This document shows, piece by piece, positions 1-64,000 of a DNA stretch of 64,000 nt. The position numbers and the translations under genes were made by a program. The stretch spans positions 34,583 to 98,582 of the forward strand of contig CALXOW010000100.1 of assembly GCA_944390115.1 (NCBI GenBank), in the 5' to 3' direction. The notes beneath the pieces were generated by a model. It worked only from the letters and a program-made list of their open reading frames with translations. It was not told the origin of the DNA and searched no databases. How positions within the stretch are numbered: position 1 is the stretch's first letter; every line of letters starts with the position of its first letter. This DNA is from an uncultured Anaerobiospirillum sp. (lineage in GTDB: Bacteria; Pseudomonadota; Gammaproteobacteria; Enterobacterales; Succinivibrionaceae).

Positions 1-939
1 ATGGCGAATCTCGACAAAGCGCTGGGCAAAGTCGTTGGCGGACTTAGTTAAATTCTCCTTCCAGTCTGCGACATTGGAGCTTGGCTCATTGTTCGATTGG
101 AAAGCAGCAGCGCGCTTTTGTGGATCGGAGTAGCCCTCTAAGACCAGCTGATCGACATTGTCATAGGCGCGATCTAAGGTCAGGCCTAAACCACGCAGAT
201 CCACTAAGCTGATGTTATTTAAGGCGGTGATGTCCTTGGAGATGGCCTCGCGTAAGGCGACGATCTCGTCCTCTTGCATGCCAACTAAGAGCTCATCGGC
301 CTTGGTTAACATCCAGACAGCGGCCTTGATGTCCTTTTCAAAGATAGCCTTAGCGGCGGCGTTGTTGACCATAAAGTAGCTTTCAGCGAGCTTCCAATCA
401 TTAGGATTGCGCTCGGCAAAGCTTTGCAGCTTGGCGTCCAGAGCCGAAACGGTGGCACCTTGTTGCTGCTGGGCCGAGACGACGCCATTGATCGTCTGAC
501 CTAAGCTCTGATAATTCTGGTTTAAGCTGCCTAAGGCTTGTTGCAGCGTGGTGTTTTGCTGCTGCGTCAGCTCAAAGGAGCTGGCACTGCGCTCAATGCT
601 GGCAACCGCCGAGCTAATCTGCTGCTTCGTGGCCTCAGAGTTGGCATCGAGCTTTAACAGTGCGTTTTGGTTTTGGTAGGCGGTAAAACCAGCAAAACCA
701 GCGCCGACCAAGGCGATCACTACGACCAGCCACAGCAAGCCGTGCTTGCTGCCGGAGTTTTGAGCTTGGAGGGTCGCAAGCTGGGCCTTTAAGGAACCAA
801 CTTCGCCTTTGAGCTCATTTAAGGCTGCGGTCTCTTGCGAGACGTACTGTTGATAATCGGTATTCACCATAGCAACCTCAGTTGCTGGGGTCGAAGCAGC
901 ATCGGAAGTGCTGGCAGTGGCGGACGTATTATTAACCAT
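1..939 (-). CDS. hemX: HemX-like membrane protein, C-terminus cut by window edge
   Basis: Partial gene read leftwards from an ATG at 939 (AGGGA ribosome site about 8 nt upstream) and open to base 1; 313 residues are visible. A soluble Ala/Ser/Thr-rich start and a short coiled-coil stretch lead into one hydrophobic helix (LLWLVVVIALVGAGFAGF, about residues 67-84). A Gln-rich coiled coil follows, then the family core with WKLAESYFMVNNAAAKA and the D-K-AVWMLTKAD segment. These are typical of HemX, a single-pass inner-membrane protein encoded with the uroporphyrinogen-III synthase hemD. Its biochemical role is not settled and it should not be read as a methyltransferase. Divergence from cyaA is the same arrangement as in Escherichia coli, which supports the call. 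Confidence 0.88.
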   Translation of the reverse strand, partial: MVNNTSATASTSDAASTPATEVAMVNTDYQQYVSQETAALNELKGEVGSLKAQLATLQAQNSGSKHGLLWLVVVIALVGAGFAGFTAYQNQNALLKLDANSEATKQQISSAVASIERSASSFELTQQQNTTLQQALGSLNQNYQSLGQTINGVVSAQQQQGATVSALDAKLQSFAERNPNDWKLAESYFMVNNAAAKAIFEKDIKAAVWMLTKADELLVGMQEDEIVALREAISKDITALNNISLVDLRGLGLTLDRAYDNVDQLVLEGYSDPQKRAAAFQSNNEPSSNVADWKENLTKSANDFAQRFVEIRH

Positions 940-1159
940 TTTGATCCCTGCTGGGTCTTGCAAACAAACTGGGCCTTAAACCAAAACAGGCTCGAGGCTC
1001 TGCCGGTAAGGGCTTTTGCCCGCTTTCGGCGCATGCGCGCTAGGGCAAGTAGCGGTGCGCCACCCATAGGCGCTAAGAATGGATTTTAGCACCAAAAGGC
1101 CCCCGCTTTTAGGACGTAGCCCGCAACTTAGCGCTGGGACCGCATTGCCATGCACCAAA

Positions 1160-1175
1160 TGTGCGGGCGCTCACT
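1160..1175 (+). promoter_or_regulatory. CRP-like site in the cyaA promoter
   Basis: TGTGC-GGGCGC-TCACT fits the CRP half-site pattern TGTGA-N6-TCACA at 8 of 10 positions with exact 6-bp spacing. It lies between hemX and cyaA and is centred about 46 bp upstream of the start point predicted from the TATAAT at 1202-1207. Feedback of cAMP-CRP on cyaA is known in enterobacteria, so an autoregulatory role is plausible but inferred. Confidence 0.4.
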
Positions 1176-1201
1176 TGTCATAACAGCTATGAGGGCTGCG
1201 C

Positions 1202-1207
1202 TATAAT
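1202..1207 (+). promoter_or_regulatory. cyaA -10 box
   Basis: A perfect TATAAT lies 50 bp upstream of the cyaA ATG at 1257. TTGTCA at 1175-1180 is the best -35 match, but its 21-bp spacing is too long, so the promoter may rely on an activator. The rest of 940-1256 shows no gene. Confidence 0.45.
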
Positions 1208-1256
1208 TGACCAGATTGGTCGGGCATTTGGGCATTTTCTCTTTTGGGCAGCGGGC

Positions 1257-4200
1257 ATGGTTTACATCAGCAAACAGCAGATTTTGACGCGCTTTCGACG
1301 CTACAAGGCGCTCAATGCAACGCGCTTACAGCGCGCCCGTGCCCTGATGGGCCCTAGGGCGCGGCGCGGCCTTGAGGTCGTGCCGGTGCTCTTGCACTAC
1401 AACCATATCTGCTTGCCCGGTTACCGCCCCGGTTATATCCCGCATGGCATCGATCTTTTTACCCCCAATGAATTTCAACTGGGCTATTTGCGCTCGATCT
1501 TAGCCGAGAGCTTAAGTGAGGCCTGTTTAGACACCCAAGATGCCTTAGCCGATGATGCCCCTGATGCTGAGCGCGCCGCGCGCGCCCAGCAACGAGCCGC
1601 CCAAGAGCTCAATAAGGCAGAACTGCTAGCCTCCATTCCGCCCTTAGAGGAGCCGGTGCAGCACGATATCTTGGGTCTGTATGCCATGGGCTCGACCTCG
1701 TCCATTGGTCAATCGCAGGGCTCCGACCTCGATATCTGGGTCTGTGTGCGCGCCCACATTAGTCCTGAGGGCATCAGTGCGCTCCAGGATAAGTGCCGCT
1801 TTATCACCACCTACGTCAAATCCCTGGGTGTGGACTTAAACCTCTTTGTCACCCCCGAAGATCGCTTCACCAATTTCCAGCCGGACCAATTAGACGAGGA
1901 AAATTGCGGCAGCGCGCAGAACTTGTTCTTATTAGACGAGTTCTACCGCTCGTCGATTCGCCTGTGCGGGCGCTACATTATTTGGTACCTCATCTCGACC
2001 CAGGAGGAGCAAAGCGCCTATCAAGACTACGTCAAGTTTCTGCTCGAGGGCAAGTCGCAGCTGCCGAAGTTTAGCGCTCCCTTAAGCGCGCCTCCGGTCA
2101 AACCGGGCCTTAGCACCCACGGTATGTCCCATATCCTGATGTCGGCCTTAATTGGCGACGATGAGGCTTACTACGCCCAAAACGAGGTGACGTTCGAGGT
2201 GCCAAGAAGCAGCTCCTACGAAAACCGTCCGGTGGCCACCACCAACTCAGGCAAAGGGGAGAGCCGCTTAGATAAGATCAAGGGCTGGTATCACAAGTTA
2301 AAGGGCCCGAGCGACCCTAAGGAACAGCTTAGCGCCGCCACCTTGACCTATCGCTCGTCGTACTCAGGCAGCTCCAGCGCGCGCTCGACCTCAAGTAGCC
2401 TCCCAGAGCCGGATCTAGAGCGCGTTAACCCCTTAGAGGTAGCGGTAGCCAATAATGGCTTGGAGCTGGCCGATCCCACAGTCTATCCGGTCACCAGCCT
2501 GGGTTTAGGCCATACTTCGGGGGCGGGCTTAGGCCCAGCTTCAGGCTTAGGCCCAGAGACAGGAGCGGCCGCGCTCGAGGCACGGGACAGCGTGCTCGAG
2601 ACTGAGGGGGCTGCGGTGTCAGTAGCAGCGCCCGTCCCTGACGCTGCCTACAATCAGCCTCTTGAGAGCTGGAAGCAGCCTTATCCTGATTTAAGCGTCC
2701 AGGAAAGTGAAGCTTTAGCCCAGTCCTTAAGTGAGCGGCGCGACTTTGTGTTGCCGCCCGAGCAGCTCCCTGAGGAGGTGCCGAAGGTAACCAGCGCCTC
2801 TGGCTTTGAGCGTTTGGTCCAAGCCATGGGCGTAAGTCCGGTGCCGCTGTGGGGCAGCAATGTGGGCCGGGCTCTGTCTTATGCTTCAGCCCTGACCTCG
2901 AGCTCTAATGACACGGCGCCCGCACCGCGTGATGAGCCAGTCAATCCCTATAGTGATACCTATATTGGGCCGTACCAGGACACGCTCGGCCCAAGTGATG
3001 CGGAGAGCTATTCTGGGGCCGATGTCCGCGCAGGGGCGAGCAATGGCAAAGTCGGCGATCGCCTGCGCCGTATCGCTGAAAGTAGCCTCATCTTGCCGAC
3101 GGTAGAAGAGTGCGAAGAGCTCGCCCAGCGTGATGGCTGGGTCGAGGGGGAAGCCCCGCTTGATGCCAACGAGTGGTTTGACTTTGGTACTGTGGTCTTT
3201 AGCTCCCCAACTGAGTACTTTGGCTCGGGTTTGTGGCTCTTGTACAAGGGCATTGATTCGCCCTTCAAGGTCGTGCTCAAGATTCTGCTGATGGAGGCCT
3301 ATTCAAGTTCCTACCCTCACACCCGCCTCTTGTCCTCAGAGCTTAAGGACTACATGCTCTCGCATGATGGCTACAGCCTCGATCTCGATTCGTACTATCT
3401 GATGTACCTCAAGGTGTCCCAGTACCTGCAAGAGTGCGGCAATAGTGAGCGCCTGGAGCTGATGCGCAAGTGCTTTTACTTAAAGCTCTATATGGGCCTC
3501 AATCAAGCAAGTGACACCTACCGCGCCGACGATAAGTTAAAACGCGAGCTCTTAGATAAGTTAAGCTCGCGCTGGGGCTGGAGTAAGGAATTTTTAACTG
3601 AGCTTGAGAATGTCTCAGGCTGGAAGATGAACCAGGCGCGCCGCTTCAATCGCGAGGTCTTTAACACCTTAATTGAAAGCTACTTAGCGCTGCTGCGCTT
3701 TACCGTGCGCCACGGCATTGAGTACGCCATTACCTCCGATGACGCCGGCGTGCTCTCACGTAAGCTTTATGCAGCCTTTGATCGCTACCCTGGCAAGATC
3801 TTGGTCATGCACACCTCGCTCTTCCACAATTTAGAAGAGCGCCATCTGACCTTTATTTGCCCCAGCCCCCAGAGCTTATGCCGCAAGGGCTGGCATTTGT
3901 ACACTGCCGCCAACTATGACATTGGCTTGCTCAATCAGCGCGTCACCTATATCGGCACGCGCTTAAGTGAGGTCGTGGCTTGGTCCTGCTTTAATGGCCT
4001 TTTGACCCCACGCACTAAGATTCATGTCGCGGGCAATACCAAGGGCGTGACCCCAAGCAAGATTAAGCAGTTAAGTAGCGATATCATGCGCGTGCTCGAG
4101 CCCAGCATGAACCAAGTATCCGAGCAAAGCATGCAGCGCGGCTTTAAGCTCAAGTCCTGCGTGGTGGTGGTCAATTTAGAAGAGGACAATACTAATCTCT

Positions 4201-5273
4201 TAAAGAATCAGGTTCTCGATAACGAATATGGCTCGACCCTGTGCTACGGCCATCAGCGCCTGTGCCTAGTAGGCTCAGTGGATCTCATTGTGGTCAATGC
4301 CTGGGGCGAGGCAATCACGATTAGTTTACCCAGCGGCGAGGAAGGTGTGGTCGAGCTCTTGGCGACCTTGTTGCGCATTGTCACCAATAGCTTGAGCCTA
4401 ACTCCGATGCCGCCACCTGAACCGCTGGTGCCGGAAAATAGCGCGCGTTATGCCGCAAGCAAGCTCACCCAAGCAAGTGCCCTAGCCCAATCGGCGATCG
4501 GGATTGGCGCGCAAGCGGAGGTCGGGGCCAGCAGCTTGGCCTACGCCGAGGGCGTGCTCCAAGGGGCAGACGTACCTCATCTTAAGGCACCGCCGCCGCT
4601 CGTATCCTCAGCGAGCTTATTGGGCGCGCTCGCACCGCATAGCATGAGCGTCCCAAGTAAGAGTGGGACTGAGAGCGAGCGCGCCATTGCGACCAATGAA
4701 GAGCTCACCGAGCTCTTAAGCCATATTGAAGTGTGCTCCTATGCCGAGTCCTATCAAGACCTCATCAAGTACGATTTGGAGTCGACGGTGCGCCAAGTGT
4801 GCAATTGCCTTTTGAGCACGGGCTCGAGTGAGTACGTTTTTGAGGTCGGGCGCAATTCCTATATTGCGCGCACTGTGGGCGAGCGCGGCGTGAAGATCAA
4901 CAAGAAGAGTGTCTTTGGCTCAAATGAGTTTGATATCAGCGTGGTGCCCGGCTACGGCATGCGCCCCGAGTACGCGCTGCAAGTGCCGCCGATTGTCGAT
5001 CGCTATGCCAACACCGGCATTCTCCAGTACTTCTTTATGCCGCTGCCTGATAAGGGGCACTGGGATATCTACATCGTTAATGAGCGCAATGAGGTCAACA
5101 TCTACCACGACTATTACGGCTCGCGCGCGTCCTTGGTGAACGCGATCAATCGTTTCTACACCCAGCAAAGCCAGAGCCGCTTGCTGCGCACCGCGCGCTT
5201 TAATCTGCCGCAGTACTACGTGCTCTCGCAGGACCAGCGTAGCCTGCACCCCTTCACCATTCACAGCGACTAA
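1257..5273 (+). CDS. cyaA: Class I adenylate cyclase with two large insertions
   Basis: Makes cAMP from ATP for CRP signalling; cytoplasmic. The N-terminal nucleotidyltransferase domain carries GSTSSIGQSQGSDLDIWVC, with the two catalytic aspartates of the DLD motif. The C-terminal regulatory half (LWLLYKGIDSPFKVVLKILL, RKLYAAFDRYPGK, NQRVTYIGTRLSEVVAWSCFNGLL) follows the E. coli enzyme closely. It has 1,338 residues against about 850 in E. coli. The excess is a Ser/Gly/Pro/Ala-rich insertion at about residues 268-633, between the catalytic and regulatory parts, and a second of about 95 residues (nt ~4420-4720). ATG 1257 was chosen because protein similarity begins there and a TATAAT lies just upstream; the frame stays open back to a GTG at 1161. 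The ribosome site is weak. Confidence 0.96.
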   Translation: MVYISKQQILTRFRRYKALNATRLQRARALMGPRARRGLEVVPVLLHYNHICLPGYRPGYIPHGIDLFTPNEFQLGYLRSILAESLSEACLDTQDALADDAPDAERAARAQQRAAQELNKAELLASIPPLEEPVQHDILGLYAMGSTSSIGQSQGSDLDIWVCVRAHISPEGISALQDKCRFITTYVKSLGVDLNLFVTPEDRFTNFQPDQLDEENCGSAQNLFLLDEFYRSSIRLCGRYIIWYLISTQEEQSAYQDYVKFLLEGKSQLPKFSAPLSAPPVKPGLSTHGMSHILMSALIGDDEAYYAQNEVTFEVPRSSSYENRPVATTNSGKGESRLDKIKGWYHKLKGPSDPKEQLSAATLTYRSSYSGSSSARSTSSSLPEPDLERVNPLEVAVANNGLELADPTVYPVTSLGLGHTSGAGLGPASGLGPETGAAALEARDSVLETEGAAVSVAAPVPDAAYNQPLESWKQPYPDLSVQESEALAQSLSERRDFVLPPEQLPEEVPKVTSASGFERLVQAMGVSPVPLWGSNVGRALSYASALTSSSNDTAPAPRDEPVNPYSDTYIGPYQDTLGPSDAESYSGADVRAGASNGKVGDRLRRIAESSLILPTVEECEELAQRDGWVEGEAPLDANEWFDFGTVVFSSPTEYFGSGLWLLYKGIDSPFKVVLKILLMEAYSSSYPHTRLLSSELKDYMLSHDGYSLDLDSYYLMYLKVSQYLQECGNSERLELMRKCFYLKLYMGLNQASDTYRADDKLKRELLDKLSSRWGWSKEFLTELENVSGWKMNQARRFNREVFNTLIESYLALLRFTVRHGIEYAITSDDAGVLSRKLYAAFDRYPGKILVMHTSLFHNLEERHLTFICPSPQSLCRKGWHLYTAANYDIGLLNQRVTYIGTRLSEVVAWSCFNGLLTPRTKIHVAGNTKGVTPSKIKQLSSDIMRVLEPSMNQVSEQSMQRGFKLKSCVVVVNLEEDNTNLLKNQVLDNEYGSTLCYGHQRLCLVGSVDLIVVNAWGEAITISLPSGEEGVVELLATLLRIVTNSLSLTPMPPPEPLVPENSARYAASKLTQASALAQSAIGIGAQAEVGASSLAYAEGVLQGADVPHLKAPPPLVSSASLLGALAPHSMSVPSKSGTESERAIATNEELTELLSHIEVCSYAESYQDLIKYDLESTVRQVCNCLLSTGSSEYVFEVGRNSYIARTVGERGVKINKKSVFGSNEFDISVVPGYGMRPEYALQVPPIVDRYANTGILQYFFMPLPDKGHWDIYIVNERNEVNIYHDYYGSRASLVNAINRFYTQQSQSRLLRTARFNLPQYYVLSQDQRSLHPFTIHSD

Positions 5274-5281
5274 TCACAAAA

Positions 5282-5321
5282 AAAGCTCACCATGCCTGTG
5301 GTACCACACATGGTGAGCTTT
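5282..5321 (-). terminator. Terminator for the GH91 gene, between convergent genes
   Basis: A 13-bp perfect stem (AAAGCTCACCATG with CATGGTGAGCTTT) encloses the palindrome TGTGGTACCACA. Read on the minus strand it is followed by a run of seven T, so it works best for the leftward GH91 gene. On the plus strand (cyaA) it has no T-run. Confidence 0.8.
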
Positions 5322-5371
5322 GGAGTAAAGAGGTGTGTAACCTCATTGAGTTGGAAATGAGTAGGGCGTGG

Positions 5372-6736
5372 TTAGGCTAAAGCCCGCACCTTGTTGTGCT
5401 GGCAATCGATCGAGAGCTCGGATGCGCTGCCGCAATCTAAAACGATGTTAGCTTGGGCCGCCGGAGCCACTTGGACGTTGAGCATCGGTAGTGGTTGCAA
5501 GTTACCTGCGGTTAAGAGCGATGCCACTTGGGTGTTAAAGCAGTCGCTGGCCAAGGCCGGAGCACTTTGCGGTGCAGCTACCTTGGTGCCTACGATATGG
5601 TTAGTGGCGATGTAATTGCTGTGGCCGCTTACCACCTTGAGTGCGACCGGACGAAGGTCGGTGCAACCTTGTGGAAACTTGAGGTATTGCGGATCGATGT
5701 TCTCTGAGATGTGATTGCCGATGATCGAGTTGTGGGAGCCCTCAATGACGATTAGACCATAGTCGTCGCTCAGGCCGTTATCGTAGTCTTGCATCGGGGC
5801 CCATGGCTCGCGCTCGCGCAAGAAGTGGTTGGCGGCAACCAAGTTCTCGGTACTGCCCTGATCTAGGATCAACATGCCCGGATAGAACGAGTGCAAGCGA
5901 TTTGAGGTAATGTTAGAGCGGGTAATATTGCTCAAGTGCAGCGAGCTTTTACCGCGTGGGAACACGTTGTTGGCCGCGATGAGCAAGCCGCCAAAGTTGC
6001 AAGCGTAAATGCTGTACCCCTTGTAGCCCGCACCAATTAAGTTGTTGGAGACCTTAGAGGCTTGGCCACTGCCGCGCAGCTCAATGCAATTGCCGCACTC
6101 GGCTACAAAGTTATTATCAATGGTGAGGGCGTCGGCTTCGTAGATGGTGATGCCGTGTTCTAAATACACCAAGCCCATTGCGCTAATGCGAGTGGAATCA
6201 TTGGCGCTTGCGATATAAATACCGGTTTTGCCGTTTTCGTAGGTGTTCTCAACATCAGGACGGCCAGAAGCATCGGCCACAAAGTGCAGGCCATCGATGC
6301 AAAAGTTTTCAAACTCAATGGAGCTCAAGCGGGGATTGCCCGAGCGCTTAACCAAAATCGCTGCACCTAAGGCTTCATCTTGTTGATTACCTGGCAAGTC
6401 GTTGATGATGCGGCTGCCACCCGGCCATACCTCATGCCACGATTTGATTTCTTCGGGGGTGGTGTTAAAACGGATTGAGGACGAGGTAAAGCCGTGGCCT
6501 TCGCCTTTGATCTTAAGATAGCTCAGGTCGATGAGCGCTTGGGTGCGCAGGTGATAGTCGCCTGCTGGAATGAAGATGGTGGCGCCGGGCTTACCGCCTG
6601 AGTTTTCATCAACCTTGTTTTGGTGTTGCTTGATATCGGCCACGATGGCATTGATGACGGCGCCGATGTCTTCAAAGGCGTTGAGGTTATGCTCGGGGGC
6701 CCAAGTGGTTACGTCGTAGAAGTTATGGCTGTTCAT
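5372..6736 (-). CDS. GH91-family inulin fructotransferase / difructose-anhydride III hydrolase
   Basis: A right-handed beta-helix protein of 454 residues. DIGAVINAIVADIKQ, ATIFIPAGDYHLRTQ, NGKTGIYIASANDSTRI, ECGNCIELRGSGQA and LHSFYPGMLILDQG are recognisable signatures of glycoside hydrolase family 91. That family contains inulin fructotransferases (inulin to difructose anhydride I or III) and DFA-III hydrolases. The acidic pair D207 and E219 lies where the family has its catalytic acids. There is no signal peptide (it starts MNSHNFYDV), unlike the secreted inulin-cleaving members. With a sugar transporter next door, an intracellular enzyme acting on imported difructose anhydride is the better guess. 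It is the second gene after the transporter on the minus strand, 197 bp downstream across a tandem repeat. Family assignment is firm; the exact reaction is inferred. Confidence 0.85.
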   Translation of the reverse strand: MNSHNFYDVTTWAPEHNLNAFEDIGAVINAIVADIKQHQNKVDENSGGKPGATIFIPAGDYHLRTQALIDLSYLKIKGEGHGFTSSSIRFNTTPEEIKSWHEVWPGGSRIINDLPGNQQDEALGAAILVKRSGNPRLSSIEFENFCIDGLHFVADASGRPDVENTYENGKTGIYIASANDSTRISAMGLVYLEHGITIYEADALTIDNNFVAECGNCIELRGSGQASKVSNNLIGAGYKGYSIYACNFGGLLIAANNVFPRGKSSLHLSNITRSNITSNRLHSFYPGMLILDQGSTENLVAANHFLREREPWAPMQDYDNGLSDDYGLIVIEGSHNSIIGNHISENIDPQYLKFPQGCTDLRPVALKVVSGHSNYIATNHIVGTKVAAPQSAPALASDCFNTQVASLLTAGNLQPLPMLNVQVAPAAQANIVLDCGSASELSIDCQHNKVRALA

Positions 6737-6760
6737 AATGATTTCCTAGGCTAAGGCAGC

Positions 6761-6868
6761 GCTTACCTTTGAGGGCATAGGCTTATCCCTAGGGACATAG
6801 GCTTGCCCCTAGGGGCATAGGCTTATCCCTAGGGGCATAGGCTTACCCTTGGGGACATAGGCTTATCC
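6761..6868. repeat. 20-bp tandem repeat, five units plus a partial one
   Basis: Consecutive 20-bp units start at 6761, 6781, 6801, 6821 and 6841, with a truncated sixth at 6861. Consensus is about GCTTATCCCTAGGGGCATAG; each unit holds the near-palindrome CCCTAGGG. It fills the gap between the transporter and GH91 genes. Confidence 0.93.
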
Positions 6869-6933
6869 GTGCACTGCGTGAGCTGACCTATGTCCCATGG
6901 GATGGAGATTAAGCGCTGCTATTAGGGCTATGG

Positions 6934-8328
6934 TTAGTTGGCTTTTGGTTGGGCGGTTTTGGCGCGGGCGGTCAGTTCGCGCTTGATTTGGTTCAAGAAG
7001 CCTTGCTTGAGCTTGAAAAAGTGCACCATGATGGCGCTGATAAAGTAGCAGACCATGGGAATGAGGCTGAAGGTGATAATGATGCCTTGCAACGTGGCCT
7101 CATTTTGCTCGGGCTGATTGGCGACATAGCCGGTGTAGGCTAAGATGGCTGCGACTAAGGAACCGGCGATGGCTAAACCTAGCTTGAGCATGAAGAGGTT
7201 GCCGGCAAAGGAGATGCCGGTTAAGCGGCGGTGCAGCTTCCACTCGCCATACTCGTCGACGTCCGACATCATTGCCCAGAGAATCGGGCCTGATTGCACT
7301 AAGTGCAGCACGTTGATCACGATAAAGAGCGTGAGCAGCGGCACTAATGACTTCGGATCAACAAAGTACAACAAGAGCGAAAGTACGCCTAAAATCAGGT
7401 TGATAACGCGGAACAGTACCACCTTGTCAAAACGGTCGGTTAAAGGCTTGGCAATGACACTACCCACCATATTGCAGGCTACGCCCAAAGCCATGAAGAA
7501 GGTGATGAAGGCGACTGATGCATGCATCACGTAGGTCGCGTAATAGATAGTAACCGCACCGCGCGTGAAGGCTGGGAAGACGTTGACGAAGGTGATGGCG
7601 ATCATCAAAAGCCATTGGTCGTTGTGCACGATGGCCTTGAGATCTTGTCTCAGGGAGCCATCGGACTTAGGGGCGCGAACGCGCTCACGAATGGCCCAGA
7701 AACAGAACAAGAACATTAAGGTGGCGCCGGTACCCAAGATGATCATGGCGTATTGCATGCCCTGAGCGCGATCGCCTGAACCTAAGAAATCGGACAAAGG
7801 CAGAATGGACGAGGACACTATGAGTGTAGCCAAGCCATTGAGAAAGAAGCGCCACGACAGGCATGACATGCGCTCACGCTCGTTTAATGTGATGACACCG
7901 GCGACCGAGCAATAAGGGATGTTGATTGCGGTGTAGATGAGCGACATGAGCAAGTAGGTCAGATAGGCATAGATGACTTTGCCCGTAGGCCCTAGATCTG
8001 GGGTACTGAACATGACAATGGCGCCCAAACCATAAGGCACGGCCATCCACAGGAGCCATGGGCGAAATTTGCCATAACGGCTCACGGTGCGATCGCAGAT
8101 CGCACCCATGATAGGGTCGGTGAAGGCATCAACGATGCGAATCACCAAGAACAGGGTCGCAACGATTTGCGGTTCTAAGCCAAAGACATCAGTATAGAAC
8201 CAAGTAAGGTACAGCGAGAGCATGCTCCAGACGATGCAGGAACCGGCATCACCCATGCCGTAACCTATCTTTTCTGAGAGCCGCAATTTTGCAAAAGCAG
8301 CATTTTGTGACAGCGCATCCGTCATCAT
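6934..8328 (-). CDS. GPH-family (MelB-like) sugar:cation symporter
   Basis: A 464-residue, 12-helix inner-membrane transporter. The start KLRLSEKIGYGMGDAGS, then YLTWFYTDVFGL, IVDAFTDPIMGAICDRT and RYGKFRPWLLWMAVP, are hallmarks of the glycoside-pentoside-hexuronide:cation symporters. It is probably the uptake system for the substrate of the GH91 enzyme encoded downstream. ATGATG occurs at the start: GGAGG is 4 nt from the first ATG and 7 nt from the second, so true initiation may be at 8325. Transcription is predicted from the CRP-dependent promoter near 8465, through a LacI-type operator in the leader. Confidence 0.9.
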   Translation of the reverse strand: MMTDALSQNAAFAKLRLSEKIGYGMGDAGSCIVWSMLSLYLTWFYTDVFGLEPQIVATLFLVIRIVDAFTDPIMGAICDRTVSRYGKFRPWLLWMAVPYGLGAIVMFSTPDLGPTGKVIYAYLTYLLMSLIYTAINIPYCSVAGVITLNERERMSCLSWRFFLNGLATLIVSSSILPLSDFLGSGDRAQGMQYAMIILGTGATLMFLFCFWAIRERVRAPKSDGSLRQDLKAIVHNDQWLLMIAITFVNVFPAFTRGAVTIYYATYVMHASVAFITFFMALGVACNMVGSVIAKPLTDRFDKVVLFRVINLILGVLSLLLYFVDPKSLVPLLTLFIVINVLHLVQSGPILWAMMSDVDEYGEWKLHRRLTGISFAGNLFMLKLGLAIAGSLVAAILAYTGYVANQPEQNEATLQGIIITFSLIPMVCYFISAIMVHFFKLKQGFLNQIKRELTARAKTAQPKAN

Positions 8329-8396
8329 GACACCTCCAAAGACACCACAGTTATGCCCGTAACAGGCGTGAGGTAAGGGCTATCCTCAAGAGATAG

Positions 8397-8416
8397 CTTG
8401 ATTGCGCGCAATTAAG
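8397..8416. promoter_or_regulatory. Predicted LacI-family operator in the transporter leader
   Basis: CTTGATTGCGCGCAATTAAG is a 20-bp palindrome with one mismatched pair and a central CpG, the usual form of a LacI/GalR-family operator. It lies about +49 to +68 from the predicted start point of the transporter mRNA, so bound repressor could block elongation or initiation. A small hairpin (GCTATC...GATAGC, 8379-8397) touches its edge. Confidence 0.6.
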
Positions 8417-8471
8417 GCCGCACCAAGGTTATTGGTGGACCATGAGTCACCGCTGCAGTCGGTATGGGCGC

Positions 8472-8514
8472 ATTATATGGGGGGCCTAAAGAGTGGTTTG
8501 TGAGCTCAATCACG
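8472..8514 (-). promoter_or_regulatory. CRP-dependent (class II) promoter of the transporter-GH91 operon
   Basis: On the minus strand a perfect TATAAT occupies 8477-8472, predicting a start near 8465. On the plus strand TGTGA-GCTCAA-TCACG (8499-8514) matches the CRP consensus at 9 of 10 positions. Its centre is 41.5 bp upstream of the predicted start, exactly the class II activator position. The -35 region is poor (CAAACC), as expected of an activator-dependent promoter. Confidence 0.65.
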
Positions 8515-8535
8515 TGTAGTTTTGTTTCACAAATT

Positions 8536-8551
8536 TATGATTGAGTTCACA
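8536..8551. promoter_or_regulatory. Second CRP-like site, facing the regulator gene
   Basis: TATGA-TTGAGT-TCACA fits the CRP pattern at 9 of 10 positions. Its surroundings (8538-8555) are almost a mirror copy of 8496-8512, so the two sites form a long imperfect inverted repeat with centres about 40 bp apart. It could serve the divergent regulator gene or help loop the region. Confidence 0.45.
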
Positions 8552-8650
8552 AAACAAACAGCTTGTTTAAGCTATTTAGTGCTTTTTGAGGTACAAAAAA
8601 AAATTGCTGGTCTTGGTGTGTTACAGAGGAGCTCTCAAGGGAGGAAGGGC

Positions 8651-9754
8651 ATGGCCAATTTACGAGACATTGCCCATAAGGCAGGTTGCTCAACGGCGAC
8701 GGTCTCGCGTGTGATCAACAACAATCCTAAGGTCAGTGCAGATATCAGAGCGCACGTCCATGCGGCGATGGATGAGCTCAACTATCTGCCCAGCAAGGGC
8801 GAAACCACCATCTCGGGCAAAAAGTCCGGACTTATCGGCTGCATCGTGCCTAATCTCACCAACCCGCACTTTAGCCAATTGGTGATGACCTTAGAACAAG
8901 AAGCGGCCTATGCGGGCTTGGAGCTGCTCATCAAGACTCATCTCAACAATTCTGAGCGCGAAGCCGCCGCAATTCAGGCCTTTATCAAGCTGGGAGTACA
9001 GGGGCTGCTATGGGTACCAACCGTAGATGAGGCCAAACAGGTGCCACTCATTAAACGTGCAGGTATCGATGCGGTTGCGTTGACCTTGCGCTCTAAGTTC
9101 CTCAACTCGGTCTTGGTGGACTATCGTGCGGGGATGCGTCTTATCGCCCAGCATTGCGCAGAGCAAGGCCTGACTTTATTAGGCGTGGTGTGCCAAGAGG
9201 ACTCAGATAGCGAAAAGGTCTGGGCACTCAAGGAGTATTGCCGCCTAGCCAATGTTAACGTGCCACCATCGCTGTGCTTTAGTGTGCCCAAGGGTATTTG
9301 CGAGGATGTGACCTCAAGCGCTCAACTCTTAACGCAGACCGTAAGTGCCATTGGAACTAAGCTCATGGTCTTGCAAAAACAACCACAAAAGCCCAATAAA
9401 TTGTCCTTAGAGCAGATTGAGCGGCGCGAGCAATTAACTGGGGCTGCGCCAACGGCTGGGTTTCAGCCGTCGGCACGTATCGCTTTGTGGGTCTATAACG
9501 ATATCTTTGCGGTGCGCTTACTGCGTGAGCTCTCTGAGCGCGGGCTGAAGGACGTCGCGGTACTGGGCTACGACAACACCTACCTGTCCTATCTCATGGG
9601 TATCACCAGCGTGACTCAGCCTATTGCTGAGATGGCACGCCGCGCCTTTAGTTTGCTGCGTGACCCGTTCAAAGGTGCGGCGATTGAGTGCGTTGAGCTG
9701 GAGCCTGAACTCATAGCGCGTGCTTCGACTTTAGGTCATAGTGGCCCAAAATAG
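8651..9754 (+). CDS. LacI/GalR-family transcriptional regulator of the GH91 locus
   Basis: The N-terminal helix-turn-helix is MANLRDIAHKAGCSTATVSRVIN, in LacI order, with hinge residues near NYLPS. A periplasmic-binding-protein-like sensor domain follows (SGLIGCIVPNLTNPHFSQLV, VLGYDNTYLSYLMGITSVTQP), 367 residues in all. The start at 8651 has a GAGGAAGG ribosome site and begins exactly at the family's first residues, although the frame is open upstream to 8522. It is divergent from the transporter gene and is inferred to bind the palindrome at 8397-8416. The effector is unknown; a fructan breakdown product is likely. Confidence 0.92.
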   Translation: MANLRDIAHKAGCSTATVSRVINNNPKVSADIRAHVHAAMDELNYLPSKGETTISGKKSGLIGCIVPNLTNPHFSQLVMTLEQEAAYAGLELLIKTHLNNSEREAAAIQAFIKLGVQGLLWVPTVDEAKQVPLIKRAGIDAVALTLRSKFLNSVLVDYRAGMRLIAQHCAEQGLTLLGVVCQEDSDSEKVWALKEYCRLANVNVPPSLCFSVPKGICEDVTSSAQLLTQTVSAIGTKLMVLQKQPQKPNKLSLEQIERREQLTGAAPTAGFQPSARIALWVYNDIFAVRLLRELSERGLKDVAVLGYDNTYLSYLMGITSVTQPIAEMARRAFSLLRDPFKGAAIECVELEPELIARASTLGHSGPK

Positions 9755-9832
9755 CGCGTACTTGCACCACGCACACGCAGGTAGGGCAAATCATGCTATG
9801 CTCAGAAATTCAGTGAGTAATGGGAGATTGCG

Positions 9833-9988
9833 ATGTCACGATGGGTGATCTTTGGGGTAAGTTTGGTCGCCCTGCTGCTTGCAGGCTGTGGGCTTAAGTA
9901 CGATCTCTACTTGCCTGAGGATGAGACGCAAGCCGTGGAGCAAAACCAGGGCAGCGCTATTGGTGCTGATACTTCGGCTCGAGATTAA
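9833..9988 (+). CDS. lptM: LptM (YifL) small outer-membrane lipoprotein
   Basis: 51 residues starting MSRWVIFGVSLVALLLAG-CGLKYDLYLPED. The signal peptide ends in a lipobox with Cys19, and the CGLKxxLYxP motif is diagnostic of LptM, which helps mature the LPS translocon LptDE. It lies directly before lysA (24-nt gap) in the order lptM-lysA-dapF-xerC known from pseudomonads. Little of the tail after residue 30 is conserved. Confidence 0.9.
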   Translation: MSRWVIFGVSLVALLLAGCGLKYDLYLPEDETQAVEQNQGSAIGADTSARD

Positions 9989-10012
9989 GCCGCTTTTAGG
10001 AACGAGGCTACG

Positions 10013-11311
10013 ATGGATTATTTCAATTACAAAGACAACGAGCTGTACGCTGAGGACATCAAGGTTACTGACTTAGTGGAGCGTTACGGCTCACCTCTGT
10101 ACGTCTACTCCAAGGCCACCTTAGTCCGTCACCTCAAGGCCTTTGAAGACGCCTTAGTGGGTAAGAAGCATCTGGTGTGCTACGCGGTTAAGGCCAACAG
10201 CTCCCTTTCCATCCTCAATATCATCGCCAAGTCTGGCTGCGGCTTTGACGTGGTCTCCAAGGGCGAGCTCATGCGCGTGATCGCCGCAGGCGGTAGCGCT
10301 GACAAGGCTATTTTCTCGGGCGTGGGTAAGCGTGAGGACGAGATCGAGTTTGCCTTAACCCACAAGATCTTGTGCTTAGACATCGAGTCTGAAAGTGAGA
10401 TGTACAAGGTCGAGGAAGTTGCGGCCCGTTTAGGCGTGGTCGCTCCGGTTGCCTTACGCGTCAACCCTAATGTCGATGCTAAGACCCACCCTTCGATCTC
10501 CACGGGCTTAAAGAAGAATAAGTTCGGTATCGCCTTTGAGGATGCTCAGCGCCTCTACGAGTACATCAAAAACAGCCCGAACCTCGAGGCACGCGGTATT
10601 GCCTGCCATATCGGCTCGCAGATGACCTCGGGCGGCCCAATCATTGAGGCTACTGATAAGTTAATCGCGCTCTACCATGAATTAGCCGCGCAAGGCATTG
10701 TGGTTAAGCATATCGACATCGGTGGCGGCCTGGGTGTCACCTATAACGATGAGACCCCACCATCGCCTAATGAGTATATGGCAGCGGTCATTCAACGCTT
10801 AAAGGACATCGACGTTGAGATCTTCTGTGAGCCGGGCCGCGCCATGGTCGCCAATGCCGGTATCTTGGTCACCAAGGTCTTGTACTTAAAGTCCAATTCC
10901 GAGCGCAACTTCTGCATTGTTGACGGCTCGATGAGCGACCTCATCCGCCCAGCCCTCTACAACTCCTGGATGAATATCATCCCAGCGGTCAAGCGCGAGG
11001 CCAAAGATGCCTTAGAGGGCAGCGACCACCACGGCAATAAGCTCTACGATGTGGTAGGTCCAATCTGCGAGAGCGACGACTACTTAGGCAAGGATCGCCA
11101 CCTCAACGTGCGCGAGGGTGATGTCTTGGTGGTACGTGGTGCCGGTGCCTATGGCTCGACCATGTCCTCGAACTACAACAGCCGCCCACTGTGCGCCGAA
11201 ATCTTGGTGGAAGGGGCCCGTGCTTTTGTCATTCGTGAGCGCCAGCAAGAAGAGGATATGTGGGCCAACGAGCGCATCATCACCGACTACGAAGAAGAGT
11301 TCGAGGAATAG
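10013..11311 (+). CDS. lysA: Diaminopimelate decarboxylase
   Basis: Last step of lysine synthesis: meso-diaminopimelate to lysine, PLP-dependent. K60 in CYAVKANS is the Schiff-base lysine. CHIGSQ, HIDIGGGLG, EPGRAMVANAG and GPICESDDYLG are the expected PLP and substrate motifs of fold-type III decarboxylases. 432 residues, full length. It is probably co-transcribed with lptM and closed by the terminator at 11448. Confidence 0.96.
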   Translation: MDYFNYKDNELYAEDIKVTDLVERYGSPLYVYSKATLVRHLKAFEDALVGKKHLVCYAVKANSSLSILNIIAKSGCGFDVVSKGELMRVIAAGGSADKAIFSGVGKREDEIEFALTHKILCLDIESESEMYKVEEVAARLGVVAPVALRVNPNVDAKTHPSISTGLKKNKFGIAFEDAQRLYEYIKNSPNLEARGIACHIGSQMTSGGPIIEATDKLIALYHELAAQGIVVKHIDIGGGLGVTYNDETPPSPNEYMAAVIQRLKDIDVEIFCEPGRAMVANAGILVTKVLYLKSNSERNFCIVDGSMSDLIRPALYNSWMNIIPAVKREAKDALEGSDHHGNKLYDVVGPICESDDYLGKDRHLNVREGDVLVVRGAGAYGSTMSSNYNSRPLCAEILVEGARAFVIRERQQEEDMWANERIITDYEEEFEE

Positions 11312-11447
11312 CGCCCTAGGCGCGCTTAATCAGCACGTGCAGCGTGCGCCGCACTAAGCGTACCGCGCTAAGCGTGCTCCTTCGGCGCGGCGTCGGCAGT
11401 ACCGGCGCGCTCAAAGCACGCGCGGCGCGAAATCTAATGCTAAGATA

Positions 11448-11475
11448 GCCCCAACAGTGCTTGGGGCATTTTTTT
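11448..11475 (+). terminator. Rho-independent terminator after lysA
   Basis: A perfect 7-bp stem GCCCCAA/TTGGGGC with a 6-nt loop (CAGTGC) is followed by ATTTTTTT. It lies 136 bp after the lysA stop and separates lptM-lysA from dapF. Confidence 0.85.
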
Positions 11476-11534
11476 CTCTCTGAAATGCGTCATGGCGCGC
11501 AACGGATGTGTGGGAATAGGAGGCGGGAGCTGTT

Positions 11535-12383
11535 ATGCAGATTAAGTTCAGCAAAATGCACGGTCTAGGCAATGACTTCATGGTGGTCGATACCGTCACA
11601 CAAAAGGTGTTTTTTAGCACCGACCTCATCAAGCGCTTGGGTGATCGTCATTTTGGCGTGGGCTTTGACCAGCTGCTGCTGATTGAGCCGCCGTACAATC
11701 CTGATTTTGACTTCCACTATCGTATCTTTAACCAAGACGGCTCCGAGGTGCAGATGTGTGGCAATGGCGCGCGCTGCTTTGCCCGCTATGTGCTCGACCA
11801 TGGTCTGTGCGCCAAGCGCGAAATCAAGGTCTCGACTATGGCCAATGAGCTGACCTTAAAGGTCGAAGATGACGGCGAGGTCGTGGTCAATATGGGCGTG
11901 CCGGTCTTTGAACCGGCTAAGATTCCTTGCACTTTTGCCCAAGAGCAAACTCATTATCAGGTCAAGCTCGACCCAGAGAAGAGTGGGGGCATAAGTGAGC
12001 TGACCGTGGGCGCGGTCTCGATGGGCAATCCGCACATGGTGACCTTGGTTGACGATGTGGACACCTGTGCCATTGCGACCTTAGGCCCACTGCTTGAGCG
12101 CCACGAAACCTTCCCTGAGAAGGTCAATGTCGGCTTTATGCAGGTGCTCTCACGCAGCGAGGTCAAATTGCGTGTCTTTGAGCGCGGCTGCGGCGAGACT
12201 ATGGCCTGCGGTACCGGCGCCTGCGCAGCGGCGGTGGTGGGTATGACCCAAGGCTTACTTGATGCTAAGGTTAAGGTGCATTTACCGGGTGGCACCTTGT
12301 CGATCAGCTGGCAAGGCAAGGGCAAGCCGGTCTTAATGAAGGGTCCTGCGACCCACGTTTACGAGGGCGTCATCAACGTCTAA
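11535..12383 (+). CDS. dapF: Diaminopimelate epimerase
   Basis: Converts LL- to meso-diaminopimelate for lysine and peptidoglycan. [12 protein letters not shown] opens the protein. The two catalytic cysteines lie in MCGNGARC (C75) and MACGTGAC (C225). 282 residues, normal length. An AGGAGGCGGG ribosome site precedes the ATG. xerC follows after 17 nt, so the two are likely one transcript. Confidence 0.96.
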
Positions 12384-12400
12384 GCCCCAAGGAGGCAGCA

Positions 12401-14383
12401 ATGAGTGAAGTTCCAATAAAGAGCAAGCACAGTGCTGCCTCCAACGTGCATCCCGCCCAACCGACCCCACCCAATCAAGCCCAATTCTCAGGCATGGCGC
12501 CTACCATGACGCCAGAGCAGTGGGCGCAGTTCCAGCAATTTCTGCAATTCCAGCAGTTTCAGGCCTTTCAGCAGCAAATGATGCTGCAACAAGGCCAGCC
12601 CATGCCTCAACCTTCAGCTGATCCCCAAGCGCAAGCGGCCGCGCTGCAAATGCAATGGCTGCAATATCAGCAATTTGTGCAGTTTCAGCAGATGGCGCTG
12701 ATGCAGCAGCAGGCGCAGCAGGCGTCAATAGGCCAGATGCCCCAAGCCATGCCGCCTCAGATGGCACCAAATGGCGTGATGTCCCAAGCCGTGCCAATGG
12801 CTACCACCGGCCCGATGCCGCAAGCCATGCCACCGCAGATGGCGCTCAATGGCATGCAGGCTCAACCGCAAGCTGTGCCGCCGCAGCTGTCATCTAACGG
12901 CCTAATGCAGCAACAAGCGCAACAGGCGCCGGGTGGCATGCCGCTCCAGCCGCAAGCTGTATCGCTTCAGATGACGCCGGGTGGCATGCCAGCTCAGTCG
13001 CAAGCCGTACCGCCTCAGATGGCGCCTCATGGCAGGTTGGCTCAGGTGCCCGCTGGAGCGTATCAGGGAACGATGCCATTTGGTGGCGGGCAAGCTACGT
13101 CATTACCGCAGTCGGGTGCCGCTCAGGGGCCAGGCTTAGGAGCCCAGCAGACTCAGCTAGGCCCAGCGCCGCAGGAGATGGTGCGGGCGCCGTCAGCAGG
13201 CGGGGCTGGGGTGGCGCCTGTGGCGGTGCCGGTCTTACCGGAGGCTACGACTCCTCTGCGCACGGCAGTGCCGCGCGTGGAGGAGACCGAGGAGGCGGCG
13301 CCGAGCGCGGGGCTGGTGGGGGTGCGCTCGGGGCGGCGTATCAAGCAGACGCTCTTTGAGCAAGACAGCGGGCTCTATCACTACGCCAACCTCTTTTTGC
13401 GCCATATCCGCGACGAGCGCGGCTACTCGCCTTTGACCTTCCAAAGCTATAAGGAAACCTTGGAGCGGGTGATTAAGTTCTTGAGCGCCCGGCCCTGCGC
13501 GACTTCCGCGACCGGCCTGCTCTCGTCGTGGTCTATGCTCGATAAGCTTGATATGCGTGCGCTCAGTCGGCATCTTAACTTCAAGAGCAATGATGAGCGC
13601 TACTCCAGCGCCAGCATCGCCCACGCGGTGCATGTGGTATCCTCGTTCTTTACCTTCTTGCAGCGCCAGCACCTGATCGCTACCAATCCGATGCAGTTCA
13701 TCACCGCGCCTAAGGCTAAGAATGCACTGCCGCGCGTGCTCTCGGCCCAAGAGGTTGATCAGCTGACCTCGACTGAGCTTAAGACGCCGCAGGATATCCG
13801 CAATCGCGCCATCACCGAGCTCCTGTTTTCATCGGGGCTACGTGTGGGCGAGCTTATCAGCCTCAACTTAGGCGATATCAGCTTTGATATGCGCGAGGTG
13901 CGGGTCGTCGGTAAGGGCGATAAGGAGCGCGTGGTGCCGGTCGGGCGGGTCGCTCTCGAGGCCATTGAGCGCTATCTTGCGGTGCGCTCCTACTTTAAGC
14001 CGCGTGATAACGCTTTGTTCGTCAATCGCTTGGGCACGCGCCTTAATGTGCGCACGGTCCAGACCTTTATCAAGGAAGCGGCCAAAAACACGGGACTTAC
14101 CGGCACGGTTACGCCGCACAAGCTGCGCCACTCCTTTGCCACCGAGCTCTTAAACCATGGGGCGGATCTGCGTTTAGTCCAGGAGATGCTGGGGCATTCC
14201 AATCTTGGCACCACCCAGATTTACACCCACGTGGATTTGGCTAGGCTGCAAGACGTCTATAACCACGCCCATCCTCGGGCAGCGGTCACCGCGCAAGATG
14301 AGGCGAGCGCGCAAAACGACCTCGAGCACAGCAAGGCCTTGTTTGAGATGCTGCCACCGGGCAGTGGGCCCAAGATCGATTAG
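12401..14383 (+). CDS. xerC: Tyrosine recombinase XerC with a 333-residue Gln/Met/Pro-rich N-terminal extension
   Basis: The C-terminal ~325 residues are a complete XerC, which with XerD resolves chromosome dimers at dif. The catalytic set is R481, K505, H573, R576, H599 and Y608. Spacings of 24, 68, 3, 23 and 9 equal those of E. coli XerC (R148...Y275), giving a constant offset of 333. The SAM-like core-binding domain starts near YANLFLRHIRDERGYS (~residue 325). Residues 1-310 are low complexity, rich in Gln, Met, Pro and Ala, with repeated MPPQMAP/QAVPPQM blocks. AAGGAGG precedes the ATG. Position after dapF and before uvrD is canonical. Whether the extension is processed or functional is unknown. 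Confidence 0.93.
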   Translation: MSEVPIKSKHSAASNVHPAQPTPPNQAQFSGMAPTMTPEQWAQFQQFLQFQQFQAFQQQMMLQQGQPMPQPSADPQAQAAALQMQWLQYQQFVQFQQMALMQQQAQQASIGQMPQAMPPQMAPNGVMSQAVPMATTGPMPQAMPPQMALNGMQAQPQAVPPQLSSNGLMQQQAQQAPGGMPLQPQAVSLQMTPGGMPAQSQAVPPQMAPHGRLAQVPAGAYQGTMPFGGGQATSLPQSGAAQGPGLGAQQTQLGPAPQEMVRAPSAGGAGVAPVAVPVLPEATTPLRTAVPRVEETEEAAPSAGLVGVRSGRRIKQTLFEQDSGLYHYANLFLRHIRDERGYSPLTFQSYKETLERVIKFLSARPCATSATGLLSSWSMLDKLDMRALSRHLNFKSNDERYSSASIAHAVHVVSSFFTFLQRQHLIATNPMQFITAPKAKNALPRVLSAQEVDQLTSTELKTPQDIRNRAITELLFSSGLRVGELISLNLGDISFDMREVRVVGKGDKERVVPVGRVALEAIERYLAVRSYFKPRDNALFVNRLGTRLNVRTVQTFIKEAAKNTGLTGTVTPHKLRHSFATELLNHGADLRLVQEMLGHSNLGTTQIYTHVDLARLQDVYNHAHPRAAVTAQDEASAQNDLEHSKALFEMLPPGSGPKID

Positions 14384-14441
14384 GTGGTGTCCGCCGGTAC
14401 ACTGGAGCTGTAGGGGCATGCGGCCAGGGTAGGGCTAAATA

Positions 14442-14690
14442 TGTATACAGGTTATTGGGGCGTAAATGGCTTATTTATGGCATTATGGGAAAAATGTACA
14501 CTAATGCGCGGGCATGGTTGCTAAACTACTGTATACATATACCTACTTTGCAAGTGACTAGGGAACGACTTTAATAAGCCGTTTTTGCCCGTGGGTCCGT
14601 TTGGTAATGTATACATATTTTTTTTTTTGGTGTAACGGCGTTTTTATCACGTTTTAACGGATAACGGTACCTAGTTTAAATATGTATACG
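14442..14690. promoter_or_regulatory. Array of TGTATAC palindromes upstream of uvrD, with a LexA-like box
   Basis: The 539-bp gap between xerC and uvrD is AT-rich and gene-free. TGTATACA or TGTATACG recurs at 14442, 14530, 14608 and 14683, with a shorter TGTACA at 14495. The copy at 14529-14544 is CTGT-ATACATAT-ACCT, close to the LexA consensus CTGT-N8-ACAG with the last two bases off; uvrD is an SOS gene in E. coli. The other copies match no operator known to me. Confidence 0.4.
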
Positions 14691-14922
14691 GATATTTATC
14701 AGCCTTAGCGCTGAAGTGCGGGTTAGGTGCTGCGAGCGGCCGCTGGCTCAAGGCTTAGGCTGAAAACTGGTACACAGTTAGGTCATCCGTGTACCGGTTT
14801 TAGGGTGATGGCCTGTATATCATCGTGCTCCACAATGTGCTTTTTGAGTGCATGGAGGGGGCGGATGCCTTGCGGTACAATGGGCAAAGGCTTTTTCTTT
14901 TCTTTTTCATTGGGATTTGGTC

Positions 14923-17900
14923 ATGGCAGCTCGGGCTTTAATTGACGATTTAAACGAACAGCAGCGCGAAATTGTCTTTGCGCCATTGGGGGATAGCCTG
15001 GTGGTCGCCGGTGCTGGTACCGGCAAGACTCGCGTTTTAATTGCACGCCTGGCCTACCTGCTCGAGGTCGAGGGCTTTGAGCCATATCAGATTATGGCGA
15101 TGACCTTTACCAATAAAGCCGCCGGCGAAATGAATGAGCGCCTGGCCACCGCAATGGGCTGGGAAGATAACAAGAGCATGTGGGTGGGCACCTTCCACGG
15201 CCTGTGCTTTCGCCTCTTGCGCCAGTACGCCCTTGAGGCCATGCTGCCCCAAAATTTCTCGCTGTTGACCCCCTCCGACCAAGAGACACTGCTGCGCAAT
15301 TTCTACACGAGCCATGGCATCAAGGTTAAGAACGATCCGAAGATGGGCTCGCTCAAGGACCATGGTCTTGACCCTAAGAGCGTGGTCAATCGCATTATGC
15401 GCATTAAAGATCGCGGTCAGCGCCCGCAAATTTCTGAGGCTGAGGCTCAGCACTATGTGCAACATCTGGAGCAAGAATGGCCGTCCTTAGTGCAGCGCTC
15501 CGATGACGAAATCTTTGAGGTGATCTTCGCCTGCTATGAGCGCATCCGCCAAAACTCAGGCTCAGTCGACTTTGCCGATCTCATTGTCTACGCGGTGCAC
15601 CTGCTGCATAGTAATGAGGCGGTACGCACCCGTTTGCAGCAGCGCTTTCGCTATATCTGCGTCGATGAGTTCCAAGACACCAACGAGATGCAGCTGCAAT
15701 TCCTGCTCTTGTTAAAGGGGCCTAATAACCACATCTTTGTGGTGGGTGATGATGATCAGGCTATCTACGGCTGGCGCGGGGCGCAGGTTGATAACTTAAA
15801 CAAGCTCGCGCAGGCGCTCCCTGAGATGAAGGTCTATGAGCTGACGATCAACTATCGCTCGAGCCAAGACATTCTCAATTTTGCTAATGCCGTGATCTCC
15901 GATTGCACCAATCGCTTAACGAAAAAGTCGCTGCTCAATCCTTATACCTTTGAGCTGTGGCGTCAAGAGGACTTATTCTTCTTGCGCTTGGTCGACCGCT
16001 CGCCCTTAAAACCACAGCTGGACGCTCTTCTGAATGGCCGTAGCCTCTACGATCTCGATTTTGTCGCGCGCGATGAGCTCATCACCGAATTGATTCGTGC
16101 GGGCATCTTAACTCCAGAGCTCTCCCAGTGGCGCCTTGATCGGCGCTCCTATATCTTCCCTGGCATGGCGCCTTTGTGCTCTTATGGCGCTGTCCCTAAG
16201 GAGGGCCGTGAGTGTATTACCTACGGTGGCACCACCAAATCAGGACGCATTGATTATTTGGCCCAGCGCAATGCTTCTTTTCCTGAGCTTAATTTGACCA
16301 ATCCTGAGGAAGTGGGCGTGCAGTACTATCGCTGGCAAGAGCAAGCTCTCACCCAAGATCCTAAGGCCTTTAATTTCCTCACTGAGAGCTTGGTTAAGAC
16401 TAAGCCACAGCCTGCCCTTGAGGGCAAGCTGGTGGCCTCGCGCCAGGCCTTAAACACCTTGAAGCGGCAAATGTGCTTGCTGCGGGAGCGCTGTGCGGAG
16501 CTGGGGCGCAAGCAGTGCTACGAGGAAATCCCGCACAACCAAGTGCACTTGCTGCAAGTGCAGGACAATACCTACACCACCTTTGGTCAGGACGATGGCG
16601 CCTTGGTGTTAGAGCTCTTAGGGCGCTTGCAAGAGAGCGGCTATCGCTATGAGGACATTGCGGTGCTCTATCGCAATAACGCGTTATCACTCCAGGTGGA
16701 GCGGGCGCTGGCGGGCAACAATATCCCCTACCAGGTCTATGGCGGTATCAAGTTCTATGAGCGTGCCGAAATCCTAAGTGCGATGGCCTATTTCCGCCTC
16801 TTGCTCAATCCTAAGGACGACGTTTCCTTTAACCGCGCGATTAATGAGCCGAAGCGCGGTATGGGTAAGGTGGCCTTAGGCAAGCTGGCCGACTTTGCGC
16901 AGCAATGCGGCCTTTCGATTTACGAGGCGATTGACCACATTGTGAAGACCCAAGATCGCCAGGGACTTAAGCTGATTAAGAAGTGCCAAGACTTCTACGA
17001 GCAAATGGAGGGCTTCAAGCGCCTGCTGCCTAAGATGAGGTTAGGTAACTTCCTAGCCAAAGTGATCGCAGAAAGTGGCCTGCGTGACTACTATGCAGAA
17101 GTGGACTTAAAGGATAAGGCCGCGCGCAAGGGTACCTCGCGCGTGGATAACTTAGACCAGCTGGTGGCCAATGCTAGGGAGTATGAGGAGCTGCAAGTTG
17201 CCACCCAAAACGGTGATTTAGCGACCATCAACTCGGTTGTGGCCAAGCAAAACGCGCGGCGCCGTGAGAACCAAAGTGACGAGGACTTAAGACGCATTAC
17301 GGCCGCCAATCAGGCGACCTTGGAGGCCAGCTCCGAGGGCGTGACGCTGACGCGCGCGGAACCTAATGACGCTCAATTTAGAGTCAATCTCTTCGTGAAC
17401 TTCGTGGCCTCATCGACCTTGGCTGCCTCAACCGAGCGCACCGCCGCAGGCAAGGAGCAAGATCGCGGCGTCCAGCTCATGACCATTCACGCCTCCAAGG
17501 GCTTGGAGTTCCCGGCAGTCATCTTAGTGGGCGTGGAAGAGGGCACGCTGCCATCGCGCCGCAGCGACGATGAAAACGAAGAGCGGCGCCTGCTCTATGT
17601 CGCGGTCACCCGTGCTCAGAAGTGCCTCTTTGTCACCTATAACCTCTCGCGCATGACCTACCAAGGCTCGGAGCCGACCGGCCCAAGCTCGTTCTTAGTC
17701 GAGGCGGTGCAGCACTTTGAGAATATGGGCTTAGACCTAGGTGATGCTAAGGCCCCTTATTGCTTTGATACCTTAAAGGGCCTCAGTGCCGTAAAAGAGG
17801 TCAAGGAGGTTGCCCCGGGCGCGCGTAAACCAAGCGCTGAGGGCAAGGTCGGGGAAAAGCGGCTGGAGCAATGGCTAAACTTCAAGGACCAGTCCAGTTC

Positions 17901-18024
17901 CGACTTTGACTCAGGCTTTAGCTCGGGCTTTGGCTCCGGCTATCGCTCCGGTTACGGCTCGAGCTACCGTTCTGGTTACGGCTCACGATATGGTCGAGGT
18001 GGTTCGCGCTGGAACCGCTGGTAG
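14923..18024 (+). CDS. uvrD: DNA helicase II (UvrD) with a ~210-residue insertion and a Gly/Tyr/Arg tail
   Basis: A superfamily 1 3'-5' helicase for excision and mismatch repair. Motif I is GAGTGKT (residues 30-36). Motif II is VDEFQDTNEMQ, motif III DDDQAIYGWRGA, motif IV NYRSSQDIL, motif V GLEFPAVILVGVEEG and motif VI RLLYVAVTRAQ. It has 1,033 residues against about 720 in E. coli. An unmatched segment (nt ~15946-16540) lies between NRLTKKSLL and the 2A domain restart at EDIAVLYRNNA. The last 35 residues are a Gly/Ser/Tyr/Arg-rich tail ending RWNRW, replacing the usual Tudor-like end. ATG 14923 matches where other UvrDs begin; the ribosome site is weak and a GTG at 14848 is an in-frame alternative. 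Confidence 0.94.
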   Translation: MAARALIDDLNEQQREIVFAPLGDSLVVAGAGTGKTRVLIARLAYLLEVEGFEPYQIMAMTFTNKAAGEMNERLATAMGWEDNKSMWVGTFHGLCFRLLRQYALEAMLPQNFSLLTPSDQETLLRNFYTSHGIKVKNDPKMGSLKDHGLDPKSVVNRIMRIKDRGQRPQISEAEAQHYVQHLEQEWPSLVQRSDDEIFEVIFACYERIRQNSGSVDFADLIVYAVHLLHSNEAVRTRLQQRFRYICVDEFQDTNEMQLQFLLLLKGPNNHIFVVGDDDQAIYGWRGAQVDNLNKLAQALPEMKVYELTINYRSSQDILNFANAVISDCTNRLTKKSLLNPYTFELWRQEDLFFLRLVDRSPLKPQLDALLNGRSLYDLDFVARDELITELIRAGILTPELSQWRLDRRSYIFPGMAPLCSYGAVPKEGRECITYGGTTKSGRIDYLAQRNASFPELNLTNPEEVGVQYYRWQEQALTQDPKAFNFLTESLVKTKPQPALEGKLVASRQALNTLKRQMCLLRERCAELGRKQCYEEIPHNQVHLLQVQDNTYTTFGQDDGALVLELLGRLQESGYRYEDIAVLYRNNALSLQVERALAGNNIPYQVYGGIKFYERAEILSAMAYFRLLLNPKDDVSFNRAINEPKRGMGKVALGKLADFAQQCGLSIYEAIDHIVKTQDRQGLKLIKKCQDFYEQMEGFKRLLPKMRLGNFLAKVIAESGLRDYYAEVDLKDKAARKGTSRVDNLDQLVANAREYEELQVATQNGDLATINSVVAKQNARRRENQSDEDLRRITAANQATLEASSEGVTLTRAEPNDAQFRVNLFVNFVASSTLAASTERTAAGKEQDRGVQLMTIHASKGLEFPAVILVGVEEGTLPSRRSDDENEERRLLYVAVTRAQKCLFVTYNLSRMTYQGSEPTGPSSFLVEAVQHFENMGLDLGDAKAPYCFDTLKGLSAVKEVKEVAPGARKPSAEGKVGEKRLEQWLNFKDQSSSDFDSGFSSGFGSGYRSGYGSSYRSGYGSRYGRGGSRWNRW

Positions 18025-18193
18025 CGGGCGCTGTGCCTGGTTGGCGCTGTGCCGAAGGCATTGGGAGCGGGCGCTGTTCCTAAGGAGTTGGGAGCGGGCG
18101 CTGTGTCCTGTGGTTGCGGGAGCTTGCTTCGGTGAAAGGGGCGCGGAGCCCTGAGGGTGGCAGTGGGAGCGCTGCCTGGGGGTGGGCTTTAGT

Positions 18194-18216
18194 ATGGCAC
18201 CTTGGTAAGGTGCCAT
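18194..18216. terminator. Hairpin between convergent uvrD and ferredoxin genes
   Basis: A 10-bp perfect stem ATGGCACCTT/AAGGTGCCAT with a 3-nt loop but no T-run on either side. Between it and uvrD (18025-18185) are degenerate GGGAGCGGGCGCTGT repeats. Confidence 0.5.
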
Positions 18217-18252
18217 GGCAGGAATGGGGCCGGTTTGAGGCGCTTTGCGCGC

Positions 18253-18456
18253 TTAGACGTCCTTCTTTGGGATGATGTCGGCCTCATCTACCTCGAAGAT
18301 ACTGCCGAACTCGCAGACATCCATGCAGGCGCCGCAGTCAACGCACAGATCGGGATCAATGGTGTGAACACCGTCAACGATGGAAATCGCATCACAAGGG
18401 CAAGCGTCCATGCAGCTGTCGCAGGCGGTGCAAGTATCGGGATCGATTACGAACAT
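18253..18456 (-). CDS. 2[4Fe-4S] ferredoxin
   Basis: 67 residues with two clostridial-type cluster motifs: C9-xx-C12-xx-C15-xxx-C19 and C38-xx-C41-xx-C44-xxx-C48. Such ferredoxins carry low-potential electrons in anaerobes. The start at 18456 is preceded by AGAGG on the minus strand. The C-terminal tail (FEVDEADIIPKKDV) is acidic then basic. It is monocistronic; its upstream region runs up to the left inverted repeat of the giant-gene element. Confidence 0.92.
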   Translation of the reverse strand: MFVIDPDTCTACDSCMDACPCDAISIVDGVHTIDPDLCVDCGACMDVCEFGSIFEVDEADIIPKKDV

Positions 18457-18615
18457 GAAAGCCTCTTTTTTAGAGATCTCAGTACAATTGCTGCAAGCGC
18501 AGCGCTTTGACTTAATATAGCATAAAGCGTGGGGCACGTAAGACGCGCTCAGGGGTAAGAGCCGTGATGACATCAGGCCGCGCGGCGTTGTTGATTTTAA
18601 TTTTCACTGAGGGGA

Positions 18616-18630
18616 GCTGTTACAAATTAA
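18616..18630 (+). repeat. Left inverted repeat of the giant-gene element
   Basis: GCTGTTACAAATTAA, a perfect inverse match to 26235-26249. The palindrome GCACCAAATTGGTGC (18635-18649) follows directly. Confidence 0.75.
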
Positions 18631-19114
18631 ATTTGCACCAAATTGGTGCTTTGTCTAATATCCGAACAGGACCATCGATTATCCGTTAAGTCAACTGACA
18701 ATTTGCAAAGCTTAGTGACTAGATTATTGGATAATATTTAACTGCAAATTATTAAATTTATATTTCTTAAGTTTTGCTCAATGATTATCATTACCTTTTT
18801 GTTTTGTGTTGAATATTGCGATATTGATATGTTTAGCAAAATACCTAACTTAAATTGCAAAAAGCGTCGTAATTTATAAAATCAAATACAGGTACTATAC
18901 CATGTATTTGTGTTAATCGAGTTGGATTCTGTAATATCAGCACTGAGTCTATAAATAAATTTAAGTTAAATATTATTTGTTAACTGCAAATAAAAATAAC
19001 AAAAAAATGGCCTGATTTATGCAATAGGAGATGTTGTTGTCAATTCTTTGTTGCCAACAGTTTTAGGGGCTAACACCTCGGCCGTGCCAACACCCCATAT
19101 TCCCAAATAAAGGA
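18631..19114. other. AT-rich left region of the element with subterminal direct repeats
   Basis: 484 bp without a gene and far more AT-rich than its surroundings. TTAACTGCAAAT occurs twice in direct orientation (18738-18749 and 18980-18991), with related TTGCAAA motifs near 18702 and 18857. This resembles subterminal binding sites plus the promoter region of the giant gene. No clear promoter can be singled out because AT-rich -10-like strings abound. Confidence 0.5.
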
Positions 19115-22100
19115 GTGATGCTTTTGACTCAGATGGCTTCCACTTCAACCCGCGCAGATGACGCTTTGTCCGCTTCGGACAAAGACGAAATCTGCTCGGC
19201 TCAAAGTGACACCAACTCTGAGCAAAACAAGTCAGCTCCGACACACAATGCCAGAGCCCTAAACGATATTAGAGCCTGTGCCCCTAAAGCGACCGCCAAG
19301 CCATACTTCTACTTATCCAATCACTCGGATGGCTGCCTTGAAATCAACCCTAATCTTGAGCTATTGACCGCAGCTCCCTACCTTAACAAGGCGATTCGTT
19401 TGCCTAATGCTGGCAATGAGTTTGGAATTTTCTCGTTGCCTAGGGTAGGAATGGTGCAAACTGCCACCGTCCTTGCGCAAAGCCGCGCTTGCTCGCAACG
19501 CCTTGATGCATCCTCCTTGCTCCAGCCACTCTTGCCTCATATTCATTACTGCCCAATTGACCCTGAGGTGGTCGAAGAAACGCTCTATGTCGGTGTGTGC
19601 TTTACCCTGATTACCAAGAGCGCTTTACAAATGGCTAAGCGTGATGGCCATAAACTGATTGAGCGGCTAGGCGTGGGGCGTTATCACTATAAGTTCATCA
19701 CCCCATATCAGGTCAAGGATTGCCTGCCGACTGACGAAGTCTATTTCGTGCCCATTACTATGCTGGATGAAGTTAATGCCACCTTAGAGGAGGTGCAAAA
19801 GCATCACCCAACGTGGTTAAAGCAACTTCCAGCGGAAATTGAGTCGCAGCTTTATCAGTTTCACCTCGAGCGTTTGCGTAAGCTTGCGCACAAGCAGCAA
19901 GAGAAGCAGGAGCGTAAGAGCAAGAAGGACAAGCCCAAGCAGCCTCAGACCCGCAAAAAATACACTCCCAGAAACGGTGCGTTTGTCCGCTTAGCCCCAC
20001 ACATTGTCACCGCCCAAGAGCAAGGGCTTGGTTTAGCCTCGAGTGGCACCATCATCTTGAAACCGCTTGAGTTCTATCAGGGCCAGCCGCAAGGTGAAAG
20101 CTTTCAGGCCGATACCCAAAAGGCAAAACCTGAGCTAATCCCTACCGGCGCTGATGACAGCCACACAGATGAGGAATCTCGCAAGCGTAGCATTACCGCC
20201 CTGCGTGAGCAGATTGTCAGAAAACTGCTGGCTAAGGGCCGCATTATTAGACTGGATAAGAAGCAACGCCAGCGTGTCGCTTTGCGCCAAGAGGCTATCT
20301 TAAACCATGGCTATCACTGCGATACCAATCGGCTCCAAATCTACTTGGAGGCCCACTTTAAGGGAGCTTTGACGCATTTTGACAAAGGTATTAACGCCCA
20401 ACTTACGCCTCTGTGCATCCCTCATGCGTCCCTGGTGCGTGACCCTCTGCCCTGTTTTAATGCTGAGACCTATGTAGCTCATGGCCTCTTGCTCGCTGCT
20501 GACTGTGCCGACTTAATGTACGGCTGGTATGAGCTCGCAAAGACAGCACAGGCCAAAAGTACCGCTAAGAAATCAGCTCAGGCGCAAGATGAGAGTGAGA
20601 CTGAATCTAAGCTCTTTGCCCCGTGTCAGCGCCTGCAGCAGCATGCCATGCTGCTCTTAGAACAGCTGGGCAATTTTTATCTAGAAGCTGGCTTAGCCAA
20701 TGAAATTGTTACTTCGATTGCGGCAGCCCAAAAACTGAGCACCGATTGGCACAAGGCCTTAAACCAAGAGCACAAAAAGGCTCAAGAAGATAAGAACAAG
20801 TCTGCATCCACCAAGACTGAGGACGCTAGCGCTAAGGATGATGGTGTAAGCTCAACAGCTGAGACAAGCGCAGCTGAAGCCTCTACCACTAAGACTGACG
20901 CCACAAGCTCCGCAGCTAATATAAGCGAAGCTGAGGACGCTAAAGCTGATACTACAAGCTCGGAAGCTGAGATAAACGAGAATGCGCCGAACGCTCCAAC
21001 TCCAGCAAAGCCTGCTCAGTCTGAAAAGCTTAGGGCGCAACTGTTAGCAAAATTACAACAGGTTAAGACTGCGGCGCAATTACAGCCCTTGGTGTACCCA
21101 GAGCTTACTGAGTTGGTCGAGCTGAGTGCGGACTTAACACATAACTTGGGGCAAACCCCAAGTATGGCGCAAGTGCAAGATTGGACTGAGCGCAGTTTAA
21201 AGCTGGCGCAAAGCTTGTGCCGTTCACCCTTAATCCTGCTCAATGCTGCTCCTGATGAGCGCCTGCATGATGCTCAAGCTGCTACTGAGTGGCTCTTACA
21301 GCTAGTTGAATTTGGGCAATGTTTGCGTGCCCCATTGCACCTAGCAAGCTATGCTTTACTGCTTAAGCAGTGCTGCCGAGAGGAGGCAGCTTTAGTCGCT
21401 GCACCTTACTACGAGTCGCATTGGCAACGCCAACCTGCTTGGTTCGAGTACTTATGCAAACTCTTAAGTAAGAGTGAGGTCTTACTCCAAAAGCTGGCGT
21501 TAGGCCAAGACTCTGATGCTGACACCGTTGGGCCTACGTTGCATGCAGTCAAGGCATGTGCGCAGGAGGTAAACACTCTGTGCCGCAAAGCCTGCAATAG
21601 TGTCCGCAGCCAAGTCTGCCGCAGTCAAAATGCGGTGCGGCATATTCTCAGTGCTACCCCAGAGCGTTTGCAGCCGCAACTGCACGTTTTAGCGCAGCTT
21701 AATAAACTCCAAGCACTCTCTGAGCAAATTTTCGCTGATTTACAGCAAGGCAAGCCTCAGCTTGAGCTGGTAGTGCCCCTGTGCCATGAGCTATATGGCT
21801 TACAGCAGTTCATGCTGCGCCAGCTCACCGTGCAAGATGAGCCTTGTGCTGTCCTAACAGAGTTAGACCAAGCTTGCTATATCAGCAAGTTAGTAGCGCA
21901 TGAACTTGACTTCAGTAGCACAGAAGCGCACACGCAAGCGCTGCTGAGTGGACTGAGCTCAACTTTAGAGCCTGCTAGCATCACTATGGCGCGCTTGCAG
22001 GAGCTATCTGAGAGTAATCTGAGCTCTGAGCTGACCAAAGCTTTCCAAGTAACTGGCACCAGTTTTACCGCAGTACAACAAGCGCTGAGTGTGGCCCAGT

Positions 22101-25100
22101 CTGAGCTTAACACTGATAACTTAGCCGCCCTCAAAGAAGCTATCGCTAAGCTTGCCCTGCACCATCGTGAGCTTAGCGCTCTGATAGCACCAAGCTATAA
22201 CCCACGTGCTAACAAATATTGGCGCACGGACTACGAGACTCCAGACAGACGTGATGATGACACCAAGGTGCAAGCCCAGTGGCTGTTAGCACCGGTGCGT
22301 TCTGCTAGGGCGCTACTTACTGCCTTGAACTTGGCGGTTACACCCAAGAGCAACGTCATGCCAGAAGATAAGGCCACGCAGCTTAAGTTGGCGGCACCGC
22401 TTATCCTAGCTGAGGTCAATAAGCTCTGGGTAGTGAGCACCTACTTAGAGCCCAATAAGCTGGGCGCATTGACGGCACCGTTACAGCAAGCCAAGGAGGT
22501 GCTAACTAAGTTAAGCGCCCCGGCTCAGAGCGAGACAGAATCTCATCCAGAACTGATTGAGGTGTTACGTACCAGCCTGAAGCAGGCGGCCACTAAGGTC
22601 AAGAGCTTGAGCTATCAGGTGCCTAATAAGAGCACCTTTAAGCCACAAGCGGCGGTGGTACGCCGCCTATCCACCTTGGACAAGTTGGCACAGCTGATAG
22701 CAGACAATCCCGCTTTTGAAGTGAAATTTGCGCTGGCGCACAAGCTTATCCCGGCAGTCATGAGCTTACAGCATGACCTCCGAGCCTTGCCTGGGAAGCA
22801 AGTTTCTGAACTTAAGACGTTACTGGTACAAGTTCAAGCTCATCTTGACCATATCAGCAAGGGTGAAGTGCCAGCTGAGGGTAAGGTTGTAACCTTGCTG
22901 CAGCAAGGCGCTGCTCCCGCCTGTTTGCTGCTCAAGGAACAAAGTCACAAGCAAAGTGCGGCTCATGTTGCAGCCCTGCATCAGCGCTTTACTCTGATGC
23001 GGTCGCGTCTTAATGCCCGTACGGGTTATGAGGCCATCAAACTTAACCCTGAGCTCATAGAGCTTTATCACAGCCAGATTAATCTGTGCACCTTTGATAT
23101 TTGGGCGCCCAAACTGCAAGCGCTGGCCAATACGGCCGAACTGTCAGCTGCGTTCTTGGGCTTAGATGACAAGGCACAAGCCACATATCAACTTCACCTC
23201 TATTGGAGTGCGTTATTTTATCGCCAAGCGCATACCCTAAAGGCTTTCTTTGAAACCTCTCATGAGTACTTTGATAAAAAGTACAAAAAGTATCAAGCTG
23301 CGCTTAAACAGCTGCAACAGCAAGTTGCTGATGAGTGTAATCAAACTCAGCTAAATAAAAACCAGGCCACCTCAGCAAGCAAGAAAAAACTTGTTTCCAA
23401 TAAGGATGAACTCGAAACAAATCTTGCCGAAGTTAAGCATAATCTTGCCTTAATTCAGCCATTATTTGATCAAGTTAAATTCTTTGAATCTATTGCTCAT
23501 AGACGTTTTCAAAGATTTTACTCCCACCTTGTTCAGCTTAAAGTTGATTTAATTAATTTCGTTGGCGACCGTCAAGGTTCTGAACTTACCGATATTCTTA
23601 GCTTTAAGACTCCACTAATATCATCTAGCGAATGTCAAGTAGTATTAAGTCAAGTCCAAGATAAAGCTCTAAAGCAATTGACTGGACTTATATCCAATCA
23701 AAATAAAGCACGGGGCAAACAACGCTCAGCCCTTAATACTGCCCGTGATAATATTAAACTTGTTGCTGGTTGGACTGGGCTTGCCGGGTGGAATACGGCC
23801 AAAATCGCTGAGATGAGAACCAAATATCTGCTTAAGCAGGGTTTATTGGTGATGGTGGAGGAGAAGGTACCCCCTTTAACTTCTGATAAATCTGATAAAT
23901 CAGCATCTCTAACCTCTAACCAAACGGGCGACGTCAAGGACCGCAACGATTCAGACCACAGTAACTTAAAGTCTGAACCAAATGTGGCCCAAGACCAAGA
24001 AGAGCATAGCAACGAAGCCAAGCCCCAGCCTAGCCACTCCGAAACAGAGAATGATGAAGCGACTGATACTACTGTAGTACGTCAACTCACCGTAGGCGCA
24101 CCTGCTTGTGACCGCCTTTGGTCCTGCGCCTATAATCGCGAATACCGCAATACTAAGAACTTTCGCTCTTTCATGAGTCATGCTGGTGATAAAGGCACCC
24201 GCATCGTGCAGTCGACTTTCATGCGTAAGGGTAAGAAGAAGCTTACTGCTAAGCTTGAGGCCAAAGCCTTTTGTGCCGATGGCTGGGTCCATCCGGTCGC
24301 ACTGCCCCTTGATGTTAGGGGTAATAAGCGTGGTCACCTGTGGGATTTAATCGCCAAGCGTGATGGGAAGGTTAGGGTTCAGCATATTTGCATTGTCTAT
24401 AACAATGTGCGCACGAAGGATGGGCGCCTCATCAAGCGTCTTACCGTCAACAGTTGTATCCCTGGACTGCCACCTTTTGCCTCACAGCGAGTATTTAAGG
24501 CCATGAAATATCGTGGCATTGATATCAATGATAAAGCCGCAATGGAGAAGTGGCGCGAATGTGTGGTTGCAGTTGACCCTAGCACTCAGTCAATTACTGT
24601 TTTATCGAGCTCTAATGATGGCTCAAAATTCAATCTTGCCATTAAGGATTTTCTTGATCGCGAAAACAAGAAGAATGCTGCCAAGCTGCAGCAGCTTGAG
24701 CTTAAACTGAAGCAAGACAAGCGTGCCTATAGTGAGCACATAGCTAAAATTAATCCCAAGTTATACGATAAAAATAACAAAAGATTAAGCAATGCTGAAG
24801 TGCGTGCTAAATTTGGCGATTGCCAAGAATGGTATGACAAAAAAGCACTGAGCCTAAATTATCGTGTGCTTCAAGATAATCAAGATATCTACCAATTTCG
24901 TAAGGAATGCCAGTTTAAGGTTATTTGTGACATTATAGCCTTAGGTGGTACTGTTATTATTGAAGATATGAGTTATAACGGCCTTAAAAAGAGAGGCCGT
25001 AAGACTCCATCCCAGAAAGAAGGAGATGATTACAAGGCATTTCTGCCTGATGAGCTCAATAAACTTGACCCAGAGCCTGATTCCCTTCAGCCTCAAATTC

Positions 25101-25894
25101 AGACTTCCGCAGGCAACTGTGGTAGTAGCACCAATAGAACGAATAATCGTGCAAAGAAGGCAGCAAGGGGTAAGGCAGCAGCAAGTGATAAGCGAGCACA
25201 GCAGGCAGGAACGGCCTCACCAGGCAAACCTCAGCCTCTCAATCAAGAGGCTCAGGTGAACCCAACCGGTCAGAGCAGACCAAGCCATAAGCTAAATCCT
25301 GCTAAAAGCTGGTCCCGCTACGGTGCTTCTATTGGCCGCGCTGCGCCTGCAACCTTTATCAAAAGGTATAGCGCTATTTTGGCTAAATTAGGTGGAGTTT
25401 TAATCAAAGTTCCACCCCAGCTGCTTAAGGCAACCCAGCGCAATCCGCTGCTCTTTATCGACCATCCTAAAGCCTTCCAAAAGCTCAAGGGTGGCATAAA
25501 TCAGCGGTATAAGCCCGTGCTTGTACCAAGTGAAATTAGCGGGAGCGAACGTGATGAAGAGGTATGGATTCAACGTGACTTTATGGCAGCATTTACTTTA
25601 ATGCATGCCATTTGTAACAAGAGTCGTATCTCAGGCCCTGGCAAGACTTGCGTACTCAATGACGTTGATGTTGCAGCCTGTCGCGCCGATTGGCCTAACT
25701 TCCTGCGGGCATATTACTATGCTATGAAGCATCTATGGAATAAGGGGCTATGCTCTGATTGTGTTAAAGAAAATTTACGGCCAAGTAAGTATGACCTCCA
25801 ATCCAACGATTGGTACTGGGGGATGAAAGCTTGGTCTAAAACAAATAAGGTAAAGCAAGAACTTTGTTCAATAAAAGCAAGTCAACCTCAGTGA
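19115..25894 (+). CDS. Giant protein (~2,260 residues) with C-terminal TnpB/Cas12-like RuvC nuclease core
   Basis: Not a family I can name. Residues ~1-1585 are mostly helical, Ala/Leu/Gln/Lys-rich and unlike known domains, broken by acidic Ser/Thr/Ala/Glu linkers at ~565-630 and ~1585-1650. From ~1660 the chain looks like a TnpB/Cas12 nuclease. RuvC-I is VVAVDPSTQSITVL with D1821. A Lys-rich helical span follows, then RuvC-II GGTVIIEDMSYNGLKKRGRK with E1950. Next comes RYGASIGRAAPATFIKRYSA, which fits the conserved pre-RuvC-III segment. RuvC-III is WIQRDFMAAFTLMH with D2155. All three acids are present, so nuclease activity is possible. The zinc finger usual in TnpB is absent apart from a lone CxxC (C2213, C2216). 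AAGGAG at 19110-19115 suits a TTG start at 19124 better than the GTG at 19115 or ATG at 19118. No cas genes or CRISPR array are nearby. Confidence 0.7.
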   Translation: MMLLTQMASTSTRADDALSASDKDEICSAQSDTNSEQNKSAPTHNARALNDIRACAPKATAKPYFYLSNHSDGCLEINPNLELLTAAPYLNKAIRLPNAGNEFGIFSLPRVGMVQTATVLAQSRACSQRLDASSLLQPLLPHIHYCPIDPEVVEETLYVGVCFTLITKSALQMAKRDGHKLIERLGVGRYHYKFITPYQVKDCLPTDEVYFVPITMLDEVNATLEEVQKHHPTWLKQLPAEIESQLYQFHLERLRKLAHKQQEKQERKSKKDKPKQPQTRKKYTPRNGAFVRLAPHIVTAQEQGLGLASSGTIILKPLEFYQGQPQGESFQADTQKAKPELIPTGADDSHTDEESRKRSITALREQIVRKLLAKGRIIRLDKKQRQRVALRQEAILNHGYHCDTNRLQIYLEAHFKGALTHFDKGINAQLTPLCIPHASLVRDPLPCFNAETYVAHGLLLAADCADLMYGWYELAKTAQAKSTAKKSAQAQDESETESKLFAPCQRLQQHAMLLLEQLGNFYLEAGLANEIVTSIAAAQKLSTDWHKALNQEHKKAQEDKNKSASTKTEDASAKDDGVSSTAETSAAEASTTKTDATSSAANISEAEDAKADTTSSEAEINENAPNAPTPAKPAQSEKLRAQLLAKLQQVKTAAQLQPLVYPELTELVELSADLTHNLGQTPSMAQVQDWTERSLKLAQSLCRSPLILLNAAPDERLHDAQAATEWLLQLVEFGQCLRAPLHLASYALLLKQCCREEAALVAAPYYESHWQRQPAWFEYLCKLLSKSEVLLQKLALGQDSDADTVGPTLHAVKACAQEVNTLCRKACNSVRSQVCRSQNAVRHILSATPERLQPQLHVLAQLNKLQALSEQIFADLQQGKPQLELVVPLCHELYGLQQFMLRQLTVQDEPCAVLTELDQACYISKLVAHELDFSSTEAHTQALLSGLSSTLEPASITMARLQELSESNLSSELTKAFQVTGTSFTAVQQALSVAQSELNTDNLAALKEAIAKLALHHRELSALIAPSYNPRANKYWRTDYETPDRRDDDTKVQAQWLLAPVRSARALLTALNLAVTPKSNVMPEDKATQLKLAAPLILAEVNKLWVVSTYLEPNKLGALTAPLQQAKEVLTKLSAPAQSETESHPELIEVLRTSLKQAATKVKSLSYQVPNKSTFKPQAAVVRRLSTLDKLAQLIADNPAFEVKFALAHKLIPAVMSLQHDLRALPGKQVSELKTLLVQVQAHLDHISKGEVPAEGKVVTLLQQGAAPACLLLKEQSHKQSAAHVAALHQRFTLMRSRLNARTGYEAIKLNPELIELYHSQINLCTFDIWAPKLQALANTAELSAAFLGLDDKAQATYQLHLYWSALFYRQAHTLKAFFETSHEYFDKKYKKYQAALKQLQQQVADECNQTQLNKNQATSASKKKLVSNKDELETNLAEVKHNLALIQPLFDQVKFFESIAHRRFQRFYSHLVQLKVDLINFVGDRQGSELTDILSFKTPLISSSECQVVLSQVQDKALKQLTGLISNQNKARGKQRSALNTARDNIKLVAGWTGLAGWNTAKIAEMRTKYLLKQGLLVMVEEKVPPLTSDKSDKSASLTSNQTGDVKDRNDSDHSNLKSEPNVAQDQEEHSNEAKPQPSHSETENDEATDTTVVRQLTVGAPACDRLWSCAYNREYRNTKNFRSFMSHAGDKGTRIVQSTFMRKGKKKLTAKLEAKAFCADGWVHPVALPLDVRGNKRGHLWDLIAKRDGKVRVQHICIVYNNVRTKDGRLIKRLTVNSCIPGLPPFASQRVFKAMKYRGIDINDKAAMEKWRECVVAVDPSTQSITVLSSSNDGSKFNLAIKDFLDRENKKNAAKLQQLELKLKQDKRAYSEHIAKINPKLYDKNNKRLSNAEVRAKFGDCQEWYDKKALSLNYRVLQDNQDIYQFRKECQFKVICDIIALGGTVIIEDMSYNGLKKRGRKTPSQKEGDDYKAFLPDELNKLDPEPDSLQPQIQTSAGNCGSSTNRTNNRAKKAARGKAAASDKRAQQAGTASPGKPQPLNQEAQVNPTGQSRPSHKLNPAKSWSRYGASIGRAAPATFIKRYSAILAKLGGVLIKVPPQLLKATQRNPLLFIDHPKAFQKLKGGINQRYKPVLVPSEISGSERDEEVWIQRDFMAAFTLMHAICNKSRISGPGKTCVLNDVDVAACRADWPNFLRAYYYAMKHLWNKGLCSDCVKENLRPSKYDLQSNDWYWGMKAWSKTNKVKQELCSIKASQPQ

Positions 25895-26219
25895 TATCCC
25901 TTATACCCTTATATAAGAATAAGGATATGAGGTGTGTTTGTGTGGCAACATATATCTTAATGCAAGATATGCAATAATCGGCGCTTGATTGTTGGTTGTA
26001 ACATAAACAATCATTGAAATTGCTTTTGATTTGACTTGTCTCTTGCTGGGGGATATGGGCTGTAGCCGTGCATTTTATCAAGAAATGTACGGTCCTCCAT
26101 AAGTAAGCTGCTTTAACAAGTAACACTGCTTAAAAGATGATATTACATCTTATAATGTAATCCAATTAATGGTGCATAGCGTAGATGAGGGGACTCTCTG
26201 GGGTCGCCAAGTCTGCACC
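25894..26219 (+). ncRNA. Candidate structured RNA (possible guide RNA) at the right end of the element
   Basis: Five hairpins lie in 326 bp between the giant gene's stop and the right inverted repeat. They are 25894-25928 (ATATCC(C)TTAT/ATAAGGATAT), 25986-26013 (TGATTGTT/AACAATCA), 26066-26092 (10-bp stem CCGTGCATTT/AAATGTACGG with one G-U), 26142-26161 (ATTACAT/ATGTAAT) and 26171-26219 (GGTGCA/TGCACC enclosing GACTC/GGGTC). TnpB systems make their guide RNA from the element's right end, so this is where one would be expected. Strand, ends and expression are unknown. Confidence 0.4.
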
Positions 26220-26234
26220 GTTAAGAGGCATTAA

Positions 26235-26249
26235 TTAATTTGTAACAGC
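26235..26249 (-). repeat. Right inverted repeat of the giant-gene element
   Basis: TTAATTTGTAACAGC, the exact reverse complement of the left repeat. TTGTAACA recurs just inside the right end at 25996-26003, and AGTAACA at 26119-26125, as possible subterminal copies. Confidence 0.75.
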
Positions 26250-26270
26250 CCCCTGAGGAAAAGGACCTAA

Positions 26271-26999
26271 ATGGACACTCCAACTAGTGCTTCAGTTGCG
26301 GCAAACTTGCAGCAAGTGCATGGTGCGATTGATCAGGCCTGTCAGGCGTGCGCCCGTGCTGGCAGTGAGGTGCGCCTGCTTTGTGTCTCCAAGACCAAGG
26401 GCGAGGATTTAATCAAGGCCGCCTATGAGCAAGGGGAGCGCCATTTTGGTGAGTCCTATGTCTCCGAGGCCGTGGGCAAGATTGAGTCGTTGCGCGCCCA
26501 AGGTTTTAACGACATCGTATGGCACTTTATTGGCCCAATTCAGTCTAATAAGACCAAACATATCGCTGCCCACTTTGATGTGGTCGAGTCGGTGGAGCGC
26601 CGCAAGATTTTGGAGCGCTTATCGGCCCAGCGCCCGGATGATTTGCCCCCGCTCAAGGTCATGTTGCAGGTCAACATTTCTCATGAAGAGCAAAAGCAAG
26701 GCTGTGAGGTTGAGGAGCTCCCTGAATTGCTTGAGGCTGCCTCATCTTTGCCTAAGCTTGAGCTGATAGGCTTGATGGGCGTGGCCCGCATTGATGCCAG
26801 TGAGTCCGAGCTCAACGCGCAGTTTGGTCAGCTTAAGGCCTTACAAGAGCGCTTTTTAGCGCAATACCCTGGCCTTAAGGAGCTGTCGATGGGTATGACC
26901 CATGATCTGGGGCCTGCGATCGCCCAAGGCTCTACTGAGGTGCGCATCGGGACCGCGATCTTCGGTGAGCGTGATTACTCCAAGATGCATAAGAATTAA
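26271..26999 (+). CDS. yggS: PLP homeostasis protein YggS
   Basis: A single-domain fold-type III PLP-binding protein that buffers free pyridoxal phosphate and has no known catalytic activity. The lysine of LLCVSKTK binds PLP. HFIGPIQSNK, LQVNISHEEQKQG, GLMGVARI and LSMGMTHDL are family signatures. 242 residues. The ribosome site (GAGGAAAAGG) lies just outside the right repeat of the mobile element, so any promoter must now lie in or beyond that element. First of yggS-proC-yggT-bamD. Confidence 0.95.
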   Translation: MDTPTSASVAANLQQVHGAIDQACQACARAGSEVRLLCVSKTKGEDLIKAAYEQGERHFGESYVSEAVGKIESLRAQGFNDIVWHFIGPIQSNKTKHIAAHFDVVESVERRKILERLSAQRPDDLPPLKVMLQVNISHEEQKQGCEVEELPELLEAASSLPKLELIGLMGVARIDASESELNAQFGQLKALQERFLAQYPGLKELSMGMTHDLGPAIAQGSTEVRIGTAIFGERDYSKMHKN

Positions 27000-27014
27000 G
27001 GATTGTGTTTAGCT

Positions 27015-27824
27015 ATGGCACTTAAAATCGGCTTTATTGGCGGCGGCAACATGGCCTCCTGCATCTTCAAGGGCATTGTTACGACCCGCCCGCACCAAGA
27101 TCAAATCATGGTGAGCGGTCCGCACTTAGAGAAACTCACGGCCTTTAAAGAGGCCGGGGCTGAGCTCACGGTGGATAATGTCGCGGTCGCAACTTGGGCT
27201 GACGTCCTGTTCTTAGGCGTCAAGCCGCAGATCATGCCTGAGGTACTTGAGGAAATTAAGTCCGTTGATTTCTCGGGCAAGCTGGTAGTGTCGATGGCCG
27301 CAGGCTGGCGCTTGAGCGCCTTTTACTCACGCTTAGGTGAGATTGCCTTAGTGCGCATTATGCCTAATACCCCAGCTAAGCTCGGTCTTGGGGTCACCGC
27401 CGTTTGCCCTGGTGCGCACGTAAGTGAAGAGCAAACTAAGCTCTGCCTTGATCTGTTAGAGGGCCTTGGTAAGACCGTGCTTACCGATGAAGCGGGCATC
27501 AATAGCTTGGGGGCGCTGGCAGGCTCGAGTCCCGCCTTCCTCTATCGCTTCTTAGAGGCCCTGGTCGCCGAGACGGTGGCGCATGGCTTCAGCGAGTCTG
27601 AGGCGCGGGCCATCATCGAACAAATGGCCTTAGGCACCGCTTCGATGGTGATCGCCAACCAAGATCAATCCTTAGCCCAATTGCGTGAGGCGGTCACCTC
27701 CAAGGGTGGTACCACCTTCCAAGGCTTAGCTCAGATGACCAATTATCATTTTGAGGATATGATGCATGATGTCATTGAGGCTTGCCTGCGCCGCACGCGC
27801 GAGTTCGAGGACATGTTCAAATAG
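27015..27824 (+). CDS. proC: Pyrroline-5-carboxylate reductase
   Basis: Last step of proline synthesis, NAD(P)H-dependent. The N-terminal Rossmann motif is KIGFIGGGNMASCIF. GVKPQIMPEVL, RIMPNTPAKLGLGVTA and the C-terminal dimerisation signature LREAVTSKGGTTFQGL identify it. ATG 27015 begins the family sequence; the frame stays open to a TTG at 27003. 15 nt after yggS, so co-transcribed. Confidence 0.96.
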   Translation: MALKIGFIGGGNMASCIFKGIVTTRPHQDQIMVSGPHLEKLTAFKEAGAELTVDNVAVATWADVLFLGVKPQIMPEVLEEIKSVDFSGKLVVSMAAGWRLSAFYSRLGEIALVRIMPNTPAKLGLGVTAVCPGAHVSEEQTKLCLDLLEGLGKTVLTDEAGINSLGALAGSSPAFLYRFLEALVAETVAHGFSESEARAIIEQMALGTASMVIANQDQSLAQLREAVTSKGGTTFQGLAQMTNYHFEDMMHDVIEACLRRTREFEDMFK

Positions 27825-27849
27825 CCCGGTTTTTTAGTGGATTTTTCGT

Positions 27850-28416
27850 ATGGCGTCACTCTTCCCTGTGCTGCTCTTAGTGGCTTCAGCCGTGATAATG
27901 CTCTTTGAGCTGCGCTCCTTAATGCAAAGCTCAGCGGCCGATTACTATCACCCCCTGACCCAAGCTGTCACCAAGCTCACCAACCCAGTGGTTAATATTC
28001 CGCTGTGGCGTAATATCCGTTTAGGATCCTTCTTCCTGCACGGCTTTATTGTCGCGGTGCTCGTGGCCTTGGCCCTGTGGGTGTTGATCGCGCTGTTCTT
28101 TTTGAATATGCCGCTGCTCTATATTCCGCTGGCTGCCTTGTTGATGCTGCTTAAGACTACGGGCTATCTCATTATCTTCTTGCTCTTAGCCCAGGCCTTA
28201 ACCTCGTGGCTGCCGGCCACGCGCGGGTGGAGCTTCTTATTTGCCCAAATCAATGCCCCGATCGTAGCTCCGGTGCAGCGCATCATTCCGCCGATTGGTA
28301 TGATCGATATCTCGCTCATGATCGTTTTAATCGCCATTTATGCGCTCAATTCGCTCATGTATGCGGTGCTGAAGCAAATTGATTTTGGCTTACTGGTTAT
28401 TTGGCAAATAGTTTAG
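27850..28416 (+). CDS. yggT: YggT-family inner-membrane protein
   Basis: 188 residues with several hydrophobic helices and two copies of the YGGT-type repeat (FELRSLMQSSAADYYHPLTQAVTKLTNPV and WLPATRGW...INAPIVAPVQRIIPPIGMIDIS). The function is not established; the family is tied to osmotic tolerance and cell-envelope work. It sits directly after proC, as in many gammaproteobacteria. Confidence 0.92.
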   Translation: MASLFPVLLLVASAVIMLFELRSLMQSSAADYYHPLTQAVTKLTNPVVNIPLWRNIRLGSFFLHGFIVAVLVALALWVLIALFFLNMPLLYIPLAALLMLLKTTGYLIIFLLLAQALTSWLPATRGWSFLFAQINAPIVAPVQRIIPPIGMIDISLMIVLIAIYALNSLMYAVLKQIDFGLLVIWQIV

Positions 28417-28496
28417 GCCAGATGAGGGCCCCTAGTTTTGGTAGAATAGGGGCTTTAGTGAGTCTAGGTAAGACGTGTTTGAAATGGAGCTTTTCC

Positions 28497-29501
28497 ATGC
28501 TTAAGTTTCTGGCCGGCGCAGTGCTGTGCTTATCCTTGGCGGTAGCCACCGGCTGCGGCTCGAACTATAACAGTGACGAAGTCCCTGATGTATCTCCAGA
28601 AAACCTCTATAACGTCGCTAAGGCGGGTATGACCACCGGCGACTATGGTGCGGCACGTCGTTACCTGGAGGCTTTAGACAGTCGCTATCCATTCGGCGAT
28701 CTGACCCAGCAGGCTCAGCTCGATCTCATCTATGTCTATTACAAGACCCGTGAGACCGAGCTGGCTTCGGCTATGATCGAGCGTTTCATCCGCTTGAGCC
28801 CAACTCATCCTAATATCGACTATGTCTATTACATGAAGGGCTTAACCCAGATGCAGCGCCGCGCCGATATGATCCAAGACTACTTGGGCTTAGAGCGCTA
28901 TGAGAAGGATCCAACGGACTACGTTAACGCCTTCAATACCTTCAAGCAATTGATCACCACTTACCCTAACAGCATCTACGCCGCCGACGCCCGTCAGCGC
29001 ATGATTTACATCAAAGATGAGTTAGCCAAGCGTGAGATGGCGATTGCCCAATACTATTACGAGCGTGGCGCTTATCTGTCTTCGATTCGTCACAGCCAAA
29101 ACATTCTGTCTACCTATCGCACCACAACGCAATTAGAGCCGGCCTTAGAGAATATGGCGCGCTGCTACGAGCTGCTCAATTTACCAGAGCCAGCCGCCAA
29201 CGTCCGTCAGGTCATGGCCGCCTCCTTTGGCTCTGACTACACGCCAGTAGCGCAGGAGAATGCTTCGCTGCCATTAAATCCTGATGGTACCGTGCCAAGC
29301 ACCGACCAAGAGGGCGTAAAGCGCACTACGGCTGAGGGCGATACTTGGCTTGATAGCGTCGCCGGATTCTTCTTTGATATCTGGGATGATACGCTCGGCT
29401 CTCAGAGCGCCTCGGAGGCCCAGCGCAATCAGGCTATTACCTCCCAGCCCATGGAAGTAAATGAGGAGCCTCAGCCAGAAGAGGTCACCTCGGAAGAGTA
29501 G
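28497..29501 (+). CDS. bamD: Outer-membrane assembly lipoprotein BamD
   Basis: An essential partner of BamA in beta-barrel insertion. The signal peptide ends at a lipobox with Cys20 (VATG-C). Five TPR-like helical repeats follow, with PENLYNVAKAGM, YGAARRYLEALDSRYPFG, IDYVYYMKGLTQM and DARQRMIYIKDELAKREM. 334 residues, about 90 more than E. coli; the excess is an acidic, Pro/Glu-rich C-terminal tail. The start at 28497 has GGAG 8 nt upstream. The 80-nt gap after yggT, with TAGAAT near 28442, may hold a separate promoter. Confidence 0.95.
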   Translation: MLKFLAGAVLCLSLAVATGCGSNYNSDEVPDVSPENLYNVAKAGMTTGDYGAARRYLEALDSRYPFGDLTQQAQLDLIYVYYKTRETELASAMIERFIRLSPTHPNIDYVYYMKGLTQMQRRADMIQDYLGLERYEKDPTDYVNAFNTFKQLITTYPNSIYAADARQRMIYIKDELAKREMAIAQYYYERGAYLSSIRHSQNILSTYRTTTQLEPALENMARCYELLNLPEPAANVRQVMAASFGSDYTPVAQENASLPLNPDGTVPSTDQEGVKRTTAEGDTWLDSVAGFFFDIWDDTLGSQSASEAQRNQAITSQPMEVNEEPQPEEVTSEE

Positions 29502-29531
29502 TTAGCTCCTAACTCAGATTTTTTGACCAAG

Positions 29532-29558
29532 GCCTGCCTTATTTAAGGCGGGCTTTTT
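29532..29558 (+). terminator. Rho-independent terminator after bamD
   Basis: A 9-bp stem GCCTGCCTT/AAGGCGGGC (one T-G pair) with an ATTT loop, followed by TTTTT. It lies 15 bp before the rluA start, so rluA needs its own promoter or read-through. Confidence 0.8.
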
Positions 29559-29573
29559 AATTTTCAGGTGCCC

Positions 29574-30413
29574 ATGACTTTAAATCGCCGTCCTTTTAAT
29601 TACGACCCGCCGCTTATTCCCTTCCTTGACATTCTGTACGAAGATAGCGACATCATGGTCGTGAACAAGCCTGCCACCATCTTATCGGTGCCGGGCAAGT
29701 TAAAGCAGCATCATGACAGCATCTTAGCGCGCGTCAAAAGCATCTACCCTGAGGCCTTTGCGGTGCACCGCTTAGACTACGGCACCTCAGGCGTCTTGGT
29801 GGTAGGCTTAAATAAGCCCGCCATCTCCAATTTAGGCAAGCAGTTCATCTCGCGGCTAGTCTCCAAGGTCTACGTCGCGTGGGTCGACGGCAAGCTCGAG
29901 GGCACGGGCGCGGTTGATTTACCCCTGATTCTGGATCTTGATAATCGCCCGTTCCAAAAGGTCGATTTTACGGTAGGCAAACCCGCCCTGACCTATTACC
30001 AGGCTCTAAGCTACGACGCGGCGCGCGACTGCACCTTGGTGCGCCTCTATCCGCAGACCGGGCGCTCGCACCAGCTGCGCGTGCACATGCAGCAGTTAGG
30101 ACACTCGATCTTAGGCGATCACCTCTATGCCGACGATCGTGTCTATGAGTCGGTACCTCACCTTAACTTGCACGCAGCGCTGCTGCGCTTTAAGCATCCG
30201 ACCAGCGACGAGTGGATGCAGTTCTGTGCCCCGGCCCCATTTGCGATTCCGCCTGAGCATGCTCCAGCGCTTAGCTGGCTTGACGTGGACTTAGCCCCGC
30301 TGATCGAGCACACCTTAACCACCATGCTCAAGCCGACCTTTGCCGACGTCGCCCCGGACGCGGTGCCGGGCACCGCCTCTGACTCTGAGAGCCCGGCGGA
30401 CGCCAACAAGTAG
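29574..30413 (+). CDS. rluA: RluA-family pseudouridine synthase
   Basis: Makes pseudouridine in 23S rRNA (U746) and tRNA (U32) if orthologous to RluA. The catalytic motif is VHRLDYGTSGVLVV with the aspartate of RLD. DIMVVNKPATILSVPG at the start and TGRSHQLRVHMQQLGHSILGDHLYA near the end follow E. coli RluA closely. It has about 60 extra C-terminal residues rich in Asp/Pro/Ala. ATG 29574 was preferred to the GTG at 29568. The next gene is a DjlA-like protein, and in E. coli rluA also neighbours djlA. Confidence 0.92.
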   Translation: MTLNRRPFNYDPPLIPFLDILYEDSDIMVVNKPATILSVPGKLKQHHDSILARVKSIYPEAFAVHRLDYGTSGVLVVGLNKPAISNLGKQFISRLVSKVYVAWVDGKLEGTGAVDLPLILDLDNRPFQKVDFTVGKPALTYYQALSYDAARDCTLVRLYPQTGRSHQLRVHMQQLGHSILGDHLYADDRVYESVPHLNLHAALLRFKHPTSDEWMQFCAPAPFAIPPEHAPALSWLDVDLAPLIEHTLTTMLKPTFADVAPDAVPGTASDSESPADANK

Positions 30414-30421
30414 GGGGCATT

Positions 30422-31198
30422 ATGGCTAGCGGGGATCAGCTCGAGGCACGTAAGTTGGTGCTGTTTTGGCAGCTGTGTGCCTTGCTCGTGCGCAGTGAGC
30501 CTCAGGAGCGCCGCAAGAGTGAGTTGGCCCTGTTGCAAGATCTGATGGGCGCTATGGGCCTTAGTGCCAATACCAAGGCCCAATGCGTGACCGTGGTCAA
30601 ACAGGTGCTGGCAGCTCCTAAGCCGCCGACCTTGGGCGCGCTCGCCGCCGCTTTTAAGCAGGCGGTGGGGGCAAGCCCGGTGACCTTGGACTTTGTCTTT
30701 GAGCTCTTAGTTTATCTGGGTTTAGCTCCCGGCGCCTTAAGCTCGAATCTGCTCTCCACGCTGCTTAACTGTGCCCAGGCCCTGGGGGTCGATAAGGTGC
30801 GTTTGCAGCATATCGTGCGCTTGCGCCAGCAAGAGCTGAGCTTAGCCCTGCACTTTAAAGGCAAGCCCCTTGCCTATCACGCCTTTACCCTGCCGCAAAG
30901 CCAGCACCACGCCCACGGGCAGCCCCTAGCCCATGAACCCACGCCCCTGTTGACCGCCGCTGAGCGCGCGGCCCAGCGTGCCAAGCCGCATCCGGCCCTG
31001 ATTCGCTATGCCTGCGACCTGTTAGCCTTAGAGCCTAACTTCACCTTGGAGCAGGCGGCAGCGGCAACCCAGATTCTGGTCCTGCACTACGCGCCGGTGC
31101 AGCTTGAGCGCGCGCATATGCCGCGTGCCTTAATTCGCCTGGCGCAAAAGAAGGTCGCTGACGCCATCAGCGCCTTCAATCTCTTGCGCCAGCTATAG
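30422..31198 (+). CDS. DjlA-like protein with TerB-like core and a J-like domain lacking HPD
   Basis: 258 residues that align, with gaps, to the DjlA encoded convergently at 31382-32362. In the middle, LLNCAQALGVDKVRLQHIVRLRQQE matches LLNIAMALGVNVRDMERLIRVRIAEQ. At the end, ACDLLALEPNFTLEQAA through AISAFNLLRQL matches the J domain AYEILGVTPDTPWDEIR through AAFALIKESL. The Hsp70-activating HPD is replaced by A224-P225-V226, and the N-terminal membrane helix of DjlA is absent. It should therefore be soluble and unable to stimulate DnaK in the classical way. The overlap of context (rluA is 8 nt upstream) suggests an old djlA duplication. The function is unknown. Confidence 0.7.
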   Translation: MASGDQLEARKLVLFWQLCALLVRSEPQERRKSELALLQDLMGAMGLSANTKAQCVTVVKQVLAAPKPPTLGALAAAFKQAVGASPVTLDFVFELLVYLGLAPGALSSNLLSTLLNCAQALGVDKVRLQHIVRLRQQELSLALHFKGKPLAYHAFTLPQSQHHAHGQPLAHEPTPLLTAAERAAQRAKPHPALIRYACDLLALEPNFTLEQAAAATQILVLHYAPVQLERAHMPRALIRLAQKKVADAISAFNLLRQL

Positions 31199-31250
31199 AC
31201 CGCAGCCCGCAACCGTGGGGCGCATGGGCGGGCGGGGCGCAGAGACAACA

Positions 31251-31275
31251 ACGCCGCAAGGCTAGCTTGCGGCGT
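31251..31275. terminator. Hairpin between convergent djlA paralogues
   Basis: A 10-bp perfect stem ACGCCGCAAG/CTTGCGGCGT with a 5-nt loop; no T-run. GCCTTGCCTGGTGG-type direct repeats follow up to the djlA stop. Confidence 0.5.
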
Positions 31276-31381
31276 GAGGGCGATGAGCACGGTGCAGGGC
31301 TTGGGGCCCAGTAGGGCCTTGCCTGGTGGAGCCTTGCCTGGTGGGGCCTGGCCCCTTGGTTGGGGCCAGAGCCCGGTAGGG

Positions 31382-32362
31382 CTATTTGCCCAGTGATTCC
31401 TTGATCAGGGCAAAGGCGGCCTGGATGTCTTGTGACTTCTGGGTGTAGAGGTCGATCATCTCAGGTGGAATGCCTTGCGCGGCTAAGCGATCTGGGTGGT
31501 ACTTGAGCATGAGCTTCTTGTGAGCACGACGAATCTCATCCCAAGGCGTATCAGGGGTGACGCCCAAGATCTCATAGGCATGCTGCAGCTCGGTCTTGTG
31601 TGGTGGCTCGTAGCTGCGCTCTTCTTGCTGTTGCTGCTCGCTGCGGAAGCGCTCAAAGCTTTCCTCTTCAGCATCGTCCTCGCTTTGCTTGTAGTTTTCG
31701 TAGCTGCGGTTGCCGTAGTTGTTGTAATTGCTCTGGCCCTTCGACTCATAGTAGCGCTGACGCTGGCGGGCGTAGTTGCGCGAGAAGTTAGCAAATTGCT
31801 GCTCGGCGATGCGCACACGAATCAAGCGCTCCATATCGCGGACGTTGACGCCTAAGGCCATTGCAATATTGAGCAAGCGCTCGTGCTCGCCTTGATCTAA
31901 GACTTCATCGGCGATGGCGACGCCTACCTGGATTTCCAAGAGGTAGGAGAGCATCGAGATATTGCGGCCGATAATCGAGGAGAGGGCGTGGCATTCGCTA
32001 TTTAAGTCGAAGTTGTCGCTCTTACCGTTGTTAAAGGCTTCGATCGCGATATGGCGCAATTCGGTGCTTAAATTCATCACATCCATCAAATGCTCAGCTT
32101 GCTTAATCTGAGCTTCGTTGATGCGGCCAGCACCACGGCAAACATAGCCCATCAGGCAGAAGGTGCTGCCGATAATCTGCTTGTGCTCAGCGCTGTGGCC
32201 GTTAGCGCCGGTAAAGGCGTTTTGCGCCTGGATGTTTTGCAAGACGCGCTCGTTGTGCGGGCGGTCAAAGAAGAAGTAACCGATGGCAAAGCCGACAATG
32301 GCGCCAACTCCGCCAAATAAGAAACCGATCAAAGTGCCGATAATACGGCCTTTCCATGACAT
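31382..32362 (-). CDS. djlA: Membrane-anchored DnaK co-chaperone DjlA
   Basis: 326 residues. An N-terminal Gly-rich membrane helix (residues ~7-32, with glycine repeats typical of DjlA) precedes a TerB-like domain (STFCLMGYVCRGAGRINEAQIKQAEHLM). A Gln/Tyr/Asn-rich linker leads to a C-terminal J domain with intact HPD in LMLKYHPDRLAAQG. DjlA stimulates DnaK at the inner membrane. Last gene of trmB-amgK-murU-djlA (17 nt after murU), the same amgK-murU-djlA order as in Pseudomonas. Confidence 0.95.
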   Translation of the reverse strand: MSWKGRIIGTLIGFLFGGVGAIVGFAIGYFFFDRPHNERVLQNIQAQNAFTGANGHSAEHKQIIGSTFCLMGYVCRGAGRINEAQIKQAEHLMDVMNLSTELRHIAIEAFNNGKSDNFDLNSECHALSSIIGRNISMLSYLLEIQVGVAIADEVLDQGEHERLLNIAMALGVNVRDMERLIRVRIAEQQFANFSRNYARQRQRYYESKGQSNYNNYGNRSYENYKQSEDDAEEESFERFRSEQQQQEERSYEPPHKTELQHAYEILGVTPDTPWDEIRRAHKKLMLKYHPDRLAAQGIPPEMIDLYTQKSQDIQAAFALIKESLGK

Positions 32363-32379
32363 AGATGAATCCTCAAAAG

Positions 32380-33057
32380 CTAGCCTTGAAGAAAGGAATT
32401 AAGCTCGTGTAAGCGCTCGACCGTGCCCACATCAAACCACGGGGCGGTCAACACCGAAGCGCTGATTAAGTGGTCCTTAACCCAGGCATCAAAGTACGGA
32501 CGCAGCGGTTCGCGCGCGACCTGACGGCCAACAAAAGCCTGAGGGTGGTACCACGCAAAGCCTGAGAAGGTGTAGTCTGAACCATATTGTAAGGCGCTAT
32601 TGCAAGCTAGAGCATAGTCGCCTTTGAGATTGTGCGCCGGGTTAGTAACTAAATAAAGATGTGCGAGGTGGCTCCCGTTTTGAATATCCTTAGGACACGG
32701 CACAAAGGTGTGATAGTCCCCGGCGTAGAAGACATCGCCATTGACCACTAAAAAGGGCTCATCGCCTAAAAGCGGCAGGGCCTTGATGATGCCGCCTGCG
32801 GTCTCCAGGCCGTCCCCGTCTTCAGGTGAGGTTTGAATTGATACCCCAAACTTGCTGCCATCACCTAAATAGTCAAAGAGCACATCCTTTAAATAGGCGC
32901 CATTGACCACCAAGTCGGTGATGCCTAAGGCCTTGAGCTTCTCGATATGCCAGGCAATGAGGCTTTTGCCCCCCGCCTCAACCATGGGCTTGGGAATGGT
33001 GGCGGTGATGGGACGTAAACGCTTGCCTTGTCCCGCCGCTAAAATCATGGCGCGCAT
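32380..33057 (-). CDS. murU: N-acetylmuramate-1-phosphate uridylyltransferase
   Basis: A sugar-nucleotidyltransferase with the Rossmann signature MILAAGQGKRLRPIT, then IPKPMVEAGGKSLI (catalytic lysine region), GLETAGGI and FLVVNGDVF (metal-binding Asp). 225 residues, the size of MurU. Paired with amgK 63 nt upstream, it makes UDP-MurNAc from recycled MurNAc, a route that bypasses the fosfomycin target MurA. The pairing supports murU over other sugar pyrophosphorylases. Confidence 0.9.
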   Translation of the reverse strand: MRAMILAAGQGKRLRPITATIPKPMVEAGGKSLIAWHIEKLKALGITDLVVNGAYLKDVLFDYLGDGSKFGVSIQTSPEDGDGLETAGGIIKALPLLGDEPFLVVNGDVFYAGDYHTFVPCPKDIQNGSHLAHLYLVTNPAHNLKGDYALACNSALQYGSDYTFSGFAWYHPQAFVGRQVAREPLRPYFDAWVKDHLISASVLTAPWFDVGTVERLHELNSFLQG

Positions 33058-33120
33058 GAATAAGTCCTATGAAAGTGAATGATTGCTCAGTTTAGCAAAG
33101 GCTTGTGCCAGGAATCGGAA

Positions 33121-34359
33121 CTAGATTTTGCCCACCACATGGCGCTGCAAGAAGGTCTTAAAGTCGGCCATCTCAGGGAAGTAATCGCAATTGTGCAGCA
33201 CGTAGTTTAGGGTTAAAGGCAGATCCTTTAAGTAGCCGCTCTTACCATCGCGCAAGTAGAGGCGATTGAAGATGCCTAAGACCTTGATATGGCGCTGCAA
33301 GGCGCAAATGCGCACCATGCGCTCTAACGCGGCAAGTGAGACCTGCTGTGGGTCTAAGCGTCCGGCGGCGCAATAGCTCTCGTAGGCAAAGCTCAAGAGC
33401 ATCTGGCGCTCGTCCTCTGGCAATACGCTATAGCAATCATAGAGTAAGGAGGCTAGGTCATAGCCAATCGGGCCCTTGACCATATCTTGGTAGTCGATCA
33501 CCGCCAGGGCCATTTGGATCGGATTGTCGACCTTCTCTGGGGTGACCATGAGGTTGCGGCAGTGGAAATCGCGGTGCATCGCGCCTTGCGGCTGCGCCAT
33601 GCATTCCTGGGTTAAGAAGGCAAAGGTGCGTGTGAGCATCTCTTGCTCAGCTGCGGTGAGCTCAAGGTGTAAGGTCTTATCTAAAAGCCACTCGGTGAAA
33701 ATCGAGAGCTCAAAGGCGATGAAATCAGCATCAAAAGGCGGGACTTCCTGCTCGTAGTAGGCAAAGTCCTGGGCATCGAGCTCGTAGTGATGGAGCAAGA
33801 CCTTTTGTGCGTCAGGGGCCGAGCTGCGTAGTAAATTGAGCTGAGATTGCTCAGTAGCCGTTCTAGGCATAGCACCGATCTTGGTGAGCTCGACCAGGGC
33901 TCTAAAGTAATAGGCCAGATGGCGTGGTCCAGGGAAGGCATCGGCGAACATGGTGCGGCCTAAATCCTCGAGCACCATAAAGCCTTGCTCCGGGTCAGCG
34001 CAGATAATGGTCGGCACTAAGATGCCACAGTGACTGAGCAGGCGATTGATCGCGATAAACTCGCGATTTTTCTGGGTGGCAGGCGGCGCATCGACCACGA
34101 TAATCGAGCCTAAGTACTGCGCCGCAGAGCCAAATTTAGGGGTAATGCCGTGCGCAGCACACAGCTTAACAAAGCAAGGATGCGTCAGGCGCAAGCGGTA
34201 GTAACGGCGAAAGCTGGCATCGCCATTTAAGGGCTGTAAGCTCTGGGCGCAGCTGTTACCGCAGTTGCATGGGTCGCAGGCGGCGCACGGCACGCCTTGC
34301 TCCTTTAAGAAGGTGAGCAGGTCGTGGTAACGCTCCTGCGCATCAGTAGTATTGGCCAT
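33121..34359 (-). CDS. amgK: Anomeric MurNAc/GlcNAc kinase with a Cys-rich N-terminal segment
   Basis: An aminoglycoside-phosphotransferase-fold kinase of 412 residues. DASFRRYYRL is the glycine-loop analogue; MHRDFHCRNLMV is the catalytic loop and VIDYQDMVKGPIGYDLASLLYDCY the metal-binding region, all as in AmgK. It phosphorylates MurNAc at C1 for MurU. Unusual is CAACDPCNCGNSC near the N-terminus, with five cysteines (C25, C28, C31, C33, C37) in 13 residues, which is not part of the kinase fold. It lies 19 nt after trmB. Confidence 0.92.
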   Translation of the reverse strand: MANTTDAQERYHDLLTFLKEQGVPCAACDPCNCGNSCAQSLQPLNGDASFRRYYRLRLTHPCFVKLCAAHGITPKFGSAAQYLGSIIVVDAPPATQKNREFIAINRLLSHCGILVPTIICADPEQGFMVLEDLGRTMFADAFPGPRHLAYYFRALVELTKIGAMPRTATEQSQLNLLRSSAPDAQKVLLHHYELDAQDFAYYEQEVPPFDADFIAFELSIFTEWLLDKTLHLELTAAEQEMLTRTFAFLTQECMAQPQGAMHRDFHCRNLMVTPEKVDNPIQMALAVIDYQDMVKGPIGYDLASLLYDCYSVLPEDERQMLLSFAYESYCAAGRLDPQQVSLAALERMVRICALQRHIKVLGIFNRLYLRDGKSGYLKDLPLTLNYVLHNCDYFPEMADFKTFLQRHVVGKI

Positions 34360-34378
34360 AATGCATTCCTTGCTTGCT

Positions 34379-35200
34379 CTAATCGCGTGCGAAGACTAAG
34401 TCCCAGACGCCGTGTCCTAAGCGCTCGCCGCGCTGCTCAAACTTGGTGAGCGGGCGCCACTCTGGGCGGGGCAGGTAACCACCATTAGGGGCGGTGTTGT
34501 GCAGCTCAGGGGCGCGCTCTAAGCACTCTAACATCTGCTCGGCGTAATTTTCCCAGTCCGTGGCCATACGGATTTCGCCGCCGTGCTTTAACAGCGGGGT
34601 GACTAAGGCTAGGAAGCTATCGTTAACCAGGCGGCGCTTGTGATGGCGGGCCTTAGGCCAAGGATCAGGGAAGAAGATCTGTAAGATGTCGATACTCTCA
34701 GGGCCTAAGCACTTGGTCAAGACCTCAAAGGCGTCGTACTTGATTACGCGCACATTGGTTAAGCCCAGCTCTTCAATCAAGAGCATGCAGGCACCAACCC
34801 CTGGTGGGTGCACCTCAATGCCTAAGTAATTGCGCAGCGGATCTTTTTGCGCCATCTCGACAAAGGACTTGCCCATACCAAAGCCAATTTCTACCACGAG
34901 CGGCGCCTCGCGGCCAAAAATCGCAGCGCAGTCGAGCTTCTCTAAGGAGCTGACATCGACCAGGTACTTTGGGCTTAACTCCTCTAAAGCCTTGGTCTGA
35001 GCCGTGGTCATGCGTCCAGCGCGAATCACAAAGGATTTGACGCGATGCTCTGGGTGCTCCTTTAAGTGCGCGGCTTCGCGCTCGGCAGCAGCTTGCGCCT
35101 TAGCGGCCTTGGCGGCGGCTTCAGCCTCAGCAGAGTTGGCAGTAGGATTGGCCTCTAGGGCCGGGCTGGCGGTGTTTACTTGGGATAAATCGTCAGTCAT
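34379..35200 (-). CDS. trmB: tRNA (guanine-46-N7)-methyltransferase
   Basis: A SAM-dependent enzyme for m7G46 in tRNA. VVEIGFGMGKSFVEMA is the SAM loop; LGIEVHPPGVG, IFFPDPWPKARHHKRRLV and TKFEQRGERLGHGVWDL are TrmB signatures. 273 residues; the first ~55 are an Ala/Glu-rich extension not seen in E. coli. No convincing ribosome site precedes the ATG at 35200 (TTTTATTTGCC), so a later start is possible but would still lie before RVKSFVIRAGRM. Confidence 0.94.
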   Translation of the reverse strand: MTDDLSQVNTASPALEANPTANSAEAEAAAKAAKAQAAAEREAAHLKEHPEHRVKSFVIRAGRMTTAQTKALEELSPKYLVDVSSLEKLDCAAIFGREAPLVVEIGFGMGKSFVEMAQKDPLRNYLGIEVHPPGVGACMLLIEELGLTNVRVIKYDAFEVLTKCLGPESIDILQIFFPDPWPKARHHKRRLVNDSFLALVTPLLKHGGEIRMATDWENYAEQMLECLERAPELHNTAPNGGYLPRPEWRPLTKFEQRGERLGHGVWDLVFARD

Positions 35201-35219
35201 GGCAAATAAAATAAGTAAG

Positions 35220-35249
35220 AGCCGCTTAGGACACAGGCCCTAAGCGGCT
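35220..35249 (-). terminator. Hairpins between dapA and trmB
   Basis: An 11-bp perfect stem AGCCGCTTAGG/CCTAAGCGGCT. A second hairpin, ACGCCTT/AAGGCGT, lies at 35266-35295. Both are downstream of dapA on the minus strand; the T-tract is broken (CTTACTTATTTTATTTG). Confidence 0.55.
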
Positions 35250-35334
35250 GAGAAAAGCGATACTTACGCCTTTGGTACCAAGTACCTGAAGGCGTGTGAG
35301 CTCTAAGCGCAGCGTACGCAGGGCGCGCTGACTC

Positions 35335-36216
35335 TTAGATTAATTCGAGCTCTTGCATGGCGGCCTTGATTTGGGCCTTGGTGTCGTCGGTCAATGGAAT
35401 AATTGGCAGACGGCACTCTTCGGTGCACAGGCCTAATAAGGATGCAGCGTACTTAGCACCAGCTGGGGATGGCTCCTTGAACATTAAGCCGTGGAGCTTC
35501 ATCAGCTTGTCTTGCAGGGCACGAGCCTCGAGCCACTGATTTTGGGCGGTGAGCTCTTGGACCTTGTGGACAAGCTTAGGGGCGATATTGGCGGTAACCG
35601 AAATGACACCAACGCCACCTGCGACGTTGTAGCTGACCTGCGAAGCGTCCTCGCCGCTGAGCCAAGTGAAGTCGTCACGCTTGATTAAGGTGCGCTCGAC
35701 CCAAGGACGAGCTAAATCACCGGTGGCATCCTTGATACCAGCGATACGTGGCAGCTCAGCGAGCTTAGCTAAAGTAGCTGGGAGCACATTGACCACGGCG
35801 CGACCTGGGATGTTGTACACAAAGATCGGCAGGTTGGTTTGGTCGTGGACAAACTTGAAGTGAGCGTACAGACCGTCTTGGTTTGGACGGTTGTAGTAAC
35901 CGGCGACGTGGAGTAAACCGTCAGCGCCCGAGCGCTCGGCCTCATGGGAGTAGTGCACCGCCTCAACTGGGTTGTTGGAACCGGCACCGGCCATTACTGG
36001 GATGCGCTTGTTAGCAACTTGGCACACAATGTCGATGACACGGGCATGCTCTTCTGCTGATAAGGTTGGGCTTTCGCCAGTGGTACCAGCTGGAACCAGG
36101 CCATCGGTACCATTTGCAATATGCCACTCCACCAGACGCTCCAGAGCCTTCTCATCAAGTTTGCCCTCCTTGAAAGGAGTGATCAGAGCGACTAACGAAC
36201 CGTGGAAGGTATGCAT
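35335..36216 (-). CDS. dapA: 4-hydroxy-tetrahydrodipicolinate synthase
   Basis: Condenses pyruvate and aspartate semialdehyde in lysine and peptidoglycan synthesis. ALITPFKEGKLD, GTTGESPTL, YYNRPNQDGLYAHF (catalytic Tyr) and IAGIKDATGD (Schiff-base Lys) are all present. 293 residues. The start at 36216 has AGGAGA nearby and fits the family; the frame is open to 36270. A TATAAT on the minus strand at 36285-36280 is the likely -10. With lptM-lysA and dapF, three lysine-pathway genes lie in this window, but far apart. Confidence 0.95.
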   Translation of the reverse strand: MHTFHGSLVALITPFKEGKLDEKALERLVEWHIANGTDGLVPAGTTGESPTLSAEEHARVIDIVCQVANKRIPVMAGAGSNNPVEAVHYSHEAERSGADGLLHVAGYYNRPNQDGLYAHFKFVHDQTNLPIFVYNIPGRAVVNVLPATLAKLAELPRIAGIKDATGDLARPWVERTLIKRDDFTWLSGEDASQVSYNVAGGVGVISVTANIAPKLVHKVQELTAQNQWLEARALQDKLMKLHGLMFKEPSPAGAKYAASLLGLCTEECRLPIIPLTDDTKAQIKAAMQELELI

Positions 36217-36285
36217 GGAACTTCTCCTGAGAAAAAAGTGGCGCGCAGCCAGAAACAGCCATGGCTGCAAGTTGCTCCATTATAG

Positions 36286-36520
36286 AGCGCGCCTTTGTCT
36301 CTTGATATCAAATGCACCAAAAGCGGGTGGACTAGGTACTAAGTTCGCACCATGCTGATCCTAAGGCGGGGCTCAGAGCCCCGCCCTAAGTCTTAGCGCA
36401 AGACTTGCGCTCAAGTAGGCAGGCCAGCCTTATTGCAGGCAAATCGGCAGGCAAGCCTTATGGCCAGCCTTACTTGCAGGCCAGCCTTACTTGCGCTCAA
36501 GTCTTACTTACGCGCCCGTC
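36286..36520. other. Gap with a strong hairpin and degenerate repeats
   Basis: GGCGGGGCT-CAG-AGCCCCGCC (36365-36385) is a perfect 9-bp stem without a T-run, probably ending lysS transcription. 36405-36520 holds imperfect copies of GCCAGCCTTACTTGCAGG and GCTCAAGTCTTACTT. No gene is evident. Confidence 0.5.
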
Positions 36521-38053
36521 TTACTTGCCTTGGAGGCGTAAGGTTGGGAATAAGATAACGTCGCGGATGGTGTGGGCGTTCGAGAACAGCATAACCACGC
36601 GATCGATACCAATACCCTCACCAGCAGTTGGTGGCAGGCCTTGCTCTAAGGCGACGATGTAATCCTCGTCGTAGTACATAGCCTCGTCGTCACCGTGCTT
36701 CTTCTGCTCAGCTTGCTGACGGAAACGACCAGCTTGGTCATCTGGGTCATTGAGCTCAGAGAAGCCATTGCCCATCTCACGGCCGCCGATAAAGAACTCG
36801 AAGCGGTCGGTGAAGGCAGGATTGTCATCGCTGCGGCGGGCCAGTGGCGAAATCTCAGCTGGGTAGGAGGTGATGAAGGTTGGCTGCTGTAAGTGCTCTT
36901 CAACCAGCTCCTCGAACAGAGCCGAGATATAGTGACCTAAGGTCCAGCCCTCATTTAACTCGATATGCAGCTTCTTGCACCACTCACGAGCCTTGTCCTC
37001 GTCCTCTAAGTCGGCCATGGTGATGCCATTGCCATATTTTACGATCGACTCCTTCATGGTCAGGCGCTCAAATGGCTGAGCAAAGTCGAGATCTAAGCCT
37101 GGCTCGCCTTCCTTGCCGTAGTGGATCTTGGTGGTACCTAAGACGCTCAGAGCCATCTGACGGAACAGGTCTTCGGTAAAGTCGATCAGATCGTGGTAAT
37201 CATGGTAGGCCATGTAGAACTCGATCATCGTGAACTCAGGGTTGTGACGAACGTCAATACCCTCATTACGGAAGTTACGATTGATCTCGTAGACGCGCTC
37301 GAAGCCGCCGACCACTAAGCGCTTTAAATAGAGCTCTGGAGCAATACGTAAGTACATGTCCATGTCTAAAGCGTTGTGGTGGGTGATAAATGGCTTAGCG
37401 TTAGCACCGCCTGGGATAACGTGCATCATAGGAGTCTCAACTTCCATGAAGCGGTGGCTATCCATATAGTGGCGGATGAAGGAGATAATCTTGGTGCGGA
37501 TCTCAAAGGTACGGCGGCTTTCCTCGTTGGCGATGAGATCTAAGTAGCGCTGACGGCAGCGTGTCTCTTGGTCGGTTAAGCCCTTGAACTTCTCAGGCAG
37601 AGGACGTAAGGCCTTAACTAAGAGGCGCAGCGAGGTGACGTGTAAGGTCAGCTCACCGGTCTTGGTGCGGAAGGCATAGCCCGTAACACCGATAATGTCG
37701 CCGAAGTCTAACTTCTTGAACATATCGTTGTACTGGCCTTCAGGCAGAGCATCACGGGTGACGTAGATCTGAAGCTTGCCGCCCATATCTTGGAGCACAA
37801 CGAAGGAAGCCTTACCCATAACGCGCTTGGTCATAATACGACCGGCGATGGTGTAGGTAGGACGCTCCTGATCTAAGGTCTCAGTGTCCTTATCCTTGCA
37901 CTGCTCCACAATGTCCGAGGTAATAGCATCGCGGCGGAAGTCGTTAGGATAAGCCTGACCTTGCGCACGCAGGGCATTTAACTTCTCACGGCGCTCTTGT
38001 AATAAAGCGCTGGTGTTCTCTTCGGCAACTGCTGCCTGATTTTCCTGAGTCAT
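36521..38053 (-). CDS. lysS: Lysyl-tRNA synthetase (class II)
   Basis: 510 residues. An N-terminal OB anticodon-binding domain ([31 protein letters not shown]) is followed by the class II core. Motif 2 region is [25 protein letters not shown] and motif 3 is [12 protein letters not shown]. It lies 115 bp after prfB on the minus strand, the standard prfB-lysS pairing. Confidence 0.97.
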
Positions 38054-38167
38054 GGATCTTCCTTGTAGCGGAATGGTGCCGGTCTAAATGCTTCACAGCT
38101 TGAGGGCGGCACAAGCTAAGAAAAAGGTGGGGCTCAAAGGCCAGAGCTGGTTTCAGTTAAGATCTGA

Positions 38168-39266
38168 TTACAGTCCTTGCTTTAAGCTCGCTTCAATAAA
38201 CTGGTCTAAGTCGCCATTTAAGACGCGCTGGGTATCGCGGCATTCCACGCCGGTGCGCAGGTCTTTAACGCGCGCATCGTCGAGGACGTAGGAGCGAATC
38301 TGGCTACCCCAGCCGATATCGTCCTTGCTATCTTCAATCGCTTGTTGCTCGGAGCGTTGCTTGCGCAGCTCTAATTCGTACAAGCGGGCACGCAATTGTT
38401 TCATGGCTTGGTCGCGGTTTTGGAATTGGGAGCGCTCGTTTTGGCACGACACGACGATTCCGGTTGGGACGTGGGTGATGCGCACTGCCGACTCGGTCTT
38501 ATTGACGTGCTGGCCACCGGCACCTGATGATCTAAAGACATCGATCTTTAAGTCAGCGGGATTGATGTTAATCGTGATGTCGTTGTCGACCTCAGGGTAA
38601 ACGAAGGCCGAGCAGAACGAGGTATGGCGGCGATTATTGGAGTCAAAAGGCGATTTACGCACTAAGCGGTGAATACCGGTTTCAGTACGCAGCCAGCCGT
38701 AGGCATGAGGTCCAGAGAATTTGACCGTGGCGGACTTGATGCCCGCGACTTCACCCTCGTTGTAATCGGTGATAGTGCAGGTAAAGTCGTGCTTTTCGCC
38801 AAACTTGATATACATGCGCAAGACCATTTCGGCCCAGTCTTGGGCCTCGGTGCCACCTGAGCCTGATTGCACGTCCAAGTAGCAGTCACTGTCGTCATGG
38901 GCGCCGCTGAACATACGTTCAAACTCGAGCTGCGCGACCTTCTGCTCGAGGGCTTCTAACTCAGCGCTGGCGTCCGTCAGAGCGTTCTCATCTTGCTCTT
39001 CGAGCGCCATTTCATAAAGGGTGACGACATCATCTAAGCCTTGGCTTACTTCGTCGAAGGTTGCGACCACATGCGTTAAGCTTTGGCGTTCCTTGCCCAA
39101 AGTCTGGGATTTTTCTTGATCGCCCCAAACCTCAGGAGCTTCGAGCAGGCCATTGACCTCTTCTAAGCGCTCGCGTTTGGCGTCGACGTCAAAGATACCC
39201 CCGAAGCGCCGTGACACGGGCACGGAGCTCATCGAAGCGCGTGGTCAGTGAGATGTGGTCTAACAC
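38168..39266 (-). CDS. prfB: Peptide chain release factor 2, expressed by +1 frameshifting
   Basis: Recognises UGA and UAA stop codons. The first frame runs from GTG 39266 for 25 codons to CTT at 39194-39192. UGA (39191-39189) follows, and a +1 slip onto GAC (39190-39188) joins the main frame that ends at 38168. The product is 365 residues, the same as E. coli RF2. The main frame holds the SPF selectivity tripeptide (RKSPFDSNN) and the catalytic GGQ ([16 protein letters not shown]). The GTG start has GGGGAAA upstream. An uninterrupted frame starting further in (39232) would lack the true N-terminus. Confidence 0.95.
39188..39202 (-). promoter_or_regulatory. prfB programmed frameshift site
   Basis: On the minus strand the sequence is CGG-GGG-TAT-CTT-TGA-C. 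The internal Shine-Dalgarno-like GGGGG, the slippery CTT and the weak stop TGA-C match E. coli AGGGGGTATCTTTGAC except for one base. It lets RF2 levels control RF2 synthesis. Confidence 0.93.
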
Positions 39267-39551
39267 AACTTTCCCCAAAAAAATGCGAATCTGGTGACAA
39301 AATCGGCCTCAAATTATAGCAAAAAGGCACGCCACAATCCCGATTTAATCGCGATTTCGCCGCAGAAAAGCCGCAGTTGCCAAATGGCTTACATTCCGGC
39401 CTCGGCGGCTCTGAGGAAAGGTAGATGCAAAACAGCCCATGCCCTGAGGTTAAGACTGTTTGTGGATCAGAGGAGGAAGAGTGGCTGCTTTGCAACATCA
39501 CCCTTGCGCCAAGCTACGTCCGCCTAAGGCAAGTTAGACGAAGGGTGATGG

Positions 39552-39638
39552 TTATGGGCGCATGATGTACCACATACAGGCTGCGATAAAGATACCCATA
39601 CAGGTAATGTACACAGTGCTCCAAAATTGTAAGTCCAT
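39552..39638 (-). CDS. Micro membrane protein, 28 residues
   Basis: MDLQFWSTVYITCMGIFIAA then CMWYIMRP, a single predicted transmembrane helix. It aligns without gaps to the first 28 residues of the upstream 43-residue protein, sharing M1, L3, W6, I11, I16, I18, C21, M22, Y24, I25 and P28. It starts 10 nt after that gene's stop. I know no family for it. A long-range stem (CATCACCCTT/AAGGGTGATG, 39496-39550) just downstream may mark the transcript end. Confidence 0.5.
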   Translation of the reverse strand: MDLQFWSTVYITCMGIFIAACMWYIMRP

Positions 39639-39648
39639 GAGTTCTAAC

Positions 39649-39780
39649 TCAGCTTGATTTGCTTCGTTGCTGTGACTTTTTGGAAAGATCGGCAGGAGGC
39701 CAGATGATATAGATCATGCAGCCCACGATGACGATAGCAATGGCAATTATGGTGATGCCACCCCAAAGTTCTAGGTTCAT
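39649..39780 (-). CDS. Micro membrane protein, 43 residues
   Basis: MNLELWGGITIIAIAIVIVG then CMIYIIWPP and a basic tail DLSKKSQQRSKSS; one transmembrane helix with the tail probably in the cytoplasm. GAGGG lies 9 nt before the ATG. It starts 1 nt after the stop of a further upstream micro-ORF. Paralogous to the 28-residue protein downstream. Small accessory subunits of respiratory complexes look like this, but no such complex is encoded nearby. Confidence 0.55.
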   Translation of the reverse strand: MNLELWGGITIIAIAIVIVGCMIYIIWPPADLSKKSQQRSKSS

Positions 39781-39781
39781 A

Positions 39782-39877
39782 TTAAACGCCCTCAAGCTCA
39801 ATAGTGAACTTGCGAATGACCAAGGTTGAAGCAACCAATCCGCCTGCACAAACTACGGCAAAGCCAAGTGCAAGCAA
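39782..39877 (-). CDS. Possible micro-ORF, 31 residues or slightly more, one membrane helix
   Basis: LLALGFAVVCAGGLVASTLV then IRKFTIELEGV, ending TAA 1 nt before the next ATG. The only usable in-frame start is TTG at 39877 without a ribosome site; coding-like sequence (HNLGNEALY) continues a few codons upstream without a start codon. It could be a decayed or non-canonically started gene. Confidence 0.3.
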   Translation of the reverse strand: MLALGFAVVCAGGLVASTLVIRKFTIELEGV

Positions 39878-39917
39878 GTAGAGGGCTTCGTTACCAAGAT
39901 TATGGCCAACTTTTCAG

Positions 39918-40121
39918 AATGATGAATATCACAAATTTAAGTTTACCCCCCTGACGACTATGGCGAAACGGTCATGATGACAAACATCACAGTTTTAAGC
40001 ATCCTCCTGTGGCTCGGGCTCCATTAATTCAGGCCGCAGGTTTCGCGTGACGCAAAAAGTGTGAAGTTGATCAGGTTGACTGAATAGCCATAGCTATGCA
40101 GAAAGTGTGAGCTATATCATC
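39918..40121. promoter_or_regulatory. Cluster of four CRP/FNR-like sites between the micro-ORFs and nadC
   Basis: Two sites read on the minus strand: 39933-39918 (TGTGA-TATTCA-TCATT, which also contains the FNR-like TGAT-N4-ATCA) and 39991-39976 (TGTGA-TGTTTG-TCATC). Two read on the plus strand: 40060-40075 (TGTGA-AGTTGA-TCAGG) and 40106-40121 (TGTGA-GCTATA-TCATC). Each has the full TGTGA half and a degraded second half. CATAAT on the minus strand (39904-39899) may be the micro-ORF -10. The 432-bp gap holds no gene. Confidence 0.45.
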
Positions 40122-40163
40122 GTGATAAGCTGGCCATAATTGGCTTTTGTTAGGCTTTGGCGC

Positions 40164-40182
40164 GGCACCGTCATGAGGTGCC
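40164..40182. promoter_or_regulatory. Inverted repeat upstream of nadC
   Basis: GGCACC-GTCATGA-GGTGCC is a perfect 6-bp inverted repeat with a 7-bp centre, just before TAAAAT (40193), a possible nadC -10. It could bind a regulator; none is identified. Confidence 0.35.
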
Positions 40183-40306
40183 AAAAGATGCTAAAATCGC
40201 GTAATTAGGGCGCGCGCACGGGGTGCGCGGGCTACAACCGCGCTGTTGGAGCGCACAATGAGCTAAGGCAAAGGCCATGGGATGGGCCCATGGTGCGAGG
40301 AGTTAA

Positions 40307-41155
<849 letters not shown>

Positions 41156-41191
41156 GCTCCTGCCCACGGGCGGGCCTGGCGCTCGCTGCTG

Positions 41192-41228
41192 CAACAAAAA
41201 AGCCCCGCACAGCGGGGCTTTTTTGTTG
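41192..41228. terminator. Bidirectional terminator between nadC and alr
   Basis: AAAAAAGCCCCGC-ACA-GCGGGGCTTTTTT has a long perfect stem with T-runs on both strands, serving both convergent genes. Confidence 0.93.
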
Positions 41229-41244
41229 GTGAAAGCAGAGGCTC

Positions 41245-42327
41245 TTAGGCCTTAAGTTCCATATTGACGCGCGGCATGATGCGGCACACCAGCTCATATG
41301 GAATGGTGCCACAGGCAGCGGCGATGCGCTCTACTGGTAAGCCCTCACCCCATAAGATGGCCTCATCGCCGATGTGATCTTGAGCATCTGGGCCTAAGTC
41401 GACAAAGAGCATATCCATGCAGACGCGGCCTGCGGTCGGCGCCATACGGCCATTGATTAAGACAGGAGTGCCGTTTGGAACCGTGCGTGGATAGCCATCG
41501 CCGTAGCCTGCTCCCACGATACCTAAGATCGTGTCATGCGGGGCGGTCCAGGTGGCGCCATAGCCCACACGCTCACCCTTTTTGATCTTGCGGATGGCAA
41601 TGAGCGAGCTCTTTAAGGTCATAACCGGAGTGAGCCCTAAGTCGGTGCCGGTCTTGTCGGCATAAGGGGAGATGCCGTACATGATGATGCCGGGACGAAC
41701 ATAGGTAGTACGCGCCTTCGGCCAGGAAATGATACCGGCGCTGTTGCCTAAGCATAAGTCCCCGCTGAAGCCTTGGGCGACCTCAAAGAAGTAGTTGATC
41801 TGCTCCTCGTTGTAGTCACTTTGTTCTGGGCAATCGGCGACGCTTAAATGCGAGATCAGGCCAATCGGCTGAACCACCTTGGCGCTATGCTCTAAGCGCT
41901 CCTTCATGCGGGCCACTTCGTCGCGGGAGGCACCTAACCTGTGCATACCGATATCGATCTTAAGCCAAGCGTGAATTGGCTGTGGTACCTGGGTGCGCTC
42001 AAGGGCATCAAGCTGCGCCTCATCGTGGATCGCGGTGTAAAAGCCTTGCTCAGCGATAATCGGCAGGTCTTCGTCGTTTAAGAAGCCCTCGAGCAAGATC
42101 ACCGGCTTTTGAATGCCTGCTGCGCGCAGCTCCAGGGCCTCCGGTAAACGTGCCACCGCAAAAGCGTCGACCTTAGGATCTAAGGTCTGGGCCACCGTGA
42201 TGACGCCGTGACCATAGGCATTAGCCTTGACCACCGCAACAATCTTCGATTGGGGAGCCCAGCTCTTGATCTTCTCAATATTGGAGATGAGCGCCTGAGT
42301 GTTGATGACAGCAGTTACCGATTTCAT
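41245..42327 (-). CDS. alr: Alanine racemase
   Basis: Makes D-alanine for peptidoglycan. The PLP lysine lies in VAVVKANAYGHG; KIDIGMHRLG, GNSAGIISW, YVRPGIIMYG and GYGDGYPR follow the family. 360 residues, normal length. It follows dnaB by 110 bp on the minus strand, the common dnaB-alr order. Confidence 0.96.
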   Translation of the reverse strand: MKSVTAVINTQALISNIEKIKSWAPQSKIVAVVKANAYGHGVITVAQTLDPKVDAFAVARLPEALELRAAGIQKPVILLEGFLNDEDLPIIAEQGFYTAIHDEAQLDALERTQVPQPIHAWLKIDIGMHRLGASRDEVARMKERLEHSAKVVQPIGLISHLSVADCPEQSDYNEEQINYFFEVAQGFSGDLCLGNSAGIISWPKARTTYVRPGIIMYGISPYADKTGTDLGLTPVMTLKSSLIAIRKIKKGERVGYGATWTAPHDTILGIVGAGYGDGYPRTVPNGTPVLINGRMAPTAGRVCMDMLFVDLGPDAQDHIGDEAILWGEGLPVERIAAACGTIPYELVCRIMPRVNMELKA

Positions 42328-42437
42328 GACATAGCCTAAGCCGCAGCCTTGCTGCGACAGATCAAAACCAATCCACGAGGATAAACCTCAAGCTGGCTAT
42401 TTTAGCGGATCTTGTGCCGATTGAGCGGATCTTGCAC

Positions 42438-43883
42438 CTAATAGGCGACGACTTCCGGGCTTGGGGCAGCAAAGCTTGATTCAGCATAGCCCTTGTCAAA
42501 GAAGGCGGTGTACTCGCCCACAAAGTGCAGATCGATATCAGCGATCGCACCGTTACGGTTCTTACCGATAATCAGGGTCGCCTGGTTCGAGTTGTCCTCG
42601 CCGCCGGGGGCCGGACCGTAGATGGCCTCACGGTGCAAGAACATAATCATGTCGGCGTCTTGCTCCAAGGAACCGGATTCACGCAAGTCCGAGTTTAACG
42701 GACGGTGATCCTTACGGTTATCGACTTCACGATTGAGCTGAGCTAAGGCCAAAATCGGCACTTCCAGCTCCTTGGCTAGGAGCTTGAGCGAGCGCGAGAT
42801 TTCACCGATCTCCAAGGTACGATTGGAGTACTTGTTTTGGCTGCGCATTAGCTGGATATAGTCGATCATGATGACGCTCAGGCCGCCGTTTTCCAGCGCC
42901 AGCTTGCGGGCGCGGGCGCGCAGCTCCAGCGGCGTTATGTCGCCGCTATCGTCGATATAGAGCTTGTCGCGGTTTTCGCCGTTGATCGGCTCGGCTAAAA
43001 GCTTGAGCTTTCGAACCATATCCATCCACTGATGATTTTGCACTTCACCGGTCTTGAGCTTGTTCATGCTGACGCGCCCAAAGGTCGACAAGAGACGCAG
43101 CAAAATCTGCTCGGTCGGCATTTCCAAGGAAAAGACCAAGGCCGGCTTGTGAACGTTAGGGTTCATAGCGATATTGGCCACGATGTTCATGGCAAAGGAG
43201 GTCTTGCCCACCGAAGGACGCGCGGCAATGATGTTGAGGCTACCCGGTTGCAGGCCTTGGGTTAACTCATCGAGCTCGGTAAAGCCGGTTGGGACGCCTG
43301 ACATCATCGATTCACGCTGCAAGTCATCTTGAATCTTCATCAAGAGCTTGACCGCCTTAGGCACCGCAGGCTGCGGGCCTTCCACGTTTTGGTTGGCGTT
43401 CTCGACCAGCTTGAAGATAAGGCCCGAGGCCTGATCGTAGATGTCTTGAACCGTGCGGCCATCGGGCTGGTAGCACATATCGATGATGTGCTCGCTCACC
43501 GAGATAAGCTCACGGCGCTTGGCCTTATTGCGGATGATCTGAGCAAACTCGACCACCGCCGAGGACGGGGCGTTGGCGCTATCTAAGAGCGAGGCGATAT
43601 AGGCACGGCCTCCGGCGCGCTCTAACTTGCCATCGGTCTCTAACAGGTCGCACAGCACCGTGACGTTGAAGTCTTCGATCGTGCTAGCGCGCTTTAAGAT
43701 GGTCGAGTAGATGATGCGATTCTTTTCCGAGGCAAAGTCGTCCTCAGCAAGCGGGCCGATCGCTTCGGTGACCACATTCAAAAGCGAGCCATCTTGGATA
43801 ATGGCGCCTAAGAAATTGCGCTCGGCATCGAGATCCTTGGGAGGATTGCGCAGGCCGGGTGCCTGTAAGTCAAAGTCGGACAT
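42438..43883 (-). CDS. dnaB: Replicative DNA helicase
   Basis: A hexameric fork helicase of 481 residues. The N-terminal domain begins PPKDLDAERNFLGAI. The RecA-like domain has Walker A ARPSVGKT, SLEMPTEQILLRLL, Walker B region LSVIMIDYIQLMRS and LRESGSLEQDADMIMFLHR. A perfect TATAAT on the minus strand at 44095-44090 is a possible -10. Between it and the start there is no other gene. Confidence 0.96.
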   Translation of the reverse strand: MSDFDLQAPGLRNPPKDLDAERNFLGAIIQDGSLLNVVTEAIGPLAEDDFASEKNRIIYSTILKRASTIEDFNVTVLCDLLETDGKLERAGGRAYIASLLDSANAPSSAVVEFAQIIRNKAKRRELISVSEHIIDMCYQPDGRTVQDIYDQASGLIFKLVENANQNVEGPQPAVPKAVKLLMKIQDDLQRESMMSGVPTGFTELDELTQGLQPGSLNIIAARPSVGKTSFAMNIVANIAMNPNVHKPALVFSLEMPTEQILLRLLSTFGRVSMNKLKTGEVQNHQWMDMVRKLKLLAEPINGENRDKLYIDDSGDITPLELRARARKLALENGGLSVIMIDYIQLMRSQNKYSNRTLEIGEISRSLKLLAKELEVPILALAQLNREVDNRKDHRPLNSDLRESGSLEQDADMIMFLHREAIYGPAPGGEDNSNQATLIIGKNRNGAIADIDLHFVGEYTAFFDKGYAESSFAAPSPEVVAY

Positions 43884-44195
43884 AGGACCTCCAAAAGCAT
43901 CATCTGAAAACAGTCAGCGCTTTCCCCGGTTAATAGGGCGTAGCAGCTGGGAGTGAGTGGGGCTACTTTTTGGGGTAGCCGGGGGCGTTATCTTAACCTG
44001 ATCGTAGGGTGAGTGCAGCAAAGATTTTGCCCAGAAAGGACGATGCCCCGTGGTATCAGGCTTAGGAAAATGGCACGCTGGTCTGACCAATTATAGGCCG
44101 CATTGGGTCTAGCAAGACGCACACAAATGGCCGCAGAATGGGGCTTGGAGCTCAGTGCAAATAAAATCTGGGAAGATAGTCGGTATTTTAGGGAC

Positions 44196-44230
44196 AAAAA
44201 AATTCGGATCACTGGAGGCCAGTGCCGAAT
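44196..44230 (-). terminator. Terminator after tandem tRNA-Arg genes
   Basis: A minus-strand hairpin ATTCGG-c-CACTGG / CCAGTG-at-CCGAAT is followed by seven T. It lies 10 bp downstream of the second tRNA. Confidence 0.85.
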
Positions 44231-44239
44231 GTTCTGAAA

Positions 44240-44316
44240 TGGCGCACCCGGAGAGATTCGAACTCCCGACCGATCGGTTCGTAGCCGATTACTCTATCCA
44301 GCTGAGCTACGGGTGC
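44240..44316 (-). tRNA. tRNA-Arg (anticodon ACG)
   Basis: 77 nt with a full cloverleaf: acceptor GCACCCG/CGGGTGC, D-arm GCTCAGCTGGATAGAGT, anticodon stem-loop TCGGCTACGAACCGA, T-arm GGGAGTTCGAATCTCTC and an encoded CCA. Its body is identical to the copy at 44361. Confidence 0.97.
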
Positions 44317-44360
44317 GCAGCCTAATGACCGATGCGTTATGACCTAAAGCAGAGCTTAAA

Positions 44361-44437
44361 TGGCGCACCCGGAGAGATTCGAACTCCCGACCGATCGGTT
44401 CGTAGCCGATTACTCTATCCAGCTGAGCTACGGGTGC
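44361..44437 (-). tRNA. tRNA-Arg (anticodon ACG), first of the tandem pair
   Basis: Same 77-nt sequence as 44240-44316, with encoded CCA, 44 bp apart. Location beside tRNA-Ser(GCT), csrA and alaS mirrors the E. coli alaS-csrA-serV-argV group. Confidence 0.97.
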
Positions 44438-44478
44438 GTGGTCATAACTTGACTGCATCAGCGCATCAAGTGGCCGCC

Positions 44479-44506
44479 ATTATAGCAAAAAAATGTGAGC
44501 TGGCAA
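44479..44506 (-). promoter_or_regulatory. Promoter of the tRNA-Arg pair
   Basis: TTGCCA (44506-44501), a 16-bp spacer and TATAAT (44484-44479) on the minus strand. A GC-rich stretch (GGCGGCC) follows the -10, typical of stringently controlled stable-RNA promoters. Confidence 0.75.
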
Positions 44507-45169
44507 GGAATTTTAGCAAAATCTTAAAAGATTTTTACAAATGGCTTATTTATCGGGTTTAAGATAGAAAGTTGGGTCTTGTTGGGAAGATGCTGTACGC
44601 AATAAGCCCCAAATCTCGCCTCCATTGTGCCCCACAACATGATTTTTTCGGTGACAAGTGGGTGCCAGATCCATGCTCACAGTGCGCCATACTCTTACTC
44701 ACAGTGCGCCCTAGCCTTAGCCGAGCTGCGTGATCTATTGCGTGCCCCAACCTACCGCGACTTACAGCCGATCCTTCATTGAAACTTTGAGCTAAGGAGC
44801 GCGTTCTGCGCTGAAGTAGGAAGGCCTGAGCTTTGTCCAAGTCCTGTTTTGTTGGGCTATTCAGATCTTCGGGGCGTGCGCCCTCAGGGGTACGAACTTC
44901 GAGCTGCTTTAGGCGCTGGTTGCTTTTGGGCGTGCTTGCTTGCGTTGGGAGCTGTTCTGGCGGCTGAGTCCGATCGTATTGGCTGGATTTGCTGCTTTCG
45001 TCGTCCTGGTGGCGCTGGAGCTTCTTAATTCCATGCCTTGGGGCACGGGCAAAGTAGCTGCGTGGGTGAGCTAAGGGGCTTGGCGCCTTGCGGGGCGGCG
45101 CTGTGCGCCGAGCGCGAGCGGCTTAGCGTGCGGCGGGCTGATAGTTCATAGATACAACACAAGGCTAAT
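44507..45169. other. Gene-free 660-bp region
   Basis: I see no convincing coding frame, RNA or strong hairpin. Two near copies of ACTCACAGTGCGCC (44673 and 44697 regions) are the only repeats noted. Confidence 0.5.
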
Positions 45170-45191
45170 AAAAAACAACCTTTCGGTTGTT
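45170..45191 (-). terminator. Terminator after tRNA-Ser
   Basis: The minus-strand hairpin AACAACC-GAAA-GGTTGTT is followed by TTTTT, 5 bp after the tRNA. Confidence 0.88.
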
Positions 45192-45195
45192 GTGG

Positions 45196-45289
45196 TGGCG
45201 GAGAGAAAGGGATTCGAACCCTCGATACAACTTTTAGGTCGTATGCTCCCTTAGCAGGGGAGTACCTTCAGCCACTCGGTCATCTCTCC
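45196..45289 (-). tRNA. tRNA-Ser (anticodon GCT)
   Basis: 94 nt, class II tRNA with a long variable arm. Acceptor GGAGAGA/TCTCTCC, anticodon stem-loop CTCCCCTGCTAAGGGAG, T-arm GAGGGTTCGAATCCCTT and encoded CCA. Confidence 0.96.
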
Positions 45290-45305
45290 GCGACTGTGTG
45301 CGCGC

Positions 45306-45334
45306 ATTATGGTGGTTTTGCCCCTCGTTGTCAA
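45306..45334 (-). promoter_or_regulatory. Promoter of tRNA-Ser
   Basis: TTGACA (45334-45329), a 17-bp spacer and CATAAT (45311-45306) on the minus strand. The consensus -35 and the GC-rich sequence after the -10 suit a tRNA promoter. Confidence 0.8.
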
Positions 45335-45433
45335 GCGTGCGTTCATAAAAATCGTAGCTAAATTGTCCCACCTTATCAGGGTAGGTGGCTCTTTTCGGCA
45401 TAAAGCTGATATCTATCGCCTTTAGAGACGACA

Positions 45434-45529
45434 AAGCCATAGCGCGCCGTGAAGCAGGGCTATGGCTTAGGAGAGCTAACCTTGCGCCTTAGCGCTAAGG
45501 TGAGTTGAAGGATGGCTCAAGGCGCAAGG
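45434..45529 (-). terminator. Two hairpins downstream of csrA
   Basis: CCTTGCGCCTT/AAGGCGCAAGG (45480-45529, 11-bp perfect stem) and AAGCCATAGC/GCTATGGCTT (45434-45468, 10-bp). Both follow csrA on the minus strand; only a short TTT follows, so termination is plausible but not textbook. Confidence 0.5.
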
Positions 45530-45536
45530 TAGCCCT

Positions 45537-45890
45537 TTAGGCAGGCTGCGCTGAGTTGGAGCTGGCGTCAGCAGCGTCGGCGGCGCTGCCAGGCTCTGAG
45601 CCGTTAGGCTCATTACTCTCAGGCTCTCTGCTCGCAGGGGCCGCAGCCGGGGCCTCGCCCTTAGGGGCTTCTGCTTTTGGGGCGTCACCCTTGGGGGCTT
45701 TGCCTTGCTGCGTACCTTGCTGCGTACCTTGCTGTTGGCGCTCGCGGTATAAGGACTCGCGCATCACCTCAAGCTCTTGGGGCGCCTCGATCCCAAGGCG
45801 AACCTTGCCTGCTTTGGACTCGAGAATAGTGATAGTAATATCCCGTCCGATCCTTAGTTTCTCACCCTTCTTCTGGGATATTACTAACAT
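45537..45890 (-). CDS. csrA: Carbon storage regulator CsrA with a long disordered C-terminal tail
   Basis: An RNA-binding translational regulator. Residues 1-50 (MLVISQKKGEKLRIGRDI..., VRLGIEAPQELEVMRESLY) contain the two RNA-contact regions, including R44. The whole is 117 residues against 61 in E. coli. The extra ~65 residues are low complexity: GTQQ repeats, then KGDAPKAEAPKGEAP and an acidic Ser/Ala end. The ATG follows the alaS stop with no gap (TAAATG), and its AGGAG lies inside alaS, so the two are translationally coupled. Confidence 0.94.
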   Translation of the reverse strand: MLVISQKKGEKLRIGRDITITILESKAGKVRLGIEAPQELEVMRESLYRERQQQGTQQGTQQGKAPKGDAPKAEAPKGEAPAAAPASREPESNEPNGSEPGSAADAADASSNSAQPA

Positions 45891-48521
45891 TTATAAGCGC
45901 TCCTGTAAGAACGGTTCGACCGTAGCTAAAGCCTCGTCTAAGCCTTCAACTTTGGTGCCACCGGCTTGTGCCATCTCAGGACGGCCACCGCCCTTACCAC
46001 CGACGTGAGCGGCTACGGCATTAGCCAGGTCGCCTGCCTTGATCTTGGTGGTTAACTCCTTGGAGATCGCAACGATCAGGTTGACCTTAGTGCCTTCCTC
46101 ATCCACCGTAGCTAAGACTACGATCGAATTTGGCAGCTTGTGGGTCAAGGTGTCGGCGGCAATGCGCAGCTCACGGATCGAATAGCCCTTGAACTTGTGG
46201 ACTAAGACCGTGACGCCCTTGATCTCTTGGGTTTGGTGAGCTAAGGCCTCGCACTCGACGTGAACTAACTTCTCCTTTAAGAGCATATTCTCGTGCTCTA
46301 AAGCGTTAGTGCGGTCGATCATGTACTTAGCACGCTCAACAAAGCTGAAGTTGTCGGTCTTGAGCAGATTGCAGGCTTGAGCGACGACGCGCGATATCGT
46401 CTGCTGATACTCAATGGCGGCAGCACCGGTAATCGCCTCAATACGACGGATGCCCGAAGCAATCGCCTCGTCCGAGACAATGAGGAAGTAGCCTAAGTCG
46501 CCGGTACGGGAGGCGTGAGTGCCACCGCACAGCTCCTTGGAGCTTTGACCCATCGTCACGACACGAACCTGGCCTTCGTACTTCTCGTCGAACAGCGCCT
46601 GAGCACCACTTTGCTTAGCGGCGTCTAAATCCATCACCTCAGTGACGATTGGGTCATTGGCGCGGATATAGGAGTTGACTAAGGCGACCACCTGTTGACG
46701 CTCTTGGGTCGACAGTGGTTGTGGGTGCGAGTAGTCAAAGCGCAGACGATCTGGGCCGACCGACGAACCCTTCTGGTGGACGTGATCGCCTAAGACCTCA
46801 CGCAGGGCGGCGTGCAGTAAGTGGGTCGCAGAGTGGTGCGCGCGAATGCCTAAACGACGCTCGGCGTTAACCTTAGCGTGGCACTCATCACCGACCTTGA
46901 ACTCACCTAACTCGACGCGACCGACGTGGATCGCAGCCTTACCGACGAACTTAGTGTTCTCGACGATAAAGAGGTTGTGACCACAGCGGATCTCACCGGT
47001 GTCGCCGACCTGACCACCCTTCTCAGCATAGAATGGGGTCTTGTCTAAGACTAAGACGGCTTGCTCATCGGTTAAGACGCTGTCGCATGGCTCAATGCCC
47101 TTGAACAGAGCGATAACCTTGCCCTCGTCCTCGGTCTGATCGTAGCCGGTGAACTCAGTCTCGGTGTTGATCTTGAGTTCCTTGTTGTAGTCGATACCGA
47201 AGGTCGAAGCGGACTTGGAGCGCTCACGCTGCTTTTGCATCTCGCTGTCGAAGCCTTCCATATCCACGATATAGCCGCGATCACGGACTACGTCTTGGGT
47301 TAAGTCAGCTGGGAAGCCGTAGGTGTCGTAGAGCTTGAAGACAACCTCACCTGGGATGGTGCGCTCAGCGCCTAACTTCTCGAGCTCAGCGTCTAACAGA
47401 GCTAAACCACGATCCAAGGTGTTTAAGAACTGCTCTTCTTCCTTCTTTAAGGTGCGCTCAATTAAAGCCTGTTGCTCGACTAACTCTGGATAAGCCTTAC
47501 CCATGAGTTCGACTAACTTGGCTACGACCTTGTAGAAGAAGACGTCCTTAGCGCCTAAGAGGCGGCCGTGACGTACGGCACGGCGGATGATGCGGCGCAG
47601 CACATAGCCACGACCTTCGTTGGACGGCAACACACCATCGGCAATTAAGAACGAGCAGGAGCGGATGTGGTCGGAGATCACGCGCAGCGACTTATTGGAC
47701 TTGTCAGTGACGCCTAAGATCTCGGCAACATTGTCGATTAAGGCGCGGAACAGGTCGATGTCGTAGTTCGAGTGCACACCCTGGAGCACAGCGGCAATAC
47801 GCTCTAAGCCCATGCCGTTGTCAATCATCGGCTTGCCTAAAGGCTCAAAGGTACCGTCAGCTTGACGGTTGTATTGCATGAACACGATGTTCCAGATCTC
47901 GATGAAGCGATCGCCGTCTTCTTCAGGGGATCCTGGAGGGCCGCCCCAGATCTGTGGACCGTGGTCGTAGAAGATCTCCGAGCAAGGGCCGCATGGACCG
48001 GTATCGCCCATCTGCCAGAAGTTATCGGAGTTGTAGCGACCACCCTTGTTGTCGCCGATGCGGACAATCTTCTCAGCAGGCAGACCAATAACGTTATGCC
48101 AAACGTTGTAAGCCTCATCGTCCTCGGCGTAAACCGTGACCATTAAGGACTCTTTTGGTAACTTAAAGGCCTCAGTGAGCAGGGTCCAAGCGTAGGTGAT
48201 CGCCTCTTTCTTAAAGTAACCACCGAAGCTGAAATTGCCCAGCATCTCAAAGAAGGTGTGGTGGCGGGCCGTGTAACCGACGTTGTCGAGGTCGTTTTGC
48301 TTACCACCAGCGCGCACGCACTTCTGGGAAGTGGTGGCGTTGATATAAGGTCTTCTTTCCTTACCCAGGTAGATATCCTTGAATTGGTTCATACCTGCGT
48401 TGGTGAAAAGAAGAGTAGGATCGTTGTACGGCACAAGTGAGCTCGATCGCACGATCTCATGGCCATGATCCTTGAAGAAGTTGAGATACGTTTGACGGAT
48501 CTCATCTGTGGTCATGTACAT
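45891..48521 (-). CDS. alaS: Alanyl-tRNA synthetase
   Basis: Class II synthetase of 876 residues: aminoacylation core (LLFTNAGMNQFKDIYLG, TTSQKCVRAGGKQNDLDNVG, RNSDNFWQMGDTGPCGPCSEI-like segment), editing domain with HSATHLLHAAL and CGGTHASRTGDLG (zinc-binding His/Cys), and C-Ala with the HVGGKGGGRPEMAQAGG end. Full length. csrA follows directly. Confidence 0.97.
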   Translation of the reverse strand: MYMTTDEIRQTYLNFFKDHGHEIVRSSSLVPYNDPTLLFTNAGMNQFKDIYLGKERRPYINATTSQKCVRAGGKQNDLDNVGYTARHHTFFEMLGNFSFGGYFKKEAITYAWTLLTEAFKLPKESLMVTVYAEDDEAYNVWHNVIGLPAEKIVRIGDNKGGRYNSDNFWQMGDTGPCGPCSEIFYDHGPQIWGGPPGSPEEDGDRFIEIWNIVFMQYNRQADGTFEPLGKPMIDNGMGLERIAAVLQGVHSNYDIDLFRALIDNVAEILGVTDKSNKSLRVISDHIRSCSFLIADGVLPSNEGRGYVLRRIIRRAVRHGRLLGAKDVFFYKVVAKLVELMGKAYPELVEQQALIERTLKKEEEQFLNTLDRGLALLDAELEKLGAERTIPGEVVFKLYDTYGFPADLTQDVVRDRGYIVDMEGFDSEMQKQRERSKSASTFGIDYNKELKINTETEFTGYDQTEDEGKVIALFKGIEPCDSVLTDEQAVLVLDKTPFYAEKGGQVGDTGEIRCGHNLFIVENTKFVGKAAIHVGRVELGEFKVGDECHAKVNAERRLGIRAHHSATHLLHAALREVLGDHVHQKGSSVGPDRLRFDYSHPQPLSTQERQQVVALVNSYIRANDPIVTEVMDLDAAKQSGAQALFDEKYEGQVRVVTMGQSSKELCGGTHASRTGDLGYFLIVSDEAIASGIRRIEAITGAAAIEYQQTISRVVAQACNLLKTDNFSFVERAKYMIDRTNALEHENMLLKEKLVHVECEALAHQTQEIKGVTVLVHKFKGYSIRELRIAADTLTHKLPNSIVVLATVDEEGTKVNLIVAISKELTTKIKAGDLANAVAAHVGGKGGGRPEMAQAGGTKVEGLDEALATVEPFLQERL

Positions 48522-48977
48522 GCAACAATCTCTTTTCTTGCAACAAGAAAAATGTCACGCCAGATTTGCTCTAGCCTGAACGGCTCATTATACCCACGAT
48601 TAGGAGAGTCGCGCAGACTTTTGGCGAAAATAGGCCGTTTGCGGCCCGCCCGCTTAGACCTAGCTTGCCGCTCTGTGCGACCTCATATGCCAATTTTTGC
48701 GGCTTGTCTGCCGCTCTTTGCGGCCTTGTATGCCACTCTCACCTAGTTCCCAGCTAATTTGGCCTGCTCAAGTTCGCGCCCAGCCTGCACCCAGCCTGCG
48801 CTCAGAGCTGCCGCGCCTTGGGCTGATAGCAGATCTGGGCGCACGGTATGACTTGGGGGCGCGTTCCATCAGGATTGACTTGGGCGGGCGCTGAGGCAGG
48901 ACTTACCTTGCTCGGTGGGGCTAATGGCTTCACGGGTTGACAAGTTTTGGCTTATTTATCGTGTTCTGCCCAATTAA
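48522..48977. other. Gene-free region upstream of the bgl-type locus, with degenerate repeats
   Basis: Two 27-bp direct repeats (48666-48692 and 48709-48735) share TGCCGCTCT.TGCG.CCT...TATGCCA. 48760-48895 is GC-rich with short CCCAGCCTGC repeats. No coding frame is credible. Confidence 0.5.
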
Positions 48978-49039
48978 TGTGTGCTTGGTCACAAAATCAA
49001 CACTAAGCGCTAGGTCAGGTTACTTGAACATGCCATAAT
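48978..49039 (+). promoter_or_regulatory. CRP-dependent (class I) promoter of the bgl-type locus
   Basis: TGTGT-GCTTGG-TCACA (48978-48993) matches the CRP consensus at 9 of 10 positions. CATAAT at 49034-49039 predicts a start near 49046. The CRP centre then lies at about -60.5, the class I position seen in lac. The -35 (TAGGTC) is weak. Confidence 0.6.
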
Positions 49040-49061
49040 GCGCGCCAAGTTAAGTAGAGAT

Positions 49062-49091
49062 GGATTGTTAGCGGCTGAGCCGTGCATGACC
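49062..49091 (+). promoter_or_regulatory. RAT (ribonucleic antiterminator) for the BglG-type protein
   Basis: GGATTGTTA-GCGGCTGAGCCGTGCA-TGACC follows the RAT pattern of bgl and licS operons (GGATTGTTA start, small hairpin). Its last bases are also the first arm of the downstream terminator, so protein binding would exclude the terminator. Confidence 0.75.
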
Positions 49092-49141
49092 GCCTTACTG
49101 ATAGCCCATTTGCTTTTTGGGGCGTCGGGGGCGGTTTTTTT
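49089..49141 (+). terminator. Leader terminator controlled by the RAT
   Basis: ACCGCC (49089-49094) pairs with GGCGGT (49130-49135), followed by seven T. An inner GCCCA/TGGGGC pairing strengthens it. The left arm overlaps the RAT by three bases. Confidence 0.7.
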
Positions 49142-49344
49142 GTATCTGCTGACTTACTTTCCCTGAGTTTTTACAAAATTAAGAAGGCTTTAACTGAGCC
49201 TGCGGTCTGTGCCTGCAAGTTCTTTTACGGGGCGAATTTGATCGGTGCAGCGCACTGCTTCCAGCAATACTACCCTGGGATTACTTTTGCCTAGCTTAGC
49301 TTTTGCTACAATGCGCGCAATGGTGATATCCAAGGGCGGGCAAA

Positions 49345-50178
49345 ATGCGCATTGTAAAGGTGCTGAACAACAACGTGGTCATCGTCAAGGACGACGCGGG
49401 CCACGAAAAGGTGGTGATGGGCAAGGGCTTGGGCTTTCAGGTCAAGGCTGGAGCTGAGCTTGATAGCTCCAAGGTGGAGAAGATCTTTGCCTTAGAGCAG
49501 GCCGGAACGGCTAGCTCTGAGGGCTTGAGCTCGATTCCCCCTGAGCTCTATCAAGTATGCCAAGACTTCGTGGCGCTGGCCGGACAACGCCTGCATCTGT
49601 CCTTTCACAATAGCCTGACCTTAGCCCTAGCTGACCACTTGTTCTATGCGCTGCAACGCCTGATTCGTGGCGAGCATGTGGTCAATGCGCTGCTGCAAGA
49701 AATCAAGCAGTTCTACCCTGAGGAATATGCCTTAGGCCAAGAAGCTTTAGGGATGATCAAGGCCCAATCGGGGCTTAACCTGCCTGAGGATGAAGCTGGT
49801 TTTATCGCGCTGCACCTGGTTAACGCGGCCTTGGACGAGAATATGCCGCAGACGATGGAGGTGACGCGCCTGATTGCCGATATCCTCGCGATCGTCAACG
49901 CCCAATTAGGCCTCAAGCCCCAAGAACACAGTATCGACTACACCCGCTTTGTCACGCACTTAAAGTATTTTGCTCACCGCTTGCTGCGCCACGAGGAGAT
50001 TCCTTCGAGTGTCGACTTCCTCTTTGATGAGGTCAAAAAGCATTGCCCGCTGTCCTATAACTGCGTGCAGCGCATTGGCCTGTACGTCAAGAAGAAGTTT
50101 GGCCACGACTTAAGCCGTGATGAAATCACCTTTTTGACCGTCCACGTTGAGCGAGTGCGCAATGCCAACAAGAGCTGA
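49345..50178 (+). CDS. BglG/LicT-family transcriptional antiterminator
   Basis: 277 residues. The N-terminal RNA-binding CAT domain is MRIVKVLNNNVVIVKDD...VMGKGLGFQ. Two PTS-regulation domains follow, with conserved histidines in ADHLFYALQR, GFIALHLVNAA, YFAHRLL and FLTVHVERV. It binds the RAT upstream of itself and is controlled by phosphorylation from the PTS permease encoded next. 200 bp of leader separate it from the terminator, and TACAAT near 49306 may be a second promoter. Confidence 0.93.
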   Translation: MRIVKVLNNNVVIVKDDAGHEKVVMGKGLGFQVKAGAELDSSKVEKIFALEQAGTASSEGLSSIPPELYQVCQDFVALAGQRLHLSFHNSLTLALADHLFYALQRLIRGEHVVNALLQEIKQFYPEEYALGQEALGMIKAQSGLNLPEDEAGFIALHLVNAALDENMPQTMEVTRLIADILAIVNAQLGLKPQEHSIDYTRFVTHLKYFAHRLLRHEEIPSSVDFLFDEVKKHCPLSYNCVQRIGLYVKKKFGHDLSRDEITFLTVHVERVRNANKS

Positions 50179-52297
50179 GAGCGCTATTAATGCAACCCAG
50201 TACCAAGCTGGGCCGGGAGCCGGGCAAGCCCCGCTGGGTGCGGGGCAAACTGGGCCGGGAGCCGGGCAAGCCCCGCTGGGTGCGGGGCAAACTGGGCCGG
50301 GAGCCGGGCAAGCCCCGCTGGGTGCAGGGCAAACTGGGCCGGGAGCCGGGCAAGCCCCGCTTGATGTGGGGCAAGATGCGCTGTGCGCGGCCTTGCTGCG
50401 CGAGCTAGGCGGCGCGGGCAATATCGTGCGCCTCAATCACTGCACCACGCGCCTGCGCGTGCGGGTGGCGGTTTGTCACAAGGTGGATGTGGCGGCCTTA
50501 AAGAGCCATCGCGAGGTCTTTAATGTAATTGTCCAAGGCTCGGAGTTTCAGCTAGTCATCAATGGCGCGGTCGATGAGCTGTGTGCAGCACTCCAGCAGG
50601 TGTTAGGCAATACTGAGGCCTCGGTGCAGCGCCAGGCGCTGGAGCGCTGGGATTTTCGTCCAGCGGATATGGTCAGCCGCTTTGGTATGCTCACCAGCCT
50701 GATGTCAGCGGCAATCTTACCGGTGATCGGCTTTTTGGCGGCCTCGGCGCTTTTAAGCACCATGAACGGTGTCTTGGTCTTTACTGGGCTACTGGAGCCA
50801 AGCGATCGCCTCTACACCTTCTTTAACTCGAGCTTTAACCTGCTCATTAACTTCCTGCCGGTGTTAGTGGGCTATAACTGCGCGCGCTGGCTCAAATCAA
50901 GTCCTATGGTCAGTATGGTCTTGGGCTTGTGTTTGGTGCCTAATTTTTACTATGAGTTAAGCGCGATGATGCCCGGCTACGATCGTTTGACCTTGCCGAT
51001 GCTCACCGAGCTCCAAGGACTACTCCATAGTCGCTTTGATGCTACGGTTTATGAGGTGAGTGTGTTGCCGAGCTTGGTGGCGACCGTGCTCAATGCGCGC
51101 TTAGAGCGTGGGGTGGCCCGCGTGATTCCAAGTTCGGTACAAGCCCTGGTCATGCCGCTTATTTGCCTGTGTGTGTGCGTGCCGATCTTGATCTTAGTGA
51201 TTGCGCCGCTCTTTACCGTGATCTGCTATGGCTTTTCAGGGGGCATTCTCAGCTTCTATGAGTACAGTCCCGGCCTGATGGGTTTGATCGCAGGAGGAGT
51301 GTGGGAATTTTTAGTGGTGGTAGGCCTGCATTGGCTCATCAGCCCGCTCATGCTCAACAACCTCTCGATCTTAGGCTATGACATGATGACGGCCATTGTG
51401 ATGATCCCGACGGCGGCGACGGCGGGCACGATGGTGGGCAATTACCTCTACTTGCGGCGCCACAAGTGCCAGGGCCCAGAGCTGACGAATGCGCGCAATG
51501 CATCATTGTTAGCAGTTATTTTTGGTATCACCGAGCCCGTGCTTTACACCTATTTAGTGGCACGGACCAAACTCTTTTTGCTGGTGGGTGTGGTAGCCGC
51601 GCTGGGTGGCCTGATGGTCGGCCTGTTGGGAGTCCATGTGTACTCGCTGTCGCTCTCGAGTATCTTTACGGTCGTGGTCGCCTATCGGGCTGATGTCAAC
51701 GAGAGTTTGTGGCCTTTGCTCGGCTTTGTGGTAACGATTCTAAGTGGTTTTAGCATAGCGATGGTTTTCAGTTTTCTTTGGCGCAAGCGCGAGGCGCAGC
51801 AAACGGCCGCTCAGGCCGAGGTCGGCGCGATTGGCGCCGTCTGTGCGGGCAGCTTTGTGCCCCTGCCGGGGGTCAACGACCCGATTTTCAGCGCTTTGAT
51901 GTTAGGTGATGGCTATGCCATTAAGCCTAGCGCGGACGTGATCTACGCTCCGTGCTCCGGTACGGTCAGTGAAGACATCGTCTTTGCCCATGCCGTGGGT
52001 ATCAAAGGTCCGTATGGCGCCGAGCTCTTGGTGCACGTGGGCATCAACACCGTGCGCTTAGAAGGCCAGCACTTCACTCTCTTAGCGCAGCCCGGCAGCC
52101 CGATTAAAGCCGGAGAGCCGATGCTCTCCTTTGACCGGGATGCGATTGTGGCCGCAGGCTACGACCCTACGGTCATGGTGCTCTGCACCCTCCCTGAGGG
52201 CGTGCGGATGAGCCATTGCCCGGTCGCTGCTGGCGCTGAGGTTAAGGTAGGCCAAGAGCTGGTTACGCTAAGCGCGGTAAGCCCCGCTGCCGCCTAG
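50162..52297 (+). CDS. Beta-glucoside-type PTS permease IIBCA with a repetitive N-terminus
   Basis: Domain order is IIB-IIC-IIA. IIB has NHCTTRLRV with phospho-Cys94; IIC has about ten helices and GITEPVLYTYLV; IIA has LLVHVGINTV with phospho-His625. It phosphorylates and imports a beta-glucoside, and signals to the antiterminator. From ATG 50162 it overlaps the antiterminator gene by 17 nt and reads a 42-bp tandem repeat as GAGQAPLGAGQTGP units. A TTG at 50147 is an alternative. Because normal IIB starts near DALCAALLRELGG, initiation at the GTG at 50365 is also possible. No phospho-beta-glucosidase lies beside it, so the sugar is uncertain. Confidence 0.9.
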   Translation: MPTRAESAINATQYQAGPGAGQAPLGAGQTGPGAGQAPLGAGQTGPGAGQAPLGAGQTGPGAGQAPLDVGQDALCAALLRELGGAGNIVRLNHCTTRLRVRVAVCHKVDVAALKSHREVFNVIVQGSEFQLVINGAVDELCAALQQVLGNTEASVQRQALERWDFRPADMVSRFGMLTSLMSAAILPVIGFLAASALLSTMNGVLVFTGLLEPSDRLYTFFNSSFNLLINFLPVLVGYNCARWLKSSPMVSMVLGLCLVPNFYYELSAMMPGYDRLTLPMLTELQGLLHSRFDATVYEVSVLPSLVATVLNARLERGVARVIPSSVQALVMPLICLCVCVPILILVIAPLFTVICYGFSGGILSFYEYSPGLMGLIAGGVWEFLVVVGLHWLISPLMLNNLSILGYDMMTAIVMIPTAATAGTMVGNYLYLRRHKCQGPELTNARNASLLAVIFGITEPVLYTYLVARTKLFLLVGVVAALGGLMVGLLGVHVYSLSLSSIFTVVVAYRADVNESLWPLLGFVVTILSGFSIAMVFSFLWRKREAQQTAAQAEVGAIGAVCAGSFVPLPGVNDPIFSALMLGDGYAIKPSADVIYAPCSGTVSEDIVFAHAVGIKGPYGAELLVHVGINTVRLEGQHFTLLAQPGSPIKAGEPMLSFDRDAIVAAGYDPTVMVLCTLPEGVRMSHCPVAAGAEVKVGQELVTLSAVSPAAA
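50208..50370 (+). repeat. 42-bp tandem repeat at the 5' end of the PTS gene
   Basis: Units start at 50208, 50250 and 50292 and are almost identical; a fourth at 50334 is truncated after about 37 bp. 42 bp equals 14 codons, so copy-number change keeps the frame. Confidence 0.95.
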
Positions 52298-52304
52298 AAA
52301 AACA

Positions 52305-52329
52305 AAGGAGCCACCAGTGGTGGCTCCTT
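52305..52329. terminator. Hairpin after the PTS gene
   Basis: AAGGAGCCACC-AGT-GGTGGCTCCTT, an 11-bp perfect stem 7 bp after the stop. T-rich sequence follows only on the minus strand. 52330-52497 is filled with GCCTTGGGGGC-type degenerate repeats. Confidence 0.65.
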
Positions 52330-52497
52330 AGTGCGGGCGCTGTCGCCCAGCCCCTTATCACAGAACCATGCCCCTGATAAGGCCTCCGCCTTGGGGGCTA
52401 TTGCCTCATGCTTTGGGCCGCTACCCCTGATTTGGGAGCAATGTCAGGGGGAGATTGCCCCTGCCTCGGGGCAAGGCCTCAGCCTTGGGGGCTCGGC

Positions 52498-54792
52498 TTA
52501 GTCGGCGGCGGGGGCGTCGATCTCGGTGATGATGGCCGGGATGAGCTCTAAGAACTCGATGCCCTTCATCTGCTTTGGCATCGATTCACCGGCGCGCTCA
52601 CGCTCGCCTAAGCGCTCGCTGATCGCCTCTGGGGTGAGCTTAATCTTGCCCTTGCCGCCGTGGACCATCAGGCTATCGCCCTCGTTTAAGACGCAGATAT
52701 CTAAGATGCCGTCCTCGCCGCTCTTGAGCTTGGAGCTTACGATATTCATGAGCTTGAGGCCCTTGCCGCGTGGCAGGACGGAGAGCTCGCCTGTACGATA
52801 GAGCAAGAGCTTGCCTTGCTTGCTGGCAACTGCAACTAAGCACTGCTCTTGATTTGCGACCTTAACCGGACGCAATAAGGTTGCGCCTTCATCTAAGGTC
52901 ACCACCGCTTTGCCCGCCTTATTGCGGGTAATCATGTCGCTTAAGCGGCAGATAAAGCCGTAGCCCTTGTCCGAGGCCAATAAGAACAGATCATCGACAT
53001 TGCCGGTGATGACGCTGGTGATGACCTCGTTAGGTTGGAGCGTTACCTTGGTGGAGATTGGTTCGCCCTGGCCGCGCGCTGAAGGCAAGTCCTTGATTAA
53101 GAGGCTAAAGCTGCGCCCTAAGCTGCTTAAGAACACGGCGTATTGGTTGGAGCGGCCCACCGCTTGCGCCATAAAGCTATCGCCGCTCTTATAGGATAAG
53201 GAGAGCGGATCGATATTGGCGCCGGTGGCAGCACGTACCCAGCCCATACGCGAGAGCACCACGGTCATAACTTGCGCTGGAGCGGCGGCAACCACATCCA
53301 TCGCCTTGGCTTCGGCGCGCTCGACTACCGCGCAGCGGCGCTTGTCGCCGTACTTCTTGGCGTCAGCCTGAAGCTCGGACTTGATAAAGCCCATGAGCTT
53401 TTCTGGGTGCGCCAGGAGCTCTTCTAAGTCGTGTTGCTCTTGGGTGAGCTTGTCGATCTCAGCGTCGATCTTCTCTTCTTCTAAGCGCGCTAATTGGCGC
53501 AGCTTAGTCTCTAAGATGTAATCGACTTGTTCGTCAGACAAATGGAAGGTTGCCTGAAGCTCGGCCTTAGGATCGTCGCTTGAGCGGATAATGGCGATGA
53601 CCTCATCTAAGTTGAGGAAGATCGCCTTGAGGCCTGCCAATAAGTGCAGGCGCTTTTGCACGGCAGTTAAGCGGTGGTTAAAGCGCTTAGTGACCGTATC
53701 GGTTCTAAAGGTCAGCCACTCTTGCAAAATCGTGCGCAGATCTTTGACCTGCGGCTTGCCATCTAAACCTAGGATATTGAGGTTGACGCGATAGGTGCAC
53801 TCAAGATCGGTGGTGGCAAAGAGGTGGCTCATGAGCTCATCGACGTCGATGCGATTGGAGCGCGGCACGATAATGAGCTTGCATGGGGTCTCATGGTCAC
53901 TGGCGTTAATGAGGTCGGCCACCCACGGCAGCTTCTTCTTGGCCATCAGGTCGGCGATCTCTTTTTCCACCTGGCCCACGCCCACTTGGTATGGCAGGGC
54001 CGTGATCACGATGCCTTCTTTCTCTACGTGATAGACCGCGCGGCTTCTAATGGTGCCACGTCCACTTTCATAAATACGGCGCAGCTCCGCAGGCGGCGTA
54101 ATGATGTCCGCCCCGCACGGATAATCCGGGCCCTGGACGTACTTCATCAGGTCCTTGACCTGAGCGTTCGGGTGGTCAATGAGGTAGCAGGTGGCCTTAA
54201 CCAGCTCATTTAAGTTGTGCGGCGGAATATCGGTGGCCATACCCACGGCAATACCCATGGTGCCGTTGAGCAGGATATTAGGGACGCGCGCCGGTAGGGC
54301 CTTAGGCTCTTGCACCGTGCCGTCGAAGTTAGGTTGCCACTGGACGCAGCCTAAATTTAAGTCCTCGAGCAAGAGCTCGGCGGCAGGCGAGAGGCGCGCC
54401 TCGGTGTAACGCATCGCGGCAAAGGACTTAGGATCTTCAACGTCACCCCAGTTGCCTTGACCGTCAATGAGCGGATAGCGATAGGTAAAGGGCTGGGCCA
54501 TTAAGACCATCGCTTCATAGCAGGCGCTATCACCGTGAGGGTGGTACTTACCCAAGACCTCACCTACGGTACGGGCCGACTTGACGTGCTTAGCTTTGGC
54601 ATTGATGCCGAGCTTGGCCATCGCGTAGATGATGCGCCGCTGGACTGGCTTCATACCGTCGGATACCGACGGCAGGGCACGGTCGCGGATGACGCTCATG
54701 GAGTAGTTTAAGTAAGCATCCTGCGCAAAGGTCTTGAGCGGCATGCGCTCCACGCCCTCAAGGCTTAGATCACTTAATTTAGTCTCGCTCAT
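52498..54792 (-). CDS. parC: DNA topoisomerase IV subunit A
   Basis: The decatenating type IIA topoisomerase breakage subunit, 764 residues. The catalytic tyrosine lies in [11 protein letters not shown]. The quinolone region reads [13 protein letters not shown], with the Ser and Glu of a susceptible enzyme (Ser80 and Glu84 in E. coli numbering). A C-terminal beta-pinwheel of four or so blades follows; it is shorter than in GyrA and lacks a GyrA box, so parC is preferred. parE is not adjacent. Confidence 0.93.
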
Positions 54793-55230
54793 AACTCACC
54801 GGACAAATGCGATAAAATTAAGGGTTAGGCACGTTAAGTGCTGGCCCTCATCCTTGGGACGCACCACAATGGTGGTGGTGGCCCGGCCCAAAAGGGCGAC
54901 GCCCTAGGGCGCAAAAGTAAACATTTTACACGCTTTTTTGACCTCAGCAAGCGGCCACGCTGATTCAGCGCTGTATGCTGCCAAGAGCCGGACTCACTGC
55001 GGCGCTAAGTTCGCGCCTGCGCTCAGTATGGTGCGGGGAGCGCGCGGGCGCTCGGAGTGCTGTGCGCAGCAAGGTGCTGCACTGAGCAAGATGCTGTGCC
55101 TGCGGCGCGGGCTCGGCGCGCGCGTACGAGCAGTGGGCGGAACGTTCATCTTAGCGCAGCGGCGCGGGGGCGTGGGCAAAAAAGCGGCTTAAGCCCGACC
55201 GGTGGTCGGCGTTAATTGGGAGCTTTGTGC
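54793..55230. other. Gene-free divergent region between parC and the L,D-transpeptidase
   Basis: 438 bp, AT-rich near 54810-54830 and 54915-54940, then very GC-rich. GCCCAAAAGGGC and GCCCTAGGGC palindromes occur at 54885-54910. No gene or clear promoter is visible. Confidence 0.4.
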
Positions 55231-55923
55231 ATGGCGTTGAAGCCTACGGTGACCAAGTTCGCAGCGAAGTTAGCTGGTGCGCTGGGCGTGCTGGCAGTAT
55301 TGTTAGTGGCAGGCTGTAATAGCACTTCGGTGCGCTATCACGCAGATATTTCTCAAAAGCTCGAGGCCAATACGCCCCCTGAGCTCTATCAAGCCATGCT
55401 GCGCCAAATCGTGCGCCCTGATCCTGAATATGACTATCAGCGCTTAGAGCGCATCTCGAGCTTGCCGCTCTATCCGGCCAATTACGCCGAGCGTAAGAAT
55501 TTGGTCGATAAGGTTGAGGTCTATAAGTCACGCCATCAGATGGTGCTGCTCAAGGATGGCGCTCAGGTGCGCTCCTACTGGATTGCCCTGTCCGACCGCC
55601 CGCAGGGCGATAAGATCTACCAAGGTGATCGCCGTACGCCTGAGGGCCTGTACACGCTTGACTACGTCAAAAACGATTCTTACTATTACCGCGCTTTTCA
55701 TATCTCATACCCTAATGAGCAGGACCGCGCTGAGGCGGCCGCGATGGGGGTCGATCCAGGGGGTATGATTATGGTGCATGGGCAGCCGCCGTCGGGCGAG
55801 GCCTATGAAGACACGGTGCAGCGCTCGGATTGGACCAATGGCTGTATCGCGATCTTAAACCCTGAGATTGACGAATTTATCTCGCTCATTGATCCGGGTA
55901 CCCCGATTGAGATTATGCCGTAG
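55231..55923 (+). CDS. L,D-transpeptidase-family (YkuD-fold) lipoprotein
   Basis: 230 residues. A signal peptide ends in the lipobox LLVAG-C, so it is an envelope lipoprotein. The catalytic domain has GDRRTPEGLYTL, MVHGQPPSG and WTNGCIAILN with the active-site cysteine; the usual SHGC is TNGC, as in YafK-type members. It is likely to act on peptidoglycan or attach a protein to it, but the direction of the reaction is unknown. The start at 55231 has GGGAG upstream. A glycosyltransferase gene follows after 27 nt. Confidence 0.85.
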   Translation: MALKPTVTKFAAKLAGALGVLAVLLVAGCNSTSVRYHADISQKLEANTPPELYQAMLRQIVRPDPEYDYQRLERISSLPLYPANYAERKNLVDKVEVYKSRHQMVLLKDGAQVRSYWIALSDRPQGDKIYQGDRRTPEGLYTLDYVKNDSYYYRAFHISYPNEQDRAEAAAMGVDPGGMIMVHGQPPSGEAYEDTVQRSDWTNGCIAILNPEIDEFISLIDPGTPIEIMP

Positions 55924-55950
55924 CCAGTTTGGAGCTTTTGAGGAGTGGGC

Positions 55951-57102
55951 ATGGCGCTCAAGCAGAAATTCTTTTACTACCGCGATTTGATTCGCTTCAA
56001 TTGGGCGCGTTCCAAGTTTCACTATGAGCCGTCAGGCAAGCCGGATGATTTTGCGTGGAGCAAGATTAAGCACTTGGTCGTGCTCAAGGTCGATGGTAAA
56101 TTGGGCGACACCGAGGTGATGAGCCACTTCTATCGCAATGTGCTCGACCTGCCGCATAAGCCGAAATTGACCGTGGTCTGCCCTGAGAACTTGGTGCCGA
56201 TCTACCGCGATGTGCTTAAGGTGAGCGCCGTCTATCCGATTTCCCGCAAGCCTAAGCAGCTTGAGATTGAAGCGGTCTGCGCGAATATTATTGCCGCCGA
56301 TGGTAAGGTCGACTTGGTGCTCTCCACCGAGCCTAATTACCGGCCACGCGACTTTATCTTCAATTACTGCTTAAAGCCTGACTACATCGCAGGCTGCGAC
56401 CCACGCTTAAAAGAGATTAACCTCTTCCTCTTCCACCCGCAAAAATACGATCAGCCGATCGCCTTGGCCTTTGCCGCATTTTTGCAGCGTGGCGGCGTGG
56501 AGCCGAGTCCGATTGCCTACGTTCCTTTTATCACCCCGGAGAGCTCGGCGCATATCCGTGCTAACCTCGAGCTGCCGGAGCACGACCGCTATATCGGCAT
56601 TAATCCTTGCGGCGCCTCCGAGCGCCGTCGCTTGACCCCGCCCATGGTCGCGACCATCACCCATATGATTTTGGCCGCTCATCCGGAAAGTCGCGTGCTG
56701 CTCTTGGTAGCGCGCAATGAGCAAGAGTACCTCGACGCGGTGTTAAAGCAGCTGTCAGAAGAGGAACAGAAGTTGGTGGGGAGCCGCATTCAGCTCTTGC
56801 CAGAGCAATGCTCGGTCATCGACTACTGCACCTATATCGATAATCTGCGTGGCCTCATTACGATCGACACTGCAGCGGTACATTTGGCTTGCGCCAGCGA
56901 CGTGCCGCAGCTAAGCTTCTACAACGACGATCCGATCAACTATGGCCGTTGGGCTCCAGTTTATTCTTGCGACGATCCAATTGGCTGCTCTCAGAGTAAG
57001 CGCTTCGTGGGCTGCCTTGATATGCGGCAAGCACCGCAAGATGAGCTCTACCGCCTAAGCCACGAGTTTGTCACCAAGCTCATGGCTTATATTGCAGGCT
57101 AG
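55951..57102 (+). CDS. GT9-family glycosyltransferase (heptosyltransferase-like)
   Basis: 383 residues with the two Rossmann halves of GT9 enzymes. The N-terminal motif KVDGKLGDTEVMSHFYRNV corresponds to the GIGD nucleotide-sugar loop. The C-terminal LITIDTAAVHLACASDVPQLSFY matches the ADP-heptose site of WaaC/WaaF. It probably adds a core-LPS sugar from the cytoplasmic side. The ribosome site GAGGAG is clear. Which sugar and acceptor cannot be told. Confidence 0.8.
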   Translation: MALKQKFFYYRDLIRFNWARSKFHYEPSGKPDDFAWSKIKHLVVLKVDGKLGDTEVMSHFYRNVLDLPHKPKLTVVCPENLVPIYRDVLKVSAVYPISRKPKQLEIEAVCANIIAADGKVDLVLSTEPNYRPRDFIFNYCLKPDYIAGCDPRLKEINLFLFHPQKYDQPIALAFAAFLQRGGVEPSPIAYVPFITPESSAHIRANLELPEHDRYIGINPCGASERRRLTPPMVATITHMILAAHPESRVLLLVARNEQEYLDAVLKQLSEEEQKLVGSRIQLLPEQCSVIDYCTYIDNLRGLITIDTAAVHLACASDVPQLSFYNDDPINYGRWAPVYSCDDPIGCSQSKRFVGCLDMRQAPQDELYRLSHEFVTKLMAYIAG

Positions 57103-57198
57103 AGCGCTCAGCTCTCCCAGAGCGCGCACGCCCCTAGGCAAGCGTAGGTGTGCGCAAGCCTCCAGCTCCCAGCTATGCTGGGGCTAGAGGGCGTGGGC

Positions 57199-57780
57199 TT
57201 AGTCAAAGCGTGAGGATGGATCTAAGGTCACGCTGTTGGTGGCGCCAGTCTGTGCTTGCAGCTCTGGGAACAAGAAGATGGTGGCGGCACTAGGAGCCTG
57301 CTGTTCAAAGGTGTTCAGCGGCAGCTCCACGCGCACGTAGATCACGGCTAAGATAAATTGGTCCCCAGCGTGGGCGGCACGATTGTCGGTGGCCGTTAAG
57401 ATCACCTTGAGCGCGGTGTAGTCGGGGCGCACAAACGGATCGTCGCCGTTTTCTGCGGCCATTTCGTCTTCGTCGGCAAAGTCGGCAAAGAGCGAGTCAG
57501 CATCGGTGCCCTCGTCCTCTTCTGGGTCAAACGGGTGCCAAAAGCCTTCTTCTGGAATGTCGACTTCAATTGAGAGGTCGTAGATATTCTTGTCAAAGAC
57601 GTCGTGCCAAAGCTTGTCAGCGGTTGCACCAATGCCAGGGTAAAAGGTCGGGTTCCAGGCGCCGTGGGCCATTTGCAGCGCGATGTCCTCGAGCTTCTCC
57701 ATGCCCGCATCAGTCAGCTCGTTGAGATCTAAGCTCTGGGCAAGTTCCTCGCCGCGCTTTAAGTACGAATCTAAGTCCAT
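57199..57780 (-). CDS. Acidic protein of unknown function
   Basis: 193 residues, not recognised. No signal peptide or membrane helix. It has an acidic central stretch (DPEEDEGTDADSLFADFADEDEMAAENGDD) between two more ordered parts (GMEKLEDIALQMAHGAWNPTFYPGIG and ALKVILTATDNRAAHAGDQFILAVIYVRVELP). It is separated from the rpoA gene upstream by a terminator. Codon use is like its neighbours, so it is likely a real gene. Confidence 0.7.
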   Translation of the reverse strand: MDLDSYLKRGEELAQSLDLNELTDAGMEKLEDIALQMAHGAWNPTFYPGIGATADKLWHDVFDKNIYDLSIEVDIPEEGFWHPFDPEEDEGTDADSLFADFADEDEMAAENGDDPFVRPDYTALKVILTATDNRAAHAGDQFILAVIYVRVELPLNTFEQQAPSAATIFLFPELQAQTGATNSVTLDPSSRFD

Positions 57781-57806
57781 GTCGGTTGTGCTCTGTTAAT
57801 GGAGAG

Positions 57807-57835
57807 AAAAAAAGGGTCACCTGCGGTGACCCTTT
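57807..57835 (-). terminator. Terminator of the alpha operon
   Basis: Minus strand: AAAGGGTCACC-GCA-GGTGACCCTTT, an 11-bp perfect stem, then TTTTCTC after an unbroken T-run. It lies about 20 bp after the second rpoA. Confidence 0.92.
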
Positions 57836-57855
57836 GATCATAGCCCAAATGGGCT

Positions 57856-58839
57856 TTAGCGAATATCGATATCTGATGGCGGCCAGTGCTCCAGACGCAT
57901 GCCTAAGGACAGACCACGCTCGGCTAAGACATCCTTAATCTCGGTTAAGGACTTCTTGCCTAAGTTTGGCGTCTTCAAGAGCTCAACCTCAGTACGCTGG
58001 ACTAAGTCGCCAATGTACTTGATACCCTCGGCCTTTAAGCAGTTGGCCGAACGGACGGTCAGCTCTAAGTCTTCAACTGGGCAAATCAGCTTAGGATCGA
58101 TGAGCGGACGGAACGAAGTGTCCTCAGCAGGCTCGACGCTGTTGCGAATATCAACAAAGGAGTTGAGCTGCTCGGCAAAGATCGTTGCGGCTAAGGAGAT
58201 CGCCAGCTCTGGGGTAATCGTGCCATTGGTCTCGATAATGAGATCTAAGGCTTCCATCCCGTTGTCTAAGACGCGCGGCTGAACCGCAACGTTGAGCACC
58301 GGGCAGAAGGAGGCATCGATTAAGAGACGACCGATAAAGCGGTTGTCGCCATTCTCGACAAAAGGCTGATTTTGCGCTTGGACGTAGCCACGACCTTGCG
58401 TGACGTGCAAGGTCATATTGAGCTCAGTGTTCGGATCGGTGATGTGGCACAGCACCAGATCTGGGTTCTTGATCTCAACATTGGCCGGGCACTCAATGTC
58501 ACCTGCGGTAACAGGGCCTACTCCAACCTTCTTGATGTGTAAGATCTGTTCAGTTGCGACCGAACTGTCACAGGCTACAGCGACTTCCTTGAGGTTTAAC
58601 AGGATTAATAAGACATCCTCTTGGATACCTTCAAGGGCCATGTACTCATGAACGGCACCTGCGATCTCAACTTCCGTAATGGCATAGCCCGGAAGCGAGG
58701 AGAGCATGATGCGACGCAATGCGGTACCCAAAATTTGGGCATAGTTGGGCTCAAAAGGCTCAAGGGTTACACGGCTTTTGTTGCGTGCAATCTCCTCGAT
58801 GGCCTTGATTGAAGGCCTGAGAAAATCAATTTGCTCCAA
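57856..58839 (-). CDS. rpoA: RNA polymerase alpha subunit, second copy (keeps the beta-binding face)
   Basis: 327 residues, the last gene of the operon, after rplQ. The N-terminal domain retains [14 protein letters not shown], so R42-R43 match E. coli R44-R45, and [15 protein letters not shown], which face beta. It lacks the [12 protein letters not shown] segment (here [13 protein letters not shown]) and has P31 where E. coli has R33. The C-terminal domain ([20 protein letters not shown]...[19 protein letters not shown]) is almost identical to the other copy, so DNA and activator contacts are kept. A 140-bp gap to rplQ could hold a promoter. See the paired copy at 59397. Confidence 0.95.
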
Positions 58840-58979
58840 GGTTCCACCCTCAAATTGGTTGGTAGTTGTGGCTTATTGAGTGTGCTAAACGGCACCGCGA
58901 AATCACAGCCGTCAGGCTAAAGCCAAGGGCTTGATGACGCGATGCCGTTTGGACGAAACTGAGTTAAGCCCCGAGGCTA

Positions 58980-59366
58980 TTACTCAGCGGCCTCGTCAGA
59001 GCCTAAGTTGGTGCGATCAACCAACATGATATAGGCCATAGGAGCCTGATCGCCTGGGCGGAAGCCGCACTTTAAGATACGGGTGTAGCCGCCATTACGC
59101 TCAGCGCTGGCCTTACCAACCTGGTCAAATAACTTCTTGACCATGTCCTTGTCGCGTAAGCGAGCAAAGGCTAAACGACGGTTAGCTACGGTGTCGTTCT
59201 TTGCTAAGGTGATTAAACGCTCAACAAAACGACGTAACTCCTTAGCCTTTGGTAAGGTGGTCTTGATGATCTCGTGCTCGATCAGAGCATTAGCAAGATT
59301 GCGGTACAGCGCTGCACGGTGGGCAGAAGTACGGCCTAAGTGACGGCCGGCTAAACGATGACGCAT
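58980..59366 (-). CDS. rplQ: 50S ribosomal protein L17
   Basis: 128 residues starting [24 protein letters not shown] with [20 protein letters not shown] and [22 protein letters not shown], all diagnostic of L17. It normally ends the alpha operon directly after rpoA; here a second rpoA follows. Confidence 0.97.
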
Positions 59367-59396
59367 GGAAAACCTTCCTGAATTGACAGTAATTGC

Positions 59397-60386
59397 TTAC
59401 TTCGAACGCGTTAAGTTCTGAGGTGGCCAGTTAGGAATGCGCATACCTAAGGACAGACCACGCGTAGCGAGAACATCCTTAATCTCGGTTAAGGACTTCT
59501 TGCCTAAGTTTGGAGTCTTTAATAACTCCACCTCAGTGCGTTGGACTAAATCGCCAATATAGAGAATCTCCTCTGCCTTTAAGCAGTTGGCAGAGCGTAC
59601 CGTCAGTTCCAGATCCTCGACTGGTTGCAATAACACTGGATCAGGCAGTGGTGGAGTCGACGGGAGCGACGAGCGCTCTGGGATGTCGTCCTTATCGACG
59701 AGGTTGGTCATATGGTCGCACAGTAAATCTGCGCTGCGCATTAACGCCTCGTCTGGCGTGATCGTGCCATTGGTCTCAAGCTCGATGACCAAACGGTCGA
59801 GGTCGGTGCGTTGCTCAACACGGGCCGACTCGACTTCGTACACGTATCGTCTTACTGGGCAGAATGCGGCATCGATTAAGATTTCGTTCTTTTCCTTAGC
59901 AGGTAAGTGCTTAGGATCAGAAGCTACCACATAACCCCGGCCAAAGACGACACGGAGATTCATTGACAACGAGGCCTTTGCCCCTTTTAAGGTACAAATA
60001 GTCGCATCAGGGTTTAGGATGCTAATGCCGTCTGGGCATACGATATCGCCAGCGCGAACTCGGCCGTCGCCCGTCTTGTTCAGCGTGCACCAAACCGGAC
60101 CTTGCATCGTGTGGTTGCAGGTAATGGCGATCTTTTTCAAGTTCATCACTACCTCAACTAAAGACTCAACCATGTCCTTTTTGACCGAAGTTAAGTCTTC
60201 AACCCCATCGATTTGGAAGGCATCAAAGGCAAAACCAGGCAGAGTCTTTAATAAGATACCGCTTAAAGCAACACCGATCGTGTTGCCATAGCCGCGCTCT
60301 AAAGGCTCTAAGGTGATGCGCACGTGATTTGGGCCCAGCTCGGTGTAACCTACAGGCTTTGGCTTAAGTAACTCACAAACTGACAC
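59397..60386 (-). CDS. rpoA: RNA polymerase alpha subunit, first copy (keeps the beta'-binding face)
   Basis: 329 residues in the standard place between rpsD and rplQ. It keeps [14 protein letters not shown] and [23 protein letters not shown], which are E. coli-like. The ALRRILLSS segment, however, is [10 protein letters not shown]44 and R45 are replaced by Ser and Gly. The HEY/GVQED region is also divergent ([14 protein letters not shown]). In E. coli R45 is needed for binding beta. The copy therefore looks unable to fill the beta-facing role, which the second copy keeps. The C-terminal domain is intact. Confidence 0.95.
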
Positions 60387-60432
60387 TATTGATACCCCAC
60401 ATAGTAAAAGGAGTGCAGGCGTTGCCTAGCGA

Positions 60433-61056
60433 TTACTTAGAGTAGAACTCGACGATGAGCTGTTCCTTGATATCCGATGGAAGCTCGGAACGCTCTGGCT
60501 TGTTCTTGTAAGTGCCCTTCATAGCGCTGTGGTCTACGTCGATCCAAGTTGGCTTTAAGCCACGCTGGCCGGCCAGATCGATAGCGTTCTTGATACGCAG
60601 CTGCTTCTTAGCCTTCTCACGAACAGCGATCTCATCAGATGGCTGAACCTGATAGGAAGGGATATTGATAACGCGGCCGTTAACGGTGATTGCCTTGTGG
60701 CTTACTAACTGGCGCGACTCCATACGGGTCGAACCAAAGCCCATGCGATAGACCACGTTGTCTAAGCGGCCTTCTAACAGCTGTAACAGGTTCTCACCGG
60801 TGTTACCAGGCATGTTAGCAGCCTTCTTGTAGTAGTTGTGGAACTGACGCTCCAGAACGCCGTAGATACGACGAACCTTTTGCTTCTCGCGTAACTGAGT
60901 ACCGTAGTCAGATAAGCGAGCCTTGTTGGCACCGTGCTGACCTGGTGCAGTGTCTAACTTGCACTTGGTGTCAATGGAACGAACGCCAGACTTTAAGAAT
61001 AAATCCACGCCCTCGCGACGGCTTAACTTAAGAGCTGGTCCTGTATGCTTTGCCAT
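60433..61056 (-). CDS. rpsD: 30S ribosomal protein S4
   Basis: 207 residues. The S4 RNA-binding domain is [42 protein letters not shown]. The N-terminus has [12 protein letters not shown] with one Cys, so no zinc-binding cluster. S4 usually represses the alpha operon translationally. Confidence 0.97.
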
Positions 61057-61089
61057 TTATCTTTCTCCAATAAAAAAGCAGATACCAGA

Positions 61090-61557
61090 TTAGACGCGAC
61101 GCTTCTTTGGCGGGCGGCAACCGTTGTGAGGGATCGGGGTGACATCAGTGATGTTGGTGATCTTGTAACCGATCGCATTTAACGCACGAATCGAGGACTC
61201 GCGACCTGGACCTGGACCCTTGACTAAAACTTCAAGGTTCTTTACACCGTATTCCTTGGCAGCCTCACCAGCGCGCTCGGCAGCAACCTGAGCAGCGTAT
61301 GGAGTGGACTTACGGGAGCCACGGAAGCCCGAACCACCAGCGGTAGCCCACGACAGGGTGTTACCTTGGCGATCGGAGATGGTGACGATGGTATTGTTGA
61401 AAGATGCGTGGATGTGAGCTACGCCGTCAGCGATTTGCTTCTTACCGCGCTTGCCACCACGCGAGCGTGGAGCAGAGGATGCCTTAGGAGCTGCTGCAGG
61501 TGCAGAAGCTGCTGGGGTTGCTGCGCTTGCAGTTTGTTGGATTTCATCAGCCATCAT
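61090..61557 (-). CDS. rpsK: 30S ribosomal protein S11 with an Ala/Pro-rich N-terminal extension
   Basis: The core [41 protein letters not shown] and [18 protein letters not shown] is S11. 155 residues against 129 in E. coli; about 30 residues rich in Ala, Pro and Ser precede the basic GGKRGKK. ATGATG starts the gene: GGAGG is better spaced for the second ATG (61554). It follows rpsM after 8 nt. Confidence 0.96.
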
Positions 61558-61565
61558 GTGCCTCC

Positions 61566-61922
61566 TTACTTCTTAATGCTCTTGCGTGGGCCCTTGCGGG
61601 TACGTGCATTAGTCTTGGTACGCTGACCGCGTACTGGCAGACCACGGCGGTGACGTAAACCACGGTAAGCACCAAGGTCCATTAAACGCTTGATGTTCAT
61701 GGAAACTTCACGACGTAAGTCACCCTCAACGGTGTACTTAGCGACTTCAGCACGGATCTTGTCCAAGGTAGCCTCATCTAACTCCTTGAACTTGGTTAAC
61801 TCTTGAACCCCAGTTGCCTTGCAGATGTCACGAGCACGAGTAGGGCCGATGCCGTAGATAGATTGCAGAGCAATCACGGCGATCTTGTGATCAGGCACAT
61901 TGATGCCAGCGATACGGGCCAC
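61566..61922 (-). CDS. rpsM: 30S ribosomal protein S13
   Basis: 118 residues, GTG start at 61922 with AGGAG upstream. [32 protein letters not shown] and [22 protein letters not shown] are S13 signatures. It is the first gene of this operon; secY and rpmJ, which normally precede it, are absent. Confidence 0.97.
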
Positions 61923-62166
61923 TATTGATCTCCTAAAAAGGTCGGTTAAAGAAAAGCTATCGCAAAGCCCGTTAGGATACGCGACAGCCGTAAATAGTGC
62001 ACTTTGGCAAAAATTATGGCAGCACTTCCATTCTGGCGCACGCTGTCAGGCTCACTTACTGAGTCAAACCGTACGACCAAGGAATTTAAGCTAGGAACCA
62101 TTTTTCCCCCACCTAAGGCAAAGGGGCAAAAATGTGATCTCCATTGGGAAGGCTGTGATCTGCCTA

Positions 62167-62195
62167 ATTCTATGTGATTTATCTCATAAAATCAA
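62167..62195 (-). promoter_or_regulatory. Candidate promoter of the alpha operon
   Basis: TTGATT (62195-62190), a 17-bp spacer and TAGAAT (62172-62167) on the minus strand, about 240 bp upstream of rpsM. The long leader would leave room for S4-dependent translational control. The rest of 61923-62385 shows no gene. Confidence 0.5.
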
Positions 62196-62385
62196 CAAAA
62201 AGTTGGCAGGTGCACAAACGCGCAATTCTACCCCGAAACGGTGCGCCTGAAAAGTGGCGCCCAATCACGCGTCATTTCGCACCCACGCCCCCAAAATGGC
62301 GGCGGCGCGCAATGGCGCGTTGCTGGGGCCCAGTGCACTGAGAGCTCGCCCAGCCTCAGGGCGTAGCGCCATGACCGCTCGCACT

Positions 62386-62469
62386 GAGAGCTGCAATGAG
62401 AGCCGCAATGAGAGCCGCAATGAGAGCTGCAATGAGAGCCGCAATGAGTGCTGCAATGAGAGCCGCAAT
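62386..62469. repeat. 12-bp tandem repeat, seven units
   Basis: GAG(A/T)GC(C/T)GCAAT repeats at 12-bp spacing from 62386, with a degraded eighth unit. It lies between rpsM and the unknown membrane-protein gene and would be translatable in any frame, but no gene is evident. Confidence 0.93.
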
Positions 62470-62517
62470 GAGTGCTCGCATTGGCCTCAGGACGTGTCGT
62501 TTCGACGTGACTGCGGG

Positions 62518-63723
62518 TCACTTCGTGTTGTTCAGGTTGAGAAAGCCCTCAGGCAGGATGCCGAGCTCAGTGAGCATATTCACCATCGGCTCGATCCCCA
62601 AGATAACGCACACGCAGACCACCAAGGCCACCATAAAGAAGCCTAAGGCCAAGATAGCAAAGCGCAGTGAGCCTTGGGCCTTGACCACTTCGTGGATGCG
62701 CAGCTGGGTCATCAGTGTGGTCAAAGGCTCGATCTGCTCCTTGACCAATTGGTAATCGTGTTTGAGCTCAAGGCGTGTGATGATTTCCTGATAGAGCTCT
62801 TGGGCCAGGCGATTTTTGGTGCTGACCGCGCCCAGCAGGAGGCTTTGGTTGAGATAGAACACAACCGAATAATAAAGGAAGCTCAAGTCGCGCAAATTAC
62901 GCTTGTGGCGCTTGATAAAGCTCAGGGAATTGTGCAGCTTTTCGCAGATGGTGCGGCCAATTAAGCGATTGAGATAGCGCAGGCAATGCTTGGCGCCTAG
63001 GGTATAGCCGGTTAAAAGCACCAAGGGCACTAAGGTCGAGGCGCTCGGGAGCTTGGGCACCAAGCCCATAAAGCCATTTTGCTTAAAGAAGACCATACCC
63101 TTGCCGTCGGCGACTGAAACAAAGGCGTTAGCCCGACCAAAGGTCACGCCGCGCTGTTTAGGTGAGGCGCGTAGGTAGCGACAGCACAAGGCCAGCACCA
63201 AGTCATTGACTGAGCCTGGAGTGCACACTAAGTTCGGCGTATTGCAGTAGAAGATTTCGTAATCAGGGGCAATAGTCTTAAGGTCGACGTCCGTGGCCGT
63301 TTTTGTCTTTTTATTCTTAGCTTGGGCCGCGATATGGCGCTTCATCTCCTTGGGCGAGCTCATGATATAGAGCGGCTGCGGCTCTTTGACGAAATTGTTC
63401 TTTTCCATCGCTACTTCTTCGACAAAGACGAAGACGTTGCAGGGGAAGGGGGTATCGGCAAAGAGCTGGAGGTAATAGATCTGGGCAAAGTCCTCGTGGA
63501 AGCGATGGTAGATTCCATTGACGCGGCACAGATCGTAAAAGGTGCTGCCGGTAAAGATCTCAGGGCAAAAGAGGTCGTACTCGTCACCGGCAATCTTGAT
63601 TTGGTCGTAGCGACTAAAGTCGTAGGCCTCGTCGGTGACCTTAAAGGCGATGCGCCAGAAATTGAGGCGGGGCGCGGAGAGATAGTTATCAGCACTTTTG
63701 ATTTGGCGTAACGGCTCGCTCAT
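62518..63723 (-). CDS. Unknown protein with a C-terminal membrane anchor
   Basis: 401 residues from the ATG at 63723 (GAGG upstream; the frame extends to 63756). Not recognised. A soluble N-terminal part (FWRIAFKVTDEAYDFSRYDQ, FYDLCRVNGIYHRFHEDFAQ) leads through a weakly hydrophobic stretch (TLVPLVLLTGYTLGA) and a helical region. The end is one strong membrane segment (FAILALGFFMVALVVCVCVILG) 20-odd residues from the C-terminus. It may be a tail-anchored inner-membrane protein. It is separate from the alpha operon by 595 bp. Confidence 0.75.
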   Translation of the reverse strand: MSEPLRQIKSADNYLSAPRLNFWRIAFKVTDEAYDFSRYDQIKIAGDEYDLFCPEIFTGSTFYDLCRVNGIYHRFHEDFAQIYYLQLFADTPFPCNVFVFVEEVAMEKNNFVKEPQPLYIMSSPKEMKRHIAAQAKNKKTKTATDVDLKTIAPDYEIFYCNTPNLVCTPGSVNDLVLALCCRYLRASPKQRGVTFGRANAFVSVADGKGMVFFKQNGFMGLVPKLPSASTLVPLVLLTGYTLGAKHCLRYLNRLIGRTICEKLHNSLSFIKRHKRNLRDLSFLYYSVVFYLNQSLLLGAVSTKNRLAQELYQEIITRLELKHDYQLVKEQIEPLTTLMTQLRIHEVVKAQGSLRFAILALGFFMVALVVCVCVILGIEPMVNMLTELGILPEGFLNLNNTK

Positions 63724-63923
63724 GATCCACCTCAAAAAGCCAGAAAAAGAAACCACCGTGGCTCAGACGCGCGCGTCTGATCTTAGGACGGTGCTGTTTT
63801 AGGCAACCTTTGCGCCAAGGGCAACAAAGCAAACGCCTGCGCCCCGTGCACGGGCGGTTTCGTGTACCGGCTTGCCGGGCCCGTAAAGAAAGGCACCCGC
63901 CTTGACTTTACGAGCCCTCAACC

Positions 63924-64000
63924 TTAGCTCTTAGGGGCTACTGGCTCGGTTAGCTCTTAGGGGCTACTGGCTCGGTTAGCTCTTAGGGGCTACTGGCTCG
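63924..64000. repeat. 26-bp tandem repeat running off the window
   Basis: TTAGCTCTTAGGGGCTACTG-GCTCGG repeats at 63924, 63950 and 63976 without mismatch; the third is cut by the edge. 63724-63923 holds GC-rich inverted segments but no gene. Confidence 0.93.

Follow-up and report, generated by a model that had tools for sequence, protein, structure and literature searches.

A giant TnpB-lineage RuvC protein encoded in a transposon of Anaerobiospirillum with a candidate guide RNA at its right end

Introduction

In CRISPR systems, RuvC nucleases of the TnpB lineage have a role in defence, and the Cas12 proteins of type V CRISPR-Cas are large members of this lineage. TnpB itself, the OMEGA nuclease of IS200/IS605 and IS607 elements, has a RuvC core with the residues D, E and D and is encoded inside transposons that move by a Y1 transposase or a serine recombinase and have neither inverted repeats nor a target duplication. 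Fanzor1, known from eukaryotes and their viruses, is encoded by a TnpB-lineage gene, sometimes the sole gene, in a transposon with terminal inverted repeats and target-site duplications. Bao and Jurka (2013) gave bacterial TnpB as known from IS200/605 and IS607 elements only (PMC3627910). A survey of six species, in which sequences of more than 600 aa were discarded when building the set, reports TnpB lengths of 340-489 aa (PMC9956272), and most Fanzor1 proteins are given as 600-700 aa (PMC11423790).

Here we describe an element in a 64,000-nucleotide stretch of DNA (the window) from an uncultured Anaerobiospirillum sp. (contig CALXOW010000100.1). It resembles TnpB systems in its RuvC D-E-D core, in the position of the gene inside a transposon, in a folded noncoding right end beside host flank and possibly in a left-flank motif, but differs from them in encoding a protein of 2,259 aa that lacks the zinc ribbon, and in having inverted repeats, a 4-bp duplication and DDE-type relatives. 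It shares with Fanzor1 the general plan of the transposon, but the host is bacterial, the protein is more than three times as long as most Fanzor1 proteins and again without their zinc ribbon, and the right-end RNA is here a candidate. IS5-family elements are alike in their short target duplication, their MITE derivatives and the DDE transposase found at a similar end in a relative, but the window element lacks a transposase and bears a 6.8-kb nuclease-like gene. We put at about 60% the probability that it represents an IS5-type transposon with a giant TnpB-type nuclease and a right-end guide RNA, retained by cutting empty sites.

Results

The transposon spans positions 18612-26253 of the window (7,642 bp). 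A search for the perfect 15-mers at 18616 and 26235 found these two as the sole matches in the window at up to two mismatches, and two such matches occurred in none of 100 shuffles. The sequence-only reading had taken this 15-bp pair, with its TGT...ACA termini, as the boundary; the pair is perfect, but the real ends lie 4 bp further out, since similarity to the copy in another Anaerobiospirillum species (G003) starts at 18612 and GGGA or GGGG precedes the 15-mer in all fetched ends except four (L002, L039, L047, L050). The terminal inverted repeats are thus GGGAGCTGTTACAAATTAA on the forward strand at 18612-18630, as comparison of end families also indicated, and GGGGGCTGTTACAAATTAA on the reverse strand at 26235-26253, located by the repeat search and the end families. 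They are flanked by a 4-bp duplication, TGAG, at 18608-18611 and 26254-26257 (forward strand), which in an empty site in G003 is present once, as CGAG. Duplications of 4 bp were likewise found in all six two-ended MITE copies in which both flanks could be read; a seventh (G001, contig C58) runs to the contig end and offers one flank only. Inverted repeats with a short target duplication of fixed length are what IS5-type DDE elements have. A sub-terminal palindrome, GCACCAAATTGGTGC, lies at 18635-18649 (forward strand) and is an alpha-type end motif; similar motifs occur at the left ends of subfamilies A, B and D and at a transposase-side end in Candidatus Anaerobiospirillum pullistercoris (G001).

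The end pattern occurs 26 times in the element's own genome, and exact ends number 28 and 47 in two relatives; it was absent from the other 8 of the 11 genomes of the genus, and a reversed-pattern control gave no occurrence. In the own genome these ends adjoin at least two subfamilies of the giant gene, A and B, and probably a third, D, which was assigned from its end sequences, the fold of its right end and a short open frame that extends, over 67 aa from its ATG, as far as the end of the contig; in tblastn the window protein gave no confirmation of D as a giant subfamily, and a profile search of the genus gave no additional D copy. Ends of C type, classed as right ends by hairpin and flanks only, lacked such a gene in both long loci that were read. 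G003 holds a left part elsewhere in its genome that is near-identical to that of the window copy (3 differences in 807 coding bases). A single scan of genome contigs gave matches only in Ca. A. pullistercoris, and viral contigs, plasmids and phages, each scanned once with the C-terminal part of the giant protein, gave none. The ends, the duplication, the empty site sought by the earlier reading and the copies at other loci bear out its proposal of a single-gene mobile element; homologues fixed at one locus without inverted repeats would have spoken against it, and copies were found at many loci, with repeats. Its suggestion of a domesticated defence gene is not supported, since the element is multicopy and has recently spread between species.

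The giant gene occupies 19115-25894 of the forward strand and has 2,259 codons when read from GTG. This GTG overlaps a Shine-Dalgarno-like AAAGGAG (19109-19115), and the TTG at 19124 coincides with a TTG at the matching place in the B and D relatives; the likelier start is therefore TTG 19124, which would give a protein of 2,256 aa. The TnpB-lineage region, with limits judged from the hhalign comparison and our alignment A2, covers about residues 1690-2238 (24182-25828). As the sequence-only reading had placed them, the RuvC acids in A2 are Asp1821 (RuvC-I, codon 24575-24577), Glu1950 (RuvC-II, 24962-24964) and Asp2155 (RuvC-III, 25577-25579, in the QRD motif), all on the forward strand. They are kept in the B copies and in small TnpB-like relatives wherever rows of A2 cover them, and Q, R and D of the motif are invariant in its 10 rows. 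In hhalign, the giant protein aligned over residues 1564-2238 with five small TnpB-like sequences at a probability of 92.6 (E 6.3e-8, calculated for a single comparison), including frame L154, which was left out of the family scan for its frame errors; the giant profile also matched, at 7e-5, a TnpB-like frame of 398 aa from another family. The small relatives link the giant RuvC domain to the NCBI TnpB model NF040570, which they match at 53.2 to 68.8 bits, below its curated cut-off of 100 bits, as does a giant-like frame in G004 at 21.9 bits; neither the whole giant protein nor the five giant members scanned matched this model. The giant protein had no match to any TnpB, Cas12 or RuvC model searched, and no significant match in Pfam, PADLOC, NCBIfam or PDB sequences, so that the description of an undescribed family is fair as far as these searches reach. 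Judged by sequence, the protein ends in a TnpB-lineage RuvC domain of ~550 residues that lacks the usual C4 zinc ribbon, there being a single Cys from E1950 to D2155, and the proposed assignment to the TnpB/Cas12 lineage holds at this level.

Residues 1 to ~1560 matched no known family in the same searches; the N-terminal frame of a B relative matched DUF29 at 0.0022, below the cut-off. This part is conserved between subfamilies A and B (34-37% identity), and is thus probably functional, serving to enlarge the recognition lobe or to bind a partner. The loss of the zinc ribbon, together with truncated derivatives such as a B element of G003 shortened by an internal deletion and the C-type ends without a giant gene, could point to an inactive RuvC site or RNA, the gene being a decaying or repressor-like relic spread by a transposase. 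The long open frame, the three retained acids, dN/dS values of 0.21-0.49 (below 1 in all four pairs compared) and left parts near-identical in two species argue against such a relic, which we regard as improbable.

The left noncoding part of the window copy has no similarity to a transposase, nor at E 10 have those of A, B and D, and the own genome contains only a fragment of an IS5-type transposase; the window copy has no DDE transposase of its own. In G001, on contig C42, a piece of a giant gene stands head-to-head with an IS5-type DDE transposase (DDE_Tnp_1, 6e-17; IS5 model, 6.8e-24) that lies beside such an end. This arrangement was seen on a single contig, on which a nested insert interrupts the transposase and the match of the giant piece extends over 78 residues. 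The two are divergent with no end separating them, and the idea that the transposase-side ends of G001 are plain right ends of an insertion sequence was accordingly dropped. All five G1 left ends border transposase pieces, with a giant gene behind only one. The earlier statement that no transposase neighbours the gene therefore stands for the window copy but not for this relative, and since the same type of end lies beside an IS5-type transposase there, movement in trans, also suggested by the earlier reading, is plausible.

Just outside the duplication, AC at -6 and -5 was found at 24 of 33 left (alpha) ends and at 2 of 33 right (beta) ends (p 2.5e-8), or 20 of 28 and 1 of 29 without G1; in the window it is part of TCAC at 18604-18607 (forward strand), a candidate TAM. 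For these counts, at least 14 bases had to be present ahead of the 15-mer, and ends agreeing in the last 20 bases of their flank entered as one; four ends without an assigned class (L047 and L050, and L204 and L208 on one side each) were left out, and L183 and L190 were assigned by hand to D and A. The F ends carried AC in 2 of 5 cases, with a transposase fragment at 3 of the 5, and MITE ends, an imperfect control because they may not be alpha-type, in 2 of 14. The left motif is subfamily-specific, WAAC for D and in most cases RYAC for B; position -7 is A in all 7 left ends of D vs 2 of 16 in B (p 1.5e-4). The AC motif could reflect which targets the transposase prefers. Its variation by subfamily could also be expected if the giant protein itself served the element as transposase, or formed an essential part of that enzyme, with an unrecognised recombinase in the N-terminal 1,560 residues and RuvC aiding excision, and the single-gene element with intact ends, the left noncoding parts of A, B and D without resemblance to a transposase, and an N-terminus without known domain agree with this. 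We nevertheless consider it distinctly unlikely, as the IS5-type DDE transposase adjoining the giant gene in G001 accounts for the inverted repeats and 4-bp duplications, and the MITEs with the same ends would require only a transposase acting in trans.

The noncoding right end (26035-26253, forward strand) is a candidate scaffold for a guide RNA (reRNA/omegaRNA). It folds with z -4.60, none of 200 shuffles being equally stable, and its last 150 nt alone with z -2.99; right ends of B, G1, D and C gave -5.29, -5.95, -5.93 and -5.88, so that stability exceeded that of shuffles in all five end families tested. A left-end control gave z -1.54, and three further left windows were folded as a contrast. 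For GGGCUGU (26057-26063), pairing with ACAGCCC in the right repeat is predicted, and this pair of A is replaced in B by GAGCUGU/ACAGCUC, a compensating change. Across the alignment, covariation of the helix was weak: of 500 shuffles, 15 reached its score and 322 had as many pairs with changes on both sides, and the score of one slid version was 0.225 vs 0.222. Longer folds of B lose the outer stem present in its 100-nt fold, and the best fold of G1 is without the pairing of repeat and partner. A consensus structure attempted with RNAalifold failed, with just 5 pairs found, and the right end had no match in Rfam. The right edge of the element may be a guide-type RNA. By analogy with the right-end RNAs described for TnpB and Fanzor1 (PMC8612924, PMC10711439), the guide would be encoded by host flank at 26254-26277 (forward strand), with 26254 as its predicted first position, or 26258 should the scaffold include the duplication.

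The weak covariation, and sub-terminal inverted repeats that may be transposase sites, would also suit a terminator or transposase-binding structure, the gene then being a passenger or a defence gene, for instance against plasmids or phages, on an IS5-type element; the defence role of this RuvC lineage in CRISPR systems is in keeping with it. However, gene position and folded right end are alike in A, B and G1, the right-end regions (219-270 nt) fold at z -4.6 to -6.0, the giant protein has no significant match in the defence library, and the adjoining genes (a UvrD-like helicase, ferredoxin, yggS and proC) look like housekeeping genes by eye, and we think this alternative unlikely. The earlier remark that no CRISPR neighbours the gene stands to the extent that no CRISPR-like repeats were found at 17000-28500 among the 20 listed of at least 60 direct-repeat families, and no cas gene was seen in flanking frames read by eye. 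In these respects, in lying on a mobile single-gene element and in having no PDB sequence match, the protein is unlike Cas12, with which it shares a large size and a TnpB-lineage RuvC domain.

Discussion

In the IS5-type transposon that we favour, a member of this DDE, cut-and-paste family would carry the giant TnpB-lineage gene beside or instead of its transposase. Transcription of the right end would give a guide RNA that extends at its 3' end into the host flank, and the giant protein, bound to this RNA, may cut the re-sealed empty site (motif, duplication and right flank), either after excision or on the sister chromosome, whereupon repair from an occupied copy would restore the element. 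For its transposition the window copy would depend on an IS5-type transposase that is supplied in trans and recognises the shared ends. It could further be envisaged that giant protein and RNA also help this transposase to choose or re-enter motif-adjacent sites, with the N-terminus as the coupling part; such a two-component RNA-guided transposon, a DDE analogue of CRISPR-associated transposons arisen directly from TnpB, seems to us improbable.

Several natural end families, an empty site and two further species rich in copies are available in this system, and the 1,560 unexplained residues are a large piece of a protein conserved in a mobile element. If the favoured reading is true, the element would be a bacterial counterpart of Fanzor1, in which a TnpB-lineage nuclease several times larger than the TnpB proteins that we found described was captured by a DDE transposon, and the idea that such nucleases prevent transposon loss would become testable outside IS605 and IS607.

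Results and discussion

The open frame of the giant gene, its three acidic residues and the inverted repeats were borne out as the sequence-only reading had described them. The element itself extends slightly beyond the bounds given there (18612-26253; 7,642 bp). The 15-mer repeat occurs twice in the window, a count of two that was reached in 0 of 100 shuffles. In G003, the genome of a second species of the genus, a contig begins within a copy of this element (1,327 aligned positions, 97.9% identity, window 18612-19921), with similarity setting in exactly at GGGAGCTG, and this copy adjoins genes other than those beside the window copy. The element spread recently, since the two copies differ at 3 of 807 coding bases (two synonymous codons and one other), while identity in five aligned blocks of the surrounding host DNA is 82.8 to 93.6%. 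The empty site sought between the ferredoxin and yggS genes exists in G003, where the interval lacks the element and reads TTCACCGAG-GAAAAAGG; the window has TTCACTGAG-[element]-TGAGGAAAAGG, and comparison of the two shows a target duplication of 4 bp. The mobility formerly inferred was confirmed by a near-identical copy beside different genes and by the empty site with its duplication, and the window element is a transposon.

Elsewhere in the window, two adjoining genes on the minus strand (57856-58839 and 59397-60386) encode, by eye, RNA polymerase alpha subunits of 327 and 329 aa, whose C-terminal ends are near-identical and whose N-terminal domains differ. A tyrosine-recombinase-like gene (12401-14383, plus strand), XerD-like by eye, has an unusual Q/P-rich N-terminal extension of ~300 residues, and the N-terminus of a PTS-type transporter, also assigned by eye (50147-52297, plus strand), is a GAGQ-rich tandem repeat of 21/42-bp units (50204-50374).

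The window's genome has 26 instances of the end pattern (22 exact and 4 with one mismatch), and two relatives have 28 and 47 exact ones; it is absent from the remaining 8 of 11 genus genomes, and the reversed pattern used as a control gave none. As expected, since repeats break assemblies, a contig ends less than 1 kb away from 18 of the 22 exact ends in the window's genome. Seven MITEs (miniature inverted-repeat elements) of ~120 bp in Ca. Anaerobiospirillum pullistercoris (G001) each bear two such ends, with 4-bp duplications in all six that have both flanks readable (TGTA, ATAA, ATAA, TGCT, ACTT and ACTA).

A second, diverged giant (subfamily B) is present in the window's genome as pieces 34-51% identical to the window copy (subfamily A) on contigs C20, C68, C120, C81 and C100, every one interrupted by a contig end, and end class D, going by its end sequences, probably also belongs to a giant. 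Relatives of the giant occur in G001, a distant giant-like frame in G004 and a weak match in G024, of another genus. A search of the bacterial family matched 4 of 57 genomes; among 369 genomes of the class, a single one besides the element's own passed 1e-4, with a TnpB-sized frame, and scans of viral contigs, of plasmids and of phages gave no match. Four copy pairs gave dN/dS values of 0.49, 0.45, 0.34 and 0.21. In G004 the giant-like gene, itself diverged, and a likewise diverged piece of the transposase each lie near end-like sequences that end in TAAATTAA (locus L115, 4218; locus L118, about 600). Between yggS and proC of G003 (locus L075, contig C1, 13300-13663) lies a short, internally deleted B-type element, not in the window, which alters the final YggS residues; the long palindrome around CCTGAACTTTTCAAATTTAGG within it, with similar arms in locus L072, is probably another small repeat family.

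The giant protein gave no significant match to family models and none to PDB sequences. TnpB-like open frames of 490 aa (G005), 550 aa (G002) and 617 aa (G001) from the same bacterial family matched the NCBI model for RNA-guided TnpB with E-values of 5e-19, 2e-14 and 1.6e-15, respectively, all under the curated cut-off, and these smaller proteins link the giant to that model. A five-sequence profile of small TnpB-like proteins aligned with giant residues 1564-2238 (probability 92.6; E 6.3e-8, calculated for one comparison between shallow profiles), with their RuvC-I, II and III residues at D1821, E1950 and D2155, and the RuvC-III QRD was invariant in 10 of 10 aligned rows. The giant has one Cys between E1950 and D2155, so that the zinc ribbon is gone, as it is, judged by eye, in the small relatives. 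Because the curated-model and zinc-ribbon tests failed, the giant is classed here as TnpB-like and not filed as TnpB. Loci L149, L150, L151, L154 and L116 hold a Succinivibrionaceae TnpB-like group without the zinc ribbon, and those scanned scored under the curated threshold for TnpB.

The region ahead of the right repeat is predicted to fold much more stably than its shuffles in A (219 nt; z -4.60), B (-5.29), G1, an end class of G001 (-5.95), D (-5.93) and C (-5.88), against -1.54 for a 219-nt left-end control and -1.30, -2.07 and -0.48 for three further left windows. With only the final 150 nt folded, z was -2.99 for A, -4.97 for B and -4.63 for G1 (equalled in stability by 1/200 shuffles); for the 150 nt directly following the stop codon it was -3.44. 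C-type ends (L076 15587, L079 3457 and ten others) are strongly folded like the giants' right ends, the value quoted being that of one of them, and reading of two long loci with such ends revealed no adjacent giant gene. The 100-nt folds of A, B, D and G1 have an outer stem and an inner hairpin in common, together with an AGCGT(A/G)G motif; longer B folds favour a different arrangement. The right repeat could pair with an upstream partner, GGGCUGU in the one A copy of sufficient length and GAGCUGU in 8 of 8 such B copies, a difference that we read as a compensating change. No partner was found in D within the 242-255 nt examined, the G1 pairing would need a G-U pair and is absent from the best G1 fold, and column-wise covariation was weak on the alignment made. 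In Fanzor1 elements, too, the terminal repeat has been predicted to belong to the guide-RNA scaffold (PMC10711439).

An element end of the same type (GGGAGCTGTTATAAATTAA) overlaps the 3' end of a DDE transposase gene in G001 (Pfam DDE_Tnp_1, 6e-17; NCBIfam IS5 model, 6.8e-24, its 84.7 bits lying under the cut-off of 140), and 5 of 5 G1 ends are bordered by transposase pieces. On G001 contig C42, the transposase, split by a nested insert, and a giant-gene start (542-aa open frame; 36% identity with the window protein over 78 residues, E 1.7e-10) stand next to each other in divergent orientation and are not separated by an element end, which suggests a two-gene ancestor, comparable to the pairing of tnpA with tnpB, from which the window element would be a single-gene derivative. 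The left ~500 bp of the window copy showed no similarity to the transposase.

Directly outside the duplication, AC was present at 24/33 left ends and 2/33 right ends (p 2.5e-8), namely A 3/5, B 10/16, D 7/7 and G1 4/5 on the left and 0/6, 1/17, 0/6 and 1/4 on the right; as a giant gene was seen behind only one of the five G1 left ends, the counts are also given without G1 (20/28 and 1/29). At other offsets of A, B and D left ends AC reached at most 4/28, and it was found at 2/12 C, 2/14 MITE and 2/5 F ends. An A at -7 distinguished D (7/7) from B (2/16; p 1.5e-4). This one-sided, subfamily-specific motif may be the trace of a target-adjacent motif, were elements at unsuitable sites lost; it may equally reflect a transposase that prefers certain targets at one end, which would leave the same one-sided motif.

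Among the listed titles and opening lines of abstracts on TnpB with DDE, IS5 or inverted-repeat elements, on large TnpB and on Succinivibrionaceae, a literature in which subscription journals were thinly covered, no such element appeared. We favour, with a probability of about 0.6, a retention mechanism, a figure kept slightly lower by the limited weight of the G1 left ends and of the B folds. Excision by the transposase would leave an empty site; the right-end RNA would be transcribed with the right flank as its guide, and the giant protein with this RNA would recognise the motif plus flank and cut the empty site, so that repair from the sister copy would bring the element back.
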